Below are positions 1-64,000 of a DNA stretch of 64,000 bases, in pieces. The position numbers and the translations under genes are program-made. The notes below the pieces were generated by a model. That model searched no databases. It had not been told where the DNA came from and saw only the letters and a program-made list of their open reading frames with translations. Position 1 is the stretch's first letter, and every line of letters begins with the position of its first letter. Source of the DNA: Methanosarcina barkeri 3 (GTDB lineage Archaea > Halobacteriota > Methanosarcinia > Methanosarcinales > Methanosarcinaceae); NCBI RefSeq assembly GCF_000970305.1, contig NZ_CP009517.1, forward strand, positions 1,550,001 through 1,614,000, in the 5' to 3' direction.

Positions 1-918
1 GGCTATTGGAAGGTCCCCTTTTATCTTGTCCAGTTTAACTTCCTGACGTTCTCCACCATTGTTTAATGCTACATCCTCAGGCACGACAATCTTGTCCGAA
101 TACTCCTTGAGTAGCGTGGAAGCAATAGGAACCTGGTTCATATATTTCTCATCTTCAATGAATTTCCTATTGACCTCGCCTACGTCGACACCCATTGCCA
201 TCATAAATACCGTAGCTACTACACCGGTAGTAAGGATCTTATCGGCTCCATCCCGCTTGAGAATATTAGAAATGGCCTTTATAGAGTCGTTAGCTTTTGC
301 TCCTCCCAATACGAAGATTGATGGATGCTCATGGCATTTTACGGCTTTATCTAAGCCTGTAATTTCCTTGTTCATAAGGATGCCGGCAACACTAGGCAAA
401 ACCAATGTAAACCCTACTACGGAACACTGAGATCTGTGAGAAACCGAAAAGGCATCATTTATAAAAAGATCGAATAGTGGATGCAACTTCTTGACCATCT
501 GGCTTTTAGCCTGTTCCTCAGGAATGAGTTTTGTGATCTCTTCGGCATTAAAACGTGTGTTCTCAAGGAGGAGGACTTCTCCTCTGGCAAGGGATTTTAT
601 AGCGTTCTTTGCACAGGAGCTGAATATATCATCCTCGTAGATCACTTCTCGACCTAAAAGCTTTGTTGCTAGCTTTGCATGAGCTTCCAGGGTGGTATAG
701 TCCTCATCTCCGGGTCGACCCTGATGAGATATCAAAACTACTTTTGAGTGTTCCAGGGACTGCAAAGTAGGCAAATGACTCTTAATTTTTCTATCATCCA
801 GGATATTTCCGTTATCGTCCATGGGTGAATTAAAATCCACCCTTACAAGTACTGCTTTATCGTCAAGTACAACATCATCCATCGTCAGATAATCCTTTCC
901 AGCTGTTTCCTGAGACAC
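1..918 (-). CDS. pgk: Phosphoglycerate kinase, archaeal type (3' end cut by window edge)
   Basis: Catalyses 3-phosphoglycerate + ATP <-> 1,3-bisphosphoglycerate + ADP in cytoplasmic glycolysis/gluconeogenesis. Visible family motifs are the N-terminal VLVRVDFNSPMD strand, SHQGRPGD, LLLENTRF, INDAFSVSHR and FVLGGAKANDS. The frame is open to base 1; 306 codons are present and roughly 110 C-terminal residues, including the P-loop-like nucleotide region, lie outside the window. I chose the GTG at 916-918 because a GGGGGT ribosome site lies about 7 bases upstream and the extra residues give a KDYLTMDD leader that I recall for methanogen enzymes. An internal ATG at 880-882 is the alternative. The gene appears monocistronic, with a long spacer in front. 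Confidence 0.93.
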   Translation of the reverse strand, partial: MSQETAGKDYLTMDDVVLDDKAVLVRVDFNSPMDDNGNILDDRKIKSHLPTLQSLEHSKVVLISHQGRPGDEDYTTLEAHAKLATKLLGREVIYEDDIFSSCAKNAIKSLARGEVLLLENTRFNAEEITKLIPEEQAKSQMVKKLHPLFDLFINDAFSVSHRSQCSVVGFTLVLPSVAGILMNKEITGLDKAVKCHEHPSIFVLGGAKANDSIKAISNILKRDGADKILTTGVVATVFMMAMGVDVGEVNRKFIEDEKYMNQVPIASTLLKEYSDKIVVPEDVALNNGGERQEVKLDKIKGDLPIA

Positions 919-1569
919 TATAGTACCCCCTTTCACATAGTGGCATATATCTGTTTAGTATGAAACTGACTGTAATTTAAGGTGACAGAATTGGTAGGAG
1001 GAGTTATCCCTGAACTTCAAGATTCTGATGTTTTTGACTTGAAATTGCAAAAGAATCTCTAACTAAGTTATACCAGATTGAAAAAACAGGGACAGCAATA
1101 ATAGCGTATAAGGAACTTTAGCATTTCTCGCTCTTATTCATTTTCTCCCCAAAAATAATATTCGTTTTACATTTTGGGTTTGGATAATAAAAGGCTTTTC
1201 AGTTTTCGAAAAAGCTATAACTTATGCTATTGGGCTGAGAAATCAGTAACAAAACTTATTTGGAGCCCTAGGAGTCTATGCAAATCTCAGTTTTCCAGTG
1301 TCAGTAAAGAAAATAGAACCTCAAAAGTTGATAAATATCCTCTAACAAATTTTTGTTTTGAATTGTTTTTATATAATTATAAATATAATGTTTAATGGAG
1401 GTGGACAACAACAAAGGGGAAAAACTGTAGCTATCTGAGTCTGTCAAAGCTAACGTGTAAGTCCACCTGAAGTTAAATATTGTATCCAGCACTGACTACT
1501 GGTGATCTGGAAAACAAGAACGACCTTTTATACCTAATGAAGAAAACAAGCAAGATATGGGGGAAAATT
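919..1569. other. Gene-free spacer between pgk and the DUF2795 gene
   Basis: AT-rich divergent spacer that must hold the promoters of pgk (leftward) and the DUF2795 gene (rightward). Short open frames here have no ribosome site and no recognisable protein character. No RNA gene or strong hairpin was seen. Confidence 0.5.
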
Positions 1570-1770
1570 ATGAGAACAAGTATGGCTGATGTTCAACATT
1601 CACTGGGCGGCATTGATTTTCCTAAAAACAAGAACGAAATTGTAAAGTATGCTCAGGAACATGGAGCAAGTAGCGAAATAGTTTCGGACTTGCAGCAGCT
1701 TCCAGACAGGACATATAATAACGCTGCTGATGTCGCTCAGGAATTCAGCGGAAAACGTTTTGAGAAATAA
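1570..1770 (+). CDS. DUF2795 domain protein, 66 aa
   Basis: Small soluble protein made almost entirely of one DUF2795 domain: a GIDFPKNKNEIVKYAQ helix, then HGASSEIVSDLQQLPDRTYNNAADV. This family is widespread in bacteria and archaea and has no established biochemical role. The ATG at 1570 is preceded by a GGGGG run about 6 bases upstream; the open frame extends to 1480, but the extra residues do not resemble the family. A truncated relative lies about 0.4 kb downstream on the other strand (2136-2350). Confidence 0.75.
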   Translation: MRTSMADVQHSLGGIDFPKNKNEIVKYAQEHGASSEIVSDLQQLPDRTYNNAADVAQEFSGKRFEK

Positions 1771-1844
1771 GAAGAGACGACGATATTGTAATAAATGTAG
1801 ATAAAAAATAAATTTCTTTGTTTAAAATAAATCAGGTATCAGAC

Positions 1845-1953
1845 GGGAGAGTAATCTTAAGGTAGATGCAGCTGAAGTTCAAAATCTCGAATACTTGCAT
1901 TTTCGGTTAAGATTTTAGAATACTTGTATTCTCCTTTAAGATTGCTATCTCCC
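1845..1953. repeat. 109-bp element with imperfect ~20-bp terminal inverted repeats
   Basis: The left arm begins GGGAGAGTAATCTTAAGG and the right arm ends CCTTTAAGATTGCTATCTCCC-like, so the ends can pair with small bulges. Inside are two direct copies of a GAATACTTG(C/T)ATT word; the second forms a GAATAC-TT-GTATTC hairpin at 1918-1931. It could be a small non-autonomous (MITE-like) element, or a bidirectional terminator between the DUF2795 gene and its leftward neighbour. No clear target-site duplication was found. Confidence 0.4.
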
Positions 1954-2135
1954 ATTAAATTAGGAAATTGCCTATGAAATTATGTTTGTTTATTAGATTG
2001 ATCCGGCATTTTTTCGAATGTATTTCATTTCTAATGTGTTTATAACACCCTAAAAGTACCTTATTTTCTCTCATCTTCAAGAAATCTCTTTTAGTCATTT
2101 TTCAGTGTAATTCTGTTCTCGGTTTCACAGGTGGT

Positions 2136-2350
2136 TCATCTTCTTGATTTTGTCCTTGTTTTCCTGGATGTGCTGTATGATGCGGTGTCTCCGTTCCTCT
2201 TCAGCTTCATGACTCGTTCTGTCGCCTGAAATTCTTTACTCACATCTGTAGCATTGGCATTTTTATCAGATAAACCATTTAAGTCGTCCATTATATCCTG
2301 AGTAGCACCGTGATTGTTTGAGTACGTGCTTTTGGGTTCTGCCGGAACAG
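2136..2350 (-). pseudogene. Truncated DUF2795-like remnant
   Basis: The frame reading leftward from the end of the oxidoreductase gene encodes YSNNHGATQDIMDDLNGL then SDKNANATDVSKEFQ. This aligns position by position with YAQEHGASSEIVSDLQQL and PDRTYNNAADVAQEF of the intact protein at 1570-1770. The family's N-terminal GIDFP segment is missing, and there is no start codon or ribosome site of its own: the frame's first ATG lies inside the upstream gene. After the homologous part it runs into a basic tail. I infer a 5'-truncated copy left by a rearrangement against the oxidoreductase 3' end. It might still be expressed by readthrough or coupling. Confidence 0.5.
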
Positions 2351-3703
2351 TCATAGCATATAAGGAATATCCGAACATGTAGTAGGATAGGTAAAAACCA
2401 GTTTTTTTACTTCCGCCGCCTTGAGTCCAAGCCTCATTACTGCAGCGAAAATATTGATAGCTTCTCCAGCATTCGGACCCAGAATATAAGCTCCAATTAT
2501 ACGGTCATTCGCTTCATCAATAATTACCTTTGAAGCTGCAAACTCCATTCCTTCTTTTCGGGTTGTGTACCAGTTGCTTCTGTCTCGAAACGTTACCTTA
2601 TATTTATCGCTATCTTTAGCAGCACTGGTTCCTACTGAAGCCAGGACAGGGATTGTATGAACTGCACTTGGAATACCTGTATAATCTATCTCAACACTAT
2701 TCTCGTTAAGGATGTTAGCTGCTGCAACTTCTCCTTGAAGAGCTGCTACAGAATTAAGTTTCATACCCTCTGATGCACAGTCTCCACCTGCATAGACTTG
2801 AGGATTTGAGGTTCTCATGTAATTATCAACTGCAATAGCTCCCTTTTCAACTTTAATCCCGGCTTTTTCGAGATGTAAACCCTCTATATTCGGAACACGC
2901 CCTGCCCCATGAATAATCATATCCGCAAGGAAGCTCTGAGTTTCTGACTCGATTGAGGATTTAGATCCAGTCCTCGCCAGAAAGCCATTATCGTCTCTTT
3001 CTATAGAAGCCACTGATTTGTTCATAAGAATCTTAATTCCTGCAGCTTCAGTCGCTTTTATAAGTAAACTCACCATGTCAGCATCAGAATGTCTCAGGAG
3101 TCTTTCGCTTCTGTGAAGAATTATGACCTCTGCCCCAGTCCTTCGTGCAACATGAGCGAACTCCAGGGAGATATGACCACCTCCTATGAAAATAATTCTT
3201 TCAGGGAGCTTTTCGGTGTTCATAAACTCTTCACTTGTGGTAACATATTCTTCACCGGGAAAATTGAGTTTTCTCGGCTTTGAGCCCGTAGCAAGAAAAA
3301 TATGTTCTCCTTTAAGTTTGTCTTCTCCGACAATTACTGTGTCTGGGTTTTCAAAATAAGCTTTTCCGTGGTATGTATCGATTCCCATCTCAATAAAATA
3401 GTTCTCAATTCTTCCAGGACATTCTTCCGTAGCTGCTCTCTTGAACTCGATAAGTGAAGGCCAGTTAATCTTTAAAGGACTTTGTATCCCCATACCTTTC
3501 CCTATTAACCGATTACTTCGATCCGTAACCTCGGCTAGATCCGTAAACATCTTTTTTGTATCACAGCCTCTGGGAGGAGAGATTCCCCCATATTCTCCAG
3601 AGTCAATAATAGCTATTTTTAATCCTGAATTTGCAACTTTGTTAGCGAAGGTTCTGCCCGCGGCTCCAGTCCCAATAATTATAATGTTGTAGTTCATTTC
3701 CAT
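2351..3703 (-). CDS. FAD/NAD(P)-dependent oxidoreductase of the disulfide-reductase fold, lacking the cysteine pair
   Basis: 450 residues, the usual length for dihydrolipoamide/mercuric/glutathione reductase relatives. The FAD dinucleotide motif GTGAAG is at 11-16, the ATG motif near 138-140, the NAD(P)-binding GGGHIS at 174-179, and a YAGGDCA FAD motif near 310. The redox loop is GGISPPRGCDTKK (39-51), where disulfide reductases have GGTCxxxGCxPxK: the first cysteine is serine. The C-terminal HPTxxE is replaced by YPTTCS. Classical disulfide chemistry is therefore unlikely; a flavin NAD(P)H oxidoreductase with another electron acceptor fits better. A good ribosome site (GGGAG) precedes the ATG at 3703; an ATG two codons in is possible. 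Substrate unknown. Confidence 0.85.
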   Translation of the reverse strand: MEMNYNIIIIGTGAAGRTFANKVANSGLKIAIIDSGEYGGISPPRGCDTKKMFTDLAEVTDRSNRLIGKGMGIQSPLKINWPSLIEFKRAATEECPGRIENYFIEMGIDTYHGKAYFENPDTVIVGEDKLKGEHIFLATGSKPRKLNFPGEEYVTTSEEFMNTEKLPERIIFIGGGHISLEFAHVARRTGAEVIILHRSERLLRHSDADMVSLLIKATEAAGIKILMNKSVASIERDDNGFLARTGSKSSIESETQSFLADMIIHGAGRVPNIEGLHLEKAGIKVEKGAIAVDNYMRTSNPQVYAGGDCASEGMKLNSVAALQGEVAAANILNENSVEIDYTGIPSAVHTIPVLASVGTSAAKDSDKYKVTFRDRSNWYTTRKEGMEFAASKVIIDEANDRIIGAYILGPNAGEAINIFAAVMRLGLKAAEVKKLVFTYPTTCSDIPYML

Positions 3704-4059
3704 GATGCTCTCCCTTCATCAATGCCTTCTCTTACGTCCTCCTTTTTTACGTTCTCTCTTCTTCTAATTCACACGCTTTCTGAAAAAAGATAGTGAAAAG
3801 CTATATCCCAGTGAAATTTTATATTGAATTTATTATATTAAAAGATGATTAAATTAACGGGTTTATCCAGAAACTCAAAATTTGATTTGCGAATCTTGTA
3901 TCTGGTATAGTAAACATGGAACATCGATTCCGAAATAGGTTCATAAAACTTGCTTTTTAAAAGATTCGAAAAGAAAGTCATGGAAAATGATTTTGAAAGC
4001 TCTAACAGTTTAGGACAAAGCGAATTTTAGAGTAAATCTACGATTAAAGCTGGCAAAGA

Positions 4060-4120
4060 ATGAAAATTAAAATCCTGTACATCCTCGGACTTTCCCTGGA
4101 GAAAGTGAATATCCCTTACC
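4060..4120 (+). pseudogene. Fragment of a MerR-family regulator
   Basis: Translation gives MKIKILYILGLSLEKVNIP. It lines up with MKIKTLCFLGFSLEEISLF in the intact MerR-type regulator at 7305-8162 (the end of the DNA-binding domain), with most positions identical. A stop lies just upstream in frame and similarity fades after the fragment. I read it as the relic of a second MerR gene. The match is short, so chance or convergent codon use is not fully excluded. Confidence 0.4.
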
Positions 4121-4650
4121 ACCTTAATGTGGAAGTTTGTTGGTTCGAATTCCATCCTTTAAATAATAATTTTAAAGTTTCTTAACTTCAAGTTATCACT
4201 CATTTCTTATAGCATATCTTAAAACTAAACTTGATAGTACAAATGAACCAGTTCATGCATTAAAACTCAAAACGGTAGCATTTTATGGTTATTGTATTTG
4301 ATTATATATCTTGAGTGCATAAACCCAATGGGATAAAATGATACCTTAATGTCAATGAGCATCTGTAGACCAGGAAAATTTATGATCTGGGTTTTAAGTT
4401 AACATTCTCATTATCCTACTGGAGTAATTGTTTGAATATTAAGGCACCCTCTAAGAGCCTATTAGAAAAGTCATCAGGTATTATTCAAAATCGGAACAAA
4501 CATAGAACTTAAGCACCCTGAGTTCAAAACCACTAATATTAAATTAACAGCTTTCTAAAATTAAATTTTTAAATATGAAGCTTGTAGTATTTGTTTTTAC
4601 ATTGTGAGTATGTAAATTCCAATATATTCAAACAAAACCTGTCGTGACTT

Positions 4651-4689
4651 TAGCACCATCTAATAGCACCATCTAATAGCACCATCTAA
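4651..4689 (+). repeat. Three perfect 13-bp tandem repeats
   Basis: Unit TAGCACCATCTAA, copies at 4651, 4664 and 4677. It lies about 85 bases before the ATP-grasp gene start, so it may sit in or near that promoter. Function unknown. Confidence 0.85.
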
Positions 4690-4773
4690 TTATTGACTTT
4701 TCGGATAAGCCATAAGCCGAAAACACCATGAGTATAAGAATTTATTGATGATAAATGAGTAAACAGTGGGAAC

Positions 4774-5955
4774 ATGCAAAATATACTTGTAATCGGATAC
4801 AATAACCGGAACATTGTCTGTTCTGCTCGGAGAGCTGGTTATAATGTATGTTCTATCGATGCCTTCCGTTACTTTGACCTGCAGGAATGCGCATATGCTT
4901 CAGCTCTCCTGGAGCACAAGGCTGGACCAAAATTGATTGAACTGGATGTTTTTAAGACAAAGGCTCAAATGGTTGCCTTTGGGCTGGAGTTTGATGCCAT
5001 TGTCCCGGGTTCGGGAATGGAGATGTTTGATTATGACTGTTTTTCATGCAATGTACTTGCCAGCAGTCCGGATAACAGACAAAAAGCTTCAAACAAAAAG
5101 TATCTCTCAAAAAGACTTGAAGCCCTTGGCATCCCACATCCTAAACGTTATTTTCCGGATGAAATAGATGCGATCGAATACCCGGTAATTGTCAAACCAG
5201 CCTCTAGTTTCGGAGGATTCTTTAGTAGGATCGCAAGAAACAAACAGGAACTTTTGTCTATTTTTGAAAATTTGTGCAGTCTAGATAATCGAGAGTTGGA
5301 TCTGGAATTCATGGAAGAGACAGTTGTTATACAGGATTTTCTGGAAGGTATTCCTTCAAGTGTCTCTTTACTTTCTACTAAAAAAGAAGCCCTTTCGGTG
5401 GCAGTAAATGAACAGTTAATAGGGATACCCTGGCTCACAAGACTTCCATTTGCTTATTGTGGGAACATAACTCCTTTCAGGAATGAGCAGGCTGAGGAAA
5501 TGGAAGCTCTTGCTGAAGAACTGGTACTTGATTTTAAGCTGCTGGGTTCAAATGGGGTGGACTTTCTGGTTACTGAAACTGGTCCTGTAGTACTTGAAAT
5601 AAACGCGAGGTTTCAGGGAAGTCTTGACACTGTCGAAAAGGCTATGAATATTAATCTTTTTGAAGCCCATGTTGGCTGCTTCAAAGGAGAAATTCCTTCA
5701 AAACCCAAAACAGATTGCTTTGCTGCAAGAGGAATTATCTATTCGGATCGAGAACTTTTTATAGACAGACAGGTTTTGGAAGTCATTCTCGATGAAAAGG
5801 GCGCAGATATTCCAACCCAGGGAACGAGTGTCGAGCCTGATGTAGCTCTTACCTCCCTTTTTTCGTGCACCTCTAACAGAGAAGATGCAATCCTGTCCCT
5901 CGAAAAAAGGGCAAAGAGGATAAATACTTTTATTCAGTGCAAAAAAGACAGGTAG
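4774..5955 (+). CDS. ATP-grasp domain protein (putative carboxylate-amine ligase)
   Basis: 393 residues. An N-terminal Rossmann-like pre-ATP-grasp domain (NILVIGYNNRNIVCSARRAG) is followed by an ATP-grasp domain with a VIVKPASSFGG glycine-rich loop and the metal-binding VLEINARFQGS strand near the C-terminal third. This resembles the archaeal COG2232-type ATP-grasp group, whose members activate a carboxylate as acyl phosphate and ligate it to an amine; the substrate is not known to me. It appears to stand alone. The ribosome site is weak (GTGGGA just upstream of the ATG), and the next gene is the tRNA. Confidence 0.75.
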   Translation: MQNILVIGYNNRNIVCSARRAGYNVCSIDAFRYFDLQECAYASALLEHKAGPKLIELDVFKTKAQMVAFGLEFDAIVPGSGMEMFDYDCFSCNVLASSPDNRQKASNKKYLSKRLEALGIPHPKRYFPDEIDAIEYPVIVKPASSFGGFFSRIARNKQELLSIFENLCSLDNRELDLEFMEETVVIQDFLEGIPSSVSLLSTKKEALSVAVNEQLIGIPWLTRLPFAYCGNITPFRNEQAEEMEALAEELVLDFKLLGSNGVDFLVTETGPVVLEINARFQGSLDTVEKAMNINLFEAHVGCFKGEIPSKPKTDCFAARGIIYSDRELFIDRQVLEVILDEKGADIPTQGTSVEPDVALTSLFSCTSNREDAILSLEKRAKRINTFIQCKKDR

Positions 5956-6451
5956 TAAATGAGCACCATTGGAAGGATGAACCTGTTCGAAAAGTCCTGT
6001 TGCTCTAAGAGGTTATCTTAAAATTCAATCCTTTTTTACAATTGGATTCTGGAAAATTGATTTTAGAACATACCTAAATAAGGAAATCCTAAATGCATAT
6101 TTATTGTCCAAATAGGTAATGTATACCCTCAGTTTTAGCATTAATTTGGAAGGACCCTATATATTCTGTACGAGTGCAGCAAGGCTAGGATAAGTGTAAA
6201 GGTCTTAAGGTACAGATCGAAGATGATGATAACTACTGTATTACTTTTTGGGCAGAATATGTTTTAGCTGAAAATAATCGATTATTGTATCTACTATTCT
6301 GTTTTACTTGCCATAGTACTGAGTTGCACACTATTTTTGAAACGTCAGGATATTTATAAGGCATAAATATAATTATAAACAGCTGTTTATTTATTATATC
6401 TGATATTTTAGCAGAATTAGTCTTATGTTAATGTATCTAAACTGAATATAT
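5956..6451. other. Spacer before tRNA-Cys
   Basis: No intact gene. One rightward frame around 6200-6350 is open and reads KVQIEDDDNYCITFWAEYVL but has an in-frame stop before it and no ribosome site, so it is at most a gene relic. The tRNA promoter must lie in the AT-rich stretch 6350-6440. Confidence 0.4.
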
Positions 6452-6523
6452 GTCAGGATGGCAGAGTGGCTATGCTTCCGGCTGCAACCCGGAATTATGT
6501 GAGTTCGATTCTCACTCCTGACT
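6452..6523 (+). tRNA. tRNA-Cys (anticodon GCA)
   Basis: The acceptor stem GTCAGGA/TCCTGAC pairs perfectly. The anticodon stem TTCCGG/CCGGAA encloses the loop CTGCAAC, giving anticodon GCA. The T arm is GTGAG-TTCGATT-CTCAC and the discriminator base is T, as expected for tRNA-Cys. No CCA is encoded and no intron is present. In methanogens this tRNA can be charged by CysRS or by the SepRS/SepCysS route; neither gene is in the window. Confidence 0.95.
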
Positions 6524-6633
6524 TTAAGAATACTGGCTCATTAGGCATACCATATATGAAGCTATTTTTCTTATAGATGTAAGAATATCGATTTATCTCA
6601 CCTTTTCAGACTTGTTTCCTGAAATCTTTGGTA

Positions 6634-6780
6634 ACTTGCTTAAGCCTTTTAATACCTGCTTGAAGTCTTTGATACTTGCTTAAGCCTTTTAATACCTGCT
6701 TGAAGTCTTTGATACTTGCTTAAGCCTTTAATACCTGCTTAAGTCTTTAGTACTCGCTTGAAATCGTTGGTACTTGCTAT
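6634..6780 (+). repeat. 40-bp tandem repeat made of two related 20-bp halves
   Basis: Half-units ACTTGCTTAAGCCTTTTAAT and ACCTGCTTGAAGTCTTTGAT alternate. Copies begin at 6634, 6674 and 6714 and then decay. The tract starts about 110 bases downstream of the tRNA. It is noncoding. Confidence 0.85.
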
Positions 6781-7156
6781 ATACGAACTATAGCAACATT
6801 TTGGTGTTTACTGCTATAATTTACCGTAAAAACAGCTAAGAAGACTCTACAAGTCCATTGTTTTTCCTAAAACAACTAACTGCATTCTAATCCAATTACA
6901 GAAGAGGCAGGCGGGCATCTGGTTTGGGCATATAGGGTGAGCAAGGTCACGAACGGCAAGCCAGAAAATCCCGCCTGATAAATATTAGTCCTACATACAG
7001 TTAATTCTACAAGGAAAACAAATAAGAAGTTGCCAGCGACCAGAAGTGAAGGAAAACAGGTCAGAATTTTCTCCAACTCTAGCACCAGTAAAATCATAAA
7101 TTATATTAAAGAAGTCATATCAAAATACTTTTAAACGAAATATAATTTAATGAATT

Positions 7157-7213
7157 TTATAAGATATTATGTAACTTATAAGATATTATGTAACTTATAA
7201 GATATTATGTAAC
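7157..7213 (+). repeat. Three perfect 19-bp iterons upstream of the MerR-type gene
   Basis: Unit TTATAAGATATTATGTAAC at 7157, 7176 and 7195, end to end and identical. They lie about 90 bases before the regulator's start codon, where a promoter or operator is expected. Each unit contains a near-palindromic ATAAGATATTAT core. Autoregulation by the downstream MerR-type protein is a guess. Confidence 0.85.
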
Positions 7214-7304
7214 CATATACGATTTTCTGTTCTTACATGAAGTCTCCCCCGGGGAAAAGTGAGGTTGTTTATCTAACTTCAGGACAATTACTGGCTTGAG
7301 CAAG

Positions 7305-8162
7305 ATGTCTTCAGTAGATCAAATTCCAATCGGTAAGTTTTCTTTCATGACCCGCCTCTCGCAAAAAGCACTCAGGCTCTATGACCGGAAAGGGCTGCTT
7401 GTTCCGGAAGCAAAGGACCCTTTTACGGGATACAGGTACTATACCGTTTCCCAGCTGGAGAAGGGAATGAAAATCAAAACTCTGTGCTTCCTCGGATTTT
7501 CCCTGGAAGAAATTTCCCTGTTTCTTGATGCGGAAAACAAAGGAGACCTTGAGTATATAGAAGCAGGTTTCAGGAAGAAACTTGAGCAAACCCGGCTGGA
7601 AATCGGACAGCTGCAAAGGATCGAAGGGATCTTGCAGGGCGCCTGCAAACACAATGGAAAAGTTATGGAGTTATTCAAAATGTCTATTACAGAACCCATT
7701 ATAAAAGAAGTACCAGAGCTGCGAGTAATAAGCAAACGTGAAGAAGGAACTTTTGTAGTAACCATTGGAAAACTCATCAGTGAGATCTGCTCATGCGTCG
7801 AGAGTCCTGAAAACCAGCGAAACCATGTAAAGGTTACGGGCCCTATTATGTTTCTCTACCATGATGAAGAATACAAAGAAACTGAAGCTGACATCGAGAT
7901 TGCTCTACCGGTCTCTGGCAGGATTTCAGTAGAAGATTCCAAAATGGAAATAAAAACCTTACCTGCTATAAAAGCCATCTCAGCTATCTATCGCGGACCA
8001 TATCCGGGAGTCGAAGCCGGTTTCAGCCAGATTTTCTCGTATGCCAGGGAAAAGAACCTGGAAACCCTGAGCCCAAGCAGGGAATTGTATTTCAATGACC
8101 CTGCAGAAGTTCCTGAAGAAGAACTTATGACTGAAATTCAGGTCCCGATAAAGGAAAAGTAA
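7305..8162 (+). CDS. MerR-family transcriptional regulator with GyrI-like effector domain
   Basis: 285 residues. The N-terminal winged helix contains the MerR signatures ALRLYDRKGLLVPEA and GYRYYTVSQLEK. A dimerisation helix (about 75-110) and a C-terminal GyrI-like/BmrR-type ligand-binding domain follow; that domain ends with ELMTEIQVPIKE, typical of the fold. BmrR-type proteins bind lipophilic or cationic effectors and twist promoter DNA. The ATG at 7305 is preferred; a TTG at 7296 is in frame. The three identical 19-bp iterons just upstream are candidate operators. The next gene is convergent. Confidence 0.88.
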   Translation: MSSVDQIPIGKFSFMTRLSQKALRLYDRKGLLVPEAKDPFTGYRYYTVSQLEKGMKIKTLCFLGFSLEEISLFLDAENKGDLEYIEAGFRKKLEQTRLEIGQLQRIEGILQGACKHNGKVMELFKMSITEPIIKEVPELRVISKREEGTFVVTIGKLISEICSCVESPENQRNHVKVTGPIMFLYHDEEYKETEADIEIALPVSGRISVEDSKMEIKTLPAIKAISAIYRGPYPGVEAGFSQIFSYAREKNLETLSPSRELYFNDPAEVPEEELMTEIQVPIKEK

Positions 8163-8252
8163 TTTATTAAAGTGGTCTATTAATAGACTTGTTAGATTAT
8201 AAATAGTCTATTAATAGTCTTTGTGTTTTAAATAATCTGTTTAATAATCTGT

Positions 8253-9128
8253 TTAGTACTCCGGAATTCCGGAGTAATTACTCTTTTTTTCCAGAAAGAT
8301 GACTGTATTATATGCAGGAGGTTCGGGCCTAATTCTCTTATATTCCCTGTAACCTTCAGGCAAATCAAGCAGAAAATCCCGGTTTAAAAGTTTCATTAAG
8401 CCTTTTTCGTAGATCCGGTAAGAAATTCTGCAGCCTGGCGGCATTACTGTCAGTAAATAATCGAGAATTTCTTTTTTAGGTTCAGCCTGAGCAGCTATCA
8501 CGAGAGCCTTTATTCCTGTATCAAGGCCAAGAAAATCTATTGGATTCATAGAGTAATGGGTCCCGTTAACTATAGTGATCTCTTTAGAAAGCCCGAGCTT
8601 ATCAAGCACTTCCGTTGAAAGCTTTGCCCTTTCAGAGTTCTGTTCTATCCCTGTGCCTTTTACCCCATGATATTTAAAGAAAACGATAAGCGTAAGGGGA
8701 AGAGGTCCACTCCCCAGGAAAAAAATTTTGTCTCCGGCTTTTAGCCCGAAACCTTCGTACTCTGTCCGAACCAGCTTGAGGTAATTTTTGTAAAAGGGAA
8801 ATTCCTCAAGGACGTCCCAGGGAGATTGGCTCGCAAGAACTTCCTTTGCATATCCGGTTTCCAGCTTCACGGTATATAGATTCCTGAACCGGTTCAAGTG
8901 GATGAAAATCGGTTCCAGCTCCTGTTTATTCAGGAGAATAGAAACTACACAACTATCCAGATCCTGGGTAATTAAAGCATCCAGCTTCAGAAACAGTTTT
9001 TTGGACTCATCCGAAGAGCTGGAAAGGATCTCTTCATCAGAGAGTTTCCTTATGTCCTTATACAAGTCAAGTATTTCTTTGAGAATAGCCTCTGAAAGCT
9101 CCGAACTCTCACCAATCGCACTAACCAT
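8253..9128 (-). CDS. Nicotianamine synthase-like protein
   Basis: 291 residues with the nicotianamine synthase family signatures SPWDVLEEFPFYKNY (about 102-116) and a Rossmann loop FLGSGPLPLT (about 137-146), which binds S-adenosylmethionine. Family members join aminocarboxypropyl groups from SAM into nicotianamine-type metal chelators; the archaeal homologue from Methanothermobacter makes thermonicotianamine. A metallophore or metal-homeostasis role is inferred. The ATG at 9128 is preferred over a TTG at 9140 because a GGGGATT site lies about 6 bases before the ATG. It is followed downstream by the convergent MerR-type gene. Confidence 0.85.
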   Translation of the reverse strand: MVSAIGESSELSEAILKEILDLYKDIRKLSDEEILSSSSDESKKLFLKLDALITQDLDSCVVSILLNKQELEPIFIHLNRFRNLYTVKLETGYAKEVLASQSPWDVLEEFPFYKNYLKLVRTEYEGFGLKAGDKIFFLGSGPLPLTLIVFFKYHGVKGTGIEQNSERAKLSTEVLDKLGLSKEITIVNGTHYSMNPIDFLGLDTGIKALVIAAQAEPKKEILDYLLTVMPPGCRISYRIYEKGLMKLLNRDFLLDLPEGYREYKRIRPEPPAYNTVIFLEKKSNYSGIPEY

Positions 9129-9290
9129 ACCAATCCCCAAAGAGTATTATGGTGCGCCTGAATATATTTCTATTGAGAATTTCCCCAAACCTGAAACTCA
9201 AAAGGCTGAGACTTAAATAATTATTCTGGCAGCAAAAGTATCTGAACAAAATGAAAAATATAAAAATCCATAGAAATCAGGAATCCGACT

Positions 9291-9584
9291 TCACTTGAAA
9301 ATCTGCTTCAGGTCTTCCATCCCGAGAGAAACCTCAAACTCCTTTAATCGATAAAACTTCTTGGCCCTAAGATCATCATCTTCAAGTCTGAGATCACTTT
9401 CAACAAATCCGGCTTTCTCCAGGCGTTTTAAATGCAAGTTTACTACCTGCCTTGAGAGGTTCAGGTCCTTAGCGAGTTCGTATACATACCTCTCCCTTTC
9501 GGCCAGCATGTAAAGCAGTTTAAGCCTTACGGGATGAGAGAGCGCCTCGCCAATATCCACTATTTGTTGAAGTGATTTTACCAT
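9291..9584 (-). CDS. ArsR-family winged-helix regulator
   Basis: 97 residues, a compact winged helix: GEALSHPVRLKLLYMLAE, then the recognition segment LAKDLNLSRQVVNLHLKRLEKAGFV, then a beta wing. No cysteine metal-binding motif is visible, so the signal is unknown. A GAGG site lies 9 bases before the ATG. The small membrane protein gene lies about 100 bases upstream on the same strand; the pair looks like a regulator plus membrane-sensor operon of the kind common in methanogens. Confidence 0.88.
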   Translation of the reverse strand: MVKSLQQIVDIGEALSHPVRLKLLYMLAERERYVYELAKDLNLSRQVVNLHLKRLEKAGFVESDLRLEDDDLRAKKFYRLKEFEVSLGMEDLKQIFK

Positions 9585-9688
9585 CCTGAATGTCCTCGCA
9601 TACTTTTGGTTGTACCTGGCCAGGAAGATTTCCAGAGCCTGTATAGATATAAAGCTTTAGATTTCTTCCAACTTGGATTTTATATCTT

Positions 9689-9880
9689 CTACTGTTTTTT
9701 GATTTCTTCGATATCTCTTTCCATTTTAATAATTCGCTCATTATCCCTCGGAGCTGTGTACCCGGATCTGTTCAGCAACACTATCGCCACACCCACTATA
9801 AGAAGAATGATTAGAAGATTCAGAAGAAATCCCCAGAAGGAACCAGTTATGCCATATCCCATGCCGTTCAAGCTTTCCAC
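9689..9880 (-). CDS. Small single-span membrane protein, 63 aa
   Basis: GTG start (alternative ATG six codons in). Residues about 14-37 form one hydrophobic helix (FWGFLLNLLIILLIVGVAIV), followed by a charged tail ending MERDIEEIKKQ that should be helical and cytoplasmic. The layout is like small SHOCT-type or regulator-partner membrane proteins, but I do not recognise the family. It lies upstream of the ArsR-type gene in the same direction. Confidence 0.6.
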   Translation of the reverse strand: MESLNGMGYGITGSFWGFLLNLLIILLIVGVAIVLLNRSGYTAPRDNERIIKMERDIEEIKKQ

Positions 9881-10225
9881 CTCGAAAATAACAAATATTC
9901 TTAAGATTATCGGTTTTTCTTATTCAACCGATTTTATTTCTCAGATATTGCTGCCATAAATATAAAAGAATATCCGGAAAAAGGTAACTGCAAATATAAA
10001 AACTATCAGAAATTTTTGATAAAAGTTCAATAAACTAAAGAATTTACCTGTAATTTGAAGAATTAATCTATAATTTAAAGATCTAACCTGATGAAATAAA
10101 TAAATAGATAAATAGATAAATAGATAAATAAATAGATAAATAAATAGATAAATAAATAGATAAATAAAAGATGATGTTAAATTGGATTGCTTCAGCACTC
10201 AATTAATACTGAAGTATTGTTGTTT
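9881..10225. other. Spacer containing a TAAA/TAGA microsatellite
   Basis: No gene apart from repeat-derived frames. It holds the promoter of the small membrane protein, the 3' end of the PepSY-like gene and the tract at 10094-10169. Confidence 0.5.
10094..10169 (+). repeat. TAAA/TAGA tetranucleotide microsatellite
   Basis: About 19 tetranucleotides alternate between AAAT and AGAT types in short irregular higher-order blocks. It sits just downstream of the PepSY-like gene. Confidence 0.85.
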
Positions 10226-10690
10226 TCAACAGGCATATGCCCTGCAGGAGCCTTGACCTCTGCCGTATCCACTGCCTGTTTGTACTCCTTTGCAAACAGG
10301 ATAATCGGTAAACACTTCACCGCTGACGGCATCAATTCTTGCCTGCCTGTTAACTCCGTCCTCATCCTGATAGGAAACAATCCACCAGCGACGCATCTGA
10401 GAAATGTCCTCTTTGGAAACGTTGCTGTCGATTTTTGTTTTTGCGATTTCGAGCGCTTCATCTACGGTTTTGACCTCAAGTTCCGAAGTATTACTTGAAC
10501 TGAAATTAGGGCAATTGGAGAAGTTCCCGTTATATGAGCCAGAGTTCATGTGTCTTGCAGCCCACCTGTGCATTGATCCAAAACCGTAATTCGTCCCTGC
10601 ATTATCCGAAGCAACCGCACTGACCACCGCTGCTCCGGAAATCCCTATAAACAGTATTCCCAGGAGAATTGCTATAATCGCTTTTCTCAT
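10226..10690 (-). CDS. Secreted PepSY-like domain protein
   Basis: 154 residues. A signal peptide (MRKAIIAILLGILFIGISG to about residue 27) is followed by a Ser/Asn/Gly-rich linker, then a PepSY-like unit (TVDEALEIAKTKID ... RWWIVSYQDEDG ... ARIDAVSGEVF), and a Gly/Cys tail (GYGRGQGSCRAYAC). PepSY domains are small secreted modules often linked to peptidase inhibition or metal-reductase membranes. I chose the ATG at 10690 because GAAGGTG lies close upstream and the signal peptide begins there; the frame stays open to 10819, but the extension is not signal-like. Confidence 0.75.
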   Translation of the reverse strand: MRKAIIAILLGILFIGISGAAVVSAVASDNAGTNYGFGSMHRWAARHMNSGSYNGNFSNCPNFSSSNTSELEVKTVDEALEIAKTKIDSNVSKEDISQMRRWWIVSYQDEDGVNRQARIDAVSGEVFTDYPVCKGVQTGSGYGRGQGSCRAYAC

Positions 10691-11410
10691 TTTTACACCT
10701 TCACGCATATTTTTCTTTTGTTTGTAACCTATAATTAACCGTAAATATCTGGTGCTGCTACATATGTAGTGTATTTGATACATATATAATTTGATATAAA
10801 GACATATAACTTTTGGCATATACTGTTTGTTTTCACGAAAAATCAGCGGTACTTCTTATTAATCCATTATACAAGTAGTGAGATCCAGAAAAAAGTGAAT
10901 GAACAGATGAATGAACAGATGAATGAACAGATGAATGAACAGATGAATGAACAGATGAATGAACAGATAAATGAACAGATAAATGAACAGATAAATGAAC
11001 AGATAAATGAACAGATAAATGAACAGATAAATGAACAGATAAATGAACAGATAAATGAACAGATTGAGGGTAAGTAAAACTAATATCCTGGCAACTTAAT
11101 TATGATACATAACGTAGACAATTTCTCATCAGCATAAAGTGATTTTGAGTTCATTTAGCCGATTCATAATCAAATGTTTGAGACACTAGTATCTGAAGAA
11201 TGATGGATAAGAGTAGAAGACTCTACTCTCTTTAAGTTTCATAACATGTCATTAAAGTTGGGGATAAAAATTTTTTTGGAAATTTATTTCAAAGAAAGAG
11301 TACAAGATTTACTTATGAATTTTAAAAGTTTTGAGACTGCCCTTGAACAAACCTCAAGTACCTTGCAGTTAAAAGAGGTTTTTCTATAATTAAAACTCTC
11401 GTTAAAACTC
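10691..11410. other. Spacer with a 12-bp minisatellite
   Basis: It contains the promoter region of the PepSY-like gene (10700-10830), the minisatellite at 10898-11065 and an AT-rich stretch downstream of the ABC ATPase gene. No gene can be supported. Confidence 0.5.
10898..11065 (+). repeat. 12-bp minisatellite, 14 copies in two variant blocks
   Basis: Unit AATGAACAGAT(G/A/T): five copies ending in G, then eight ending in A, then one ending in T. On the + strand the units read as (E-Q-M/I-N)n in a 60-codon frame from 10895 that has no ribosome site and ends soon after the repeat. The block structure suggests expansion by slippage. Confidence 0.9.
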
Positions 11411-12085
11411 TCAGGAAGTAAGTTCACCATCACTTAACTTCACAACCTTATCTGCAACTCTGGCCATTTCAGGGGAGTGGGTTGCAACGACAAAACTGAT
11501 CTTCTGTTCTCTATTTATATCTTTCATGAGATTTGTGATTTTTTTCCCAGTAACCGAATCAAGGTTTCCGGTAGGTTCGTCGGCCAGAATAAGCCTGGGG
11601 TTATTTGCAAGAGCCCTGGCTATGGCTACTCTTTGCTGTTCTCCTCCAGATAATTCCGAGGGCAGGTGATGTATTCTATCTCCAAGTTCAACAAGGTCCA
11701 GGAGTTCAGTTGCTCTCTGTTTTTGTTGGGAACGGCTGATCCGGTTAAAATGCATCGGATAACAGACATTTTCAAGGGCGTTCATTGTAGATATTAAATT
11801 GAAAGCCTGGAATACAAAACCTATCGTCTGTCTGTGGAGTCTGACAAGGTGAGAAGAGTTTCTGTAGTCAACTTCGGTACCTTCTATAAAAACACTGCCA
11901 GAAGTAGGCTGGTCAAGGCAGCCAATAATGTTAAGTAGAGTAGACTTGCCGGACCCGGAAGCGCCCATAAAGGAAACAAATTCCCCTTCTTCAATTTGCA
12001 CATTTACTTCCCTGAGAGCCTCTACACGCATTCCGGAATCAAAAGTATAAAACTTTGACAGGTCTCTGGTTTCAACAATATTCAT
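11411..12085 (-). CDS. ABC transporter ATP-binding protein, LolD/MacB type
   Basis: 224 residues. Walker A GASGSGKST at 41-49, Q-loop Q93, signature LSGGEQ at 145-150, Walker B LILADEP at 165-171, H-loop H203. The sequence and length fit the LolD/MacB/FtsE-like subfamily, which works with FtsX-type permeases in extracellular mechanotransmission or lipoprotein/peptide transport. It is the last gene of an operon with two DUF3344 genes (24-base gap). No permease is adjacent; the only candidate in the window is at 53448-54632, itself beside another DUF3344 gene. Confidence 0.92.
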   Translation of the reverse strand: MNIVETRDLSKFYTFDSGMRVEALREVNVQIEEGEFVSFMGASGSGKSTLLNIIGCLDQPTSGSVFIEGTEVDYRNSSHLVRLHRQTIGFVFQAFNLISTMNALENVCYPMHFNRISRSQQKQRATELLDLVELGDRIHHLPSELSGGEQQRVAIARALANNPRLILADEPTGNLDSVTGKKITNLMKDINREQKISFVVATHSPEMARVADKVVKLSDGELTS

Positions 12086-12109
12086 CTATTATCCCTTTCC
12101 TACAAGACA

Positions 12110-13096
12110 TTAGCTACTCATCTTTTCAGAGGATTCGGACTCTTTAAACTTAAGCACAAGTATCGCATTTGTTGCCAGAAGATAATCTCCTTTGTCCTGA
12201 ATGCTAGCAAAATTCTCAGCCGGTTCTAGATAATCTGCTACCGGCTTCTCATCCAGAGCGACCTGGACAGTCTCATTTGTCTGGTAAATATTCTCCCAGC
12301 TTTTACCACTTCCGAACAGAAGCTGGATAATATCTCCAAGGACCGGAATACTACTGGTTTTCTCATTAAAAAAAAGCTTATTCCTGGCTTCTCTGCCCGA
12401 GCTGTATCCTCCTGAAGGCGAAACAGTTGTCAAGCGTGCATCCGTAACATTATCGAGGTTAATATCACCTTTAAAATAAGTAGTTGTTGTTGCCACTTCC
12501 GGAGTAATTCCGTAATCAGCATATAGCATATCACAACCTTCACCAATCCAGTACTCGATAATCGGTAATTTCGGGTTCTCGTATACGAGGAGAAGCCCGA
12601 TACCCTGTACGCAAAAGGTACTTCCGTTTTTGTCCGTATTTACCATTGAGATGGAATAACTTCCGGGTTTGGAAATCTTCCCGCTAAGGTCACATGTGTT
12701 CATCCCCGAGAAATAATCATACCTTGACACAAATCCCTTGGTATCCGTATACATGTGCCCTTCAGGCAGGGGTACAGCAGTTCCTGAGCTTGTAAGGGAA
12801 GCATTGAATTGCGGATATGTGCCTTCCAGATCTTTTTTGCTCCAAACCCAGTAAACGTAAGCTTTTGCAACCTTAATAGAACTCCCTGCAGGAGGATTAA
12901 CACTAAAGTTAACCATATAGCTTTTGTTGTATGTAAGCTCACCACTATATTTACTATCTCCGAGAGAAAAATCAAGGCCTCCATGGTGCTCATCATGGAT
13001 GACAGTCTGCAAGGGTTTATCTCCGGCATACGAGGCTGAAGCTGGAATTGTGAGCAGCAGGAGATTAAGCAAAATTGCAACTGGCTTCAAATTCAT
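12110..13096 (-). CDS. Secreted DUF3344 protein (single module)
   Basis: 328 residues with a signal peptide (MNLKPVAILLNLLLLTIPASA). DUF3344-type features are DKPLQTVIHDEHHGGLDFS at the start, an AKAYVYWVW strand, FCVQGIGLLLVYENP and YWIGEGCDMLYADYG. Very similar to the opening of the protein at 15801-17192 (DKPLETYIHD). No membrane anchor is seen at the C-terminus, so it is probably released or held by partners. The ATG at 13096 is chosen for GAGGAT upstream; it overlaps the end of the preceding gene by 32 bases, so translation is probably coupled. Function of the domain is not established. Confidence 0.82.
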   Translation of the reverse strand: MNLKPVAILLNLLLLTIPASASYAGDKPLQTVIHDEHHGGLDFSLGDSKYSGELTYNKSYMVNFSVNPPAGSSIKVAKAYVYWVWSKKDLEGTYPQFNASLTSSGTAVPLPEGHMYTDTKGFVSRYDYFSGMNTCDLSGKISKPGSYSISMVNTDKNGSTFCVQGIGLLLVYENPKLPIIEYWIGEGCDMLYADYGITPEVATTTTYFKGDINLDNVTDARLTTVSPSGGYSSGREARNKLFFNEKTSSIPVLGDIIQLLFGSGKSWENIYQTNETVQVALDEKPVADYLEPAENFASIQDKGDYLLATNAILVLKFKESESSEKMSS

Positions 13097-14852
13097 TATT
13101 ATCCTCATCCGACTCAACAATATGGTTATGCTCGTCGACTTTCGCTTTCAGGGTGTGCTCCCCACCCACAGTTTCAACCCGTATATCGTTCACGATTGTT
13201 TTTTGGCCTGTAATTTCCGGAATATTCAATACAGTGACACTTTTTCCGTCAAGAGAAATATTTACATCGAAGTTCCGAGCTGAAGCTTCTCCGTTATTAA
13301 TAATCTTTACCGGGACAGAGTAGGCAGTTTTCTCCGCTGCATGGGATTCTTCGATACAGCCACTTGAAGCCAGTATTATAAGTACCGCAAGTAAAAGTAG
13401 TAAATATGGTTTTTTTCTCCGGAATCCTAAAATCGAGAGGAAAGAAAGAAAAACTATAGAGGAAGACGCGGCTTCTTTCTGTGCCTCTATTTTTACAGGA
13501 TCTCCAAGGGAAACCGAAAGTTCTGGCTTTGACCTGACACTTACATTTAGTGCACAAACATTGTTTTTCTCATCTGACTCTTGTATATTATTTTCCGGGT
13601 CTAAAGAGAGTTCAAGCAGGTGTTTTCCTTTGATTGCAGACCATGAAAAAGAGGAACTATACACTCCGGAAGCTTCCATATGGACTGGGAAAGTTGAAAC
13701 CTCACTTCCATCTACCTTGAAGCTCATAGTGCAGTTCTGATCATAAATTTCCCCAGGATTGTTTATTGTGAAAGAGATTTTTGCCGGCATTCCATCGACC
13801 AGCTCTTCTTCAGAGATATTCATCTCAGGATAAAGGTCTGGAAGAACAGATGCCTTATCCTTTGAGCTCAAAACCAGGGCTGCAAGTACAGGATGCAGGT
13901 AGTCCTCTCCTTCCTTATCATCAATATCCCCATCCCCGTTCAGGTCAATTCCCCTCAAAAAGGTTGCTGAGTTATTATCCTGCAAATAATCAAGCACATC
14001 AAAACTTTCGATATCAAAATATCTGGAAGGAGAACCTTCATTTCCGGATGCATCATTACTTGTCTCATCAGCAATGTCTCTAACTTTTTCTCCATATTTT
14101 TCAGAGAGGTTCCTGGGTGAGGTTCCAAGAGTCTTTCCATTAAATTCAAGATAATCAGGCAGGCCCTTTGATCCTGTAAGGTATACTACTGAAAGATTTG
14201 CAGTATCCTTGTTATTCAAAGCCTGTCCGCAGCTGAAATTAACATTTGCCCTGTCATTAGAATTTGCCAGGGTACCGCTCCAGCCTTTCCCGTGAAGATT
14301 TACGTTTCCGCTAAGGAGCTGGTAGGAAACTTCAGGTGCTTTTTCGTTCTCACATCCCACGGCAAGCACTGCACCATATACCCTTCCATCCAGCTTGTTT
14401 CCTGGCTCTCCCTTGCTTGTAAGGATGTTCACAATATTTTCACCATTTTTTGTAACATTGCTTACATCATAAGAAACCCAATAAACTCCATGGCCTGCAC
14501 AGTATACATTTTTGCTTTCGTCATTAACACCAGCAAGCGGTAACTGCTCAAGCTTTTGCCCGTTAAACTCAGGCCGGAGCCATCCTTCGTAATTTTCCGT
14601 GCCCCCCCAAACTCCAACATACAGACGAGCCCAGCGGACAGTACCATCCGGAACGTTAAAGTTTTGGGAATAGGGAGGAAATGTAAGTCCGTGCCCTCCG
14701 TCTATGTACACTTCTCCTCGGAAAGTACCCTGAGCATCCAGAGTTAGAGGTATACCTTCAAAAGAGTAGCTGGCTCCTGTAAGAGGAATTGAAATTAGCA
14801 ATGAGAGCAAAAAGACAAACAATATAACTATTTTCGTAATTCCTGTTTTCAT
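13065..14852 (-). CDS. DUF3344-CARDB surface protein with internal anchor/lipobox junction and second CARDB
   Basis: 595 residues: signal peptide (1-27); DUF3344 module (about 30-330) with GEVYIDGGHG, RWARLYVGVWGG, GRVYGAVLAV; an EF-hand-like calcium loop DLNGDGDIDDKE near 303-314; CARDB-like domain (about 337-440). Then comes a hydrophobic segment ending FLSILGFRRKK (465-481), immediately followed by a signal-peptide-like PYLLLLLAVLIILASSGC with a lipobox (C499), and a second CARDB-like domain (about 505-595). The middle looks like the fused end of one membrane-anchored protein and start of a lipoprotein. First gene of the operon leading to the DUF3344 gene and ATPase. CARDB domains are Ig-like adhesion modules. 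Confidence 0.82.
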   Translation of the reverse strand: MKTGITKIVILFVFLLSLLISIPLTGASYSFEGIPLTLDAQGTFRGEVYIDGGHGLTFPPYSQNFNVPDGTVRWARLYVGVWGGTENYEGWLRPEFNGQKLEQLPLAGVNDESKNVYCAGHGVYWVSYDVSNVTKNGENIVNILTSKGEPGNKLDGRVYGAVLAVGCENEKAPEVSYQLLSGNVNLHGKGWSGTLANSNDRANVNFSCGQALNNKDTANLSVVYLTGSKGLPDYLEFNGKTLGTSPRNLSEKYGEKVRDIADETSNDASGNEGSPSRYFDIESFDVLDYLQDNNSATFLRGIDLNGDGDIDDKEGEDYLHPVLAALVLSSKDKASVLPDLYPEMNISEEELVDGMPAKISFTINNPGEIYDQNCTMSFKVDGSEVSTFPVHMEASGVYSSSFSWSAIKGKHLLELSLDPENNIQESDEKNNVCALNVSVRSKPELSVSLGDPVKIEAQKEAASSSIVFLSFLSILGFRRKKPYLLLLLAVLIILASSGCIEESHAAEKTAYSVPVKIINNGEASARNFDVNISLDGKSVTVLNIPEITGQKTIVNDIRVETVGGEHTLKAKVDEHNHIVESDEDNNEFEASCNFA

Positions 14853-15606
14853 ATCCGCTCACTTTCACACCAGAGCAAAGTTTCAACTTTGAGAGAAACC
14901 TGGTAAGTCTCTGATTTCATTTTTGGGTAGATTTCTTTAAGTTCATAGAATTAATATGACAAGTTCGTAGAATAAATATAACAAATTTGTCTCATAATTG
15001 AATATTTACAAAAACTTAAAGATTATTAAATATTACTACTTTTCTATTTTGTATGAATAATTATAATAATAGATAATTTTAATAAAGATTATTATAATCA
15101 AGATTTACACTCAAACTTAATCTGCATAGATGGCTAAATTTTCAACAATAAATATACGTTATTTTGAGAGATTAATCCTTTTAATACCATAAAAGATAAA
15201 TTAAAACCATTTTTGAAGTTTTTTAATGTATAAAGGATCAATAATCTTATTTTTTTAAGTTTTGAACTTTAATTTTGGTTTTGGTATAAAATCATAATAA
15301 CTTAAAAATAGTACTAATTGTTGCCATATTAACATATTGATTAGTGATTTTTTAACAAAAATTATATACTCAGAGTTATTAGCTATCTACTAAATTATAA
15401 TATCAAGAACATGGGAAAAATTAAACAATATTTCGTTTTAAATAATATTTAACTCTAAACGAGATTCCATTTTAAACAATATTTCATTTTAAACAATCTC
15501 CCATGCATTCGAATCGACGTCTGTATTTTGAAGAATGCCTTACAAGCCCGTTTTGAAATAGTCCAATGGAACCTCAAACTTGGAGTAAACTTATGATAAG
15601 GAGGAT
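14853..15606. other. Very AT-rich divergent spacer
   Basis: Separates the leftward DUF3344 operon from the rightward DUF3344/PGF gene, so it must hold two promoters. Short words such as TCATTTTAAACAAT recur around 15430-15500. No gene seen before the small frames that start at 15607. Confidence 0.5.
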
Positions 15607-15804
15607 ATGGATTCAGTTTTACTCGAGCCCATGATAGAAACAGTAGATGAGCAGGATCTATGTGAAACTGAAATAGTAAAAATAGCTGAGAAATGAGCAG
15701 GATCTATGTGAAACTGAAATAGTAAAGATAGCTGAGAAAGGAAGATGAAAACGCAGAATAGCAGAAATAATGGCAAATTTTGCAGGTGGAAAGATAGGAT
15801 ATGA
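15607..15804 (+). other. Chain of three tiny overlapping reading frames leading into the DUF3344/PGF gene
   Basis: A 29-codon frame (MDSVLLEPMIETVDE...) begins at 15607 beside AAGGAGGAT. Its stop overlaps, as ATGA, the start of a 9-codon frame (15693). A third frame of 19 codons (15745, MKTQNSRNNGK..., with AAAGGAAG just before it) ends in another ATGA overlap with the large gene's ATG at 15801. Such overlaps are typical of translational coupling, so these may be leader peptides. They may also be a by-product of the 46-bp duplication in this stretch. Confidence 0.35.
15649..15740 (+). repeat. 46-bp direct tandem duplication
   Basis: Two copies (15649-15694 and 15695-15740), each beginning GAGCAGGATCTATGTGAAAC, differing at very few positions. 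The duplication creates the ATGA junction between the first two tiny frames. Confidence 0.9.
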
Positions 15805-17192
15805 AGACTAGAAGAGTAGAACAAAAAGGAGATCAAAAAAGAGATCGGAAAGGAGATCAGAAAGGAAATCAAAAAGAAGATCAGAAAGGAAATCAAAAAG
15901 GAGATCAAAAAGGAAATCAAAAAGGAGATCAAAAAGGAAATCAAAAAGGAGATCAAAAAGGAAATCAAAAAAGAGATCAAAAAGGAGATCAAAAGAAGAT
16001 ATATAAAACGAGAAAAATTTGGGGAATAAATGAAGATCATAAGGCAAATAGCGAACATAAAATAAGAATAATAAGACTCAGCCAGGAAGGAAATAAATTT
16101 AACCGGCTGGTAAGGTTACTTTGCGTGATAGCAGGACTATGCTGTTTGCTTTCCATGCCTGCCCTGGCCCAGGCCCCCGAGAAAAACGGATACATAGCAG
16201 ACAAGCCACTTGAAACATACATCCATGACTCGATTAATGGAGGTCTCTATTATAGTGTTGGAAGCAGTTATTACAGTGGGAAGGTCTATCCCGGAGACGT
16301 ATACTCTACAACACATAACATCGATCTGCCCGAAGGATCGACAGTAAAATTCGCAAGGCTTTACAATTACTGGACCTGGAGTGCCGAAGGTGTCACTGGC
16401 AGGTACCCTGAGATGAAAGTGAGATTTAACGGAAAAGAACTTACACCTGAAAAAGAATACAGTGACAGGAAAGGCTGGGGCATCTATGATTATCCCACAG
16501 GCACCTGGGCCTATAACATAACCGATCTTGTGAACGGTTCGGGTACTTGTAGCACTGAGATTGAAAACACAGGCCCTGATGCATCTTTTGTTTGTATTGA
16601 TGGTGTAGGTTTGCTAATAGTTTATACGGACCCTAAAGGAAAAGACATCGAATACTGGATCAATGAAGGAGCTGAAGAACTCAATTCTCAGGTGGATGAG
16701 AACGGCAATCCTCTTTATTATGCGAGCTCTAATGAGACAATTTGTGAAATGCTCAAGCCTACCTTGCAGCTCCCTGTCCGCAGTGCAACCCTCTGGACGA
16801 TTGCTCAATCCGGAAACTGGAATGATAACGCTCTCCTGATAAACGATCAAAAATTTCCCGGGATTACCGATGGAGAACCTTATCCTGACCTTGATACCGA
16901 TATGAGGGATATCACAAGCTACCTGAAATCTGGAGAAAATAGCATCCTTTTCCAGGCCATAGGAGACTATGTGGTACCTTCAGGGGCCTTCTTAGTGATT
17001 GAAAAAGATCCGCAGGCAGAAGAAGCAGCACAGGCTTCTGAGGAAAGTTCCGGAAAATCGGATGAAACCGGCGAAACTCAGGAGACTTCCGGAAACGAAG
17101 CGAGCAAGGCCCCAGGATTTGGATTTGATTATGCCCTTGCCTTTTTAACTGCAGGTAAACTGGTTGCAGGGCATAGACAGAAAAAGGGTTGA
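15801..17192 (+). CDS. DUF3344 surface protein with charged-repeat N-terminus and PGF-type C-terminal sorting signal
   Basis: 463 residues. Residues 10-65 are 14 tetrapeptides of the (G/R/E)(D/N)QK type. A signal peptide follows near 100-122 (LVRLLCVIAGLCCLLSMPALA), then a DUF3344 module (about 125-400: DKPLETYIHD, GLLIVYTDP, YWINEGAEEL), an acidic Ser/Glu linker, and a C-terminus APGFGFDYALAFLTAGK with a basic end. The PGF plus hydrophobic helix plus basic tail matches PGF-CTERM signals processed by archaeosortase A, so lipid anchoring at the cell surface is expected. The start at 15801 has AGGAT close by. No ATG, GTG or TTG lies in frame between the repeats and the signal peptide, so the charged head may really be made. 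Confidence 0.8.
   Translation: MKTRRVEQKGDQKRDRKGDQKGNQKEDQKGNQKGDQKGNQKGDQKGNQKGDQKGNQKRDQKGDQKKIYKTRKIWGINEDHKANSEHKIRIIRLSQEGNKFNRLVRLLCVIAGLCCLLSMPALAQAPEKNGYIADKPLETYIHDSINGGLYYSVGSSYYSGKVYPGDVYSTTHNIDLPEGSTVKFARLYNYWTWSAEGVTGRYPEMKVRFNGKELTPEKEYSDRKGWGIYDYPTGTWAYNITDLVNGSGTCSTEIENTGPDASFVCIDGVGLLIVYTDPKGKDIEYWINEGAEELNSQVDENGNPLYYASSNETICEMLKPTLQLPVRSATLWTIAQSGNWNDNALLINDQKFPGITDGEPYPDLDTDMRDITSYLKSGENSILFQAIGDYVVPSGAFLVIEKDPQAEEAAQASEESSGKSDETGETQETSGNEASKAPGFGFDYALAFLTAGKLVAGHRQKKG
15828..15995 (+). repeat. 12-bp coding minisatellite, 14 copies
   Basis: In-frame units such as GGAGATCAAAAA and GGAAATCAAAAA, mostly alternating, encode GDQK/GNQK tetrapeptides. Copy number can change without shifting the frame. 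The opposite strand gives a long hydrophobic frame that is an artefact of the repeat. Confidence 0.9.
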
Positions 17193-17228
17193 AAGAGACT
17201 GTGCTCCCTATTCTTCAGGTATTCTTCA

Positions 17229-18107
17229 TCAAATAGGCACGGTACCCCCGAAACCAATGTAGCTCAGATAAAGCCCACCTGACGTTAAAAGGATTGTATA
17301 TATCAAAAAGATATAATCATTCCTTTTTAATTTGAGTTCATTTACATAGGTCCTGTGCCTGTTTGCTCGAAAGCCTCGTGTGTCGGCAGCAATGGCAAGT
17401 TTTCTTCCTGCCCGAAGTATATTAACTACAAGAGGAACAAGGATATATTTGAGGGCCTTTGCTTTTCTGCGGACGTCACCTTTAAGCTCAAGCCCTCTTG
17501 CTTGCATTGCGTTCAGGATTATGCCGCTTTCTTCGAGCATTGTAGGAGCAAAGCTGACCGCAGAGGATACCATAAATGCAATTTCATATGGAATACCTAT
17601 TCTATAACTTTTTCCTGCAGTCCGAATTTCGAAAAAGCGAACAAATGCGTCGATAAGCATTCCGGGATGAGTTGTGGCAATAACAAGCATAGCAGCACTT
17701 AGAGAAGCCATAACACGGAAGGACTGATATAGCCCATAGACGGCTCCGTCTGCGTAGAAATAGATTCCCCCTGTAAGAGGTCCCAATAATGGGAAAGACG
17801 ATGGAACGAGAGTAAACAACGGATCTTTAGCCCAATAATAAAAAAGAGCCTGCGATATTGTAAAACTCAATAGAACACTCATGAAGATAATAATTATTGC
17901 CTTTATCCTGCTTTTTGAGGGTTTTAACATGACCCAGAAAGGTAAGGTTGATATGAATAATATTGCCAATAGATCCGGAGTCCCGAACACAACACTTAGC
18001 ACCGATATTCCAAAGAGCCAGAACAATTTAACTCTCGGGTCAAGCCTGTGAAGCAAGCTATCTTTTTGTTCATAGCGAAAAAGACTTTTCAAACATGGAT
18101 CCTCCAT
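17229..18107 (-). CDS. ECF transporter transmembrane component T (EcfT/CbiQ family)
   Basis: 292 residues with several membrane spans (about 27-60, 68-95, 130-150, 180-200, 265-285). It has the two cytoplasmic coupling motifs of EcfT: ARGLELKG near 205 and ADTRGFRA near 245, which dock into the ATPases. With two EcfA ATPases it powers uptake of a vitamin or metal bound by an S component. It is divergent from the double-EcfA gene, with a 94-base shared promoter region. The ATG at 18107 is used here, but GGAGG lies just after it, so a TTG at 18092 is a serious alternative. No S component is adjacent; see 51079-52170. Confidence 0.9.
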   Translation of the reverse strand: MEDPCLKSLFRYEQKDSLLHRLDPRVKLFWLFGISVLSVVFGTPDLLAILFISTLPFWVMLKPSKSRIKAIIIIFMSVLLSFTISQALFYYWAKDPLFTLVPSSFPLLGPLTGGIYFYADGAVYGLYQSFRVMASLSAAMLVIATTHPGMLIDAFVRFFEIRTAGKSYRIGIPYEIAFMVSSAVSFAPTMLEESGIILNAMQARGLELKGDVRRKAKALKYILVPLVVNILRAGRKLAIAADTRGFRANRHRTYVNELKLKRNDYIFLIYTILLTSGGLYLSYIGFGGTVPI

Positions 18108-18201
18108 GAAAATTATTCACACAAAAATAAATTATAATTAAACTATTTCTTACTTTCTATAATAAATTTAAGCTTAAAGGTATAATCAAGAGGCAGATAG
18201 T

Positions 18202-20082
18202 ATGGATTCCTTATCTGAGAAAGTTTCAGTTGGCTTGGGAACTGCACATATCAAGCTTGAAAACCTCACATACAGCTACCCTCACTCAGATTCCCAGGTA
18301 CTTTCGGACGTAAATCTTGAACTTAAAAAAGGGGAATTTGTGCTACTTGTGGGTCCCAGCGGTTGTGGGAAAAGTACTCTTGTCCGCTGCTTTAACAGGC
18401 TGATTCCAGAAATCTCAGGAGGAAGTTTTTCCGGACATGTTCTGCTTCAGGGAAAAGATCTTAAAAATGAAAAAATCAGGAAGCTGGCTCTTGAAGTTGG
18501 AATGGTGTTCCAGAATCCGGAAACCCAATTGTTTTGTATGACAGTAGCTGAAGATATTTCTTTTGGACCTGAAAATTTGGGCTTGCCCAGAGCTGAGATA
18601 CTATCCCGCGTAGAAAAAGCTCTTAAAGCAGTTAGACTGGAGAAACTTAGCAATCACTTCATTTTCACACTCTCAGGAGGAGAAAAACAGAGGACTGCAA
18701 TAGGAGGAAATCTAGCAATGGAGCCTGAAATCCTGGTACTTGATGAACCGACATCGGATCTTGACCCTACAGGCACTCAGGAGGTGCTTGAGCTACTAAA
18801 AAGACTAAATGAGGAAAAGCAAACAACCCTTATTCTGATAGAACACAAACTTGATTCGGTTTTTGAAATAGCAGACCGTATGCTTGTTATGGACAAAGGC
18901 AGATTTATCTTTGATGGAAAACCTTTCGAAATCCTGTGCCGTGAAGAAGAAACACTCAAAAGACTTGGAATTCATCCCCCTCAACTTACTGAAATTGCTC
19001 ATCTGCTGGGAATGGATTCCGAAGCTTCAATAGCTCTATCCTATGAAAACGTTCTGAATAGGCTTGCTAAACTCTTGCAAATACCTGCAAGCCAATTTGA
19101 AAGCCAGATAGAACAAAAACATGAAACTTTCAGTTCTATTGAAATTTCCAGCTCTGTTGAAACTTTCAGTTCTATTGAAATTTCCAGCTCTGTTGAAATT
19201 TCCAGTTTTATTGAAACTTCCAGTTCTATTTTACCCTCAGAGGAAAATTTACCCTTTGTACGAATAGAGAATCTCTCCTACAGGCTTGAAGATGGTTCGG
19301 AAATCCTCAAAGATATTAATCTGGATATCAAAAGTGGAGAGTTTCTTGCTCTTCTTGGACACAACGGAGCTGGAAAGACAACTCTAGCAGGCAACTTAAT
19401 AGGATTTTGCAGGCCTTCCGGTGGAAGAATCCTTCTTAACGGAAAAGACATAGAGAGGTATTCGACAGCTCAGTTATCAAAAAAAGTTGGGTACCTTTTC
19501 CAGAATCCAGATTCGCAGATATTTATGGACAGTGTATTTAAAGAAGTTCGTTTTGGACTCGAGAACATGGGTATTCCCAAAAAGGAAATTGAAAAACTGG
19601 TAAACGAATCCCTGGAAACGATGGAACTTTCGGCTTATAAAAATAGGCATCCCCACTCTCTCTCAAGAGGGCAACGACAGCGCCTGGCAGTAGCTTCCAT
19701 TCTTGCCCTCGAGCCGGACCTTCTTGTCCTGGATGAACCCACAACAGGGCAGGACAGAGGACACATACTTAAGTTCCTTGATAAAATCAAGGAGCTGAAA
19801 AAACTTGGGAAAACGGTTATTCTCATAACACATGACATGGAACTAGTAGCCGAGTATGCTGAAAGGATTGTAGTAATGAAGCAGGGGAGAGTCCTGCTGG
19901 ACGGACCAACAGCAAAAGTATTCTTAAGCACGGATAAACTGAATGAAGCTGGAATCATCCCTCCCCTCCTTTCAAGACTTTGCTTTGACCTTCAAAAACA
20001 GGGAATTAATGTTCCTCCAATATTAACAGTCTCCGAATTGAAATCTTTCCTCCGGGATCATTGTCCGGAGTTGCGGGATTGA
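18202..20082 (+). CDS. Energy-coupling factor ATPase, two fused ABC domains (EcfA-EcfA)
   Basis: 626 residues, a tandem fusion of two nucleotide-binding domains. The first has Walker A GPSGCGKST, signature LSGGEKQ and Walker B LVLDEPTSD. The second has GHNGAGKTT, signature LSRGQRQ (Arg for the usual second-position Gly, which occurs in this group) and LVLDEPTTGQD. They are joined by a Ser/Glu-rich linker (about 308-343) built from a 36-bp repeat. Both sites look catalytically complete. Paired with the divergent EcfT gene. Cytoplasmic face of the membrane. Confidence 0.92.
   Translation: MDSLSEKVSVGLGTAHIKLENLTYSYPHSDSQVLSDVNLELKKGEFVLLVGPSGCGKSTLVRCFNRLIPEISGGSFSGHVLLQGKDLKNEKIRKLALEVGMVFQNPETQLFCMTVAEDISFGPENLGLPRAEILSRVEKALKAVRLEKLSNHFIFTLSGGEKQRTAIGGNLAMEPEILVLDEPTSDLDPTGTQEVLELLKRLNEEKQTTLILIEHKLDSVFEIADRMLVMDKGRFIFDGKPFEILCREEETLKRLGIHPPQLTEIAHLLGMDSEASIALSYENVLNRLAKLLQIPASQFESQIEQKHETFSSIEISSSVETFSSIEISSSVEISSFIETSSSILPSEENLPFVRIENLSYRLEDGSEILKDINLDIKSGEFLALLGHNGAGKTTLAGNLIGFCRPSGGRILLNGKDIERYSTAQLSKKVGYLFQNPDSQIFMDSVFKEVRFGLENMGIPKKEIEKLVNESLETMELSAYKNRHPHSLSRGQRQRLAVASILALEPDLLVLDEPTTGQDRGHILKFLDKIKELKKLGKTVILITHDMELVAEYAERIVVMKQGRVLLDGPTAKVFLSTDKLNEAGIIPPLLSRLCFDLQKQGINVPPILTVSELKSFLRDHCPELRD
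19123..19230 (+). repeat. 36-bp in-frame repeat encoding the linker between the two EcfA domains
   Basis: Two identical 36-bp copies (19123-19158, 19159-19194) and a diverged third, each made of two related 18-bp halves. They encode FSSIEISSSVET-like dodecapeptides. Linker length can therefore change in steps of 12 residues without frameshift. Confidence 0.88.
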
Positions 20083-20117
20083 AAAAGCGAAATCAAGGAA
20101 ACAATTCGTACAAAAGT

Positions 20118-20190
20118 AAAAAGAAAGAAGAAAAAGAAAGAAGAAAAAGAAAGAAGAAAAAGAAAGAAGAAAAAGAAAGAAGAAAAAGAA
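20118..20190 (+). repeat. 13-bp purine tandem repeat, five copies plus a partial
   Basis: Unit AAAAAGAAAGAAG, perfect copies at 20118, 20131, 20144, 20157 and 20170. It lies in the convergent spacer immediately after the EcfA-EcfA stop. On the EcfA transcript it would be a purine-rich 3' tail. Confidence 0.9.
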
Positions 20191-20219
20191 GAGAATGTAA
20201 ATAGAGTTGATCAATTATC

Positions 20220-20316
20220 CCCACTCCTCTTTAGTTCTGATCTTTTTTATCGTTTTTCAATTTAAAGATGTATTTGCTTTCAGATTATATCTCTTATTTT
20301 GTATTTGTTGTCACTT
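20220..20316 (-). other. 3' flank shared with the other giant DUF3344 genes
   Basis: This stretch (CCACTCCTCTTTAG ... TTTTATCGTTTTT ... TTTCAGATTATATC) is closely similar to 35540-35632 and 42165-42236, which occupy the same position downstream of the other two giant genes. The similarity therefore covers the 3' untranslated region as well as the coding repeats. Confidence 0.75.
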
Positions 20317-23300
20317 TTATGCAGTTATTTTTATATAATCGGTTTGTGTTACCGTGTTACTGCCGGCAGCATTTGTTGCTGTCAATGTCACTGTATAACT
20401 CCCTGCTTTGGAATACTTATGCTTTGGATTCTGGACTGTGGACGATGCACCGTCTCCAAAGTTCCATTTCCATTTAGTCGGTGTTCCAGTACTTTTATCA
20501 GTAAAAGCAACCGTCAACGGCATTTTTCCTGAAATAGGAGTTGCAGAGAATTCAGCAACCGGCTTTTCTGTCACCTTTATATAATCTGTTTTTGTTACCA
20601 TGTTGCTGCCTGCAGCGTTCTTTACTGTTAAATTTACAGTATATGTTCCTGCTTTGGAATACTTATGAGTCGGATTCTGTTGGGTTGAACTTGTTCCATC
20701 TCCAAAACTCCATTTCCATGCAGCAGGTGTTCCTGTACTTGTATCAGTAAACTTAACGTTTAATGGTGTTTTTCCTGATGTAACACTGCTGCTGAAGTTT
20801 GCAGCAGGTTTTGCTGTCACTTTTATATGTTCTGTTTTTGTTACCGTGTTACGCCCTGCAGCGTTCTTTACTGTCAAGTTAACAGTATATGTTCCTGCTT
20901 TGGAATACTTGTGAGTCGGATTCTGAACGAATGACCTTGACCCATCTCCAAACTCCCAGATCCAGCCAGAAGCTATACCTGTACTTGTGTCAGTAAATTT
21001 AACGTTTAATGGTGCTTTTCCAGATGTAACACTGCTGGTGAGATTTGCAACAGGTTTTGATATCACTTTTATATAATCGGCTTCTGTTACCGTGTTACTG
21101 CCTTTAGCATTGGTAACTGTAAGTATTACCGTATACTTCCCTGCAGCTGAATACTTATGCTTTGGATTCTGTTTGGTTGAAGTTGTTCCGTCTCCAAAAC
21201 TCCATTTCCATTTGGTCGGTGTTCCTGTACTTGTATCAGTAAAGGCAACTGTTAATGGTGTTTTTCCTGAAGCAGGAGAGGCTGAAAAAGCAGCTACTGG
21301 CTTTCCTGGAGATGAACCAGTGACTTTAACGTAACCTGTTTTTACCTCCGAATCGCTTCCACCAGGTCCGGTTACTGTGAGGTTGACAGTGTAAGAACCG
21401 GCTGCAACGTAAGTATACGAAGGACTCTGTTCTGTACTGTCTACATTGCCATCGTTATTGAAATCCCATGCATAGGAAGAAACAGTGCCGGTTGACTGAT
21501 CCTTAAAGTTGACAGTTAGAGGAGCAGTACCAGAAGTCGGAGTAGCTGTGAAATTTGCAACAGGTGCTCCAGGAAGCGGTTCGCTTACCAAAATGTATTC
21601 GGTCTTTACTTCAGAATCACTTCCATCTGCATTTACAACTGTAAGGTTGACAGTGTAGTTACCAGCTGCATTATAAATGTGAACAGGGTTCTGCTCAGTA
21701 CTGTCTACATTACCGTCGTTATTGAAGTCCCATGCATAGGAAGAAACAATACCAGTTGAAGCATCTGTAAACTGAACCATAAGAGGCGCGTTACCTTTTG
21801 TCACATTTGCGGTAAAGTTGGCTACTGGTGCAGGTTCTTGTTCTTTCTGATAGTCAACGACAAGGATCTGCTGGAGAGCATCCATGCCTCCACTTGTTGT
21901 GCCCTGAATTCCGGCTTCGTTTTCTGTTGCAGTTATGTAATTTGTCGTATTAAAGACCAGTGGACTTGCGGTGTTTGAATTCCCCTGCCAAGCGTTGGTT
22001 GCCACGGTGTTTCCGTTGAATAGCAGGTTTCCTTCATCGGGCCCGGCACTTCCGGCGAAACTGTACATCGTAGCATTTGCTACCTTGCTCTTGTCAATGG
22101 ACATACCAGTGAAAGGAGCATATGCTGTAGCCTCTTTGGGAGTTGTTCCGTAACTGGACTCAGATACGCCAAGTTCGTCGCACTCTTCATTGATAAATAT
22201 CTGTTTCCTGGTCTCGTTAGAGTTTCGATAGATTACAACAAGGGTGCTTGGATACAGTGCGATTTTATTGTAAGAGCTATCATATGGATTCGTTACAAGG
22301 CTATTTCCGGCCTCGTTGAACTTGTCAGTTACATCGTAGACGCAGAGACCATATTCATAATCAGCATATCCGCCAAAATTGCTCCAGTCCCTGTAGAGAG
22401 TTCCGTTTCCTGTTGAGAGATTTCCGTTCTCAATTGTGTTTCCGTTAAAGTTAAGATTCAACCACGGATATCCGCCAGGAGTTTGGTCCCAGTTGTAGGC
22501 GAAATAAAGAAGGACTTTTTCTATTGTGGAACCGCTGGGGATTGGAAGGTCATCTGCAGTCCATGTTTCGGTCCTGTCACTCCAGCCAACAGCTTTGTAA
22601 GCAGTATCAGGCTGCGTGGAGTAAAGAAGGTTACCCTGAAGGTCATAGGTATGTTTGGTGGTGATGTTGCTGCCACCTTCCCAGTAGATGCCTTTGCCTT
22701 TATAACCGTTATATCTGAGCGGTTTGGACGCACTGCTCTTGTTATTGTTTGCCTCGTTGGTTTCAGCTATCAGGTTATCAGGGTCAACAACTGCAGTGTA
22801 CGTTACCGTACCGCCTTCGAGGCTGCGGATAGTCGGGTCAATCAGGCTTATTGTGGCCTTTCCTCCGCTTGCAAGGGATGCGATTGTTGTCGTGTTTACC
22901 GGAACCGTCCCACCGGATACATCACTTGCATAAAGTGCTACTGAAATATTAGAAAGACTGCCAGTTCCAGTGTTCATAATGTTGAGAATGTTTATGGTAT
23001 TTGGTTCTTTGGCAAAAACCGCAGAGCCTGGAACCGTATTGACGAGTCCGCTTATAGTGAGGTCATTTGTCGCTGCTGAAGTTGCGGTTATGTATTCGGT
23101 CTTTACCTCAGAGTTGCTTCCCTTTGCATTGGAAACCGTGAGGTTAACAGCGTAGTTTCCTGCCGTACTATAGGTATATATCGGATTCTGCTCTGTACTG
23201 TCAACAGTTCCATCGTTATTGAAATCCCACTGCCAGGAAGTAGGGGAACCAGTTGAGTTTTCGTTAAATTGAACCGTGAGAGGAGCCGTTCCGCTGGTCA

Positions 23301-24402
23301 CGTTGGCAGTGAACTCGGCATCGGGTGCAGAGGTTGATTGAAGCGGTTTTTTTACCACCAGGAACGCGAGGGGAATTTTGTAGAATGCTGCGGTACCTGT
23401 ACCCGGCAGGTACCTGGCATAGGCAAATGCAGAACTGCTGCCGGAAATGGATGATGTCACATTCCAGGAATCAATCCCTGAGTAAAGACCCTGAGTATCA
23501 GCGATACGGTCAAGCTCTATGTTTGTAAATGATCCGGTCTTTGTAGATGCAACAAAATTATTATCTGTTGTTGGGAAACCGTAGTACCCATTGTTACTTG
23601 CCAGGTAGTCGGCAATGAGTGTGGCCGAGGTAATGCCTGAAAGCCCGGCTGTATCAAAGGTGGTGGTTCCAATGGCAACAGTGTCTTCATTTTCCTCAGT
23701 ATAGTAAGTGCAGGCATCGTGCCCCTCATTGACCCAGTACAGCGTTTCTGTTGTTGAAGAAGGATCGTCGTATGCGACGACGAGCTCGACCATCTTTATC
23801 CGACCATCGTAGGAACCTGTGGCATCTACGTTCACCTTGATTGTGGGTTCATCCACCTGAATCAGGTTCGTTACATTATACCAGCTCAGGTAGTCACTCG
23901 TCACACGGGTTGTGTGCTCGTTGAGCATCAAATAAGGTTCACCGGTACCGTGGCCGGAAAACTCGCTGTTGTCATTGCCACCGCCGCCGTAGTCCCCGCC
24001 CTGCATGTAGATAAAAGGCTGACCGGGGTCAGTTTCTGTCCAGTTGTTGTCCCAGGTTCCGTCGTTATTCCAGTCAACCTTAGTAGCGTAGGTGATGGCC
24101 TTTGCATCCTGCATGTGTCCGCAGTAGCTGGAAACGTAGAGCCTGGCCCATTTGATCCTGCCTGACCCTGCCACGGCAGCTGTCGGGAGGGAAAAAGTTC
24201 TGTCCACAACGTTAGTGTAAGTCGCTGATGGAGGGTTCCCGGAGATGTACAGGCCACCGGTCACTGTTCCGGTCTGAACGGTTGTCAGCGGAAGGCCACC
24301 AACCCAGTCGTCAGCAGCTACGGTGCCTGCAAGCAAAGTGAGGCAGACTCCAATGCTTAGAATTAGTAGTAATAATGTTGAAATTGGTTTTTTATTCGTC
24401 AT
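20317..24402 (-). CDS. Giant surface protein: DUF3344-PKD-CARDB-DUF3344-PKD(x6)
   Basis: 1361 residues. Signal peptide 1-30; first DUF3344 module about 35-355 (IKWARLYVSSYCGHM, YWVNEGHDACTYY); PKD about 360-440 (WQWDFNNDGT...); CARDB about 445-545; second DUF3344 module about 560-850 (KGKGIYWEGGS, FINEECDELGVSESSYG); then six PKD domains (each SWxWxFGDG/NDG and AGxYTVNLTV). No C-terminal anchor or sorting signal is seen. PKD and CARDB are Ig-like modules typical of archaeal surface layers and adhesins. GGAGG lies 4 bases before the ATG. The last PKDs are nearly identical to those at 35633 and 42237. The CARDB plus second module resembles the protein at 61295-63613. Confidence 0.9.
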   Translation of the reverse strand: MTNKKPISTLLLLILSIGVCLTLLAGTVAADDWVGGLPLTTVQTGTVTGGLYISGNPPSATYTNVVDRTFSLPTAAVAGSGRIKWARLYVSSYCGHMQDAKAITYATKVDWNNDGTWDNNWTETDPGQPFIYMQGGDYGGGGNDNSEFSGHGTGEPYLMLNEHTTRVTSDYLSWYNVTNLIQVDEPTIKVNVDATGSYDGRIKMVELVVAYDDPSSTTETLYWVNEGHDACTYYTEENEDTVAIGTTTFDTAGLSGITSATLIADYLASNNGYYGFPTTDNNFVASTKTGSFTNIELDRIADTQGLYSGIDSWNVTSSISGSSSAFAYARYLPGTGTAAFYKIPLAFLVVKKPLQSTSAPDAEFTANVTSGTAPLTVQFNENSTGSPTSWQWDFNNDGTVDSTEQNPIYTYSTAGNYAVNLTVSNAKGSNSEVKTEYITATSAATNDLTISGLVNTVPGSAVFAKEPNTINILNIMNTGTGSLSNISVALYASDVSGGTVPVNTTTIASLASGGKATISLIDPTIRSLEGGTVTYTAVVDPDNLIAETNEANNNKSSASKPLRYNGYKGKGIYWEGGSNITTKHTYDLQGNLLYSTQPDTAYKAVGWSDRTETWTADDLPIPSGSTIEKVLLYFAYNWDQTPGGYPWLNLNFNGNTIENGNLSTGNGTLYRDWSNFGGYADYEYGLCVYDVTDKFNEAGNSLVTNPYDSSYNKIALYPSTLVVIYRNSNETRKQIFINEECDELGVSESSYGTTPKEATAYAPFTGMSIDKSKVANATMYSFAGSAGPDEGNLLFNGNTVATNAWQGNSNTASPLVFNTTNYITATENEAGIQGTTSGGMDALQQILVVDYQKEQEPAPVANFTANVTKGNAPLMVQFTDASTGIVSSYAWDFNNDGNVDSTEQNPVHIYNAAGNYTVNLTVVNADGSDSEVKTEYILVSEPLPGAPVANFTATPTSGTAPLTVNFKDQSTGTVSSYAWDFNNDGNVDSTEQSPSYTYVAAGSYTVNLTVTGPGGSDSEVKTGYVKVTGSSPGKPVAAFSASPASGKTPLTVAFTDTSTGTPTKWKWSFGDGTTSTKQNPKHKYSAAGKYTVILTVTNAKGSNTVTEADYIKVISKPVANLTSSVTSGKAPLNVKFTDTSTGIASGWIWEFGDGSRSFVQNPTHKYSKAGTYTVNLTVKNAAGRNTVTKTEHIKVTAKPAANFSSSVTSGKTPLNVKFTDTSTGTPAAWKWSFGDGTSSTQQNPTHKYSKAGTYTVNLTVKNAAGSNMVTKTDYIKVTEKPVAEFSATPISGKMPLTVAFTDKSTGTPTKWKWNFGDGASSTVQNPKHKYSKAGSYTVTLTATNAAGSNTVTQTDYIKITA

Positions 24403-26549
24403 TATTCCTCCTATACTTAGTTAGAGGCAACTATTCAGCCTGCCAAAATCAGTTGAATTCGCTTATTTTGGAGATACCTGGAATTCCGGTTCTAGCCTTT
24501 CAATAAATGTAAAAGCACAATCAACCGCTAACATGAGGAACACAGGTTCACACAAATTTGCTCGCCGATTTTAATGAAAACTACTCTTGGTGTTGTTCTG
24601 GTCAGTCTGAATTCACCTACTTATTTTAAAGCCCATAACTCTTCCATTGCGACCCGCTTTGGAAAGGTTTAAGGCGGCTGTTCAGGATTTTAATCTCACA
24701 ATTTCATTTTTTATTCAGAGGGAAAACCAAAAAACAAAAAAATTAAAACATTTTTCTATAAAATTTAAAATTTGGATCTGTAATCACGAATTGTTTATCA
24801 GACCAAAATCTACCTTTTAAAAATTCACATCCTCTGTAAAATTTGGATTTCTATTAGAGATTAAGAACAAAACTTTTTAAAAGTGGCATGGACAAATTTC
24901 TCAAAGTTCAACTTTATTTATTTTCAGTTTGTAAATTTTCAGTTTGTAAAGGCCAGATATCTGACTCTGCTTTGAAGACAATGTTTCCTTGTTAAGAGAA
25001 ACATCTATTACAGTTCAGCCACTTCAAAAAAGAATAAAATAACACAAAGTATTTAAATTGTTTGAAAATATTAAGAACATATTAGTTTATATTCAACATA
25101 ATTAACACAGATATAAAAATTAGTAACATAATATTTGTCAATTGTCTCGTTATAAATCCACTATATATTCATAATATGATATTTTTAATTTAGAAGAAGA
25201 AATATAAATAAAGAGATTCTATTTTTATTGTATCTAAAATGATTTTGCAGACTCAAAACTATTCTTAAGTCCAATAAATAATACAACAGGCGATGCAAAG
25301 GGTTAAACGTTTAGTAAATTCCAATTCCATTTTAGTATTGTGGAATGATTGTATAATGAAATAATTCTAAATTCGAGTAAAATAATCGGTCACCTGTATG
25401 TGATATATGACTGCAATAAAAAAATAAAAAACGAAATAATTTTAGGACAAAATAGATTCTCAACCAAATTAAATTGAAAAAGAGAACTTCTAAATGCTTT
25501 CATTATATTTAAGGTTTTTGTTAATTTTTATAATATTTAGTACTATTATTTATTATATTTATAAGATTTAATAACAATATATAATAAAACAATATTGTAT
25601 TCTATATAATATTTGAAATAATACTGCAAATGGTCGCCATACTGCAACTTATTAATAATATTTATTTAAAATAAACAGCTTATCTTCTTTTTAACATCAT
25701 AATATATTTTGTAATTAAATACTTTTCTCTAATATTAAAAAATATCGGTACCGGGAACAGGATATTTTGTTTATCAGTATGAAACTGAAATTAATAAAAA
25801 ACAATCAGCCAATATCGAACACAAATCAATTAATTGTAGAATTGTTCATAAAATTTTATATATAATTACTTGAAAAATTATTATTTTATAGAATAAGTTT
25901 GCTCAAAACTACATACTACCTATTAAATAACTTTATATAGATGACAAAAAATCATTACTATGTCAAAGGAAATAGAGTCAAAAAATGAGATAAATAAAAC
26001 TATCCTGAACCCAACCTGAAAAGGCATCTGCCAATAAGTATTCGGTAAATCAAGGTATTGAGAATGATATTCGACAGTTAATCATCTGAAGTATCAAGGA
26101 AAGATGATTGAATTTTGGACAGAAAGAGTCTGGAAAACTACGACAAAAACTGATTTCCAGGCTCTTACCTAATATCACTCGACGGTTTCCACAAAAACAC
26201 CGAGATCAACCTGGAGAAGGATGAAAAGAACCATTTCCGAGCTATGTCATATTATTTCGGGCTCTATATATTTATTGGAAAGTATCGATCAGTCCTATTA
26301 GAGTTACAAAATCTGTGCCATTCTAGATGATATCAACAAATAAACAGTTAAATAGAAATTAATAAAATGATTTTTATAAAGATTTGGAGTTTGGGTGGTA
26401 ATTCTGGTCGTTATAAGATACACTGCGAAAAATAGTTTTAGCTGACGCAAGATTCTGAACAGGAACGGGAGAAACGAGATTATCTGGGGTGTGGAGATAT
26501 GGGCAGGGAAAATAAAGTTCCGAAGCGGAATTATTTCCAAATAAAACAA
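24403..26549. other. 2.1-kb AT-rich region without an intact gene
   Basis: Boundary between the DUF3344 genes and the glycan island. It includes the 5' region of the giant gene (24403-24700), a small TTTTCAGTTTGTAAA direct repeat near 24920-24950, and a very AT-rich core (25050-25950). Near 26100-26330 a rightward frame reads LDGFHKNTEINLEKDEKNHF without start or ribosome site and may be a gene relic. No transposase, RNA gene or attachment site was recognised. Confidence 0.5.
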
Positions 26550-27803
26550 ATGAATATACACTATCTAACAGATATATACTTTGGAGAAAAAAACGCTGGG
26601 ACAACCCATACAATAGAAATTTACAATAACTTATCAAAAAAGAATGAAGTCCATTTGATATGTCAAAAACCACAGACTGAAATTAAAGTCGAAAATAAAT
26701 GCTACATTCCACTTTTTGGTACCAAGCGTCTAATGCGTATTATTTTATTGAATTTTCTATTTTGGATGATATATCCTCTATACCTATTAATCAAAAAAAA
26801 ACCAGACATATTTTATCAGCGATTTGATGGAACATTATTCTTGTCTCCCTCACTGGTATTCTCCAAATTATTTAATATCCCTCTGGTTATGGAAGTAAAT
26901 GGGGATATGCTTGATGAGATATCAATGAGACACGAACCACAGGTTTATGTGAAACTCATAAAATTATGCGAAAAGATTTACTACTCTAACGCAAGCAGGA
27001 TAATTACAGTCACTGAAGGAATAAAACAAGAAATAATCAGAAAGTATGGCATTCCTGAAGAAAAAATAGAAGTGATCGGAAACGGAGTAAATACAGATAT
27101 ATTCAGACCACTGAATAAGATCTCAAATTTGAAAACAAAATACGGGCTTGATAAAAACAATGTCGTTGCTTTTGCTGGCATTCTAGTAGAATGGCAAGGA
27201 CTCAAATATCTCGTAGAAGCCGCACCTGCAATTTTGAAAGAAGAAGTAGAAACAGTATTTTTAATAATCGGGGATGGCCCTTTAAAAAACGATCTGATTC
27301 AAAAAGCTAAAGATCTGAATATAGATAAAAAATTCATATTCACAGGTTTCATACCCCATAATGAAATGCCACTGTATATAAATGCAAGTGATGTATGCGT
27401 GGTACCTAAGATACCCCTAAAGTCTGGCTACTCTCCTTTAAAATTATATGAATATATGGCGTGTGGAAAAGCGGTCATAGCAAGTGATGTGAAAGGATTT
27501 GAAATACTGAATCAAGTAAAAGCAGGAATTTTGGTTGAACCGCAAAACTCTCAGAAACTATCTGAGGCTATTTTAAAAGTACTAAAAGACGAATCTTTAA
27601 AAAACGAAATGGGAAATCGTGGGCGTAACCTAGTGTTAATGCACTATAGTTGGGGGAGTATAGCTCAGAAAACGGAAAAATTACTTGCAAATGCATTAGA
27701 GGAAAAATATATAGGTTCCGAGCATTTTAGGGCAAGTTCCAGACTTTTTAGGGCAAGTTCTAAACGTTCGAGAGTAAGTTCTAAAAATTTGAGGAGAAAA
27801 TGA
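26550..27803 (+). CDS. Glycosyltransferase, GT4-like (GT-B fold)
   Basis: 417 residues from the ATG at 26550 (an in-frame ATG at 26499 gives 17 more). The C-terminal half carries the GT4 signatures: VIGNGVNTDIFRP, VAFAGILVEWQGLKYLVEA, LIIGDGPLKNDL, IFTGFIPHNEMPLYINASDV and LKLYEYMACGKAVIASD, the nucleotide-sugar site. It transfers a sugar from an activated donor to a glycan or lipid at the cytoplasmic membrane face; donor and acceptor unknown. An odd C-terminal tail of about 27 residues is built from Arg/Ser repeats (FRASSRLFRASSK). The stop overlaps the next start (ATGA), so the pair is coupled. Confidence 0.85.
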   Translation: MNIHYLTDIYFGEKNAGTTHTIEIYNNLSKKNEVHLICQKPQTEIKVENKCYIPLFGTKRLMRIILLNFLFWMIYPLYLLIKKKPDIFYQRFDGTLFLSPSLVFSKLFNIPLVMEVNGDMLDEISMRHEPQVYVKLIKLCEKIYYSNASRIITVTEGIKQEIIRKYGIPEEKIEVIGNGVNTDIFRPLNKISNLKTKYGLDKNNVVAFAGILVEWQGLKYLVEAAPAILKEEVETVFLIIGDGPLKNDLIQKAKDLNIDKKFIFTGFIPHNEMPLYINASDVCVVPKIPLKSGYSPLKLYEYMACGKAVIASDVKGFEILNQVKAGILVEPQNSQKLSEAILKVLKDESLKNEMGNRGRNLVLMHYSWGSIAQKTEKLLANALEEKYIGSEHFRASSRLFRASSKRSRVSSKNLRRK

Positions 27804-28861
27804 AAATAGCATCTATTGTCGGAGCTCGTCCTCAATTCATCAAGTGTGCTCCTCTTTCTCGACTTATAAGAGAAAAACACGAAGAGATACTCATACATAC
27901 AGGTCAGCATTACGACATAGGAATGTCCGATATCTTCTTTGATGAACTGAAGATCCCTAAACCGAACTACAATCTTGGTGTAGGGTCCGACAGTCATGGA
28001 GTTCAAACTGGAAAAATGTTGATTGAAATTGAAAAAATTCTTCTAAAAGAAAGTCCTGACCTTGTCCTTGTATACGGAGATACGAACTCTACACTTGCAG
28101 GAGATATTGCTGCTTCCAAATTACATATTAAAACTGCGCATGTAGAAGCTGGTCTTCGGTCTTTTGATCGGTTCATGCCTGAAGAAATTAATAGAGTACT
28201 TGCAGACCATATCTCAGACCTGCTTTTTTGCCCAACAGAAACTGCAGTCTTAAACCTGAAAAAAGAAGGAATCACAAAAGGAGTCTATAATGTAGGAGAT
28301 GTAATGCTTGATTCTTTGAAATATAACATAAAGATTGCAGAACAAAAAGCTACAATTCTGGAGGACCTGAACATTAAATCAAAAGAGTATATTGTTGCAA
28401 CTGTTCATCGGGCTTCGAACACTGACAGCTTTGAAAACCTTTCCTCCATAACAAACGCTTTCTGTCACGCAGGTGTTCCCATTGTATTTGCGGTCCATCC
28501 CAGGACTGAAAAGTATCTGAAACAGTACGGGCTCTGGAATGAATTGTGTAAAAAAATTAAAGTCGTTCCTCCCCTTGGATACCTGGAAATGTTAAAGCTC
28601 ATGGCTCATGCAAAGAAGATCCTCACAGACTCAGGAGGGATACAGAAAGAAGCTTACATGCTTAAGGTACCCTGCATAACTATGAGGGAAAATACCGAGT
28701 GGGTCGAAACGATCGCAGATGGAGGGAATGTACTTGTTGGAGCGGATTATGAGAAGATCACAGATGCAATTTTAAATTTTGAAGGTGTCCCTATAAAAGG
28801 GAACTTTTTCGGAAATGGAAATGCATATGTAAATATTTGTGAAATCTTAGGAAACACATAG
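27800..28861 (+). CDS. wecB: UDP-N-acetylglucosamine 2-epimerase (non-hydrolysing)
   Basis: 353 residues, standard length. Interconverts UDP-GlcNAc and UDP-ManNAc for surface glycans. Motifs: IVGARPQFIKCAPL at the start, HTGQHYD, VYGDTNSTLAG, HVEAGLRSFDR, MPEEINRVLADH, TVHRASNTD, LTDSGGIQKEA and TMRENTEWVET. These cover the UDP-binding and allosteric sites. It overlaps the upstream glycosyltransferase by 4 bases, with GAGGAG as ribosome site. Confidence 0.94.
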   Translation: MKIASIVGARPQFIKCAPLSRLIREKHEEILIHTGQHYDIGMSDIFFDELKIPKPNYNLGVGSDSHGVQTGKMLIEIEKILLKESPDLVLVYGDTNSTLAGDIAASKLHIKTAHVEAGLRSFDRFMPEEINRVLADHISDLLFCPTETAVLNLKKEGITKGVYNVGDVMLDSLKYNIKIAEQKATILEDLNIKSKEYIVATVHRASNTDSFENLSSITNAFCHAGVPIVFAVHPRTEKYLKQYGLWNELCKKIKVVPPLGYLEMLKLMAHAKKILTDSGGIQKEAYMLKVPCITMRENTEWVETIADGGNVLVGADYEKITDAILNFEGVPIKGNFFGNGNAYVNICEILGNT

Positions 28862-28979
28862 TTTTCTATTCTGGCTGAGACTTCGCGAGTTCTTAGCCAT
28901 TTGAAATTCACCAGACACGGTGTGATCCCCTTGTCATATCCTAAAAAACTTGCATCCAATGTTGGTGTTACGTTTGTAG

Positions 28980-29184
28980 CTTCTGCTGTAAGTATGCTTT
29001 TAGGTTTCCCTGTTTCTGTAATATCTTGGGATGGGAACCAAAGCAGGGATTTTACTCTTGCGAAAAATGTTGTTGATGCGAACATACTGTCTGTGAACTC
29101 AATAAGATAGGAGTTTTCAATATTGCATGTGGAAGGAGAATTACGATTGATCAACCTGTAAATTATACAAACAGAATTATGATA
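28980..29184 (+). pseudogene. Eroded NAD-dependent sugar-nucleotide epimerase (GalE-like) C-terminal fragment
   Basis: Two frames together give a recognisable short-chain epimerase stretch. DGNQSRDFTLAKNVVDANIL (about 29031-29090) matches the G-x-Q-x-R-DF-hxxV-V-xAN motif of UDP-hexose 4-epimerases. After a one-frame change, GVFNIACGRRITIDQ (29110-29154) matches the following V-x-N-I-(A/G)-x-G strand. The N-terminal two thirds and true C-terminus are missing. It lies between the 2-epimerase and a glycosyltransferase, where such an enzyme would belong. Confidence 0.6.
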
Positions 29185-29199
29185 TGAGAGGTGGTTGCC

Positions 29200-30471
29200 A
29201 TGACGATCAAAATATTTATTGGTCTAACGGAAATTGCAGGTTACTACGGTAATTTGAAAAGAGGCTTTCAAGAGATCGGTATTGAATGTACTTTCATCGA
29301 TCTTTCATCCCACCCATTTGAGTACAATAGAGATGATGAGCCTAATATTCTTGTTCAGATATGTAAGTGGAATCTTAGGCAAATGAAGAAGGTTAATTAT
29401 AAAATATTAAAAGCGCCTTTCTTTGTATCTAACAAGATATTAATGATTCCAATTTTTATATGGACTCTTTACCATTTTAATGTGTTTATTTTCGCATTTG
29501 GTCACTCTTTTTTTCGCAATCATGACCTGCCCCTCTTAAAATTTTTCAATAAAAAAGTACTGTTCATATTTAATGGAAGCGATGAGCGTCCACCCTATAT
29601 CGATGGATCTCGACACAATCTAACACCGGATGATTATAAAAAGATATCCCGGGAGATAAAGTCCAACATTGTTGCTATTGAAAAGTATGCAGACTGCGTC
29701 TTGACGAATCCGGCCTCTGCTCATTATCATATAAAAAAATGTGGGAATATTTGTTCAATTGGGTTACCTTTTGAATCCTCAGTTAAGGGTATTAATCATC
29801 AAATAGGAGATCATGATCATGTTCAAATCCTTCACTCACCATCCGACCCTATTGGGAAAGGTTCGGACCATATCCGAAACTCAATAAATATATTGGAGAA
29901 GAAAGGATATAACATTAACTATATTGAAATAACCGGAAAACCACACCATCAAGTGATAGAAGAATTACAAAAATGCGACTTTATTATAGACCAAGTTTAT
30001 TCTGATCAACCTATGGCTACTTTTGCCACAGAAGCTGCATGGTTTGGAAAACCGGCTGTTGTTGGTGGGTATTATACAGATCATATTCATAATGATTTTA
30101 CCCAAAAACACATTCCTCCAAGTTTATTTTGCCATCCAGATGAGATTACAACAGCAATAGAACACTTAATTGTGGATGAAGAGTTTCGACTGGACCTTGG
30201 GAAAAAAGCACAAGAATTTATTAGAACGCAACGCACTCCTGAAATGGTAGCAAGGCGATATCTACAGATCATCGAGGGAAGCATCCTCGAGGAGCATATG
30301 TTTGATCCCAACAATATCCAGTATGTTCAGGGATATGGCATGCCGGAATCCCAAAGCAAAGAGATTATCCGTAATATGATCGAGCATTACGGTATAGAAT
30401 CCCTCTGCCTCTCAGATAAACCAAAACTAGAACAACGGTTCATGGAATATGCATATGACATTCGTGAATAA
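29200..30471 (+). CDS. Glycosyltransferase-like protein (GT-B type)
   Basis: 423 residues. It resembles GT-B transferases: an N-terminal domain with a membrane-associating hydrophobic stretch (about 75-100, IPIFIWTLYHFNVFIFAFGH), then HVQILHSPSDPIGKGSDHIRN, DFIIDQVYSDQPMATFATEAAWFGKPAVVGG (the donor-site helix with ExxxxGxP-like pattern) and a closing helix. No exact family is recognised. The ATG at 29200 is preferred because GAGAGGTGG lies 5 bases upstream; a GTG at 29191 sits inside that site. Part of the glycan island. Confidence 0.72.
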   Translation: MTIKIFIGLTEIAGYYGNLKRGFQEIGIECTFIDLSSHPFEYNRDDEPNILVQICKWNLRQMKKVNYKILKAPFFVSNKILMIPIFIWTLYHFNVFIFAFGHSFFRNHDLPLLKFFNKKVLFIFNGSDERPPYIDGSRHNLTPDDYKKISREIKSNIVAIEKYADCVLTNPASAHYHIKKCGNICSIGLPFESSVKGINHQIGDHDHVQILHSPSDPIGKGSDHIRNSINILEKKGYNINYIEITGKPHHQVIEELQKCDFIIDQVYSDQPMATFATEAAWFGKPAVVGGYYTDHIHNDFTQKHIPPSLFCHPDEITTAIEHLIVDEEFRLDLGKKAQEFIRTQRTPEMVARRYLQIIEGSILEEHMFDPNNIQYVQGYGMPESQSKEIIRNMIEHYGIESLCLSDKPKLEQRFMEYAYDIRE

Positions 30472-30527
30472 AAAATAATTTTGCAACATATTATAAAAAT
30501 CCTGAAAATTGGAGGAAATTATTCAAT

Positions 30528-31970
30528 ATGATTCGTAGATTCTTTCGCGACAGTGCCATCTACACCATTCCTTCAATCTTAAGTTATGGAATTTCGTTCT
30601 TTTTAATCCCACTATATACTCGTGTCCTCACCCCTTCCGATTACGGTGCCCTCGATATGATCACGATTTTCGGTTCGCTGATTGCACTCACCGTAGCGCT
30701 GGAGATCTCCCAGGGTGTCTCACGTTTTTACCTGGATGAGAAGACAGACGAAGGTAAAAAGATTTTAGTTTCAACTGCCCTCTGGTTTACTGTCCTCATG
30801 TTTACGGCATTCCTGATAGTAGCCTTCGCCTTTGCACCGGAACTCTCCCTCATCGTGATCGGTGCATCGGGGCTTGATGACGTCTTTCGTCTTGGAGCGA
30901 TCTTCATCTGGATGAATGGGCTCTTTTATCTATTGAGGAATCAGCTCCGGTTCGAGCTCCGCAGCGAAGCCTATTCCATTGTTAGCACGGTTCAATCTCT
31001 TACGACAGCAGGTGCATCGGTACTGCTTGCCTATGTATTTCATTTTGGCATCTACGGCTTTCTCACAGGCATGATCATCGGGACAGCGGCAGGCGTTTTT
31101 CTCGGACTCTATTATCTCAAAAAAACATTTCAACTCCGTTTTGATCTCACAAAACTCAAAACGATGCTTGCCTTCTCAGTACCGATCGTGCCATCGAGTA
31201 TCGCTGTTTTTGTAAGCATGTACATCGACCGGTTGATGATCAACCACTACCTCTCACTCGAAGAAGTGGGCCTTTATGGTATTGGTTACCGTCTGGCAAG
31301 CGTATCGACTCTTGTCCTTGTCGGTTTCCAGATGGCCTTGACTCCGCTCATATATAAGCATTACCAGGAACCAGAGACACCCCACCAACTTGCGATGTTA
31401 TTCAGGACCTTCTTGGCAATTGTGATCGTGATATTCTTAATACTCTCTCTGTTCGCTGACGTTGCCCTCCGGATCCTCACGACACCAGCATATTATGCTG
31501 CTAGCCAGGTGGTAGTCTTTCTGGTTCCCGCAGTCCTGCTCTCACAGATGTATATCTTTGCGCCCGGGATCGGGATTTCAAAGAAGACATACCTATTCAT
31601 CTTGATTAACGTTGGAGGAGCAACCCTGAATATTTTCTTTAACTGGATGTTAATACCTCAGATTGGCTATGTAGGAGCTGGTGTTGCGACATTAATAGGG
31701 TATGCGTGTGTCTTTGCTGCATACATGTATTGCAGCCAGAAGCTCTATTATGTACCGCATGACTGGGGAGCCATCGCTGGCGTTGTCCTCGTGGCGGCGG
31801 CACTCGTGACCATCGGATTGCATATCCATCTTGAATTGTACATCGACCTGCTTATCAGGGGTTGTCTTATCCTCCTGATGCCAGGCGTGTTTTCATTTTT
31901 TGGAATCCTAAACTGGAAAGAGATAGTTCATGTCCGCGACCTGGTACCAACCAGATGGAATCAGCGGTGA
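30528..31970 (+). CDS. Polysaccharide flippase (Wzx/RfbX-like, MOP superfamily)
   Basis: 480 residues with about 12-14 membrane helices. The N-terminus SAIYTIPSILSYGISFFLIP and YTRVLTPSDYGALDMI are typical of polysaccharide-export flippases that move lipid-linked glycans across the membrane. The coding sequence is clearly richer in G+C than the genes before and after it. GGAGG lies 12 bases before the ATG. Followed after 21 bases by the amidotransferase gene. Confidence 0.9.
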   Translation: MIRRFFRDSAIYTIPSILSYGISFFLIPLYTRVLTPSDYGALDMITIFGSLIALTVALEISQGVSRFYLDEKTDEGKKILVSTALWFTVLMFTAFLIVAFAFAPELSLIVIGASGLDDVFRLGAIFIWMNGLFYLLRNQLRFELRSEAYSIVSTVQSLTTAGASVLLAYVFHFGIYGFLTGMIIGTAAGVFLGLYYLKKTFQLRFDLTKLKTMLAFSVPIVPSSIAVFVSMYIDRLMINHYLSLEEVGLYGIGYRLASVSTLVLVGFQMALTPLIYKHYQEPETPHQLAMLFRTFLAIVIVIFLILSLFADVALRILTTPAYYAASQVVVFLVPAVLLSQMYIFAPGIGISKKTYLFILINVGGATLNIFFNWMLIPQIGYVGAGVATLIGYACVFAAYMYCSQKLYYVPHDWGAIAGVVLVAAALVTIGLHIHLELYIDLLIRGCLILLMPGVFSFFGILNWKEIVHVRDLVPTRWNQR

Positions 31971-31991
31971 CCTACTAAGAGGTAGTATACA

Positions 31992-33893
31992 ATGTGTGGC
32001 ATAGTTGGAGTTATTTCGAAACAAGCCTTTCCGGCTTCATTCATACAGTCGATGAACAACACCCTTGTCCACCGGGGACCAGACTGTGAGGGTTATCTCC
32101 TCGGTGGCATGCATGAGTTCGACATTAACCCTCCGCAGTGCGATATCATCGATTCTCCCATCCCTTTTGCTTTCGGACACCGGCGTCTCGCGATCCTTGA
32201 CCTGAGCGAGCAGGGCAACCAGCCGATGTGCTACCGTGGACGCTACTGGATCATCTACAACGGCGAGGTATATAATCACGTCGAGATTCGCGAGGAACTG
32301 GAGACACTCGGGTATACGTTCCGCTCACAGACCGACACCGAAGTGATCATGGCAAGCTACGATGCATGGGGAGTCGATTGCCTTAACAGATTCAATGGCA
32401 TGTGGGCCTTTGTGCTGTATGACAGCAAAACAGAAGAAATTTTCATATCGAGAGACCGTTTCGGAGTCAAGCCGTTATACTATTACCAGGACAACCAGCA
32501 TTTCATCTTCGGTTCTGAGATCAAAGCTCTCCTCAAGCATCCTGCCGTTACAAAAGAGCCTAACATAGAGTACTGCAAACTGTTCCTGAGAATGGGATCA
32601 CAGGATCATCTCAGGGAGACCGCATTTAAGGAGATCTATCGGTTTGAATGTGCCAGTTTTCTGAAGTGCAGGATTGAAGAGATCTTTCATCCATTCAAAG
32701 AAACGACATTCTGGTCGATTCAGCCAAACCTCTCAAATGAGCCGTATAATGAGGCGAAGGCATCTGAATATGCAGAGCGTTATTACAATCTCCTCGAAGA
32801 TGCTGTAAGGCTCAGGCTGCGCTCCGATGTTAAGATCGGATCCGCCTTATCTGGAGGCCTCGATAGTTCGTCTGTTGCGTACCTTGTGAATCAGCAATTG
32901 AAGGCAGTTGGATGTGGGGATAGGCAGGAGACTTTCTCCAGCGTATATCGAACGACAGGCTCGGAGTACTGCGATGAGAGTTATTATATCGATGAGGTGG
33001 CCCGGTCTCTTGATGTTCGGTCGAGTACGATAGAGCCTAAGGTCGAGGATATTATTGAAGAACACAGAAAATTCGTGTACTACCTTGATACTCCTGCAAG
33101 GAATACCGTAATGTCCAGCTGGCATACCTATAAGCTAACGAGAGAGTGTGGTGTGAAAGTTACATTGGACGGGCAAGGTGCTGATGAACAGCTGGTAGGG
33201 TATCTTGATTACATGATAAATTACTTTTCAATTGTTCCCCTGGGCACCCTGATTCGAGAGATGCCTCTGTACAGGCAGATACCGAATGCATCCTCATTCA
33301 TAGCTCGTGGCTCTATATTGAATCTATCACGCTGTCTTCTTGGAGAGAAGCTTTCATTATCTATTCTTGACCGCCTTGGAAAGAAGTTCAGCTATATTCC
33401 CGTTAACCAGCGGATGTCTGACGATCTCATTCTCTCCCTTGGGACATTATTTCACTGGGCAGACCGTGGATCCATGGCCTTCTCCATCGAATCTCGAATG
33501 CCATTTATGGATTATCGGCTTGTTGAGTTTTTGGCAACGGTACCTGCTACCTATAAACTTCATGGAGGCTGGACGAAGTATCTCGCCAGAAAAGCGTTTG
33601 ACGGCAAACTCCCTGAGAATGTCTGCTGGAGGAGAGATAAGATGGGGTGGCCTATTCCCGAAGAGTTCTGGTTTAAAGGCAAACTTAAAGAACATTTTAT
33701 CCGTGCGCTCAAAAATTCGGAGTTTCTTCTGCGTGTTGGTATTGATTTTTCAAATGTGAGTGAAATAGAGATATTCGATCGTTACTCTTTTGAATTTTTA
33801 TTAAGGTGCTATGTACTGGAGATCTGGTACTCGGTATTCTGGGGAAGAGACGCGTACATCCCGGTAAATCCCCAGATTAGCAGTTTGGATTAA
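31992..33893 (+). CDS. Asparagine synthetase B-like glutamine amidotransferase
   Basis: 633 residues. An N-terminal class II glutaminase begins MCGIVGVI (catalytic Cys2) and includes LVHRGPD and IIYNGEVYNH. The synthetase domain has SALSGGLDSSS (ATP pyrophosphatase loop, near 286) and LDGQGADEQLVGY. It transfers ammonia from glutamine to an acyl-adenylate. Within polysaccharide clusters such enzymes often amidate uronic acids or similar sugars, so a glycan-modifying role is as likely as free asparagine synthesis. G+C-rich like the flippase gene, suggesting they moved together. Confidence 0.9.
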   Translation: MCGIVGVISKQAFPASFIQSMNNTLVHRGPDCEGYLLGGMHEFDINPPQCDIIDSPIPFAFGHRRLAILDLSEQGNQPMCYRGRYWIIYNGEVYNHVEIREELETLGYTFRSQTDTEVIMASYDAWGVDCLNRFNGMWAFVLYDSKTEEIFISRDRFGVKPLYYYQDNQHFIFGSEIKALLKHPAVTKEPNIEYCKLFLRMGSQDHLRETAFKEIYRFECASFLKCRIEEIFHPFKETTFWSIQPNLSNEPYNEAKASEYAERYYNLLEDAVRLRLRSDVKIGSALSGGLDSSSVAYLVNQQLKAVGCGDRQETFSSVYRTTGSEYCDESYYIDEVARSLDVRSSTIEPKVEDIIEEHRKFVYYLDTPARNTVMSSWHTYKLTRECGVKVTLDGQGADEQLVGYLDYMINYFSIVPLGTLIREMPLYRQIPNASSFIARGSILNLSRCLLGEKLSLSILDRLGKKFSYIPVNQRMSDDLILSLGTLFHWADRGSMAFSIESRMPFMDYRLVEFLATVPATYKLHGGWTKYLARKAFDGKLPENVCWRRDKMGWPIPEEFWFKGKLKEHFIRALKNSEFLLRVGIDFSNVSEIEIFDRYSFEFLLRCYVLEIWYSVFWGRDAYIPVNPQISSLD

Positions 33894-34068
33894 ATCAGAT
33901 AGGGGTCACGAAAAATAAGCATTAATACAAAAGGTCAAACAACATCCGGATTCAATAATTGGACTTATCAAAAGAAGACTATTATGGGAAATAATAATGC
34001 AAGCGATTGTAGCAGATTTAGATGTTATCGGTTTGCGAGGTCAATTTAGATAAAAAACAGGAGAGGTT

Positions 34069-35082
34069 ATGACTAAAATTTCGTGGAGCAAAGTAATTTT
34101 CATTATGCTGACATTTCCTTTTCTCTTTTTTGGTATCACGGTGCCTATGGCGTATACATATTCGGAAGAAGTAGACTATAACATAAGGTCAAACCATACA
34201 TATCCTACAATAGACGGATATTTTTATTATCCCTTTATAAATTATTCAGAAACCCAAAAAAATCGAGATTTTAATGAAAATGGAGTTATTGTTTTTGATT
34301 ATGGCGGATCTTTAGGAGTACAATGTAACCCCGTCACACTATCTCAATACATTTTAGCAATAGCACCATATGCCTCAACAAACAGCGATGTATATGAGTC
34401 AATGATAGTAAACCTTGACTTTTTATTATCTAATACCAAGACCACTGCAGGAGGCAATCTAATCTACTCTTATGATTTTGATTTACCTATCAATAATGAA
34501 AGTGCTCCTTGGTGTTCCTCAATGGCTCAAGGGCAAGCTGCATCGGCTTTGTTGTGGGGTTATCGAATATCCAATGATACAAGATACCTTGAAGGAGCCA
34601 AGAAATCGATTTTCGCACTAATTGAAGAAAACTCGTCTGTCCCGTTTATCAAACATAAAAATGGAGGGATATGGTTTAAGGAATATCCTCACTATCGATA
34701 TGAAGTGCTTGACGGTTCTTTAGCAACAAATGCTGGCATTTATGATTTATATAAATCATTGAATGAATCTGATCCAGATCGCTATATACTGGAGCAAATT
34801 CTTTCAGATTCAATCTCCTGCTTTAAAAACTCCTCTCATGAGTTTGATAGTACATTGTTTGGACATTACTTCGATAACAAAAGAGAGATTCCAAATCCAA
34901 AGTATTATTCAGGCAATTTAGCCTGGTTGGAGTATTTATCTACCTACGACAAGGAACTTGAAACGATTCGAAATGGATATATGATGGAGAAATGTGGTAC
35001 GACAACAAAAATGTTGATTTGGTACTGGAATAAAGTAAACAATGTATACTATAGGATAGGAGAATTTTACTATCAAAGGTAA
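34069..35082 (+). CDS. D-glucuronyl C5-epimerase-like protein, membrane-anchored or secreted
   Basis: 337 residues. An N-terminal hydrophobic segment (VIFIMLTFPFLFFGITV, about 10-28) implies export. The C-terminal half matches the glucuronyl C5-epimerase domain: APWCSSMAQGQAASALLWGY, a TRYLEGAKKSIFAL helix, GGIWFKEYPHYRYEVLDGS and NAGIYDLYKS. Relatives convert glucuronate to iduronate in a finished polymer. Methanosarcina make methanochondroitin, a uronic-acid-containing coat, so a uronic-acid polymer is a sensible substrate; this is inference. GGAGAGG precedes the ATG. Base composition returns to AT-rich here. Confidence 0.8.
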   Translation: MTKISWSKVIFIMLTFPFLFFGITVPMAYTYSEEVDYNIRSNHTYPTIDGYFYYPFINYSETQKNRDFNENGVIVFDYGGSLGVQCNPVTLSQYILAIAPYASTNSDVYESMIVNLDFLLSNTKTTAGGNLIYSYDFDLPINNESAPWCSSMAQGQAASALLWGYRISNDTRYLEGAKKSIFALIEENSSVPFIKHKNGGIWFKEYPHYRYEVLDGSLATNAGIYDLYKSLNESDPDRYILEQILSDSISCFKNSSHEFDSTLFGHYFDNKREIPNPKYYSGNLAWLEYLSTYDKELETIRNGYMMEKCGTTTKMLIWYWNKVNNVYYRIGEFYYQR

Positions 35083-35632
35083 TAATGAGACCAATGGTCA
35101 AAATTTCCAGGAGTCAAAGAAAATTAATTTATACAAATTTGATATCCTCTTCAAATTGTATGGGTAAAAGTAAATCTCATGTATTTAATGAAAATTTAAG
35201 AATTTAACTAAATATAAGAAACAATATCTAACAATGAACTCAGCTCTACAACTGTACGATAAAATTGTTACATATTTTTCAAGTTGGAAAAATTTTCCTT
35301 TAGTTTGAATAGAATACTAAATGAAAGATTTTTTTGTGTAATGTTGGAAAAAAATCAGAAATAAATATGAGTAATCATTTGAAGCTACAACAAATTGGAA
35401 CTACTGGAGACTCTATAATGCAAGGTTTCCACAAAACCAAAAGGCGCACAGTTAAACTATGAAAACCTCAAAGTAAAGTTGAATTTTAACTCCAGTAAAA
35501 CAAGAACTAAAGAGTTGTTTCGTCAAACTGAATAAATAATTCCCCCACTTCTCTTTAGCCCTGATCTTTTTATCGTTTTTAATTTAAGGGTTTATTCGTT
35601 TCCAGATTATATCCCTTATTTTGTATTTATCG
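35083..35632. other. Convergent spacer; right part is a duplicated 3' flank
   Basis: 35083-35460 is AT-rich without features. From about 35460 to 35632 it closely matches 42085-42236: the block with TTTTAACTCCAGTAAAACAAG, AAAGAGTTGTTT and AATAAATAATTCCCCCAC. It lies directly downstream of the giant gene at 35633. Confidence 0.6.
35511..35557 (-). terminator. Candidate 3'-end hairpin of the giant DUF3344 gene
   Basis: AAAGAG near 35511 and CTCTTT near 35553 can pair around an AT-rich loop. The same arrangement occurs after the gene at 42237 (about 42131-42176), and a stronger version (AAAGGGTTG/CAACCCTTT) after 61295. I infer a conserved 3' untranslated structure; whether it terminates transcription is unknown. 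Confidence 0.4.
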
Positions 35633-38600
35633 TCATTTATATGTAGTTATTTTTACATAATCTGTTTTTGTTACCATGTTACTGCCTGCAGCATTTGTTG
35701 CTGTCAATGTCACTGTATAACTCCCTGCTTTAGAATACTTATGCTTTGGATTCTGGACTGTGGACGATGCACCGTCTCCAAAGTTCCATTTCCATTTAGT
35801 CGGTGTTCCAGTACTTTTATCAGTAAAAGCAACCGTCAACGGCATTTTTCCTGAGGTAGGAGTTGCAGAGAATTCAGCAACCGGCTTTTCTGTCACCTTT
35901 ATATAATCTGTTTTTGTTACCATGTTGCTGCCTGCAGCATTCTTTACTGTTAAACTAACAGTATATGTTCCTGCTTTGGAATACTTGTGAACTGGATTCT
36001 GATGGGTTGAACTTGTTCCATCTCCAAAACTCCATTTCCATGCAGCAGGCGTTCCCGTACTTGTATCAGTAAACTTAACATTTAATGGTGCTTTTCCTGA
36101 CGTAACACTACTGGTGAAGTTTGAAACAGGTTTTGCTGTCACTTTTATATGTTCTGTTTTTGTTACCGTGTTACGTCCTGCAGCGTTCTTTACTGTCAAG
36201 TTAACAGTATATGTTCCTGCTTTACTGTACTTATGAGTCGGATTCTGGACGAACGACTTTGATCCATCTCCAAACTCCCAGACCCAGCCAGAAGCTGTAC
36301 CTGTACTGGTGTCAGTAAATTTAACGTTCAATGGCGCTTTTCCAGACGTAACACTGCTGGTAAAGTTTGCAGCAGGTTTTGATATCACTTTTACATAATC
36401 GGTTTCTGTTGCAGTGTTACTGCCTTTAGCATTGGAAACTGTCAGTGTTATCGTATACTTTCCTGCGGCTGAATACTTATGCTTTGGATTCTGCTTGGTT
36501 GAAGTTGTTCCGTCTCCAAAACTCCATTTCCATTTAGTTGGCGAGCCTGTACTTGTGTCAGTAAAGGTAACCGTTAACGGTGTTTTTCCTGAAGCAGGAG
36601 AGGCTGAAAAAGCAGCTACTGGCTTTCCTGGAGATGAACCGGTAACTTTAACGTAACCAGTTTTTACCTTAGAATCACTCCCTCCTGGTCCAATTACCGT
36701 GAGGTTGACAGTGTAAGAACCGGCTGCAGCATAAGTGTAGATAGGGTTCTGCTCAGTGCTGTCTACATTACCGTCGTTGTTGAAGTCCCATGCATAGGAA
36801 GAAACAGTGCCAGTTGACTGATCCGTAAAGTTGACAGTAAGAGGAGCAGTACCAGAAGTCGGAGTTGCTGTGAAAACTGCAACCGGAGCTTCCGTTTCAT
36901 TTGGAGTTTCGCCATAATCAGCCACCAGAATAACGTTCATGGCAGACATGCTGTCTCCACCGGTGCCCGTGTCATAGCTCTGCAACCTGGCAGTGTCCGC
37001 TCCGTTCAGAAGGTTTCCGGTCACATTATATGAAGAGAAACCGATCTGCGGGGTTGTCTGGTAGTCTGGCCAGAAACCTGTGTACTCATTGTCGTTGAAA
37101 GCAAACATGCTTTTATTTTTATCATTTCCACTGGCAAGGACAGCTATTGCTGTGGCATTTGAGATACCTGTCGCATTTACATCACTGAAGGATGCATATG
37201 CTGTGGCCTCCTCACTACTGACTGCATAGGAATCTTTGGATGCGAGGAGATCGAACTCATCATTGATCCAGATCTTTTTCTCAGTAGCAGCCGGATCTTT
37301 GTAGATAACAACCAGGTAAGCTCCGTATATGCCATAGTCGTTTCCAGTCTCTGGGGTAACAGTAATGCTGTTTCCTGCAGGGTCAAACAATGATGTTACA
37401 TCGTAGACATAGAGCCCGGCCGGATAATCGTAGGTGCCATAACTCTTCCGGTCCTTATAAGTAGCAATCGGCGTTACCGTGTTGCTATTAAACGACATCT
37501 TAAAAGCCGGGTCAGTTGCCATTTTGTTCCAGGTGTACGCCTGGTAAAGCCTGGCACTTTCAACCGTCGATCCTGCAGGGATTGGAAGATCTGTTGAAGA
37601 CCACGTGTAAGTTTTTGCAGCCCAGTTTCCTGATACATATGCCGTGTTTCCGGAGGAGTAAACAAGCCCGTATTTTCCTTCGAAAACAGCCTGCGTGAGT
37701 AGATCATTTCCACCGGTATACCGTTTGCCCTTGTAACCGTTATAGACAACGGCCTTTGTGATGTTCATCTGGTTATTTATCTCACTGGACTCGGCAATTT
37801 TATTCTCTGGATCTGCAGTGGCTGTGACCGTAACATTGTCTCCAAAAGCCCTGATTGTCGGATCTGCTATAGTGACCGTTGCATTTGCTCCCGCTTCAAG
37901 AGCATCAACAGTGACATTTGTGTCGATGCCAGTTGCAGTAAAAGTGACCGTAAATGGTCCAGAAGCTTTTGTACCTATGTTTTCTACCTTTGCCGAAACG
38001 TTATTTGCCTCATTTGCAAAAACTTCGCCAGCATTCGGTGTGATTGCTGAAACAGTAAGGTCAGGCTGTTCCCCAGGAGTCGGAGATTCAGTCACTTTAA
38101 TCAAATCGACTAGCTGGCTGCTGTTGTTTCCGGCTGCACTGCTAACCGTGAGGTTGACGGTGTAGTTACCAGCTGCAGTATAGCTATGCGAGGGGTTCTG
38201 CTCGGTAGCATTGGTACTGTCTCCAAAGTCCCAGAACCAGGAAGTTGGTGATCCAGTCGACTGATCAGTGAAATTGACAGTGAGAGGAGCAGTACCGTTC
38301 ATTACGTCAGCAGTGAAGTTCGCTACTGGGGCTGTCGATCCGGAAGAAGCAGTGACAAGCACTGTAAGCGCATTGCTCGTTTCGTCGGACTCGGAGATCC
38401 CATTTTCCGGATCTGCGGTTACAGTGAGGTTGTAATCACCTGCTACAGTTGGAGTCCATGTGAAGTTCACTGTAGAACTGCTGCCTGATGCAATGTCTGA
38501 TACAGGCTGTGTATCTACGACCGTGTTGTTTACGGAAAGAGTAGCATTAAAGGCATTTGCATTCTCTGTACCGGTGTTATTAATGGTAGAGCTAATGGTG

Positions 38601-41335
38601 CAGGGTGTGTTAGTGACGATGCTGGATTGCGGCGTGACTGAAGTGAGGATGAGGTCTGGCTTTGCTACGGCTGAAGATGCAGTGTTCTCGCAGCCATATG
38701 TAATACCATTATATGTACCTATTAGTAAGTCGTAGTCTCCATCACTATCGAGGTCGGCTAAACATGATCTCATATACTGCCCTACTATAGGTGCATCCCA
38801 TTCACTTTTCTTTGTCCACACTGGGTTGTTTACAGTCCCTGTGTTCTCATAACCATAGGAACCACTCTTTTCACCTATTAACAGGTCATAGTCTCCATCT
38901 CCGTCAAGGTCAGCTAAACACGGAGATGCCATAACTCCTATATCAGGTGTGTCCCATTTAGTTTTTGTTGTCCACACCGGATTGTTTACAGTTCCTGTAT
39001 TTTCATAAGCGCATGTAATACCATTATACGTACCTATCAGTAAGTCGTAGTCTCCATCGCCATCAAGGTCAGCTGAACACGGTGCGTAATTAATTGAAGA
39101 CATTCCAGCTACTCCAGATATATCCCATGCAGATTTCCTTGTCCACACTGGGCTGTTTTTAGTCCCTGTGTTTTCATAGGCATTGACATTCATATACACA
39201 CCTATTAGTAGGTCGTAGTCTCCATCGCCATCAAGGTCGGTTAAACATGGTCTTGAACGGACCGCTGGAGAATCAATCACGTTCCATTCAGTTTTTGTTG
39301 TCCACACTGGATTGTTTTTAGTCCCTGTGTTCTCATAACCATACGTCAAACCGTTATTTGCGCCCATCATCAAATCGTAGTCTCCATCGCCATCAAGGTC
39401 AGCTAAACATGGAGCTGCCAAATCACCTATGTCAGGTATGTTCCATTCCGATTTGGCTTTCCAGACCGGGCCGATTTCTGAAACTGTAATATATCCTGTT
39501 TTTGTGGTTGTGTTGTTTCCGGCAATGTTCGTTGCTGTAAGTTTCACGGTATAGGTGCCAATTGTAGTGTAGGTATGTGTAGGATTTTGTTCGGTGCTCG
39601 TGGTTCCGTCACCAAAGTCCCAGAACCACTCAGCTGGTACATTTTTGGACTGGTCCATGAATTGAACTGTTAGAGGTGAGCTTCCGGTGGTTCGTGTTGC
39701 AGTGAAGTTAGCTACCGGAGTGATTGTCGAGACTGTGATGTAGCCTGTCTTAACGGTGGAATTTGTTCCACCAATGTTTGTAACCGTAAGGTTGACTGTG
39801 TAAGTTCCAGGTGTCGAATAAATATGGGTGGGGTTATTCTCTTTACTCGTGGCTCCATCCCCAAAGTCCCACGCCCAGGACGTGGGTGTACCTGTGGACT
39901 GATCTGTGAATGTAACCGTAAGTGGTGCACCGCCTGAAAGAGGTGTTGCGGTGAAATCTGCAACAAGTGAATTGGTAATGATATAATTTGTTTTTATCCT
40001 GGAATCATTTCCGTTTGCATTGGTAACCGTTAGGGTCACATTGTAACTTCCAGGTATGTTATAGGTGTGTTTGGGGTTCTGCTCGTTACTGGTGGTTCCA
40101 TCCCCAAAGTCCCAGGTCCATGATAAGGGTGAGTTAGCGGATGTGTCGACGAATTCAACTGTAAGCGGTACATCTCCACTGGTTGGTTTGGCAGTGAAAT
40201 CGGCTATGGGTGTTTTGGCTGTAGTCGTCCCCACTAATGAGGCCAGAGAGTTATTGGTTTCATCCTCTTCATTCACTACATTTTCAGGATCTACGTTTGC
40301 GGTTAGCTTATAACTGTCCTTAGTACCGTCGGGTATCCAGTGGAATTCAACAGTGGTACTGCTACCACTTTTCAGGCTGGCCACAGGTTGTGTGTCCACG
40401 ACTGTACCGTCCACCAGGAGCGATACTTTGAAGGCAGTTGAGTCTTTGTTGCCTTTGTTTTCAATGGAAATGGTCATGGTATTGCTGGTGTTGGGAACTA
40501 CGGTAGCGGGTGTAAGGCTCACCGGCACAAGGTCAGGTTTTTCGTACACTATTGATAGCGCATGGAATGCTGGAGAACAGTAAGTATCATCTCCTCGTCC
40601 TACGTTTACGGTCTGGTTTTCTGCCACAAGAGAGGGCTTTACATTGTCCCACCTGATATAGTTGAAATAGTCACCACTTGGTGAATCGGTAGGATCTGAA
40701 AGGGATTTTCCGTTGAAATCTTCATAATTATACCCGGTTAAGTGGGTTGAATAGAGACTTGCACTCTGCACATTAGCAAGGTCTACGGTCCCGTTGAAAT
40801 ATGTGAAAGAATTATCCACTGCATATCCTAAATAATCGGCATAATGAAGCCAGTCAAGGCCATCTGCAATCCAGTATTCCATCTGTGGCTTACTTTCGTT
40901 TTTCAGTACGACTACGAGAGTACTGCCGTACTGCCTGCCGTCGCCCCAGTATTTTGTGTCGATAGTTGCGGTATTTTTTTCGCCAGGAAGCAAGTAGCTT
41001 GTGACATTATAGGGTATCCATGTTACACCCATTTCAGTTGAGTAATAAGACGGTTTAGCTTCAAATTCATGACCGTTAAATGTAGTGGATATTGAAGTGG
41101 GTGTACCAGAGGACCCCCAGACACCTACATAGTAACGTGCAAAAACAACTGTACCGTTTGGTACGTCAAAGTTGTTTGTAGATAATTTTGAAGGCCAGTT
41201 TGCAGTCGATGAGACATACATCTCACCTTGAACCGTGCCATGAGTTGCTACGGGTAAAGCCGAAGCAGTGCCGGCAAAGAGTAGTATTAACAGTATTGGA
41301 AGTAAATATATGGAGTTTTTTGAGGGTATATTCAT
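35633..41335 (-). CDS. Giant surface protein: DUF3344-CARDB-PKD(x3)-VCBS(x5)-CARDB-PKD-CARDB-DUF3344-PKD(x5)
   Basis: About 1900 residues. Signal peptide (MNIPSKNSIYLLPILLILLF...TASA); DUF3344 module (ARYYVGVWGSS, YWIADGLDWLHYADYL); CARDB; three PKDs; five VCBS/FG-GAP-like repeats with calcium-type DLDGDGDYDLLIG cores (about 38660-39470); CARDB; PKD; CARDB; second DUF3344 module (IWINDEFDLLASKDSY); five PKDs. VCBS repeats form beta-propeller-type folds used in adhesion. No C-terminal anchor is visible. The ATG at 41335 is chosen because AAGGTG adjoins it; a TTG at 41350 lacks a site. The 3' kilobase is nearly identical to that of the two sister giants. Confidence 0.9.
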   Translation of the reverse strand: MNIPSKNSIYLLPILLILLFAGTASALPVATHGTVQGEMYVSSTANWPSKLSTNNFDVPNGTVVFARYYVGVWGSSGTPTSISTTFNGHEFEAKPSYYSTEMGVTWIPYNVTSYLLPGEKNTATIDTKYWGDGRQYGSTLVVVLKNESKPQMEYWIADGLDWLHYADYLGYAVDNSFTYFNGTVDLANVQSASLYSTHLTGYNYEDFNGKSLSDPTDSPSGDYFNYIRWDNVKPSLVAENQTVNVGRGDDTYCSPAFHALSIVYEKPDLVPVSLTPATVVPNTSNTMTISIENKGNKDSTAFKVSLLVDGTVVDTQPVASLKSGSSTTVEFHWIPDGTKDSYKLTANVDPENVVNEEDETNNSLASLVGTTTAKTPIADFTAKPTSGDVPLTVEFVDTSANSPLSWTWDFGDGTTSNEQNPKHTYNIPGSYNVTLTVTNANGNDSRIKTNYIITNSLVADFTATPLSGGAPLTVTFTDQSTGTPTSWAWDFGDGATSKENNPTHIYSTPGTYTVNLTVTNIGGTNSTVKTGYITVSTITPVANFTATRTTGSSPLTVQFMDQSKNVPAEWFWDFGDGTTSTEQNPTHTYTTIGTYTVKLTATNIAGNNTTTKTGYITVSEIGPVWKAKSEWNIPDIGDLAAPCLADLDGDGDYDLMMGANNGLTYGYENTGTKNNPVWTTKTEWNVIDSPAVRSRPCLTDLDGDGDYDLLIGVYMNVNAYENTGTKNSPVWTRKSAWDISGVAGMSSINYAPCSADLDGDGDYDLLIGTYNGITCAYENTGTVNNPVWTTKTKWDTPDIGVMASPCLADLDGDGDYDLLIGEKSGSYGYENTGTVNNPVWTKKSEWDAPIVGQYMRSCLADLDSDGDYDLLIGTYNGITYGCENTASSAVAKPDLILTSVTPQSSIVTNTPCTISSTINNTGTENANAFNATLSVNNTVVDTQPVSDIASGSSSTVNFTWTPTVAGDYNLTVTADPENGISESDETSNALTVLVTASSGSTAPVANFTADVMNGTAPLTVNFTDQSTGSPTSWFWDFGDSTNATEQNPSHSYTAAGNYTVNLTVSSAAGNNSSQLVDLIKVTESPTPGEQPDLTVSAITPNAGEVFANEANNVSAKVENIGTKASGPFTVTFTATGIDTNVTVDALEAGANATVTIADPTIRAFGDNVTVTATADPENKIAESSEINNQMNITKAVVYNGYKGKRYTGGNDLLTQAVFEGKYGLVYSSGNTAYVSGNWAAKTYTWSSTDLPIPAGSTVESARLYQAYTWNKMATDPAFKMSFNSNTVTPIATYKDRKSYGTYDYPAGLYVYDVTSLFDPAGNSITVTPETGNDYGIYGAYLVVIYKDPAATEKKIWINDEFDLLASKDSYAVSSEEATAYASFSDVNATGISNATAIAVLASGNDKNKSMFAFNDNEYTGFWPDYQTTPQIGFSSYNVTGNLLNGADTARLQSYDTGTGGDSMSAMNVILVADYGETPNETEAPVAVFTATPTSGTAPLTVNFTDQSTGTVSSYAWDFNNDGNVDSTEQNPIYTYAAAGSYTVNLTVIGPGGSDSKVKTGYVKVTGSSPGKPVAAFSASPASGKTPLTVTFTDTSTGSPTKWKWSFGDGTTSTKQNPKHKYSAAGKYTITLTVSNAKGSNTATETDYVKVISKPAANFTSSVTSGKAPLNVKFTDTSTGTASGWVWEFGDGSKSFVQNPTHKYSKAGTYTVNLTVKNAAGRNTVTKTEHIKVTAKPVSNFTSSVTSGKAPLNVKFTDTSTGTPAAWKWSFGDGTSSTHQNPVHKYSKAGTYTVSLTVKNAAGSNMVTKTDYIKVTEKPVAEFSATPTSGKMPLTVAFTDKSTGTPTKWKWNFGDGASSTVQNPKHKYSKAGSYTVTLTATNAAGSNMVTKTDYVKITTYK

Positions 41336-42236
41336 CACCTTTTTGATCAATTAAAAAATAAGAACGACACGATAAGGTCGCTTCTGCCTGAAAATTAATT
41401 ATAATTCTGTTTCCAAGTCTTGCACAGTCATCAGGAATTTTCGGAATTACCTGTGTGCTTATACAGCCGTTTACTGTACTTTGTGACAATTATATGATTC
41501 TTAAAAACTATACAATAAAGGCAAGCTCTGCCAATAAGAATTTGAATATTGTCATTTTTTAGTAGATTTTCTAATTTTAATACCACCTTCTTTTAAAAAT
41601 ATAGAATTTTTGATTATTTTTTGTAAACGTCGATTTACAAAATTAAATTTTTAAAATCCAGCTATTTCAAGAATATTAATGAGACCAACTATATAAAGTA
41701 TATTAAAAAATAAGATACATATTAATTAATATATAACTAAATATTACTTTCATTAAATCTAGTAACAAATAATATACAAATTAATTTATTTTAATATACT
41801 TATTTCGTCAAAAAATCAAGGAATAGCAATCAAAAATAGCTAATTAATTCCGAAAAATGAGTATCGCAACAAAAAGTGAGGAGTACTTAACTGAAGACAT
41901 TTCATAAAATCATACGTCATAAATTTTTTATTAAGTCAAAAATTGGGTCGTGTACTTGAGTTATTGATCAATTCCTAAAAAGCAAGTACACCCTCCTTAT
42001 TTGAGATAAATATAGAAAGATTCTCTTGCTTATGGTTTTCAATAACTCATACCTACTACCAAAAATTGTGCAGTAAACTATTAAAAAATTCAAAGCGAAG
42101 TTGACTTTTAACTCCAGTAAAACAAGGACTAAAGAGTTGTTTTGTCAAATCGAATAAATAATTCCCCCACTCCTCTTTAGTTTCGATTTTTCATCGTTTT
42201 TCAACCCAAGGTTTATTCGTTTTCAGATTATATCCT
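41336..42236. other. Spacer between two giant genes; left part 5' region, right part duplicated 3' flank
   Basis: AT-rich. 42085-42236 repeats the 35460-35632 block. The rest holds the promoter region of the leftward giant gene. No gene seen. Confidence 0.55.
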
Positions 42237-45200
42237 TTATTTTGTATTTGTTGTCACTTTTACATAATCTGTTTTTGTTGTCGTACTGCTGCCTGCAGCA
42301 TTTGTTGCTGTCAATGTTACTGTATAACTCCCTATTTTTGAATACTTATGCTTTGGACTCTGCTGGGTTGAAGTTGCCCCGTCTCCAAAGTTCCATTTCC
42401 ATTTAGTTGGTAAACCTGTGCTAGTGTCAGTAAAAGCAACCGTCAACGGCATTTTTCCTGAGGTAGGAGTTGCAGAGAATTCAGCAACCGGCTTTTCTGT
42501 CACCTTTATATAATCTGTTTTTGTTACCATGTTGCTGCCTGCAGCATTCTTTACTGTTAAACTAACAGTATATGTTCCTGCTTTGGAATACTTGTGAACT
42601 GGATTCTGCTGGGTTGAACTTGCTCCATCTCCAAAACTCCATTTCCAAGCAGCAGGTGTTCCTGTACTTGTATCAGTAAACTTAACGTTTAATGGTGTTT
42701 TTCCTGATGCAACACTGCTGGTGAAGTTTGAAACAGGTTTTGCTGTCACTTTTATATGTTCTGTTTTTGTTACCGTGTTACGTCCTGCAGCATTCTTTAC
42801 TGTCAAATTAACAGTATATGTTCCTGCTTTAGAATACTTATGAACCGGATTCTCAACAAATGACCTTGATCCGTCTCCAAACTCCCAGATCCAGCCAGAA
42901 GCTGTACCTGTGCTTGTGTCAGTAAATTTAACGCTCAATGGCGCTTTTCCAGACGTAACACTGCTGGTAAAGTTTGAAACAGGTTTTGATATCACTTTTA
43001 TATAGTCGGTTTCTGTTACCGTGTTACTGCCTTTAGCATTGGAAACTGTCAGTGTTACCGTATACTTTCCTGCGGTTGAATACTTATGCTTTGGATTCTG
43101 CTTGGTTGAAGTTGTCCCATCTCCAAAACTCCATCTCCATTTAGTTGGCGAGCCTGTACTTGTGTCAGTAAAAGCAACCGTTAATGGTGTTTTTCCTGAA
43201 GCAGAAGAGGCTGAAAAAGAAGCTACTGGCTTTCCTGGAGATGAACCAGTGACTTTAACGTAACCTATTTTTACCTCAGAATCGCTTCCACCAGGTCCAA
43301 TTACCGTGAGGTTGACAGTGTAAGAACCGGCTGCAGCATAAGTGTAGATAGGGTTCTGCTCAGTGCTGTCTACATTACCGTCGTTGTTGAAGTCCCATGC
43401 ATAGGAAGAAACAGTACCGGTTGACTGATCCGTAAAGTTGACAGTGAGAGGAGCAGTACCAGAAATCGGAGTTGCCGTGAAGTTTGCCACAGGTGCTCCA
43501 GGCAGCTGTTCACTTACAATAATGTACTCAGTTTTTACTTCAGAATCACTTCCGTCTGCGTTAGAAACTGTAAGGTTGACAGTATAGTTACCAGCTGCAT
43601 TGTAAATGTGAACAGGGTTCTGCTCAGTGCTGTCTACAGTTCCATCATTATCAAAGTCCCATGAATAAGATGAGATATTGCCAGTTGATTGATCCGTAAA
43701 GTTAACAGTAAGAGGCGCAGTACCGTTAGTTACATCCGCTTTGAAATCTGCAGTTGGTAATTCTGGCGAAGCTGATGTATATTTAACACTCATGAGAGCA
43801 AGTGGAACCTTGTAATAGTTGCTCTCCTGCTTGTTATAATCAAGTTTGCTGTCCTGTCCGGCAGTAAGGAGACTGCTTATATCCCAGGTATTTTCACCGT
43901 AGTAAGAACCTGATTTAGCACCTGAAGCCAGTTTTGTTCCCTGGAAAGAATAGGTTCCATCTACACTGGCAAGGAAAATAGCAGTCAAGTTTGCCGAACT
44001 CCAGTCTTTTTCAAGCGTAGAAGTACCAAAAACAGTCGAACCGGTATAAGTATCGTCAAGCGGATTTACAGTATCATGACCCTGGTTAACCCAGTAATAG
44101 ACCTTGTCAGAATCACCATCGTCATAAGCAACAACCAGAGTCATAGCTTTGACACGACCGTCAAATGATGAATCAACTTTTGTGGTTGTAGCCTGAACAT
44201 TAACCTTCTGACCTTCAATCGAGTCTGTGAGGTCGTACCACATCAGATAGTCACTTGTCACACGGTTCATGTGATCGCTTAACCACACAGGACCGATTCC
44301 ACCAGTACCTGGGAATGAATAAGTGGTGTCAAAGTTCTCAGTCTTCTGGATCTCATATTTGCTGTCACCATTTGCATCTATGTCAATACTCACGTTACCC
44401 CGATAGTTATTTTCCATGTGGCCGTCGTAAACCGTGACATACAGCCTTGCCCATTTAATCTTAGTATAATCAGGCAAGGTAAACGTTTTTTGAGCAGATG
44501 TGGAAAAGCCTGGATATGAGTCACACCAGAGTCCGCCTGAAACGGTTCCGTTTTGAGCGGTAGTCAATGGAATTCCTCCGTTGTAACTTGGAGAGGTGAG
44601 AGAAGCACTAACTGTAATAGGCTTGCCAGAAGTTGCTGTGTTACTTCCTCCAGGTCCTGTAGCAGTCAGAGTAACAGTGTAACTTCCTTCGGCTACGTAA
44701 GTGTGGGTTGGATTCTGATCGGTAGAAGTGCTGCCGTCACCAAAGTCCCAGTTCCAGCTGCTCACTTTACCTGTTGAGGTGTCTGTGAACTTGACTGTAA
44801 AAGGTGCCTGACCTGAATTTGCATCAGAAGTGAAACTCGCAACCGGTGCTGAGGTGTCAGAAGTTATGGTTATGTAGTCGGTTTTTGTTGTAGTGTTGCT
44901 TCCACCATAGTTCGTGGCAGTCAGATTTACTGTGTATGTGCCTACGGTTTCATAGGTGTGAGATGGGTTCTGTTCGGTAGAGGTTTTGCCGTCGCCGAAA
45001 TTCCATTCCCAACCGGTAGGACTGTTTGTTGATTCGTCCTTAAACTGGACTGAGAGAGGTGCGTTACCGCTTGTCAAATTTGAACCGAAGTTTGTTTCAG
45101 GAGCAAGAACTGCTGAACCAACGGTTATGTATCCGGTTTTCTCCTCGGAATCGCTTCCAAGAGAATTAGATACCGTCAGTTTTACGGTATAGTTTCCTTC

Positions 45201-47717
45201 TGATTTGTAAATGTAGGTTGGATTCTGTTCAGTTGAGTTACTTTCGTCGCCGAAGTCCCAGGTCCAGTTGGTTGGGGTACCGGTTGAGGTGTCGGTGAAT
45301 TTAACGTTTAATGGAGCGTTTCCACTCGTAACGTTTGCCGTGAAGTTGGCTTCAGAAGCAGTATTTTTGGTGACTTCAAGGATAGCGAAAGCAAGATTCA
45401 GGTATCCTCCATCGTCTCGGATTCCCAGTTCGTTGGTGCCGTTTTGCAAGGAGCTGGTGACATCGTACCATTTGTACCCTGGATCTCCACCACCATTTCC
45501 TTTGATTGGGAAGGTCTGACCGTTAAAGATAATGGTGCTTAGATCATTGTCTCCACCTGAAGGCAGTACATTTGTCACTTGAGCAGAAGCCAGGTTCTCA
45601 GTTGTAACGTTATTGAACATAGCATATGCGATATAGTAATCATCTGTTCCGCCATAAAGGGTATCGCAGCCTTCATCCATCCAGATCATCCGATATGGTT
45701 CACTGGCATCTTCATAGATCACTACAAGGACTGCTCCGTAAAGGCCTCCTATAGTTCCCACATTGGATGCATTTATAATTGCCGTATTGCTGTTTTTGTT
45801 GAAGTAGGGAGTTACATTAAAAATGGCCTGTCCGTTGAAGTTATCGGTTCCATCTCCGTAGAAAGCGGTCTGTTTGACAGTATTTCCATTGAATTGCAAG
45901 CTGAAGCCAGGATTGCCGGGATAATTCCAGGTATATGACTGGTAGAGTCTTGCTTCTTTTACAGTCGCATTCGCAGGGATGGGTAGATCGGTACCTGTCC
46001 AGTGTACGGTTGTTGTATACCAACCACCACCAGATTTGTAACCGGAATCACCCTGCGAATATTTTACTGCAATATTTCCTTCCTGGTAGGTACCTGTTTC
46101 CAGGTCATTTCCGGTATAAAATCTTCCACCGGTGTAGTAGTTGCCGTTCGTTGTTACATTTGCTGGCATAGTGTACTGATTATTCGTTTCATCGCTCTCA
46201 GCCACTGTATTCTCAGTGTCAAGAGTTATCGTGACCGGGATACTGTCGCCATACTTTCGACTCACAGGATCGGTGACATTGAGAGTGGTAGTATTTCCTG
46301 CAGCCAACCCAGCTACATCAAAATTAGTAGTGTTGCCGTCCAGCGTGAACTGCACTTTGAATGAACCTGCATCCATTGAGCCCTGGTTCTTAATCGTAGC
46401 AGTAACTGTATTCTGGATATGAGGGTACAGAGAACTAAGAGAACTGACCAGAAGATCGGCATCTGCTCCGGCCACACTGATGAAATCAGTCCTTTCCATA
46501 CTGTTTGATCCACCAGGACCGGTAACTGTTAGTTTGACTGTGTAGTTGCCTCCTTTCGTGTACGTATGGGATGGTTTTTGATCAGTACTTGTAGTACCGT
46601 CACCGAAATCCCACAAATAGGAAGTAACCTTTCCAGATCCCGAAGACCAGCCAGTGAAAGTGACAGCAAAGGGTGCCTGACCGTCAAAAGAGCTTGCTGT
46701 GAATCCGGCAATCGGTTTTACGGAATCCTGACTGACAACATTACCATCCTGCCAGGTCCCCATGAGTGGAGCGGTATCGTTCCCAAGAGTGTCCGGAACT
46801 GTATAATATGTGTCACCGATACCGTTACTGTCGTCATCAGTGCCAGAGTAACTGCTTCCCCAGTAGTTGCCTAAAATGCCTGATTGCTTTGTGCCATTGT
46901 AAATGTAGTCTACGGAACTTGGAGAAACCCAAGAAACAATGGACGTAGTGCCAGATTTTGTGACTGTAGAGCCATTACCACTAAATGTGTTAAGGTATAT
47001 TTTATTGTTACTGCCTGACTTAGACAACATAATTCCTGCATTGATATTATCTACAAATGAGTTTTTTGTAATTGTATTGTTTGTTCCAGATTTTGTGATT
47101 GCCAATCCGAATCCTAAACTACCACAAAAGGTATTGTTTTCAAAGAGGTTTGATGAACCAGAAATTAACGAACCGGAGTAGCCTGTTGCTCCTATAATCA
47201 CATTGTCACGAATATCATTAAAAGTAGCGTCTTTTACAATACTGATACCGCCATTATTTGAAGGGCTGATAAATATATTATCAGATATCAGATTGTACGA
47301 TGATTGTAGTTCTATACCAAATCTAGGTTTCTCAAATATATTATTCCTAACAATGCAGTTTGAAGATTGAATTTGTATGACAATAATATCACTTAGAAAT
47401 TTCAGACCTTCTATGTGACATCCAGATCCTGTAACGTATAGATTTAGTTCAGGCATGCTCAGTGTTACTTTGTCAGCTCTTTCACCTTTGATAGTGATAT
47501 TGTTTTTGCTAATTGTAATCGAAGCTGACTCGCTATATTCTCCTTTTTGGAGATAAATGGTGTCACCTGGTGAGGCTGCGTTAAGAGCAGCCGAAAGTGA
47601 GGTATAATCACCCGTTCCATCAGCAGCAACTCTGACTGTTGCTGCTGATACTGGAGCTGCCAGCGAAGTTATGCACATCAGTGCAGCGATACAGAGAATA
47701 AGAAATATTTTTTTCAT
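42237..47717 (-). CDS. Giant surface protein: beta-helix-PKD-CARDB-DUF3344-PKD(x3)-DUF3344-PKD(x6)
   Basis: About 1826 residues. Signal peptide (MKKIFLILCIAALMCITSLA); right-handed parallel beta-helix of the NosD/periplasmic copper-binding-like type (about 30-330; ADGTGDYTSLSAALNAASPG, repeated N-x-I-x-x-N turns such as NTITKNSF and NKIYLNTFSGN); PKD; CARDB; DUF3344 (WMDEGCDTLYGG); three PKDs; DUF3344 (IKWARLYVTVYDGHM, YWVNQGHDTVN); six PKDs. Beta-helices of this kind often bind or cut polysaccharides. No C-terminal anchor seen. The ATG at 47717 has GGAG 12 bases upstream; a GTG at 47735 is possible. Confidence 0.9.
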   Translation of the reverse strand: MKKIFLILCIAALMCITSLAAPVSAATVRVAADGTGDYTSLSAALNAASPGDTIYLQKGEYSESASITISKNNITIKGERADKVTLSMPELNLYVTGSGCHIEGLKFLSDIIVIQIQSSNCIVRNNIFEKPRFGIELQSSYNLISDNIFISPSNNGGISIVKDATFNDIRDNVIIGATGYSGSLISGSSNLFENNTFCGSLGFGLAITKSGTNNTITKNSFVDNINAGIMLSKSGSNNKIYLNTFSGNGSTVTKSGTTSIVSWVSPSSVDYIYNGTKQSGILGNYWGSSYSGTDDDSNGIGDTYYTVPDTLGNDTAPLMGTWQDGNVVSQDSVKPIAGFTASSFDGQAPFAVTFTGWSSGSGKVTSYLWDFGDGTTSTDQKPSHTYTKGGNYTVKLTVTGPGGSNSMERTDFISVAGADADLLVSSLSSLYPHIQNTVTATIKNQGSMDAGSFKVQFTLDGNTTNFDVAGLAAGNTTTLNVTDPVSRKYGDSIPVTITLDTENTVAESDETNNQYTMPANVTTNGNYYTGGRFYTGNDLETGTYQEGNIAVKYSQGDSGYKSGGGWYTTTVHWTGTDLPIPANATVKEARLYQSYTWNYPGNPGFSLQFNGNTVKQTAFYGDGTDNFNGQAIFNVTPYFNKNSNTAIINASNVGTIGGLYGAVLVVIYEDASEPYRMIWMDEGCDTLYGGTDDYYIAYAMFNNVTTENLASAQVTNVLPSGGDNDLSTIIFNGQTFPIKGNGGGDPGYKWYDVTSSLQNGTNELGIRDDGGYLNLAFAILEVTKNTASEANFTANVTSGNAPLNVKFTDTSTGTPTNWTWDFGDESNSTEQNPTYIYKSEGNYTVKLTVSNSLGSDSEEKTGYITVGSAVLAPETNFGSNLTSGNAPLSVQFKDESTNSPTGWEWNFGDGKTSTEQNPSHTYETVGTYTVNLTATNYGGSNTTTKTDYITITSDTSAPVASFTSDANSGQAPFTVKFTDTSTGKVSSWNWDFGDGSTSTDQNPTHTYVAEGSYTVTLTATGPGGSNTATSGKPITVSASLTSPSYNGGIPLTTAQNGTVSGGLWCDSYPGFSTSAQKTFTLPDYTKIKWARLYVTVYDGHMENNYRGNVSIDIDANGDSKYEIQKTENFDTTYSFPGTGGIGPVWLSDHMNRVTSDYLMWYDLTDSIEGQKVNVQATTTKVDSSFDGRVKAMTLVVAYDDGDSDKVYYWVNQGHDTVNPLDDTYTGSTVFGTSTLEKDWSSANLTAIFLASVDGTYSFQGTKLASGAKSGSYYGENTWDISSLLTAGQDSKLDYNKQESNYYKVPLALMSVKYTSASPELPTADFKADVTNGTAPLTVNFTDQSTGNISSYSWDFDNDGTVDSTEQNPVHIYNAAGNYTVNLTVSNADGSDSEVKTEYIIVSEQLPGAPVANFTATPISGTAPLTVNFTDQSTGTVSSYAWDFNNDGNVDSTEQNPIYTYAAAGSYTVNLTVIGPGGSDSEVKIGYVKVTGSSPGKPVASFSASSASGKTPLTVAFTDTSTGSPTKWRWSFGDGTTSTKQNPKHKYSTAGKYTVTLTVSNAKGSNTVTETDYIKVISKPVSNFTSSVTSGKAPLSVKFTDTSTGTASGWIWEFGDGSRSFVENPVHKYSKAGTYTVNLTVKNAAGRNTVTKTEHIKVTAKPVSNFTSSVASGKTPLNVKFTDTSTGTPAAWKWSFGDGASSTQQNPVHKYSKAGTYTVSLTVKNAAGSNMVTKTDYIKVTEKPVAEFSATPTSGKMPLTVAFTDTSTGLPTKWKWNFGDGATSTQQSPKHKYSKIGSYTVTLTATNAAGSSTTTKTDYVKVTTNTK

Positions 47718-48395
47718 CTTTTTATTCAACTCCACATTCTAAGGTTGCTATCCAAAGTTTCTGATTTGCATTCCAGTTGCATATTTGAAAATTTATCAGA
47801 TCATTACATTTTTAAGTAGTTTAAGAATCGTCTGAGTTTAACAAAAAATTAAGCTTTTTAAAGAACTTAATTGTAAAAAAGTATTTAAATATTGCTAAAA
47901 AATAAGAATATAATATATTTTTATATAATCTAGTGTTACAAAGTCATGAATTAATAATATTAACGCGTTCTTTATGGAAATTATTTTGCCAAATAAATAA
48001 CAAAATATTAAAAAGAAGTCTTTATTTCTTATCCAAAAATGACTCCGTTCCAAAACCTAGTGATTTTCGCACTTTTTGATTGAAAATCTGAATTAGCAAG
48101 AAGAATCCAAGTTATCATCAAAATAAATATTCGACATCTAAGGCTTCAATTCTTAAGTATCACAAGGATTGTGACCAATTATAAAATCTAATGATTTTGA
48201 ATTACATTCATCACTAGATTTTTGGTACTGAGTCAAAAAACCGTTTATATTAAAATTACTGTAAAAATTAAGCAAAACATTTATGTCTGCAAGTTCCTTT
48301 TGAGCCTTTGACATCTTTGTATACAAAAAATTTTGAATGAGAAGGAATATTTATCCTCCTCGTTCAAATTTCCTTTATATTAACTATTTTTTATC
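47718..48395. other. AT-rich spacer
   Basis: Promoter region of the leftward beta-helix giant and 3' region of the next DUF3344 gene. No gene, RNA or strong repeat seen. Confidence 0.5.
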
Positions 48396-49406
48396 TTATT
48401 CTATGGCTAAAACTGCAAAGTTCATCTTATACCAGCTATTACTACCGCGGGCATACTCCAAATAATTATCATCAATCATTCCCGGAGTTCCTGACCACAT
48501 AAGACGGTTAAGTCCTGCATACTTCCATTGGTTCTGATTTGTGGGAGTAAACGGAGTACCATTCCATTTATATATTCCATCAGTACCGGCTAAATAATCT
48601 ATCCACAATGTTGCGCTATATTCATCACCGGGTTCAATACCAGTATCATTGAACCATGTCATATTGTAGGCGTTGGATGATACATATTTTGTCATTGGAT
48701 CATGACCTTCATTGATCCAATAAGTAGTTTCACCAGTTGATTCATCAGTATCGTTATATGCATAGACTAATTGGACAGTCTTAACTCTAGCATCAAAGAT
48801 CCCTGTTTCATTATAGGTAGTGACTCTTACGTTGAGATTATCACTGTTCATGCTAGAAATGTTATCCTTGATGTCAAAAACCGCAATGTAATCACTAGTA
48901 ACACGGGATAAATTGACTAAGGGGAAGATAACTGACGTGTTGTAAGCAGGTTTATTATAATCGACACTAGCGTTGTCGTAAAGGAGATTTAATTCCTGAC
49001 CGGTTACAAGAGTTGAGATATAGGTATTATCCCTGTACAGGTCAACACTCATGTTTCCGGTATAGTTTGCACTCATATTCCCACCATACACCACTACATA
49101 TAGTCGAGCAAGCCTCATATCAACGCTGTTTGGAGTAACATCGAGAGTCATGTTTCCCCAACTCTGCTGTTCTGCTCGACTAGGAGCCGTAAGACTCCAC
49201 GTGTCTTGGGCATTCATCTTAACGTCGACACCTCCGTTTACTACACCACTCAAATTAGTTACAGGCGGTGCTCCGTTATAGACACTATCTGCAGATACCA
49301 CACCCACGAGTGCGATCATCCCAAACACCAGCAGTGCCATCATAGGCAGAAGGTGTACAAGTGGCTTTGTGCCACCTTTCTTTGTAGAAATTGTTTCATT
49401 ATTCAT
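48396..49406 (-). CDS. Secreted DUF3344 protein (single module)
   Basis: 336 residues. A longer than usual N-terminal region precedes the signal helix (LVHLLPMMALLVFGMIALVGVVSA, about 16-39). One DUF3344 module follows: GGVDVKMNAQDTWSL, MRLARLYVVVYGGNM, GIFDARVKTVQLVYAYND, YWINEGHDPM and LWIDYLAGTDGIYKW. It is closest to the first module of the giant at 20317 and the second of 42237. Many N-glycosylation sequons (NYT, NMS, NVT-type). No anchor at the C-terminus. GGAG lies 8 bases before the ATG. Upstream lies an unusually structured spacer. Confidence 0.85.
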   Translation of the reverse strand: MNNETISTKKGGTKPLVHLLPMMALLVFGMIALVGVVSADSVYNGAPPVTNLSGVVNGGVDVKMNAQDTWSLTAPSRAEQQSWGNMTLDVTPNSVDMRLARLYVVVYGGNMSANYTGNMSVDLYRDNTYISTLVTGQELNLLYDNASVDYNKPAYNTSVIFPLVNLSRVTSDYIAVFDIKDNISSMNSDNLNVRVTTYNETGIFDARVKTVQLVYAYNDTDESTGETTYWINEGHDPMTKYVSSNAYNMTWFNDTGIEPGDEYSATLWIDYLAGTDGIYKWNGTPFTPTNQNQWKYAGLNRLMWSGTPGMIDDNYLEYARGSNSWYKMNFAVLAIE

Positions 49407-49810
49407 TATTTTATCTCCGTTCGGGTAACTAGACCCAGGTTTTTTGACTTACCTTGATTTCAATCAACCTACTCCAGCTGATTAATAACCGAATATTTTT
49501 TCAGTTACAGATTCTGCTTCCCTAATCTGAGTTGGCTTATTGATTTTCCGAAATTAGGCATCAGAACTTTTTATGACCTATCAACTCTGTTCCACTTTCG
49601 TAAGATCCCTACTTATTTCGGGCATCCTCAAGGTTTTTGGGGAGACACCGAGCGACATTATCCAGTAAATTTATATAGTATGGATAATACAGTAGGAAAC
49701 CCGAGAATAGATTCTCTTCTATTCATTTCAGGTCATCCTCGACGCTTTTTGGCAAATTCGTCGAGCGATACTGTGCAGTAACTGTGCACAGAGCATTAAA
49801 AATGGACCAT

Positions 49811-49854
49811 GAAGAATCTGAACGTGTATTCTTTCATCTTTGTTCAGATTCTTC
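49811..49854. other. Perfect 13-bp inverted repeat (hairpin)
   Basis: GAAGAATCTGAAC at 49811-49823 pairs with GTTCAGATTCTTC at 49842-49854 around an 18-base loop. It lies about 400 bases upstream of the leftward DUF3344 gene. Candidate leader structure, small RNA or regulator site. Confidence 0.75.
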
Positions 49855-50495
49855 TTATCCATATAATCCGAATCACCTTATCCAGGTGATTGATAGCCGG
49901 AATATCTCCACATCTTTGGTTTCTTCGAATGTGAAGTGGCATATTTTTGGTTTAGAGGGGTCTTAAGGCAAATCAATAGGTCAGCAAGCAGCAAGTCAGT
50001 AAGTTTCACTTTTCTGAGCTGTTTACTCTTTCTTGCCTATCAACTTTTTTCCGGCAGTATATTTTTTAGTGACATCATTTATTTAAATCTTTTCCATTTG
50101 TGTTACTTGTATTCAAATTAGTCCTACTTGATGTGTATAATAAGAACAAATGTAATATGTAATGAAATTTTTAGATCTAATCTTGCTATAGATTAGTCAC
50201 TATGGTGACTGTTTTCGATTAAGTTCAAAAGTATCAGGTTTTATACAAAGGTATGATGTCCGATTATAAACCTGTGAGTTCCAAATATAAATCTATGAAA
50301 ATATTTTACGGTCTCCTCATATTGAATCCACAGATTATTGACAATATTAATTTTAATAAGAATATATCAAATTTTATAAAAGAGATGAGAAGTATTATAT
50401 AGAAGATGAGCACGCAATTCAAATGTAAGAATCGTTATGATTTTTGCCTGGGCACTATTCTGGCATTTACCCCTTTATAAATAACATAATTTTTT

Positions 50496-50524
50496 ATTAT
50501 AATAACACCTGATGTTATTATAAT
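50496..50524. other. Perfect 12-bp inverted repeat (hairpin)
   Basis: ATTATAATAACA (50496-50507) and TGTTATTATAAT (50513-50524) flank the 5-base loop CCTGA. AT-rich stem; could be a terminator-like or protein-binding palindrome. Confidence 0.75.
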
Positions 50525-50636
50525 GAAGGAAAATGTTAAATATAAGATTGTCATACATATATGTGTCTATTCAAAGGACACAAAAAACAGAAACGCCTCC
50601 TAAATTAGTTAAGTAAACATACAACTCCTGACGATT

Positions 50637-50664
50637 CTTCACCTGTAAGCATGGCCAGGTGAAG
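50637..50664. other. Perfect 9-bp GC-containing hairpin followed by a T run
   Basis: CTTCACCTG (50637-50645) pairs with CAGGTGAAG (50656-50664); the 10-base loop is TAAGCATGGC and AGTTTT follows. It is the most stable-looking stem of this spacer and looks like the 3' hairpin of a small RNA on the + strand. Unproven. Confidence 0.5.
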
Positions 50665-50924
50665 AGTTTTAGGTGTAGCGTGTATTCCGCAAGTCCACAA
50701 AATAAAACCGTTTCCCAATATTGTACCGGTTCGAAAACTCATCTCACAAAAACGGTAGTAAGAAGCCAAACTCTAAGATACATATGTGCGGAATATTAGG
50801 GTGAAGGGTCGGGCCAAAAAAATTTCTGGTCCTTTTCCCAATTAAACTTTTTTAAGGCTTTTCTAGAACGATAGAAGGGCTTACGGATTGAAATACACAT
50901 AAAAGTAAAATTTACTATTTATTT

Positions 50925-51056
50925 GCTTACTATTTACTTGCTTACTACTTACTTGCTTTACTGTTTACTTGCTTTACTGTTTACTTGCTTTACTGTTTAC
51001 TTGCTTTACTGTTTACTTGCTTTACTGTTTACTTGCTTTACTGTTTACTTGCTTTG
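50925..51056 (+). repeat. 16-bp tandem repeat tract
   Basis: Units of TTTACTGTTTACTTGC, perfect in the centre (about 50958-51050) and decayed at the left end (TTTACTATTTATTTGC). It lies just past the 3' end of the S-component-like gene. Confidence 0.85.
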
Positions 51057-51078
51057 TGATTTACAAAATCTGCATTTT

Positions 51079-52170
51079 TTAAAGCCTTGCTCCGCTCATT
51101 TTTACAGCTGTATCGTAACCAAGCAGCCCTCCTATTAACCCTCCTGCACATGCAAGTGCAAGTTGAACCCCTATATACCAGGGTGCATATGAGATTTTCC
51201 ACTCAACCGGGGCATAGAGCATGTAGAACACAAGGGTTGAAACCATACCTCTTGATATGCCGTAGACCGCAGCTGTCAGTCGCCTGTCTGCGTAGTCCAT
51301 CCCGAATAAGAAGACCAGGAGGTCAACTACAACTCCCTCGGCCAGGTAAAAGCCCAGCCACATTATCTGGGAACCCCAAACAACAACACTTATTAGCAGG
51401 ACACAGGCAAAAAGTAAAGTTGCAGTTCCGGGCTTCCTGACTAGCTGCAGGGCTACCACCATCAGGATGACTGTGGGAATTGCAATAACCAGCCCGTCAA
51501 ACCAGCCCAGATTGATGAGTTTACTTATGTACCTAAAAACTACGGCAATAATGGCTGCAAGAAGTGCTATTGTTATAAGGTCAACAGTTGAAAAGAGTTC
51601 GAGAACTCCAAAATGTTTTACAGCCACCAGAATGCCAGCAAAGAGCAGGAGACTTGCCAGAATAGTAAAATAAGTCAGCCAGGAAGGTGGTGGTACAATA
51701 CTTATAGTTTGTTCACTTTGCTGCTCACCACCAGGGTAGACCATATGAATTTTTAAAGGGACCTCTTTTTTAAACTTAATAGAGGCAGGTGGTTTTACGT
51801 CCAGAAGGAGACCTGCGCTTTGTCCTGGAGACAGATCTCCTATTTCAGCCTTGAGGTTCTGTCCTTCCTTTGTTATGGGATATAGTTGAGAAGAGGCTTT
51901 GATTTCCAGATCTTGCGGAACTTCAATTAGTACGGTTACATTATGTAAGGGTTCACTTCCGAGATTCTGAATATTTACTCTGGCCCTCTCCCATGTTTGT
52001 CCTGCTACAAGGACATTGGAAGCTTGATTCTTGTCCATTGGGACCTCCAGACTACACCCAAGTAGGGATGTCGATGAGCTGGAAACTGCTCCTGATATAA
52101 TAACTCCGGGAGCAAAATAAACAGACAGGATCAGTGCAAGCACTGCTACGAGAATCAGTCCGTATTTCAT
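51079..52170 (-). CDS. Membrane protein with exported beta-sandwich domain and YkoE-like ECF S-component region
   Basis: 363 residues. N-terminal membrane helix (4-24), exported domain (about 40-170) of the NEW3/CARDB-like kind (ERARVNIQNLGSEPLHNVTVLIEVP), then about seven membrane helices. The C-terminal part, RKPGTATLLFACVLLISVV ... GFYLAEGVVVDLLVFLFG ... RRLTAAVYGISRGMVSTLVF, resembles the YkoE group of ECF substrate-binding components (pattern RKPGxAxxxE, GxxxGxxxELxF). If so, it could pair with the EcfT/EcfAA genes at 17-20 kb. Last gene of the operon permease / DUF3344 / this gene. Substrate unknown; the family match is my inference from pattern. Confidence 0.55.
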   Translation of the reverse strand: MKYGLILVAVLALILSVYFAPGVIISGAVSSSSTSLLGCSLEVPMDKNQASNVLVAGQTWERARVNIQNLGSEPLHNVTVLIEVPQDLEIKASSQLYPITKEGQNLKAEIGDLSPGQSAGLLLDVKPPASIKFKKEVPLKIHMVYPGGEQQSEQTISIVPPPSWLTYFTILASLLLFAGILVAVKHFGVLELFSTVDLITIALLAAIIAVVFRYISKLINLGWFDGLVIAIPTVILMVVALQLVRKPGTATLLFACVLLISVVVWGSQIMWLGFYLAEGVVVDLLVFLFGMDYADRRLTAAVYGISRGMVSTLVFYMLYAPVEWKISYAPWYIGVQLALACAGGLIGGLLGYDTAVKMSGARL

Positions 52171-52484
52171 ATATTACCTCATTTCATCAGGATTGATTTT
52201 TTCAGAACTAATTTTCTTCGGGATTAATTTTCATAAGGATTAATTTTCATAAGGATTAATTTTCATAAGGATAATTTTCATAAGGATAAATTTTCATCAA
52301 AATCAACTTCATCAGAATTAACTTCATCAGAATTAATTTTCGTCAGAATTAATCTTCATCGGATTAAGTCCAGTTATCTATTCTATACAGTAAGACTATA
52401 CAGTAAGAGGAATTGCATACTTTTCAATCAAAGAATATTTTTTTCTTTTTTGAATCAATGTTAGAAGACCTCTTACGTACAACC
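52171..52484 (-). other. Short-repeat spacer between the DUF3344 gene and the S-component-like gene
   Basis: Between about 52200 and 52362 the words AATTTTCATAAGGATT and AATTAACTTCATCAG recur in tandem (16-bp period, four or five copies of the first). On the operon transcript this lies just upstream of the S-component-like gene's start. No gene. Confidence 0.75.
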
Positions 52485-53414
52485 TTATCTCTTCCTAAAC
52501 CTTATGGCAATAGCAAGGCAAGCCAGAAGACAGACAATTATTACTGGAAGAGGTACCTGTTCACCTTCCGCATTTTTTTGCTCATGCAATTTTAGGTACT
52601 CGTCATTTGATCCCGATTCGGAAACAAGGACTGCAACACAGGGATGCAAATAGCCTTCATCTCCCCTCTCAAAGCAAAGAGAACTTTCCGTACTCTGCGG
52701 TGAGACTGAAGTTGAAAAAAGGTCAAAGTACTTTCCCTGAGCAGACCTGAAAATATCGCTTCCGATATTCATAGAATCGAAATACAGTTCATCTTTTTCT
52801 CCTTCAGTACCTGCTACAACCATTGTATAGAGGCTTGAATTTTTTCCAGGGGACGTGCCTTCAAAGGTACTCGTTACATTATCTTTATTATTTGTATACG
52901 CAAGAGCATAGTTACCCTCGTTGATCCAGAACTTGACCGGAGACATGGACCTGTTCTCACAAACAGCTACCAGGGTAGTGCCATAAGGTCCACCTCCCGG
53001 AATTTCAGGCGAGATCGAAACCTCATTCATTCCGGAATGGAGAGAATTGTTAGTTTCTATACAATAGAGCCCGACTCCCCAGGCCGAAACATAATCCGGC
53101 TCTTGCATTATTGTCAGATCCTTTCCGTTGACCGTTACACGGATACTGTTCCCACTTTTAGAATTCCATACAGGTACGTAAAGTCTGGCGTATTTGATGT
53201 CCCCGGAGGGCAGTTTAAAATACTGGAGATAAGGGTTTTCTCCAGTATAGCCGTGTCCTCCGTCAACATAGACTTCTCCTCTGACAACTCCTTCTGCAAT
53301 CGTATACGGAGGAATACCGTCTCCCTGCCAACCTCTATTTCCAGAGAAGAAAAAAAGAAGTAAAAGTACAGTTCCAAGCAGCCCTATTATGAAGATTTTC
53401 TTCCCAGTGTCCAA
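52485..53414 (-). CDS. DUF3344 protein with N-terminal signal/anchor and C-terminal membrane helix
   Basis: 309 residues. Hydrophobic N-terminus (IFIIGLLGTVLLLLFFFSG), one DUF3344 module (GEVYVDGGHGYTGENPYLQY, IKYARLYVPVWNS, PYGTTLVAVCENR, FWINEGNYALAYT, KYFDLFS, GDEGYLHPCVAVLV) and a C-terminal helix with basic end (VIIVCLLACLAIAIRFRKR). It is therefore an anchored counterpart of the modules at 13065 and 59114. The start is set by a strong GGAGGTGA, which overlaps an in-frame GTG at 53423; the TTG at 53414 sits 6 bases after it and is the better start. Middle gene of the permease operon. Confidence 0.83.
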   Translation of the reverse strand: MDTGKKIFIIGLLGTVLLLLFFFSGNRGWQGDGIPPYTIAEGVVRGEVYVDGGHGYTGENPYLQYFKLPSGDIKYARLYVPVWNSKSGNSIRVTVNGKDLTIMQEPDYVSAWGVGLYCIETNNSLHSGMNEVSISPEIPGGGPYGTTLVAVCENRSMSPVKFWINEGNYALAYTNNKDNVTSTFEGTSPGKNSSLYTMVVAGTEGEKDELYFDSMNIGSDIFRSAQGKYFDLFSTSVSPQSTESSLCFERGDEGYLHPCVAVLVSESGSNDEYLKLHEQKNAEGEQVPLPVIIVCLLACLAIAIRFRKR

Positions 53415-53447
53415 ACAAATCACCTCCAGAACAAGTTAAGTATCCAT

Positions 53448-54632
53448 TCAAAGATGCCTCAGAGCCTTGATAGGGTCCATTTTTGCGGCCCTCCAGGCAG
53501 GATAAATCCCTGAAAGCACGGACACAAATAAGGAAATTACAAAACCGGCTACAAGAATCTCGGGGTTTAAGGCAGTCAGATGGCCAATATTTTCTATTCC
53601 GAGCCGTGATATCAACAGTGGCCTCCCCACTCTATCTATGAGCGTTGAGAGAAGAATACCAAAAAGATCTCCAAAAATTCCTCCAAGCGCTCCGATAAAC
53701 AGACATTCGGCTAAAAACATTCGCAGAATGTCAGATTCCGAAGCTCCAAGAGCTTTTGAGATCCCTATCTCCCTGGTTCGTTCGTAGACCGAGACGACCA
53801 TAGTGTTGATCACCATTAGTCCACCTACAAGCAGGGTAATACTTGAAAAAAAGACAAGGACAAGAGTCACCCCATTCATTATCCGGTTAACGGAATCAAT
53901 TTCGTCCTGGGCACTTGAAGTAGTAAGTCCGAGTTTTTCTATCTGTCTTCTTGTATCGCTAACAAGAGAGGAACTTTCCACTTTAACCAGAGCCCCGTCA
54001 TAATAATCCTTTTGGCTGAGTTCTTTTGCAGATTCAAGCCTCATAAAAGCTTCATTGTCGATTTCGTTTCCGGTTGGCTTTAGATACCCCACTGGAGTAA
54101 AACTTACTTCCTTATCGACTGGTCTTCCGTCACTTCCATAAAGGCGAAGCTTGGCTGTTATCGGTGTCCCTATTTTGGCTCCGTCCAATTTTTCCAGTTT
54201 TCCCCACAGATCACTTCCAAACACAATCTGGTTCTGTCCACTCTCGAACCAGCCCCCTCCGGCAAGCTCAAGCTCATTTGCAGTGCTGTAATCTTCCTGA
54301 ACACCAAATAGATCAAAATAGCTCCCCGAAGGGCTAACATAGGCATCCTTTACATAGGGACAAACAAGCTTTCCATATTCTTTTAGTTCTTCCACTTTTG
54401 ACTCACTTATAAGAGTGAGTCCATCATCCTTTAAACCTGGAGAAACATCAATCAGGGTCAGATCCCGGGACTTCTGGATCTCTTCTACCGCATTGATACG
54501 GAGACCTTCTCCGAAAGAGACGACGGCTACTACAGATGCTACTCCAATTGCGATTCCAAGGAGGATCAGCAGGCTTCGGAGTTTTTTAAGACGCAGCTGC
54601 CTTATTGCCATTGAAAATTCTTCTTTAAACAT
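53448..54632 (-). CDS. MacB/FtsX-type ABC transporter permease
   Basis: 394 residues: N-terminal helix (about 18-42, SLLILLGIAIGVASVVAVVSF), a large extracellular MacB-like domain (about 45-255), then three helices (about 260-285, 310-340, 360-385) with the conserved YERTREIGISKALGAS, LAECLFIGALGG and SGIYPAWRAAKMDPIKALRH. Such permeases work with LolD/MacB-type ATPases and transmit ATP-driven motion to extracellular partners. No ATPase is adjacent; the one at 11411-12085 is the matching type. 33 bases upstream of the DUF3344 gene, in one operon. Confidence 0.93.
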   Translation of the reverse strand: MFKEEFSMAIRQLRLKKLRSLLILLGIAIGVASVVAVVSFGEGLRINAVEEIQKSRDLTLIDVSPGLKDDGLTLISESKVEELKEYGKLVCPYVKDAYVSPSGSYFDLFGVQEDYSTANELELAGGGWFESGQNQIVFGSDLWGKLEKLDGAKIGTPITAKLRLYGSDGRPVDKEVSFTPVGYLKPTGNEIDNEAFMRLESAKELSQKDYYDGALVKVESSSLVSDTRRQIEKLGLTTSSAQDEIDSVNRIMNGVTLVLVFFSSITLLVGGLMVINTMVVSVYERTREIGISKALGASESDILRMFLAECLFIGALGGIFGDLFGILLSTLIDRVGRPLLISRLGIENIGHLTALNPEILVAGFVISLFVSVLSGIYPAWRAAKMDPIKALRHL

Positions 54633-55063
54633 TGCTCAACAGTCCTTGTTTCCATTTTCATTACTGTAATGGGGCAGGGATAAAGACCAAACCGTAGCCA
54701 TATCAAAATATCGAAATTACAGTAACGTAAAATTAATTAAAGAAAAATATTATGGACTACATGATTAAATAATACTTATTTTAGATTAATTAACATAAAT
54801 TATGAATATATATCTTTTTTGATTTTTCACAACTACTTATTAAGGAGTAATCTGAAATTTAAAATGTCATTTACCTCTAAATAGCCAAAAAAGGAGATCA
54901 TTAGGTAGTACAAATCCTAAGTGCAGGCTTCACCATAAGGTATTTTCAAGCTTATTTTAATAATTTAAAAGTTAATATTAACGAAATATTATGAAAAAAT
55001 GTAAAACTAATAGTAAGAAATATTTCGATGAGTATAATTAGTTTGAATATATGACTTGTATTT
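54633..55063. other. Divergent AT-rich promoter region
   Basis: Lies between the leftward permease operon and the rightward DUF2117-like gene. No gene or clear repeat. Confidence 0.5.
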
Positions 55064-56236
55064 ATGAAGATTGGAATTGTGGTTCATAATGTCCAGCTTA
55101 TGGATTCCCCTCAGGTTATTAAAAATATTCTTACACTGCTCTCCAGGGAAAATCTCGTCGACGCCTGCCTATGCGGCACAATGGGAAAAGTTGCAGTTAT
55201 TGATGCCGGCCTGGATGACTTGATTGAGATTAACCGGTTTCTGAGTCCAAGTGCCTGTATTGAGACTCTATTTAGATCAAATGACCTTGTATTCCTTCTG
55301 AACCATGGTAGAGAGCTAAAGACAGGACGAACTTTCGGAAGGATCGTAGTCTCACATGTAGAAAATCCTGAAAAAAAGCCTCTTATACAGATCGAAAGAC
55401 CAGGTTGTCCCGATGGTGAACTCATCCCATGGAATCAAGCTGCCGAACTCCATGTTGAAGAATTCTCCAAACTGCTTAATTTAAAAATTTCCCAGCCGCC
55501 GCTTCCAATTAACACGATCGAAATAACTAACCATGGAAGGCGGATTTTAAGAAGAGTATCAGCCTTTCCAGGAGCATACATACTGGTTGAAGGAATCATC
55601 ATTGGAAAAGCTACTTCTTCTGAGATCGCACTCATATCCGAAGATGGTTTTCTAACCTCAATGGAAGGAGGAATTATAAAAGAGCAGGGTATTGACATTC
55701 TTCATAAGCATGAAGAAAGAGTACCAATAGACCTTTCCAGATCCTGGGTAAAAACCGGTACTCCACGGAAAAACTCCGAAGCTCAAAGTTTTTTTAAAGA
55801 CGAAAAAGAATTGGTAGCAAAGACTGCTACTTTAACAAAAAGCTCTTTTACGGAAACGGTTCCTGAAAATAGAGTTAAGGTCATCCTTATAGACCACTGC
55901 GCAGAACGTTCAATCGAGATGATTGAAGGAGCGGATTTTGCAATTACCATTGGAGACGACACAACCGAAATTGCAGGAAGTATATTTTCCAGGTTTGGAA
56001 TCCCGATCCTCGGAGTTACGGATGGTGATTGTGACGAACTTGCAGTTTCAGTTACTTATTCTACAGGTTCTATGATCCTGAACTTAAAGTCCGGACAGGA
56101 TGACGAGTTAGGGAGACTAATTCTACAGGATATTTTTTCAGGGGAAAATAGCGCTATTTTTGAAAATCTTGATAATTTGAAATCAAAGGTCATAAATCTT
56201 GCAGAGAATTCTCTTGAATCCATTACAGAATATTGA
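55064..56236 (+). CDS. DUF2117-like methanogen protein
   Basis: 390 residues, soluble. N-terminal half: KIGIVVHNVQLMDSPQVIKNIL and a DACLCGTMGKVAVIDAGLDDLIEI segment, which I recall as the signature of the methanogen-specific DUF2117 group. C-terminal half: VILIDHCAERSIEMIEGADFAITIGDDTTEIAGSIFSRFGIPILGVTDGDCDEL, a Rossmann-like segment that looks able to bind a ligand or nucleotide. Function unknown. No ribosome site precedes the ATG, so the transcript may be leaderless. Next to, but not in, the surface-protein operons. Confidence 0.6.
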   Translation: MKIGIVVHNVQLMDSPQVIKNILTLLSRENLVDACLCGTMGKVAVIDAGLDDLIEINRFLSPSACIETLFRSNDLVFLLNHGRELKTGRTFGRIVVSHVENPEKKPLIQIERPGCPDGELIPWNQAAELHVEEFSKLLNLKISQPPLPINTIEITNHGRRILRRVSAFPGAYILVEGIIIGKATSSEIALISEDGFLTSMEGGIIKEQGIDILHKHEERVPIDLSRSWVKTGTPRKNSEAQSFFKDEKELVAKTATLTKSSFTETVPENRVKVILIDHCAERSIEMIEGADFAITIGDDTTEIAGSIFSRFGIPILGVTDGDCDELAVSVTYSTGSMILNLKSGQDDELGRLILQDIFSGENSAIFENLDNLKSKVINLAENSLESITEY

Positions 56237-56331
56237 ACCATACCTAAGCACAAAAATGAAATGAGACCCACAATAAAAAATAATACTTGAATTATGCGTA
56301 AATTTGTACTGGGAAATTATGAGGTTTGTAA

Positions 56332-57216
56332 ATGAAAATAAAAATTCTGATATTAATTGTCCCTCTTATAATCTCACTGCAAGCAGCTTCAGTATACGGA
56401 ATGGGTGTTGGCGTGAGCCCAGGAAATATGAGTTTTAAACTTGCTCCTGGAACGTCCTCAGAGCAACCACTATACGTGATAAATACAGGAAATGAAACTG
56501 CAAAATATAATGTTTTTGTTAATGAAAGTGCTTATCAAAACTGGTTTACTTTTTCTCCATCTTCTTTTGACCTGAAAGCAGGAGAGGTTAAAGAAGTTAA
56601 AGTCACGCTCAAAGTTCCGGATTCCGCAGAAACAGACGTTAAATGTAAAATAAATATCCCATGTACCGTACCAGGAAGAATTGTCGGGGCAGGAATTATA
56701 ATCCCTGTTTATGTTGAGCTCTCGACTTTAGAAGACAGTTCTTCTGAAAGAGTTTCTTCTGAAAGTAGCTCCTCTAAAGGAATGTCTTCTGGTGATAGTT
56801 CTTCTGAAGTAGTCTCCCCTGATAGTAATTATTCTAAAGGAACAGAAAACTCCTCAAACCCTCTAAATAAAATAGAAGTCAAAGATGCCTTGAAACGGTC
56901 TGTAGAGAAAAACATCGATGACCGGCTTAATTTTACGCAAAATGTTACTCAAAATGTTACTCATATAGATGAGAAACTAAAAGATTATGCTCAAAAAAGG
57001 AATTTCACAAATCCTTTAACTGAAATAAAAGTCAAAGAGATCTTACAACAATTTTTGGTAAAAAATATCAATGTTGTGTTTAATTTCACGCAGAATATTA
57101 CCCATTTATGTGAGAAACTGAAAGAATATGTTGAAAATTTGCAAGTAATCGGAGCCGGGATTTTTGAAAATGCAACCAGAAGTATTGACGGCACTACTAA
57201 AGTCTTGGCGATATGA
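56332..57216 (+). CDS. Secreted protein: Ig-like domain, Ser-rich linker, duplicated helical repeats
   Basis: 294 residues. Signal peptide 1-23; beta-sandwich about 24-128 (GVSPGNMSFKLAPGTSSEQPLYVINTG, FSPSSFDLKAGEVKEVKVTL), similar to NEW3/FixG-type Ig-like folds; a Ser-rich linker with SSE/SSS repeats (134-175); then two related helical units, NPLNKIEVKDALKRSVEKNI and NPLTEIKVKEILQQFLVKNI, each followed by an Asn-glycosylation-rich FTQN-(V/I)-TH segment. No membrane anchor. A GAGGT site lies 6 bases before the ATG. Surface location and a structural role are inferred. Confidence 0.65.
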   Translation: MKIKILILIVPLIISLQAASVYGMGVGVSPGNMSFKLAPGTSSEQPLYVINTGNETAKYNVFVNESAYQNWFTFSPSSFDLKAGEVKEVKVTLKVPDSAETDVKCKINIPCTVPGRIVGAGIIIPVYVELSTLEDSSSERVSSESSSSKGMSSGDSSSEVVSPDSNYSKGTENSSNPLNKIEVKDALKRSVEKNIDDRLNFTQNVTQNVTHIDEKLKDYAQKRNFTNPLTEIKVKEILQQFLVKNINVVFNFTQNITHLCEKLKEYVENLQVIGAGIFENATRSIDGTTKVLAI

Positions 57217-57318
57217 TCAAAAAGGATCAGTTGAGAATGATTAAAAAAGGATCAGTTGAGAATGATTAAAAAAGGATCAGTTGAGAATGATCAAAAAAAG
57301 ATCAGTTGAAAAAGATCC
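57217..57318 (+). repeat. 25-bp tandem repeat immediately after a stop codon
   Basis: Three to four copies built around AAAAAAGGATCAGTTGAGAA, the last ones diverged. The tract begins at the stop of the Ig-like secreted protein and forms its 3' untranslated region. Confidence 0.85.
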
Positions 57319-57765
57319 TTCTGCTTTGGTCAAAATTAGAAGTTATGAAGAAAAGTTCAGTGTTTTACCTGGATTTGATGTACCCCTTACAAATGTATTC
57401 TTGTGTTTGCAGAGCTGCTAATGAGAAGGTGAATGTTTAGGTAAAAACCATATATCTGGAAACTTGCAAGAAAAGTTAAAAGGATAAGAGACTCGAAATT
57501 TCCAGATTTGCAAGAAACTTAAACTTGCCTTTCAAAGGTCGTGAAAAAATATAGTAATCTTTAGCAGAGTCAGCAATGAAATTGAGAAATGATCTGTCAG
57601 ATAACAATTCATCCAACTTTCTTTTTGCCAACTTTTTTGTCAATTTTTTCCCTACTTTTCCCTACAATAGAATTGTCAGATAAATTATGAAAATAACTGT
57701 TGAAGTGAAGTACTCATGGATCTCTTTGCACTCTCAAGTTATAAAAATTCTGAAAATCGCGAAAG
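57217..57765. other. Convergent spacer with 25-bp repeats
   Basis: It starts with the repeat tract 57217-57318. The remainder is AT-rich without a convincing gene. Confidence 0.5.
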
Positions 57766-58965
57766 TTATGCAGGGACCAGATCAACATGCAGTTTTGTTT
57801 CTACTGGAGGTATTTTTTCTACCTGAGTTTTACGTTCATATTCTTTGTATGAAATATTTTCACATACCTTGATTGTGTTTTCGGAGTCGGAACATTCACT
57901 ATATAATTGGCCGCATAAATCTGCATATGCATGGGTTTGCGGTACTCTGTGTACTCCAAGTTTTTCGGATTTGACGGAGTAAGAAAACGTCTTCATTTCT
58001 TCCGGGGCCAGCACAAAGTCCTGTCTCAAATATGATGAGTTATTCATACCAGGGACACTGGCAATCGGTTCAGAACTGTTAATCACTGTAAATGTTGCTG
58101 GCAACAGGTCAATTAATGAGACGTTTACCAACCTATCCTGAATATTTTTAACGGAAAGCGTAACATATGCAGGAGTTCCTGTAAAAACTTCGGACCCTGT
58201 GTATTTATAGATTTTCAGAGGTTCACTAACTTTAATTTCTACAACTTTGGAGAGGAAATGCTTACCTGAATTATCTTCCCAACTAACATTCGCAGTTATA
58301 TTATAACTCTCTTTTATTTTTTCTGGAAATCTCAACTGAAGTTCAAAAGACTTTGTTGAGCCTTTATCGATCGTTATGTTTTCAGGAACTCCCTTATAAA
58401 CCAGAAGCCCATCAGGATCCGCATCAAATTTTATTTTGTCTGCTTTAACATTTCCTGTGTTTCTAAGCTCCGTATCAACAGTTACTTCGTCACCAAGCAG
58501 GTACTCATCTTTGTCAGCCTCAAAATCGAGATCCAGACTTACGGTATCTTCAGCAGGTTTTTCTTCTGCAGATTTTTTTGTTTCAAAAACAACTTCTGCT
58601 TCAGGTGAGCAAAGATTAGAAAACATCGGAAGGTTTTCCCTATTAGTGACGTTGCAAGCCTTAAGCCGTATGTTGTCGTTGTCCATATAACACCAGCTTG
58701 AACTATTATTTTCCAGGACAGTATCTCCGAGGGTCAAGCCGTTTTTCGATATCCGAAGCCAGACCATGCCATAACTATCAAACTTCAGTGCTTCAAGAGT
58801 GTATTCATCAACAGAAACTATGCTTATTATCGGATTTTCATTTCCGAGAGTAACGGTCAGGCTGCTCCAATCATCTTCATTTGCCTCAGCAGGCATAATA
58901 CCTGTGATCATGTAAGAAGCAATCAAAAAAACCGCAATAATATAGAAGTGACTTTTTCTGTTCAT
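57766..58965 (-). CDS. Secreted protein with S-layer-like and CARDB-like domains
   Basis: 399 residues from the ATG at 58965, chosen because GGAGAGGACAGTC precedes it and the signal peptide (FYIIAVFLIASYMITGIMPAEA) starts there. The N-terminal exported part (WSSLTVTLGNENPI ... SYGMVWLRISKNGLTLGDTVL) resembles repeats of methanosarcinal S-layer proteins. Then a CARDB-like domain (LGDEVTVDTELRNTGNVKADKI) and a second beta-sandwich (TPAYVTLSVKNIQDRLVNVSLIDLLPATF). Six cysteines occur in the exported parts. No C-terminal anchor. It lies 148 bases downstream of the DUF3344 gene at 59114-60781 in the same direction. Confidence 0.65.
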   Translation of the reverse strand: MNRKSHFYIIAVFLIASYMITGIMPAEANEDDWSSLTVTLGNENPIISIVSVDEYTLEALKFDSYGMVWLRISKNGLTLGDTVLENNSSSWCYMDNDNIRLKACNVTNRENLPMFSNLCSPEAEVVFETKKSAEEKPAEDTVSLDLDFEADKDEYLLGDEVTVDTELRNTGNVKADKIKFDADPDGLLVYKGVPENITIDKGSTKSFELQLRFPEKIKESYNITANVSWEDNSGKHFLSKVVEIKVSEPLKIYKYTGSEVFTGTPAYVTLSVKNIQDRLVNVSLIDLLPATFTVINSSEPIASVPGMNNSSYLRQDFVLAPEEMKTFSYSVKSEKLGVHRVPQTHAYADLCGQLYSECSDSENTIKVCENISYKEYERKTQVEKIPPVETKLHVDLVPA

Positions 58966-59113
58966 GACTGTCCTCTCCGGTTTCGAAATTTTATGAGTAA
59001 AGCAGTCAAAAGAAACCCGGAGGTTACGCAAAATTCGGAAAAACTGCCCCCAATTTTTTCAGAACCCGCTACAGAACAATTCATGTACAGGTTTCTATTG
59101 TATGCTATAGTTT

Positions 59114-60781
59114 TCAAAATCGCCGCCACCAATTGGAAATCAAATTTTTAAAGAATAGATAGATCTTATTTTGTAACAGGTCTTTATACCAGGAAATATG
59201 AAGTGTCTCGTTAGCGGATATTTTACTTTGATTCTTAGACCTGGAGGATTCATTAAAGTCACGCAGGAAAGAAGTTTTTTTGTTGACAACAATAAGCTCT
59301 TTTGCAGTGTTATTTGCTTTGTCTACCGCAGAAACAGCTATTATATTGGAGCCTGAAACCATAGGTACCTTTGCGCTCCAGCTTCCGTCCGAAAGCATAG
59401 CTTTCCTTCCGTTCACATCCACTGTTAGGTTCCGACTTGTATCTTCAACCGTTCCACTTACTGTTACTTCTCCAGCATCTACAAAGCCTCCGTCTTCCGG
59501 TGATTCTATTTCAATCTCAGGTGGAGTCATATCAACAATCTTAGCAAGAACAGGAGCATTGAAGTTATTTACCTCAGATGTTTCTTTTATTTTGTTGGCA
59601 TAGTCAACGTATACTTTTAGAGCCTTCTGTCCGTCACTGGCAGGTTTCCAGTTAAACTCTATGGTTTTATTTTTATCACTAGCAAGAGAAGATACGGAAG
59701 CAGTGGATACTATTTCATCGTCAGCATAAAGTGCCGCCTGAAAACTACTTGCTGAGTCTTTTCCGGTATTTTTAATATTTGCCTTAATTACATTATCTTT
59801 ACCTGCGCAGATCACAGGTAAAGTAAGTCCAGAGACTATGAGGTCAGAAGAGCTTCCAGCTTCTCCCGTGCCCAAAGTCAGTGCAGCCAGTACAGGATGC
59901 ACGTAATCTTCATCATCTCTCTGGAACTTGACTTCGTTGTCATCTTCGGTAAGAAAGTCCAGTACGTCAAAAAATTTTAAGTCAAAATAACTTTTTGAAT
60001 TTGCAATGTCGTTTTTATTATCCCCATCCGAAAGCTGTTCATCGTTAAAATATAATGAGTCTTCAAGTCCTGGGCTGCCGCATAGGTAGGCTACAACAAG
60101 GTTTGCGGTTTTGTATTTATCAGCATCTATCTTTCCAGAAAAGTCGGCATATCCTTCATCATGCGTTGACGGCATATCTCCACTCCATCCTTTGCCATGA
60201 AGATTCAGGTTTCCTTCCTTTATCCAGTACTTTGTATCTTCTCCGTCTTTATCTTCATATACAGCAGCAAGGACTATACCATATACTCTGCCATCAATGC
60301 CCCCTTCAGTTTTTGCTTCCACATTTACAGGTCCGGTACTTATGTTCGTGCCTACATCATAAGCTACCCAGTATACTCCATGTCCGGTACAATATATCGA
60401 TGGATTCTGACCTTCATCGTCTCCGCTATCTGCTTTACCTTCCAGGTCTACACTTTCGAAATCTTCCCCATTGACAGTAAGATCCAGAGTCCCTTTCTTA
60501 TCTTCTGTGCCACCCCATACTCCCACATACATCCTTGCCCATTTTACGGAATCTCCAGGAACATTAAATTCCTGCACATAAGGAGTTTCCTTAAGCCCTT
60601 CACCTCCATCAACGTAAAGTCCACCTTTTATCGTTCCTGATGTCGTTTCAATCAGTTCATCCTGTTCAGGGACACCTTCAAAATTGTAAGTTGCCAGGCA
60701 AGGAGAAATATACATAAAAATAATTGAAATTCCTGCAAAATACAGTAAAAATCTACTCAATTTCCTGCTATTTAACAGCAT
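59114..60781 (-). CDS. DUF3344-CARDB-Ig-like surface protein
   Basis: 555 residues from the ATG at 60781 (GAGAGG 6 bases upstream; longer in-frame starts lack a site). Signal helix (FLLYFAGISIIFMYISPCLA); DUF3344 module about 32-320 (GGLYVDGGEGL, KWARMYVGVWGGTED, GRVYGIVLAAVYED, YWIKEGNLNLHGKGWSG), very close to the one at 13065-14852; CARDB about 325-425; a glucodextranase-type Ig-like domain about 430-515 (IEIESPEDGGFVDAGEVTVSG ... GSNIIAVSAVDKANN-type). The C-terminus is basic/aromatic, with a short amphipathic stretch (IYLFFKNLISNWWRRF) that might touch the membrane. Confidence 0.85.
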   Translation of the reverse strand: MLLNSRKLSRFLLYFAGISIIFMYISPCLATYNFEGVPEQDELIETTSGTIKGGLYVDGGEGLKETPYVQEFNVPGDSVKWARMYVGVWGGTEDKKGTLDLTVNGEDFESVDLEGKADSGDDEGQNPSIYCTGHGVYWVAYDVGTNISTGPVNVEAKTEGGIDGRVYGIVLAAVYEDKDGEDTKYWIKEGNLNLHGKGWSGDMPSTHDEGYADFSGKIDADKYKTANLVVAYLCGSPGLEDSLYFNDEQLSDGDNKNDIANSKSYFDLKFFDVLDFLTEDDNEVKFQRDDEDYVHPVLAALTLGTGEAGSSSDLIVSGLTLPVICAGKDNVIKANIKNTGKDSASSFQAALYADDEIVSTASVSSLASDKNKTIEFNWKPASDGQKALKVYVDYANKIKETSEVNNFNAPVLAKIVDMTPPEIEIESPEDGGFVDAGEVTVSGTVEDTSRNLTVDVNGRKAMLSDGSWSAKVPMVSGSNIIAVSAVDKANNTAKELIVVNKKTSFLRDFNESSRSKNQSKISANETLHISWYKDLLQNKIYLFFKNLISNWWRRF

Positions 60782-61294
60782 GTTCATCCTCTCATTTCTC
60801 AATAAGTTTTTGGCTTCTGGCAACTTCTAGAGGTCTTAGCCACTATTTCTTCTAAACTTTCTACATAGAAAAGTTTCATTTTTAATTACGAATTAGTTCT
60901 GACAAATAGTAGATTTTTTCATAATTTATATTATTCATATATTAATTTTTCTAATTAATGTTATTTTATTTCAAAAAATTATGATTTTTAGTGTCTATTT
61001 AAGAATAATTATATTAACAAAGTTGCATATCAGAGTTTAAGATCAGGAAAAAACATGTAAAAACATAACATTCAAGAATGTGAATCCATATAATTATATA
61101 AAAAGCTCTTAGATAAAATTAGGTATTTTGGAGTAAGCCATGAAAACATAAACCAAAGGTTAGTTTTCAGCTCTGGTCAAAAGGGCTAAAAAGGGTTGTT
61201 TTATCATAGTGTCAATAATCTCGCAACCCTTTGCCTTAATTTCTCTTTATCTTTTCCAATCTGAAGTGTACTTGTTTTTAGAACATATATCCGA
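60782..61294. other. AT-rich spacer with a 3' hairpin
   Basis: 60782-61130 is the 5' region of the leftward DUF3344 gene; from 61190 on it is the 3' flank of the next gene and carries the hairpin at 61190-61232. No gene seen. Confidence 0.5.
61190..61232 (-). terminator. Candidate 3'-end hairpin of the CARDB-DUF3344-PKD gene
   Basis: AAAGGGTTG (61190-61198) and CAACCCTTT (61224-61232) form a perfect 9-bp stem around an AT-rich loop, about 60 bases past the stop codon. Position and start (AAAGRGTTG) match the weaker pairs behind the giant genes. Confidence 0.5.
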
Positions 61295-63613
61295 TTATGT
61301 GTTTGCTGTCACTGTTATATAACTTGTTTTCGTTACCGTGTTACTACCTGCAGCATTGGTAACTGTCAGTGTCACCGTATACTTTCCTGCTGTGGAATAC
61401 TTATGCTTTGGATTTTGCTGGGTTGAAGTTTTCCCGTCTCCGAAATTCCATTTCCATTTAGTTGGTGTTCCTGTACTTTTGTCAGTAAAAGCGACATTTA
61501 ATGGTGCTTTTCCTGATGTAGGAGATGCAGAGAATGCAGCAGCAGGTTTTGTTACAACTTTTATATAGTCTGTTTTTGTTGCCGTGTTACTGCCTACAGC
61601 ATTCTTTACCGTTAAGCTAACAGTATATACTCCTGCCTTGGAATACTTATGAGTTGGATTCTGCTTGGTGGAAGTTGTTCCGTCTCCAAAACTCCATTTC
61701 CATGAAGCAGGAACTCCTGTGCTAGTGTCAGTAAAGACAACGCTCAATGGAGATTTTCCCGTTGTAACACTGCTGGTGAAATTTGAAACAGGCTTTGTTA
61801 CAACTTTTATATAGTCTGTTTTTGTTACTGTGTTGCTGCCTACAGCATTCTTTACTGTCAAACTAACAGTATATATCCCTGCTTTGGAATACTTGTGCTT
61901 TGGATTCTGCTGAGTAGAAGTTGTTCCGTCTCCGAAACTCCATTTCCATATAGCAGGTATTCCTGTACTTTTATCAGTAAAGGTAACTGTTAACGGTGCT
62001 TTTCCTGATGTAGGAGATGCAGAGAATGCAGCAGCAGGCTTTGTTACAACTTTTATATAGTCTGTCTTTGTCACCGTGTCACTGCCTTTAGCATTCTTCA
62101 CTGTTAAGCTGACAGTATATACTCCCGCCTTGGAATACTTGTGAGTTGGATTCTGAACGAATGACTTTGATCCATCTCCAAAGTTCCATTGCCACTTTGT
62201 TGGTGTTCCTGTGCTTGTATCAGTAAAAGCAATATTCAATGGTGCTTTTCCGGAGGTCGGGGACGCTGAAAAAGCAGCCGCTGGCACAGCTCCTTGTTGT
62301 TTCTGGTACTCAACTACAAGGATCTGCTGGAGAGAATCCATGCCTCCGCTTGTTGTGCCCTGGATTCCGGCTTCGTTCCCGGTTGCTTTAATGTAATTTT
62401 TCACATTAAAAATCAGGGGACTGCTGGTGCTTGGATTTCCCTGCCATGCATTGCTTGCAACGGTATTTCCATTAAAAAGCAGGTTACCTTCATCGGGGCC
62501 GGCACTTCCGGCAAAACTGTATAATTTAGCGCTTGCGACTTTATTCAGATCAACAGACATGCCTGTGAAAGGAGCATATGCTGTAGCCTCTTCGAGAGTG
62601 GTTCCGTAACTGGATGCAGATAAGCCCAGTTCGTCGCACTCTTCATTGATGAAGATCTGCTTCCGGGTTTCATTAGAGTTCCGATAGATCACAACCAGAG
62701 TACTCGGATAAAGAGCATTGCTATTTCCAGCATTAGACGTCATGACAAGACTGTTTCCAGCAGATTTGAACTGGCTGGTCACATCAAAGACGTAAAGACC
62801 ATATTTATACTCAGCATACCCACCAAAATTGCTCTTGTCAGTGTATGGAGTTCCACCTGTAAGCTGATGTCCGTTAAAGGAAGCATCCCATTTAGGTACT
62901 CCCCCGGAAGTGGTATCCCAGTTGTAAGCAAGATAGAGCCACACCTTTTCTACGGTAGAACCGCTCGGGATAGGAAGATTGCTTGCAGTCCAGGTTTCGG
63001 TTCTGCTAGTCCAGCCAACAGATTTGTAAGCGGATTCGGGCTGTGTGAAATACAAAAAGTTACCCTGGAGGTCATAAGTCTGTTTGGTAGTGATGTCACT
63101 TCCGCCTTCCCAGTAACGTTTGCCCTTATACCCGTTATATTTGACAGGTTTAGCCAGACTGTTTTTGTTGTTGTTAGCCTCATTAGTTTCAGGGATCAGG
63201 TTCTCAGGATCAACAACTGCAGTATAGGTTACGGTGCTACCTTCCAGATTGCGAATTGTTGGGTCGATCATCGTTAAAGTTACTGTCCCTCCACTAGCTA
63301 TAGATGCAATCGTTGTCGTGTTTACTGGAACTGAACCGGACACATCGCTGGCATAAAGGGCTACGTAAATATTATTTAGAGCAGCAGATCCAGTGTTCTT
63401 GATACCAGTAACCGTTATGGTATTTGATTCCCTGGCAAAGACCGCAGATCCTGGTACAGTGTTTACTATCCCGGATATAGTGAGATCGTTTGTTGCTTGT
63501 GAAACCTGCGAGTTAGTAACTGAAGGGCTTTCACCTCCGTAATTGTCAGCCAAACAGACTCCGCTACTCAGAATCAGAGTTAACAATATCAAAATCAGTT
63601 TCCTATTCGTCAA
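61295..63613 (-). CDS. Secreted CARDB-DUF3344-PKD(x4) protein
   Basis: 772 residues. Signal peptide (KLILILLTLILSSGVCLA), CARDB about 42-140, one DUF3344 module about 150-440 (KGKRYWEGGSDITTKQTYD, FINEECDELGLSASSYG), then four PKD domains. It is a paralogue of the second half of the giant at 20317-24402 (same CARDB-DUF3344-PKD order, FINEECDELG motif) but lacks the first DUF3344 and PKD. The start is a TTG: GGAGGAAGA-TTG-ACGAATAGG aligns with GGAGGAATA-ATG-ACGAATAAA of the giant. No C-terminal anchor. Confidence 0.9.
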   Translation of the reverse strand: MTNRKLILILLTLILSSGVCLADNYGGESPSVTNSQVSQATNDLTISGIVNTVPGSAVFARESNTITVTGIKNTGSAALNNIYVALYASDVSGSVPVNTTTIASIASGGTVTLTMIDPTIRNLEGSTVTYTAVVDPENLIPETNEANNNKNSLAKPVKYNGYKGKRYWEGGSDITTKQTYDLQGNFLYFTQPESAYKSVGWTSRTETWTASNLPIPSGSTVEKVWLYLAYNWDTTSGGVPKWDASFNGHQLTGGTPYTDKSNFGGYAEYKYGLYVFDVTSQFKSAGNSLVMTSNAGNSNALYPSTLVVIYRNSNETRKQIFINEECDELGLSASSYGTTLEEATAYAPFTGMSVDLNKVASAKLYSFAGSAGPDEGNLLFNGNTVASNAWQGNPSTSSPLIFNVKNYIKATGNEAGIQGTTSGGMDSLQQILVVEYQKQQGAVPAAAFSASPTSGKAPLNIAFTDTSTGTPTKWQWNFGDGSKSFVQNPTHKYSKAGVYTVSLTVKNAKGSDTVTKTDYIKVVTKPAAAFSASPTSGKAPLTVTFTDKSTGIPAIWKWSFGDGTTSTQQNPKHKYSKAGIYTVSLTVKNAVGSNTVTKTDYIKVVTKPVSNFTSSVTTGKSPLSVVFTDTSTGVPASWKWSFGDGTTSTKQNPTHKYSKAGVYTVSLTVKNAVGSNTATKTDYIKVVTKPAAAFSASPTSGKAPLNVAFTDKSTGTPTKWKWNFGDGKTSTQQNPKHKYSTAGKYTVTLTVTNAAGSNTVTKTSYITVTANT

Positions 63614-64000
63614 TCTTCCTCCTGTACTTCAATTAGAGAAAGAATTCCAGAGTTATGTGGACTATTTCCTAGATGAAACAGGAAACAAAGGGGTTTCCAA
63701 AAAAATAGAGTTAGATAGTTATTTTGTTGTAAGAAAAGCGCTTACGTCATAGTCCTACTTTTGGTCAAGTAACACGAAGTGCATTCTTGTTTCTGATTAA
63801 GTTTTATTTACACATTTCTCCAGAATATCTCATCTCGATACCTTTCCATTAGTGGATAATTTTTAATACTTATAAACATTTTATGATTAATTTTTCATAT
63901 ATATCAATCTTTTTAAATGTATTCATAAATACTTTTATTTAATTTTTTGTGAAAATATTATAATTAAAGCGCTTCAAAATTCAATATCAATAAATTTGAG
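63614..64000. other. AT-rich upstream region at window end
   Basis: Promoter side of the leftward CARDB-DUF3344-PKD gene. Nothing else can be supported. Confidence 0.5.

Follow-up and report, generated by a model that had tools for sequence, protein, structure and literature searches.

The window, a 64,000-nucleotide stretch of the Methanosarcina barkeri 3 chromosome, contains three leftward genes encoding a MacB/FtsX-family permease (MacB394), an anchored DUF3344 surface protein (D312), and a membrane protein with an exported domain (S363), and these are listed with the other features discussed here in Table 1. The preliminary description had placed the three genes together with gaps of 33 and 314 bases, and the minus-strand open reading frames bear this out, the 33-base gap between the MacB394 and D312 genes being reproduced by the TTG start of the latter. 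From the GTG start, D312 has 312 residues, and from the TTG at 53414, just upstream of which lies GGAGGTGA, it has 309. The 314-base gap (52171-52484) had been described as repeat, and a 16-bp tandem array does lie there but covers only part of it. Since a near-identical locus in UBA11020 lacks the array (gap of 32 bases), the array does not belong to the system, and judged by its distribution (it is also found in M. spelaei) it is a recent lineage-specific insertion. Upstream of macB, an AT-rich block that is conserved by alignment in seven other Methanosarcina loci is a candidate promoter of the three genes. No obvious regulatory motif common to the intergenic regions emerged from the alignments, and an Rfam scan of the window gave a single tRNA and no riboswitch. 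A bacterial sigma-70 promoter scan was set aside as not applicable to archaea.

Table 1. Features of the window that belong to, interrupt, or flank the gene cluster (positions are those of the whole window).
Feature	Position	Strand	Description
LolD-type ABC ATPase	11411..12085	-	overlaps macB start in f2 relatives
D336	12110..13120	-	exported DUF3344 protein
D595	13065..14852	-	DUF3344 + two CARDB domains; internal hydrophobic segment
D463	15801..17192	+	DUF3344 protein; true start probably downstream of repetitive QKGDQKGN stretch
EcfT (CbiQ family)	17229..18107	-	two Arg-Gly coupling motifs, ARG and TRG
EcfA-EcfA fused double ABC ATPase	18202..20082	+	two ABC_tran domains
Insertion, ~31 kb	20083..51078		between ecfAA and S363 stop codons
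S363 gene	51079..52170	-	363 aa
16-bp tandem repeat array	52182..52367		186 of 314 gap bases
D312 gene	52485..53414 (TTG start, preferred) or 52485-53423 (GTG start, possible)	-	anchored DUF3344 surface protein
MacB394	53448..54632	-	394 aa; MacB/FtsX-family (type VII, mechanotransmission-type) permease
AT-rich block	54785..54825	-	AAATCAAAAAAG-TATATATTCATAATTTATGTTAATTAAT; upstream of macB, conserved; candidate promoter

The permease assignment is confirmed by domain scores for MacB394 of 75.9 bits (MacB_PCD) and 81.5 bits (FtsX), and by matches in the protein data bank (PDB) to MacB, LolC/LolF, and FtsX. As in MacB and LolCDE/FtsEX (type VII ABC systems), a permease with MacB_PCD and FtsX domains goes with a separate LolD-type ATPase, which from gene order is the likely motor of MacB394, as lolD overlaps the start of macB in the f2 loci. 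Unlike those systems, the permease here sits with an energy-coupling factor (ECF) importer and DUF3344 surface proteins, and neither a MacA adaptor nor a TolC channel was seen among the cluster genes. For D312, the match to DUF3344 (PF11824) reached 85.4 bits, above the cut-off of 27.2, and hydrophobic segments are found at both ends, these being an N-terminal signal or anchor and a C-terminal transmembrane anchor, so that its description as an anchored DUF3344 protein holds. The C-terminal segment is kept in all 31 of 31 orthologues, and the D312 orthologues form one clade (100/100), separate from the remaining DUF3344 proteins of the clusters. The literature so far lists DUF3344 only as a fibrillar domain of surface proteins with an ambiguous function (PMC9210967).

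In S363, an N-terminal signal or transmembrane segment is followed by an Ig-like (NEW3/CARDB-like) domain (residues ~36-160), a PPPS linker, and the membrane region, with hydrophobic segments beginning at about residue 163. Residues 164-359 comprise one linker helix and a six-helix S-component-like region, which makes about seven membrane helices overall. For the Ig-like part, Pfam matches were sub-threshold only (NPCBM_assoc, 15.9 bits), and the AlphaFold2 model gave a beta-sandwich at residues ~37-159 with block pLDDT mostly 70-85, the subsequent helices being of low confidence. Because the Ig-like domains swamped a fold search with the full-length protein, the membrane part was folded separately, and its top hit in the PDB was the ECF S component 5EDL (probability 1.00, the next match reaching 0.47), though with an E-value of 0.082 and a TM-score of 0.43-0.45 from a low-confidence model (mean pLDDT 54.6; 55-62 in the membrane part of S363). 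Moreover, S363 was the sole match in the genome to PF09819 (YkoE), but at 18.4 bits it falls under the gathering cut-off of 25.2, as does its G004 counterpart (19.9 bits), and S363 is thus no formal member of this family. Against bona fide YkoE-domain proteins of other Halobacteriota, the S363 profile gave E-values of 5.6e-5 and 1.3e-4, compared with 0.06-0.28 for EcfT and MacB control profiles. The single comparison with the 180-aa YkoE set is weak, as one of eight column-shuffled profiles equalled the match of the first S363 profile, and a search of PDB sequences with the S363 profile returned one chance match and no S component.

More specifically, helix 1 of the membrane part carries overlapping AxxxA motifs (A202-A206 and A205-A209), and across 13 diverse S363 sequences A202 and A205 are invariant and positions 206 and 209 are Ala or Gly. 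An AxxxA motif is needed for the docking of S components on EcfT (PMC11109136, PMC4820897). S363 resembles YkoE (PDB 5EDL; PF09819 ABC_cobalt; a thiamin/HMP ECF S component) in its predicted six-helix membrane region, the AxxxA motif of helix 1, the region of a KPG(A/T) motif, and in having EcfT and a double EcfA as neighbours, but differs from it in missing the Pfam cut-off, and in its exported Ig-like domain, DUF3344 proteins, and MacB-LolD. We found no evidence for thiamin uptake by S363. The membrane region was not assigned to a non-ECF family, an assignment that the preliminary description had named as speaking against its YkoE-like S component, and the view that this region has the character of an ECF S component with kinship to YkoE is supported: the sole family match, 5EDL, and AxxxA favor it, and the sub-threshold score does not.

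The remaining ECF parts, together with LolD and further DUF3344 genes, lie at 11.4-20.1 kb in the window. Here, EcfT matched CbiQ with 84.3 bits and the EcfT structure 4huq_T with an E-value of 5.2e-15 (phmmer), and its ARG and TRG align with the coupling motifs of 4huq_T. In EcfA-EcfA, the Walker A, Walker B, and signature motifs are intact in both halves. Several of the many DUF3344 genes in the window are unrelated to the ECF cluster.

The macB-D312-S363 order is kept in 12 further Methanosarcinaceae loci (62-99% protein identity) and in nine of these is followed directly by ecfAA and ecfT, beyond which, in most, come D463, D595, D336, and lolD. The f2 and f3 relatives have the arrangement ecfAA / ecfT-D312-S363, in which genes overlap: EcfT and D312 share 1-26 bp in every case where one operon contains both intact. 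The D312 gene immediately precedes that of S363 in 33 of 33 loci, with an overlap of 4-14 bp in many. Co-inheritance is also close: of 25 Methanosarcina genomes, the same 10 have S363, D312, MacB, and EcfT, and of 120 genomes of the order, 25 have S363 and 26 have an EcfT orthologue with at least 55% identity, 24 genomes having both. Both synteny and co-occurrence thus bear out the link that had been drawn from S363 to the distant ecfT gene, and this context weighs decisively for S363 as an S component. The three genes had been proposed as an operon in themselves, and their order is indeed conserved; by comparison of gene order, they are one piece of a cluster of 8-9 genes, split in the lineage of the window by the 31-kb insertion. 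In several relatives the stop codons of ecfAA and S363 are adjacent or overlapping. Within the insertion are genes for giant DUF3344/PKD surface proteins and a cluster for glycan synthesis; PKD proteins, on which S363 had been suggested to dock, are confined to this insertion, are missing from the core clusters of the relatives, and are rejected as partners, as nothing points to such docking.

Taken together, this conserved cluster of methane-making and methane-eating archaea probably encodes an ECF-type nutrient importer. Like Group I (dedicated) ECF transporters (CbiMNQO/NikMNQO), in which CbiN, NikN, or NikL accompany the S component as additional membrane or exported helpers, it encodes its own S component, EcfT, and EcfA together. 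It differs in that S363 is not CbiM-like and that the place of the helper is taken by a large DUF3344 surface protein together with an Ig-like domain that is fused to the S component. A further likeness in Methanosarcina and relatives (L071-L074) is the system of the paralogue S520, which matches S363 at an E-value of 3e-8 and likewise combines an S component bearing exported domains with EcfAA, EcfT, and a second ABC transporter; it is linked to the CobN chelatase, which it adjoins, and an ABC-2 transporter, and the S363 cluster to DUF3344 and MacB-LolD. For ORFs 67-75 of the Methanoperedens plasmid HMp_v1, NikR, extracellular DUF3344 proteins, and an adjoining EcfT/EcfA-like ABC transporter were annotated in passing, with a biotin transporter as the guess (PMC9674854), and by their annotation these ORFs are probably the same system. 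No EcfT orthologue was found among PLSDB plasmids and no relative among viral contigs.

As to the substrate, the CobN-linked paralogue and a NikR-family neighbour of the f2 clusters (outside the window) hint at a metal or metal chelate, and a metal ion or a metal chelate/corrinoid is our leading, if tentative, guess. This neighbour scored 55-58 bits for NikR_C and 27-35 bits for RHH_1, and against 2bj1 it shows FE..RxH..Y for the nickel ligands QH..HxH..C, with one of four kept and three lost. An ACT-domain protein beside lolD in other Methanosarcina (L017, L018, L034) was rejected as its counterpart, there being no similarity, and a general CbiM link was likewise rejected, as CbiM-CbiQ-CbiO adjoins the cluster in G362 only.

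We consider it likely that the three genes belong to a dedicated importer of the ECF type, with S363 as S component and a DUF3344 protein as surface subunit. Here, the six-helix part of S363 would bind the substrate and dock on EcfT, which the fused EcfA-EcfA would drive, and ATP hydrolysis by EcfAA would reset S363 by toppling, as for known ECF transporters. D312 and the cluster's other DUF3344 proteins may capture or position the substrate at the surface of the cell, within the S-layer or beneath it, and pass the substrate to S363 via the Ig-like domain, whose docking on the DUF3344 protein is plausible from gene order. In Methanosarcina and f2, MacB-LolD may spend ATP on moving or releasing the surface DUF3344 partner, and not carry substrate itself. 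MacB-LolD stands outside the universal core, as orthologues were not found in the f3 genomes.

Alternatively, two systems may lie side by side, with an ordinary ECF importer mechanically uncoupled from a MacB-LolD that extrudes, releases, or matures DUF3344 proteins in the manner of Lol/FtsEX. This is possible but on the unlikely side: the f3 clusters do keep EcfAA-EcfT-D312-S363 without MacB and LolD orthologues, and in f2 macB and lolD are neighbours at the far end, beyond D595 and D336, yet in Methanosarcina macB has joined the transcription unit of D312 and S363 with all genes staying together, and MacB orthologues are confined to genomes with S363 (12 of 12 in one survey and 11 of 11 in another). 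We regard as improbable a cycle in which a metallophore-like chelator leaves through MacB-LolD and its metal complex is taken up again by the ECF part, DUF3344 proteins being the surface receptors. Bacterial pumps of the MacB family do export small molecules, the window has a gene for nicotianamine synthase at 8253-9140, and the CobN and NikR-family associations would fit, but this synthase is not conserved beside the cluster in the relatives examined, and was rejected as a member of the system, and the conserved gene set has no gene for chelator biosynthesis. Very improbable, too, is that S363 is a sensor reporting a surface ligand via its Ig-like domain. Histidine kinases of the 5TMR type have the S-component fold too (PMC11109136), and a weak match to the membrane part of the UhpB histidine kinase (12.6 bits) occurs in the region, but S363 ends about four residues past its last helix and lacks a cytosolic signalling domain, is tied to EcfT and EcfAA in almost all genomes, and has the AxxxA docking motif. 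A chance neighbourhood within an island of surface-protein genes, as the abundance of partly unrelated DUF3344 genes might suggest, is refuted by an order conserved in three families (41-99% identity), overlapping start and stop codons, identical presence and absence in 25 congeners, and the separate D312 clade.

Returning to the dedicated importer, an extension that we regard as unlikely would make it a two-engine import machine of S-layer archaea, in which MacB-LolD uses ATP to act outside-in on the anchored DUF3344 proteins so that captured metal chelate or corrinoid is passed to the exported domain of the S component, which the second ATPase topples to release the cargo inside, as a functional counterpart of TonB-dependent uptake without an outer membrane. 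ECF transporters are generally taken to need no extracellular binding protein, and an ECF S component that has an exported domain and is always accompanied by its own surface protein is unusual. With these two genetically inseparable parts, the cluster opens a route to the question of how archaeal ECF transporters reach substrates beyond the S-layer, and for the large DUF3344 family it provides the first lead to a function.

The key result of our analysis is gene order. Homologs of S363, the 363-residue protein at the center of this work, occur in part of the genus Methanosarcina, in one related family (f2, which includes ANME-2: locus L042, counterpart of G326), and in a third (f3); the host genome is that of a Methanosarcina near M. 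spelaei (protein identity 98-99%). In Methanosarcina (e.g., L018, L022, L034, and L038), the order is lolD, three DUF3344 protein genes (D336, D595, and D463), ecfT, the fused double ATPase gene ecfAA, S363, the DUF3344 protein gene D312, the permease gene macB, and a DUF2117 gene, with a 4-base overlap at the ecfAA and S363 stop codons in some loci. The window has identical genes, order, and orientation to the L018-type loci, except that the ends of ecfAA (20082) and S363 (51079) are parted in the host lineage by a 31-kb insertion (20083-51078). This insertion encodes giant DUF3344/PKD/CARDB proteins of up to 1905 residues, along with a glycan cluster (glycosyltransferase, UDP-GlcNAc 2-epimerase, flippase, and asparagine synthase-like and C5-epimerase-like proteins). 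The f2 order is ecfAA (divergent), ecfT, D312, S363, D595, D336, lolD, and macB, and that of f3 is ecfAA (divergent), ecfT, D312, S363, and then more DUF3344 genes, with MacB and LolD orthologs not found in the f3 clusters. Among the compared loci, several of them from fragmented assemblies, D312 immediately precedes S363 in 33 of 33, overlapping it by 4-14 bp in many. In the f2 and f3 loci with ordinary start sites, the overlap of EcfT with D312 is 1-26 bp. Linkage of the ECF pair to the S363 cluster is strong, though not absolute: in G004 and two f2 genomes (G334 and G326), the pair is found at a different place or on a separate contig.

As the preliminary description had it, the three leftward genes are present as minus-strand ORFs, and Pfam assigned the expected permease and DUF3344 domains to two of them, while the S363 protein gave no Pfam match above cut-off.

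Positions in the window and basis of assignment for the three genes
Feature	Position	Strand	Basis
S363	51079-52170	-	ORF
D312	52485-53423	-	ORF; Pfam DUF3344
MacB	53448-54632	-	ORF; Pfam MacB_PCD, FtsX

The described 33-base gap between macB and D312 is obtained if D312 is translated from TTG 53414, a few bases 5' of which lies GGAGGTGA. Likewise, the 314-base gap between D312 and S363 does hold a repeat, a 16-bp tandem array. Since M. spelaei also has this array and the equally close UBA11020 lacks it (gap of 32 bases), the array is a recent insertion and tight spacing the older state. A second 16-bp array of another unit (9.2 copies, 50911-51055) lies immediately downstream of S363. Alignment with seven further Methanosarcina loci shows a conserved AT-rich stretch (54785-54825, about 41 bp) upstream of macB, the strongest candidate for a promoter common to the three genes. 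Elsewhere in the cluster, D595 (13065-14852), whose length is kept in relatives, contains a hydrophobic stretch (about residues 480-503) that lies between its CARDB domains, two in number, and terminates in a lipobox-like ASSGC, so that D595 resembles a fusion of an anchored protein with a lipoprotein. The annotated start of D463 is a low-complexity QKGDQKGN repeat (15801-16110), open on both strands (minus-strand ORF 15591-16058) and probably not translated within D463.

The association of the three genes proved real and meaningful. S363, D312, MacB, and EcfT each occur in the same 10 of 25 Methanosarcina genomes and are missing from the other 15. At the level of the order (120 genomes), 25 genomes have S363, 26 have an EcfT ortholog (identity of at least 55%), and 24 have both; we give counts alone because phylogenetic relatedness would inflate any significance figure. 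In a tree with some long branches, the D312 orthologs form one clade (100/100), apart from the clusters' other DUF3344 proteins.

The earlier idea that S363 is an S component is very probably right, with five agreeing lines, none decisive alone. First, its membrane region is the only match to PF09819 (YkoE family) in the whole genome, scoring 18.4 bits where the cut-off is 25.2. Second, comparing profiles with YkoE domains from a related class (scores of up to 80.7 bits for PF09819) gave E 5.6e-5 and 1.3e-4, versus 0.06-0.28 for the EcfT and MacB controls; with another YkoE set, the first S363 profile gave 0.0019, and one shuffled control in eight did as well (0.0018). Third, the membrane part folded alone (pLDDT 54.6, low confidence) best matched the ECF S component YkoE (PDB ID 5EDL), with a probability of 1.00, the next match being at 0.47. 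Fourth, helix 1 carries AxxxA at 202-206, plus small-residue variants, a motif tied to EcfT docking (PMC11109136, PMC4820897). Fifth, there is the linkage to EcfT/EcfAA, in a cluster where S363 was the sole candidate for an S component. The structural model, together with the folds that it matched, also supports a putative Ig-like domain at residues 37-159.

S363 is not alone among YkoE-like S components in having an exported domain. Its paralog S520 (about 520-550 residues), whose membrane part matches that of S363 (E 3e-8), has a long exported N-terminal part and is encoded between CobN and EcfAA-EcfT in the host genome (L071, G000:C1:2321001-2337000) and relatives (L072-L074). This second ECF locus also encodes an ABC ATPase and an ABC-2 permease, and in L072 two beta-propeller proteins precede it. 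Proteins of a more distantly related family (L081-L083), likewise encoded beside EcfAA-EcfT, combine a clear PF09819 domain with a C-terminal domain predicted to be exported. A fusion of YkoE (PF09819) with a C-terminal, probably exported domain is also encoded beside EcfAA-EcfT in L044-L046, L068, and L069, and an Oxidored_molyb domain protein adjoins the L081 locus.

As to substrate, a metal or metal chelate is our leading, if tentative, guess, and the evidence consists of hints. CobN adjoins S520, and CbiM-CbiQ-CbiO lies next to the cluster in one genome. Moreover, a NikR-family gene adjoins macB, tail to tail, in all five f2 contigs reaching past macB (G343:C121, G358:C109, G032:C110, G337:C173, and G330:C102), this regulator being divergent, with a degenerate nickel site (three of four ligands replaced). 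A published description of a Methanoperedens plasmid places NikR, DUF3344 proteins, and EcfT/EcfA side by side, preceded by two CbiMNQO sets, and offers a biotin transporter as a guess for the group (PMC9674854). Separately, the window has a nicotianamine synthase family gene (PF03059, 211.8 bits; 8253-9140) near a MerR/GyrI-like regulator, which is not kept beside the ECF cluster in the relatives examined.

In ECF transporters, the S component binds the substrate and topples upon EcfT docking, and EcfAA resets it (PMC7145868, PMC4820897). We infer the mechanical steps of an ECF/MacB-LolD model in which the S363 Ig-like domain and D312 would form an outside part supplying or holding substrate. 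MacB-type permeases turn cytosolic ATP hydrolysis into movement outside, and D336, D595, or D312 could be the target of the MacB and LolD pair. Rather than in the PF09819 family, the S363 system is best filed with the ECF transporters, as a variant.
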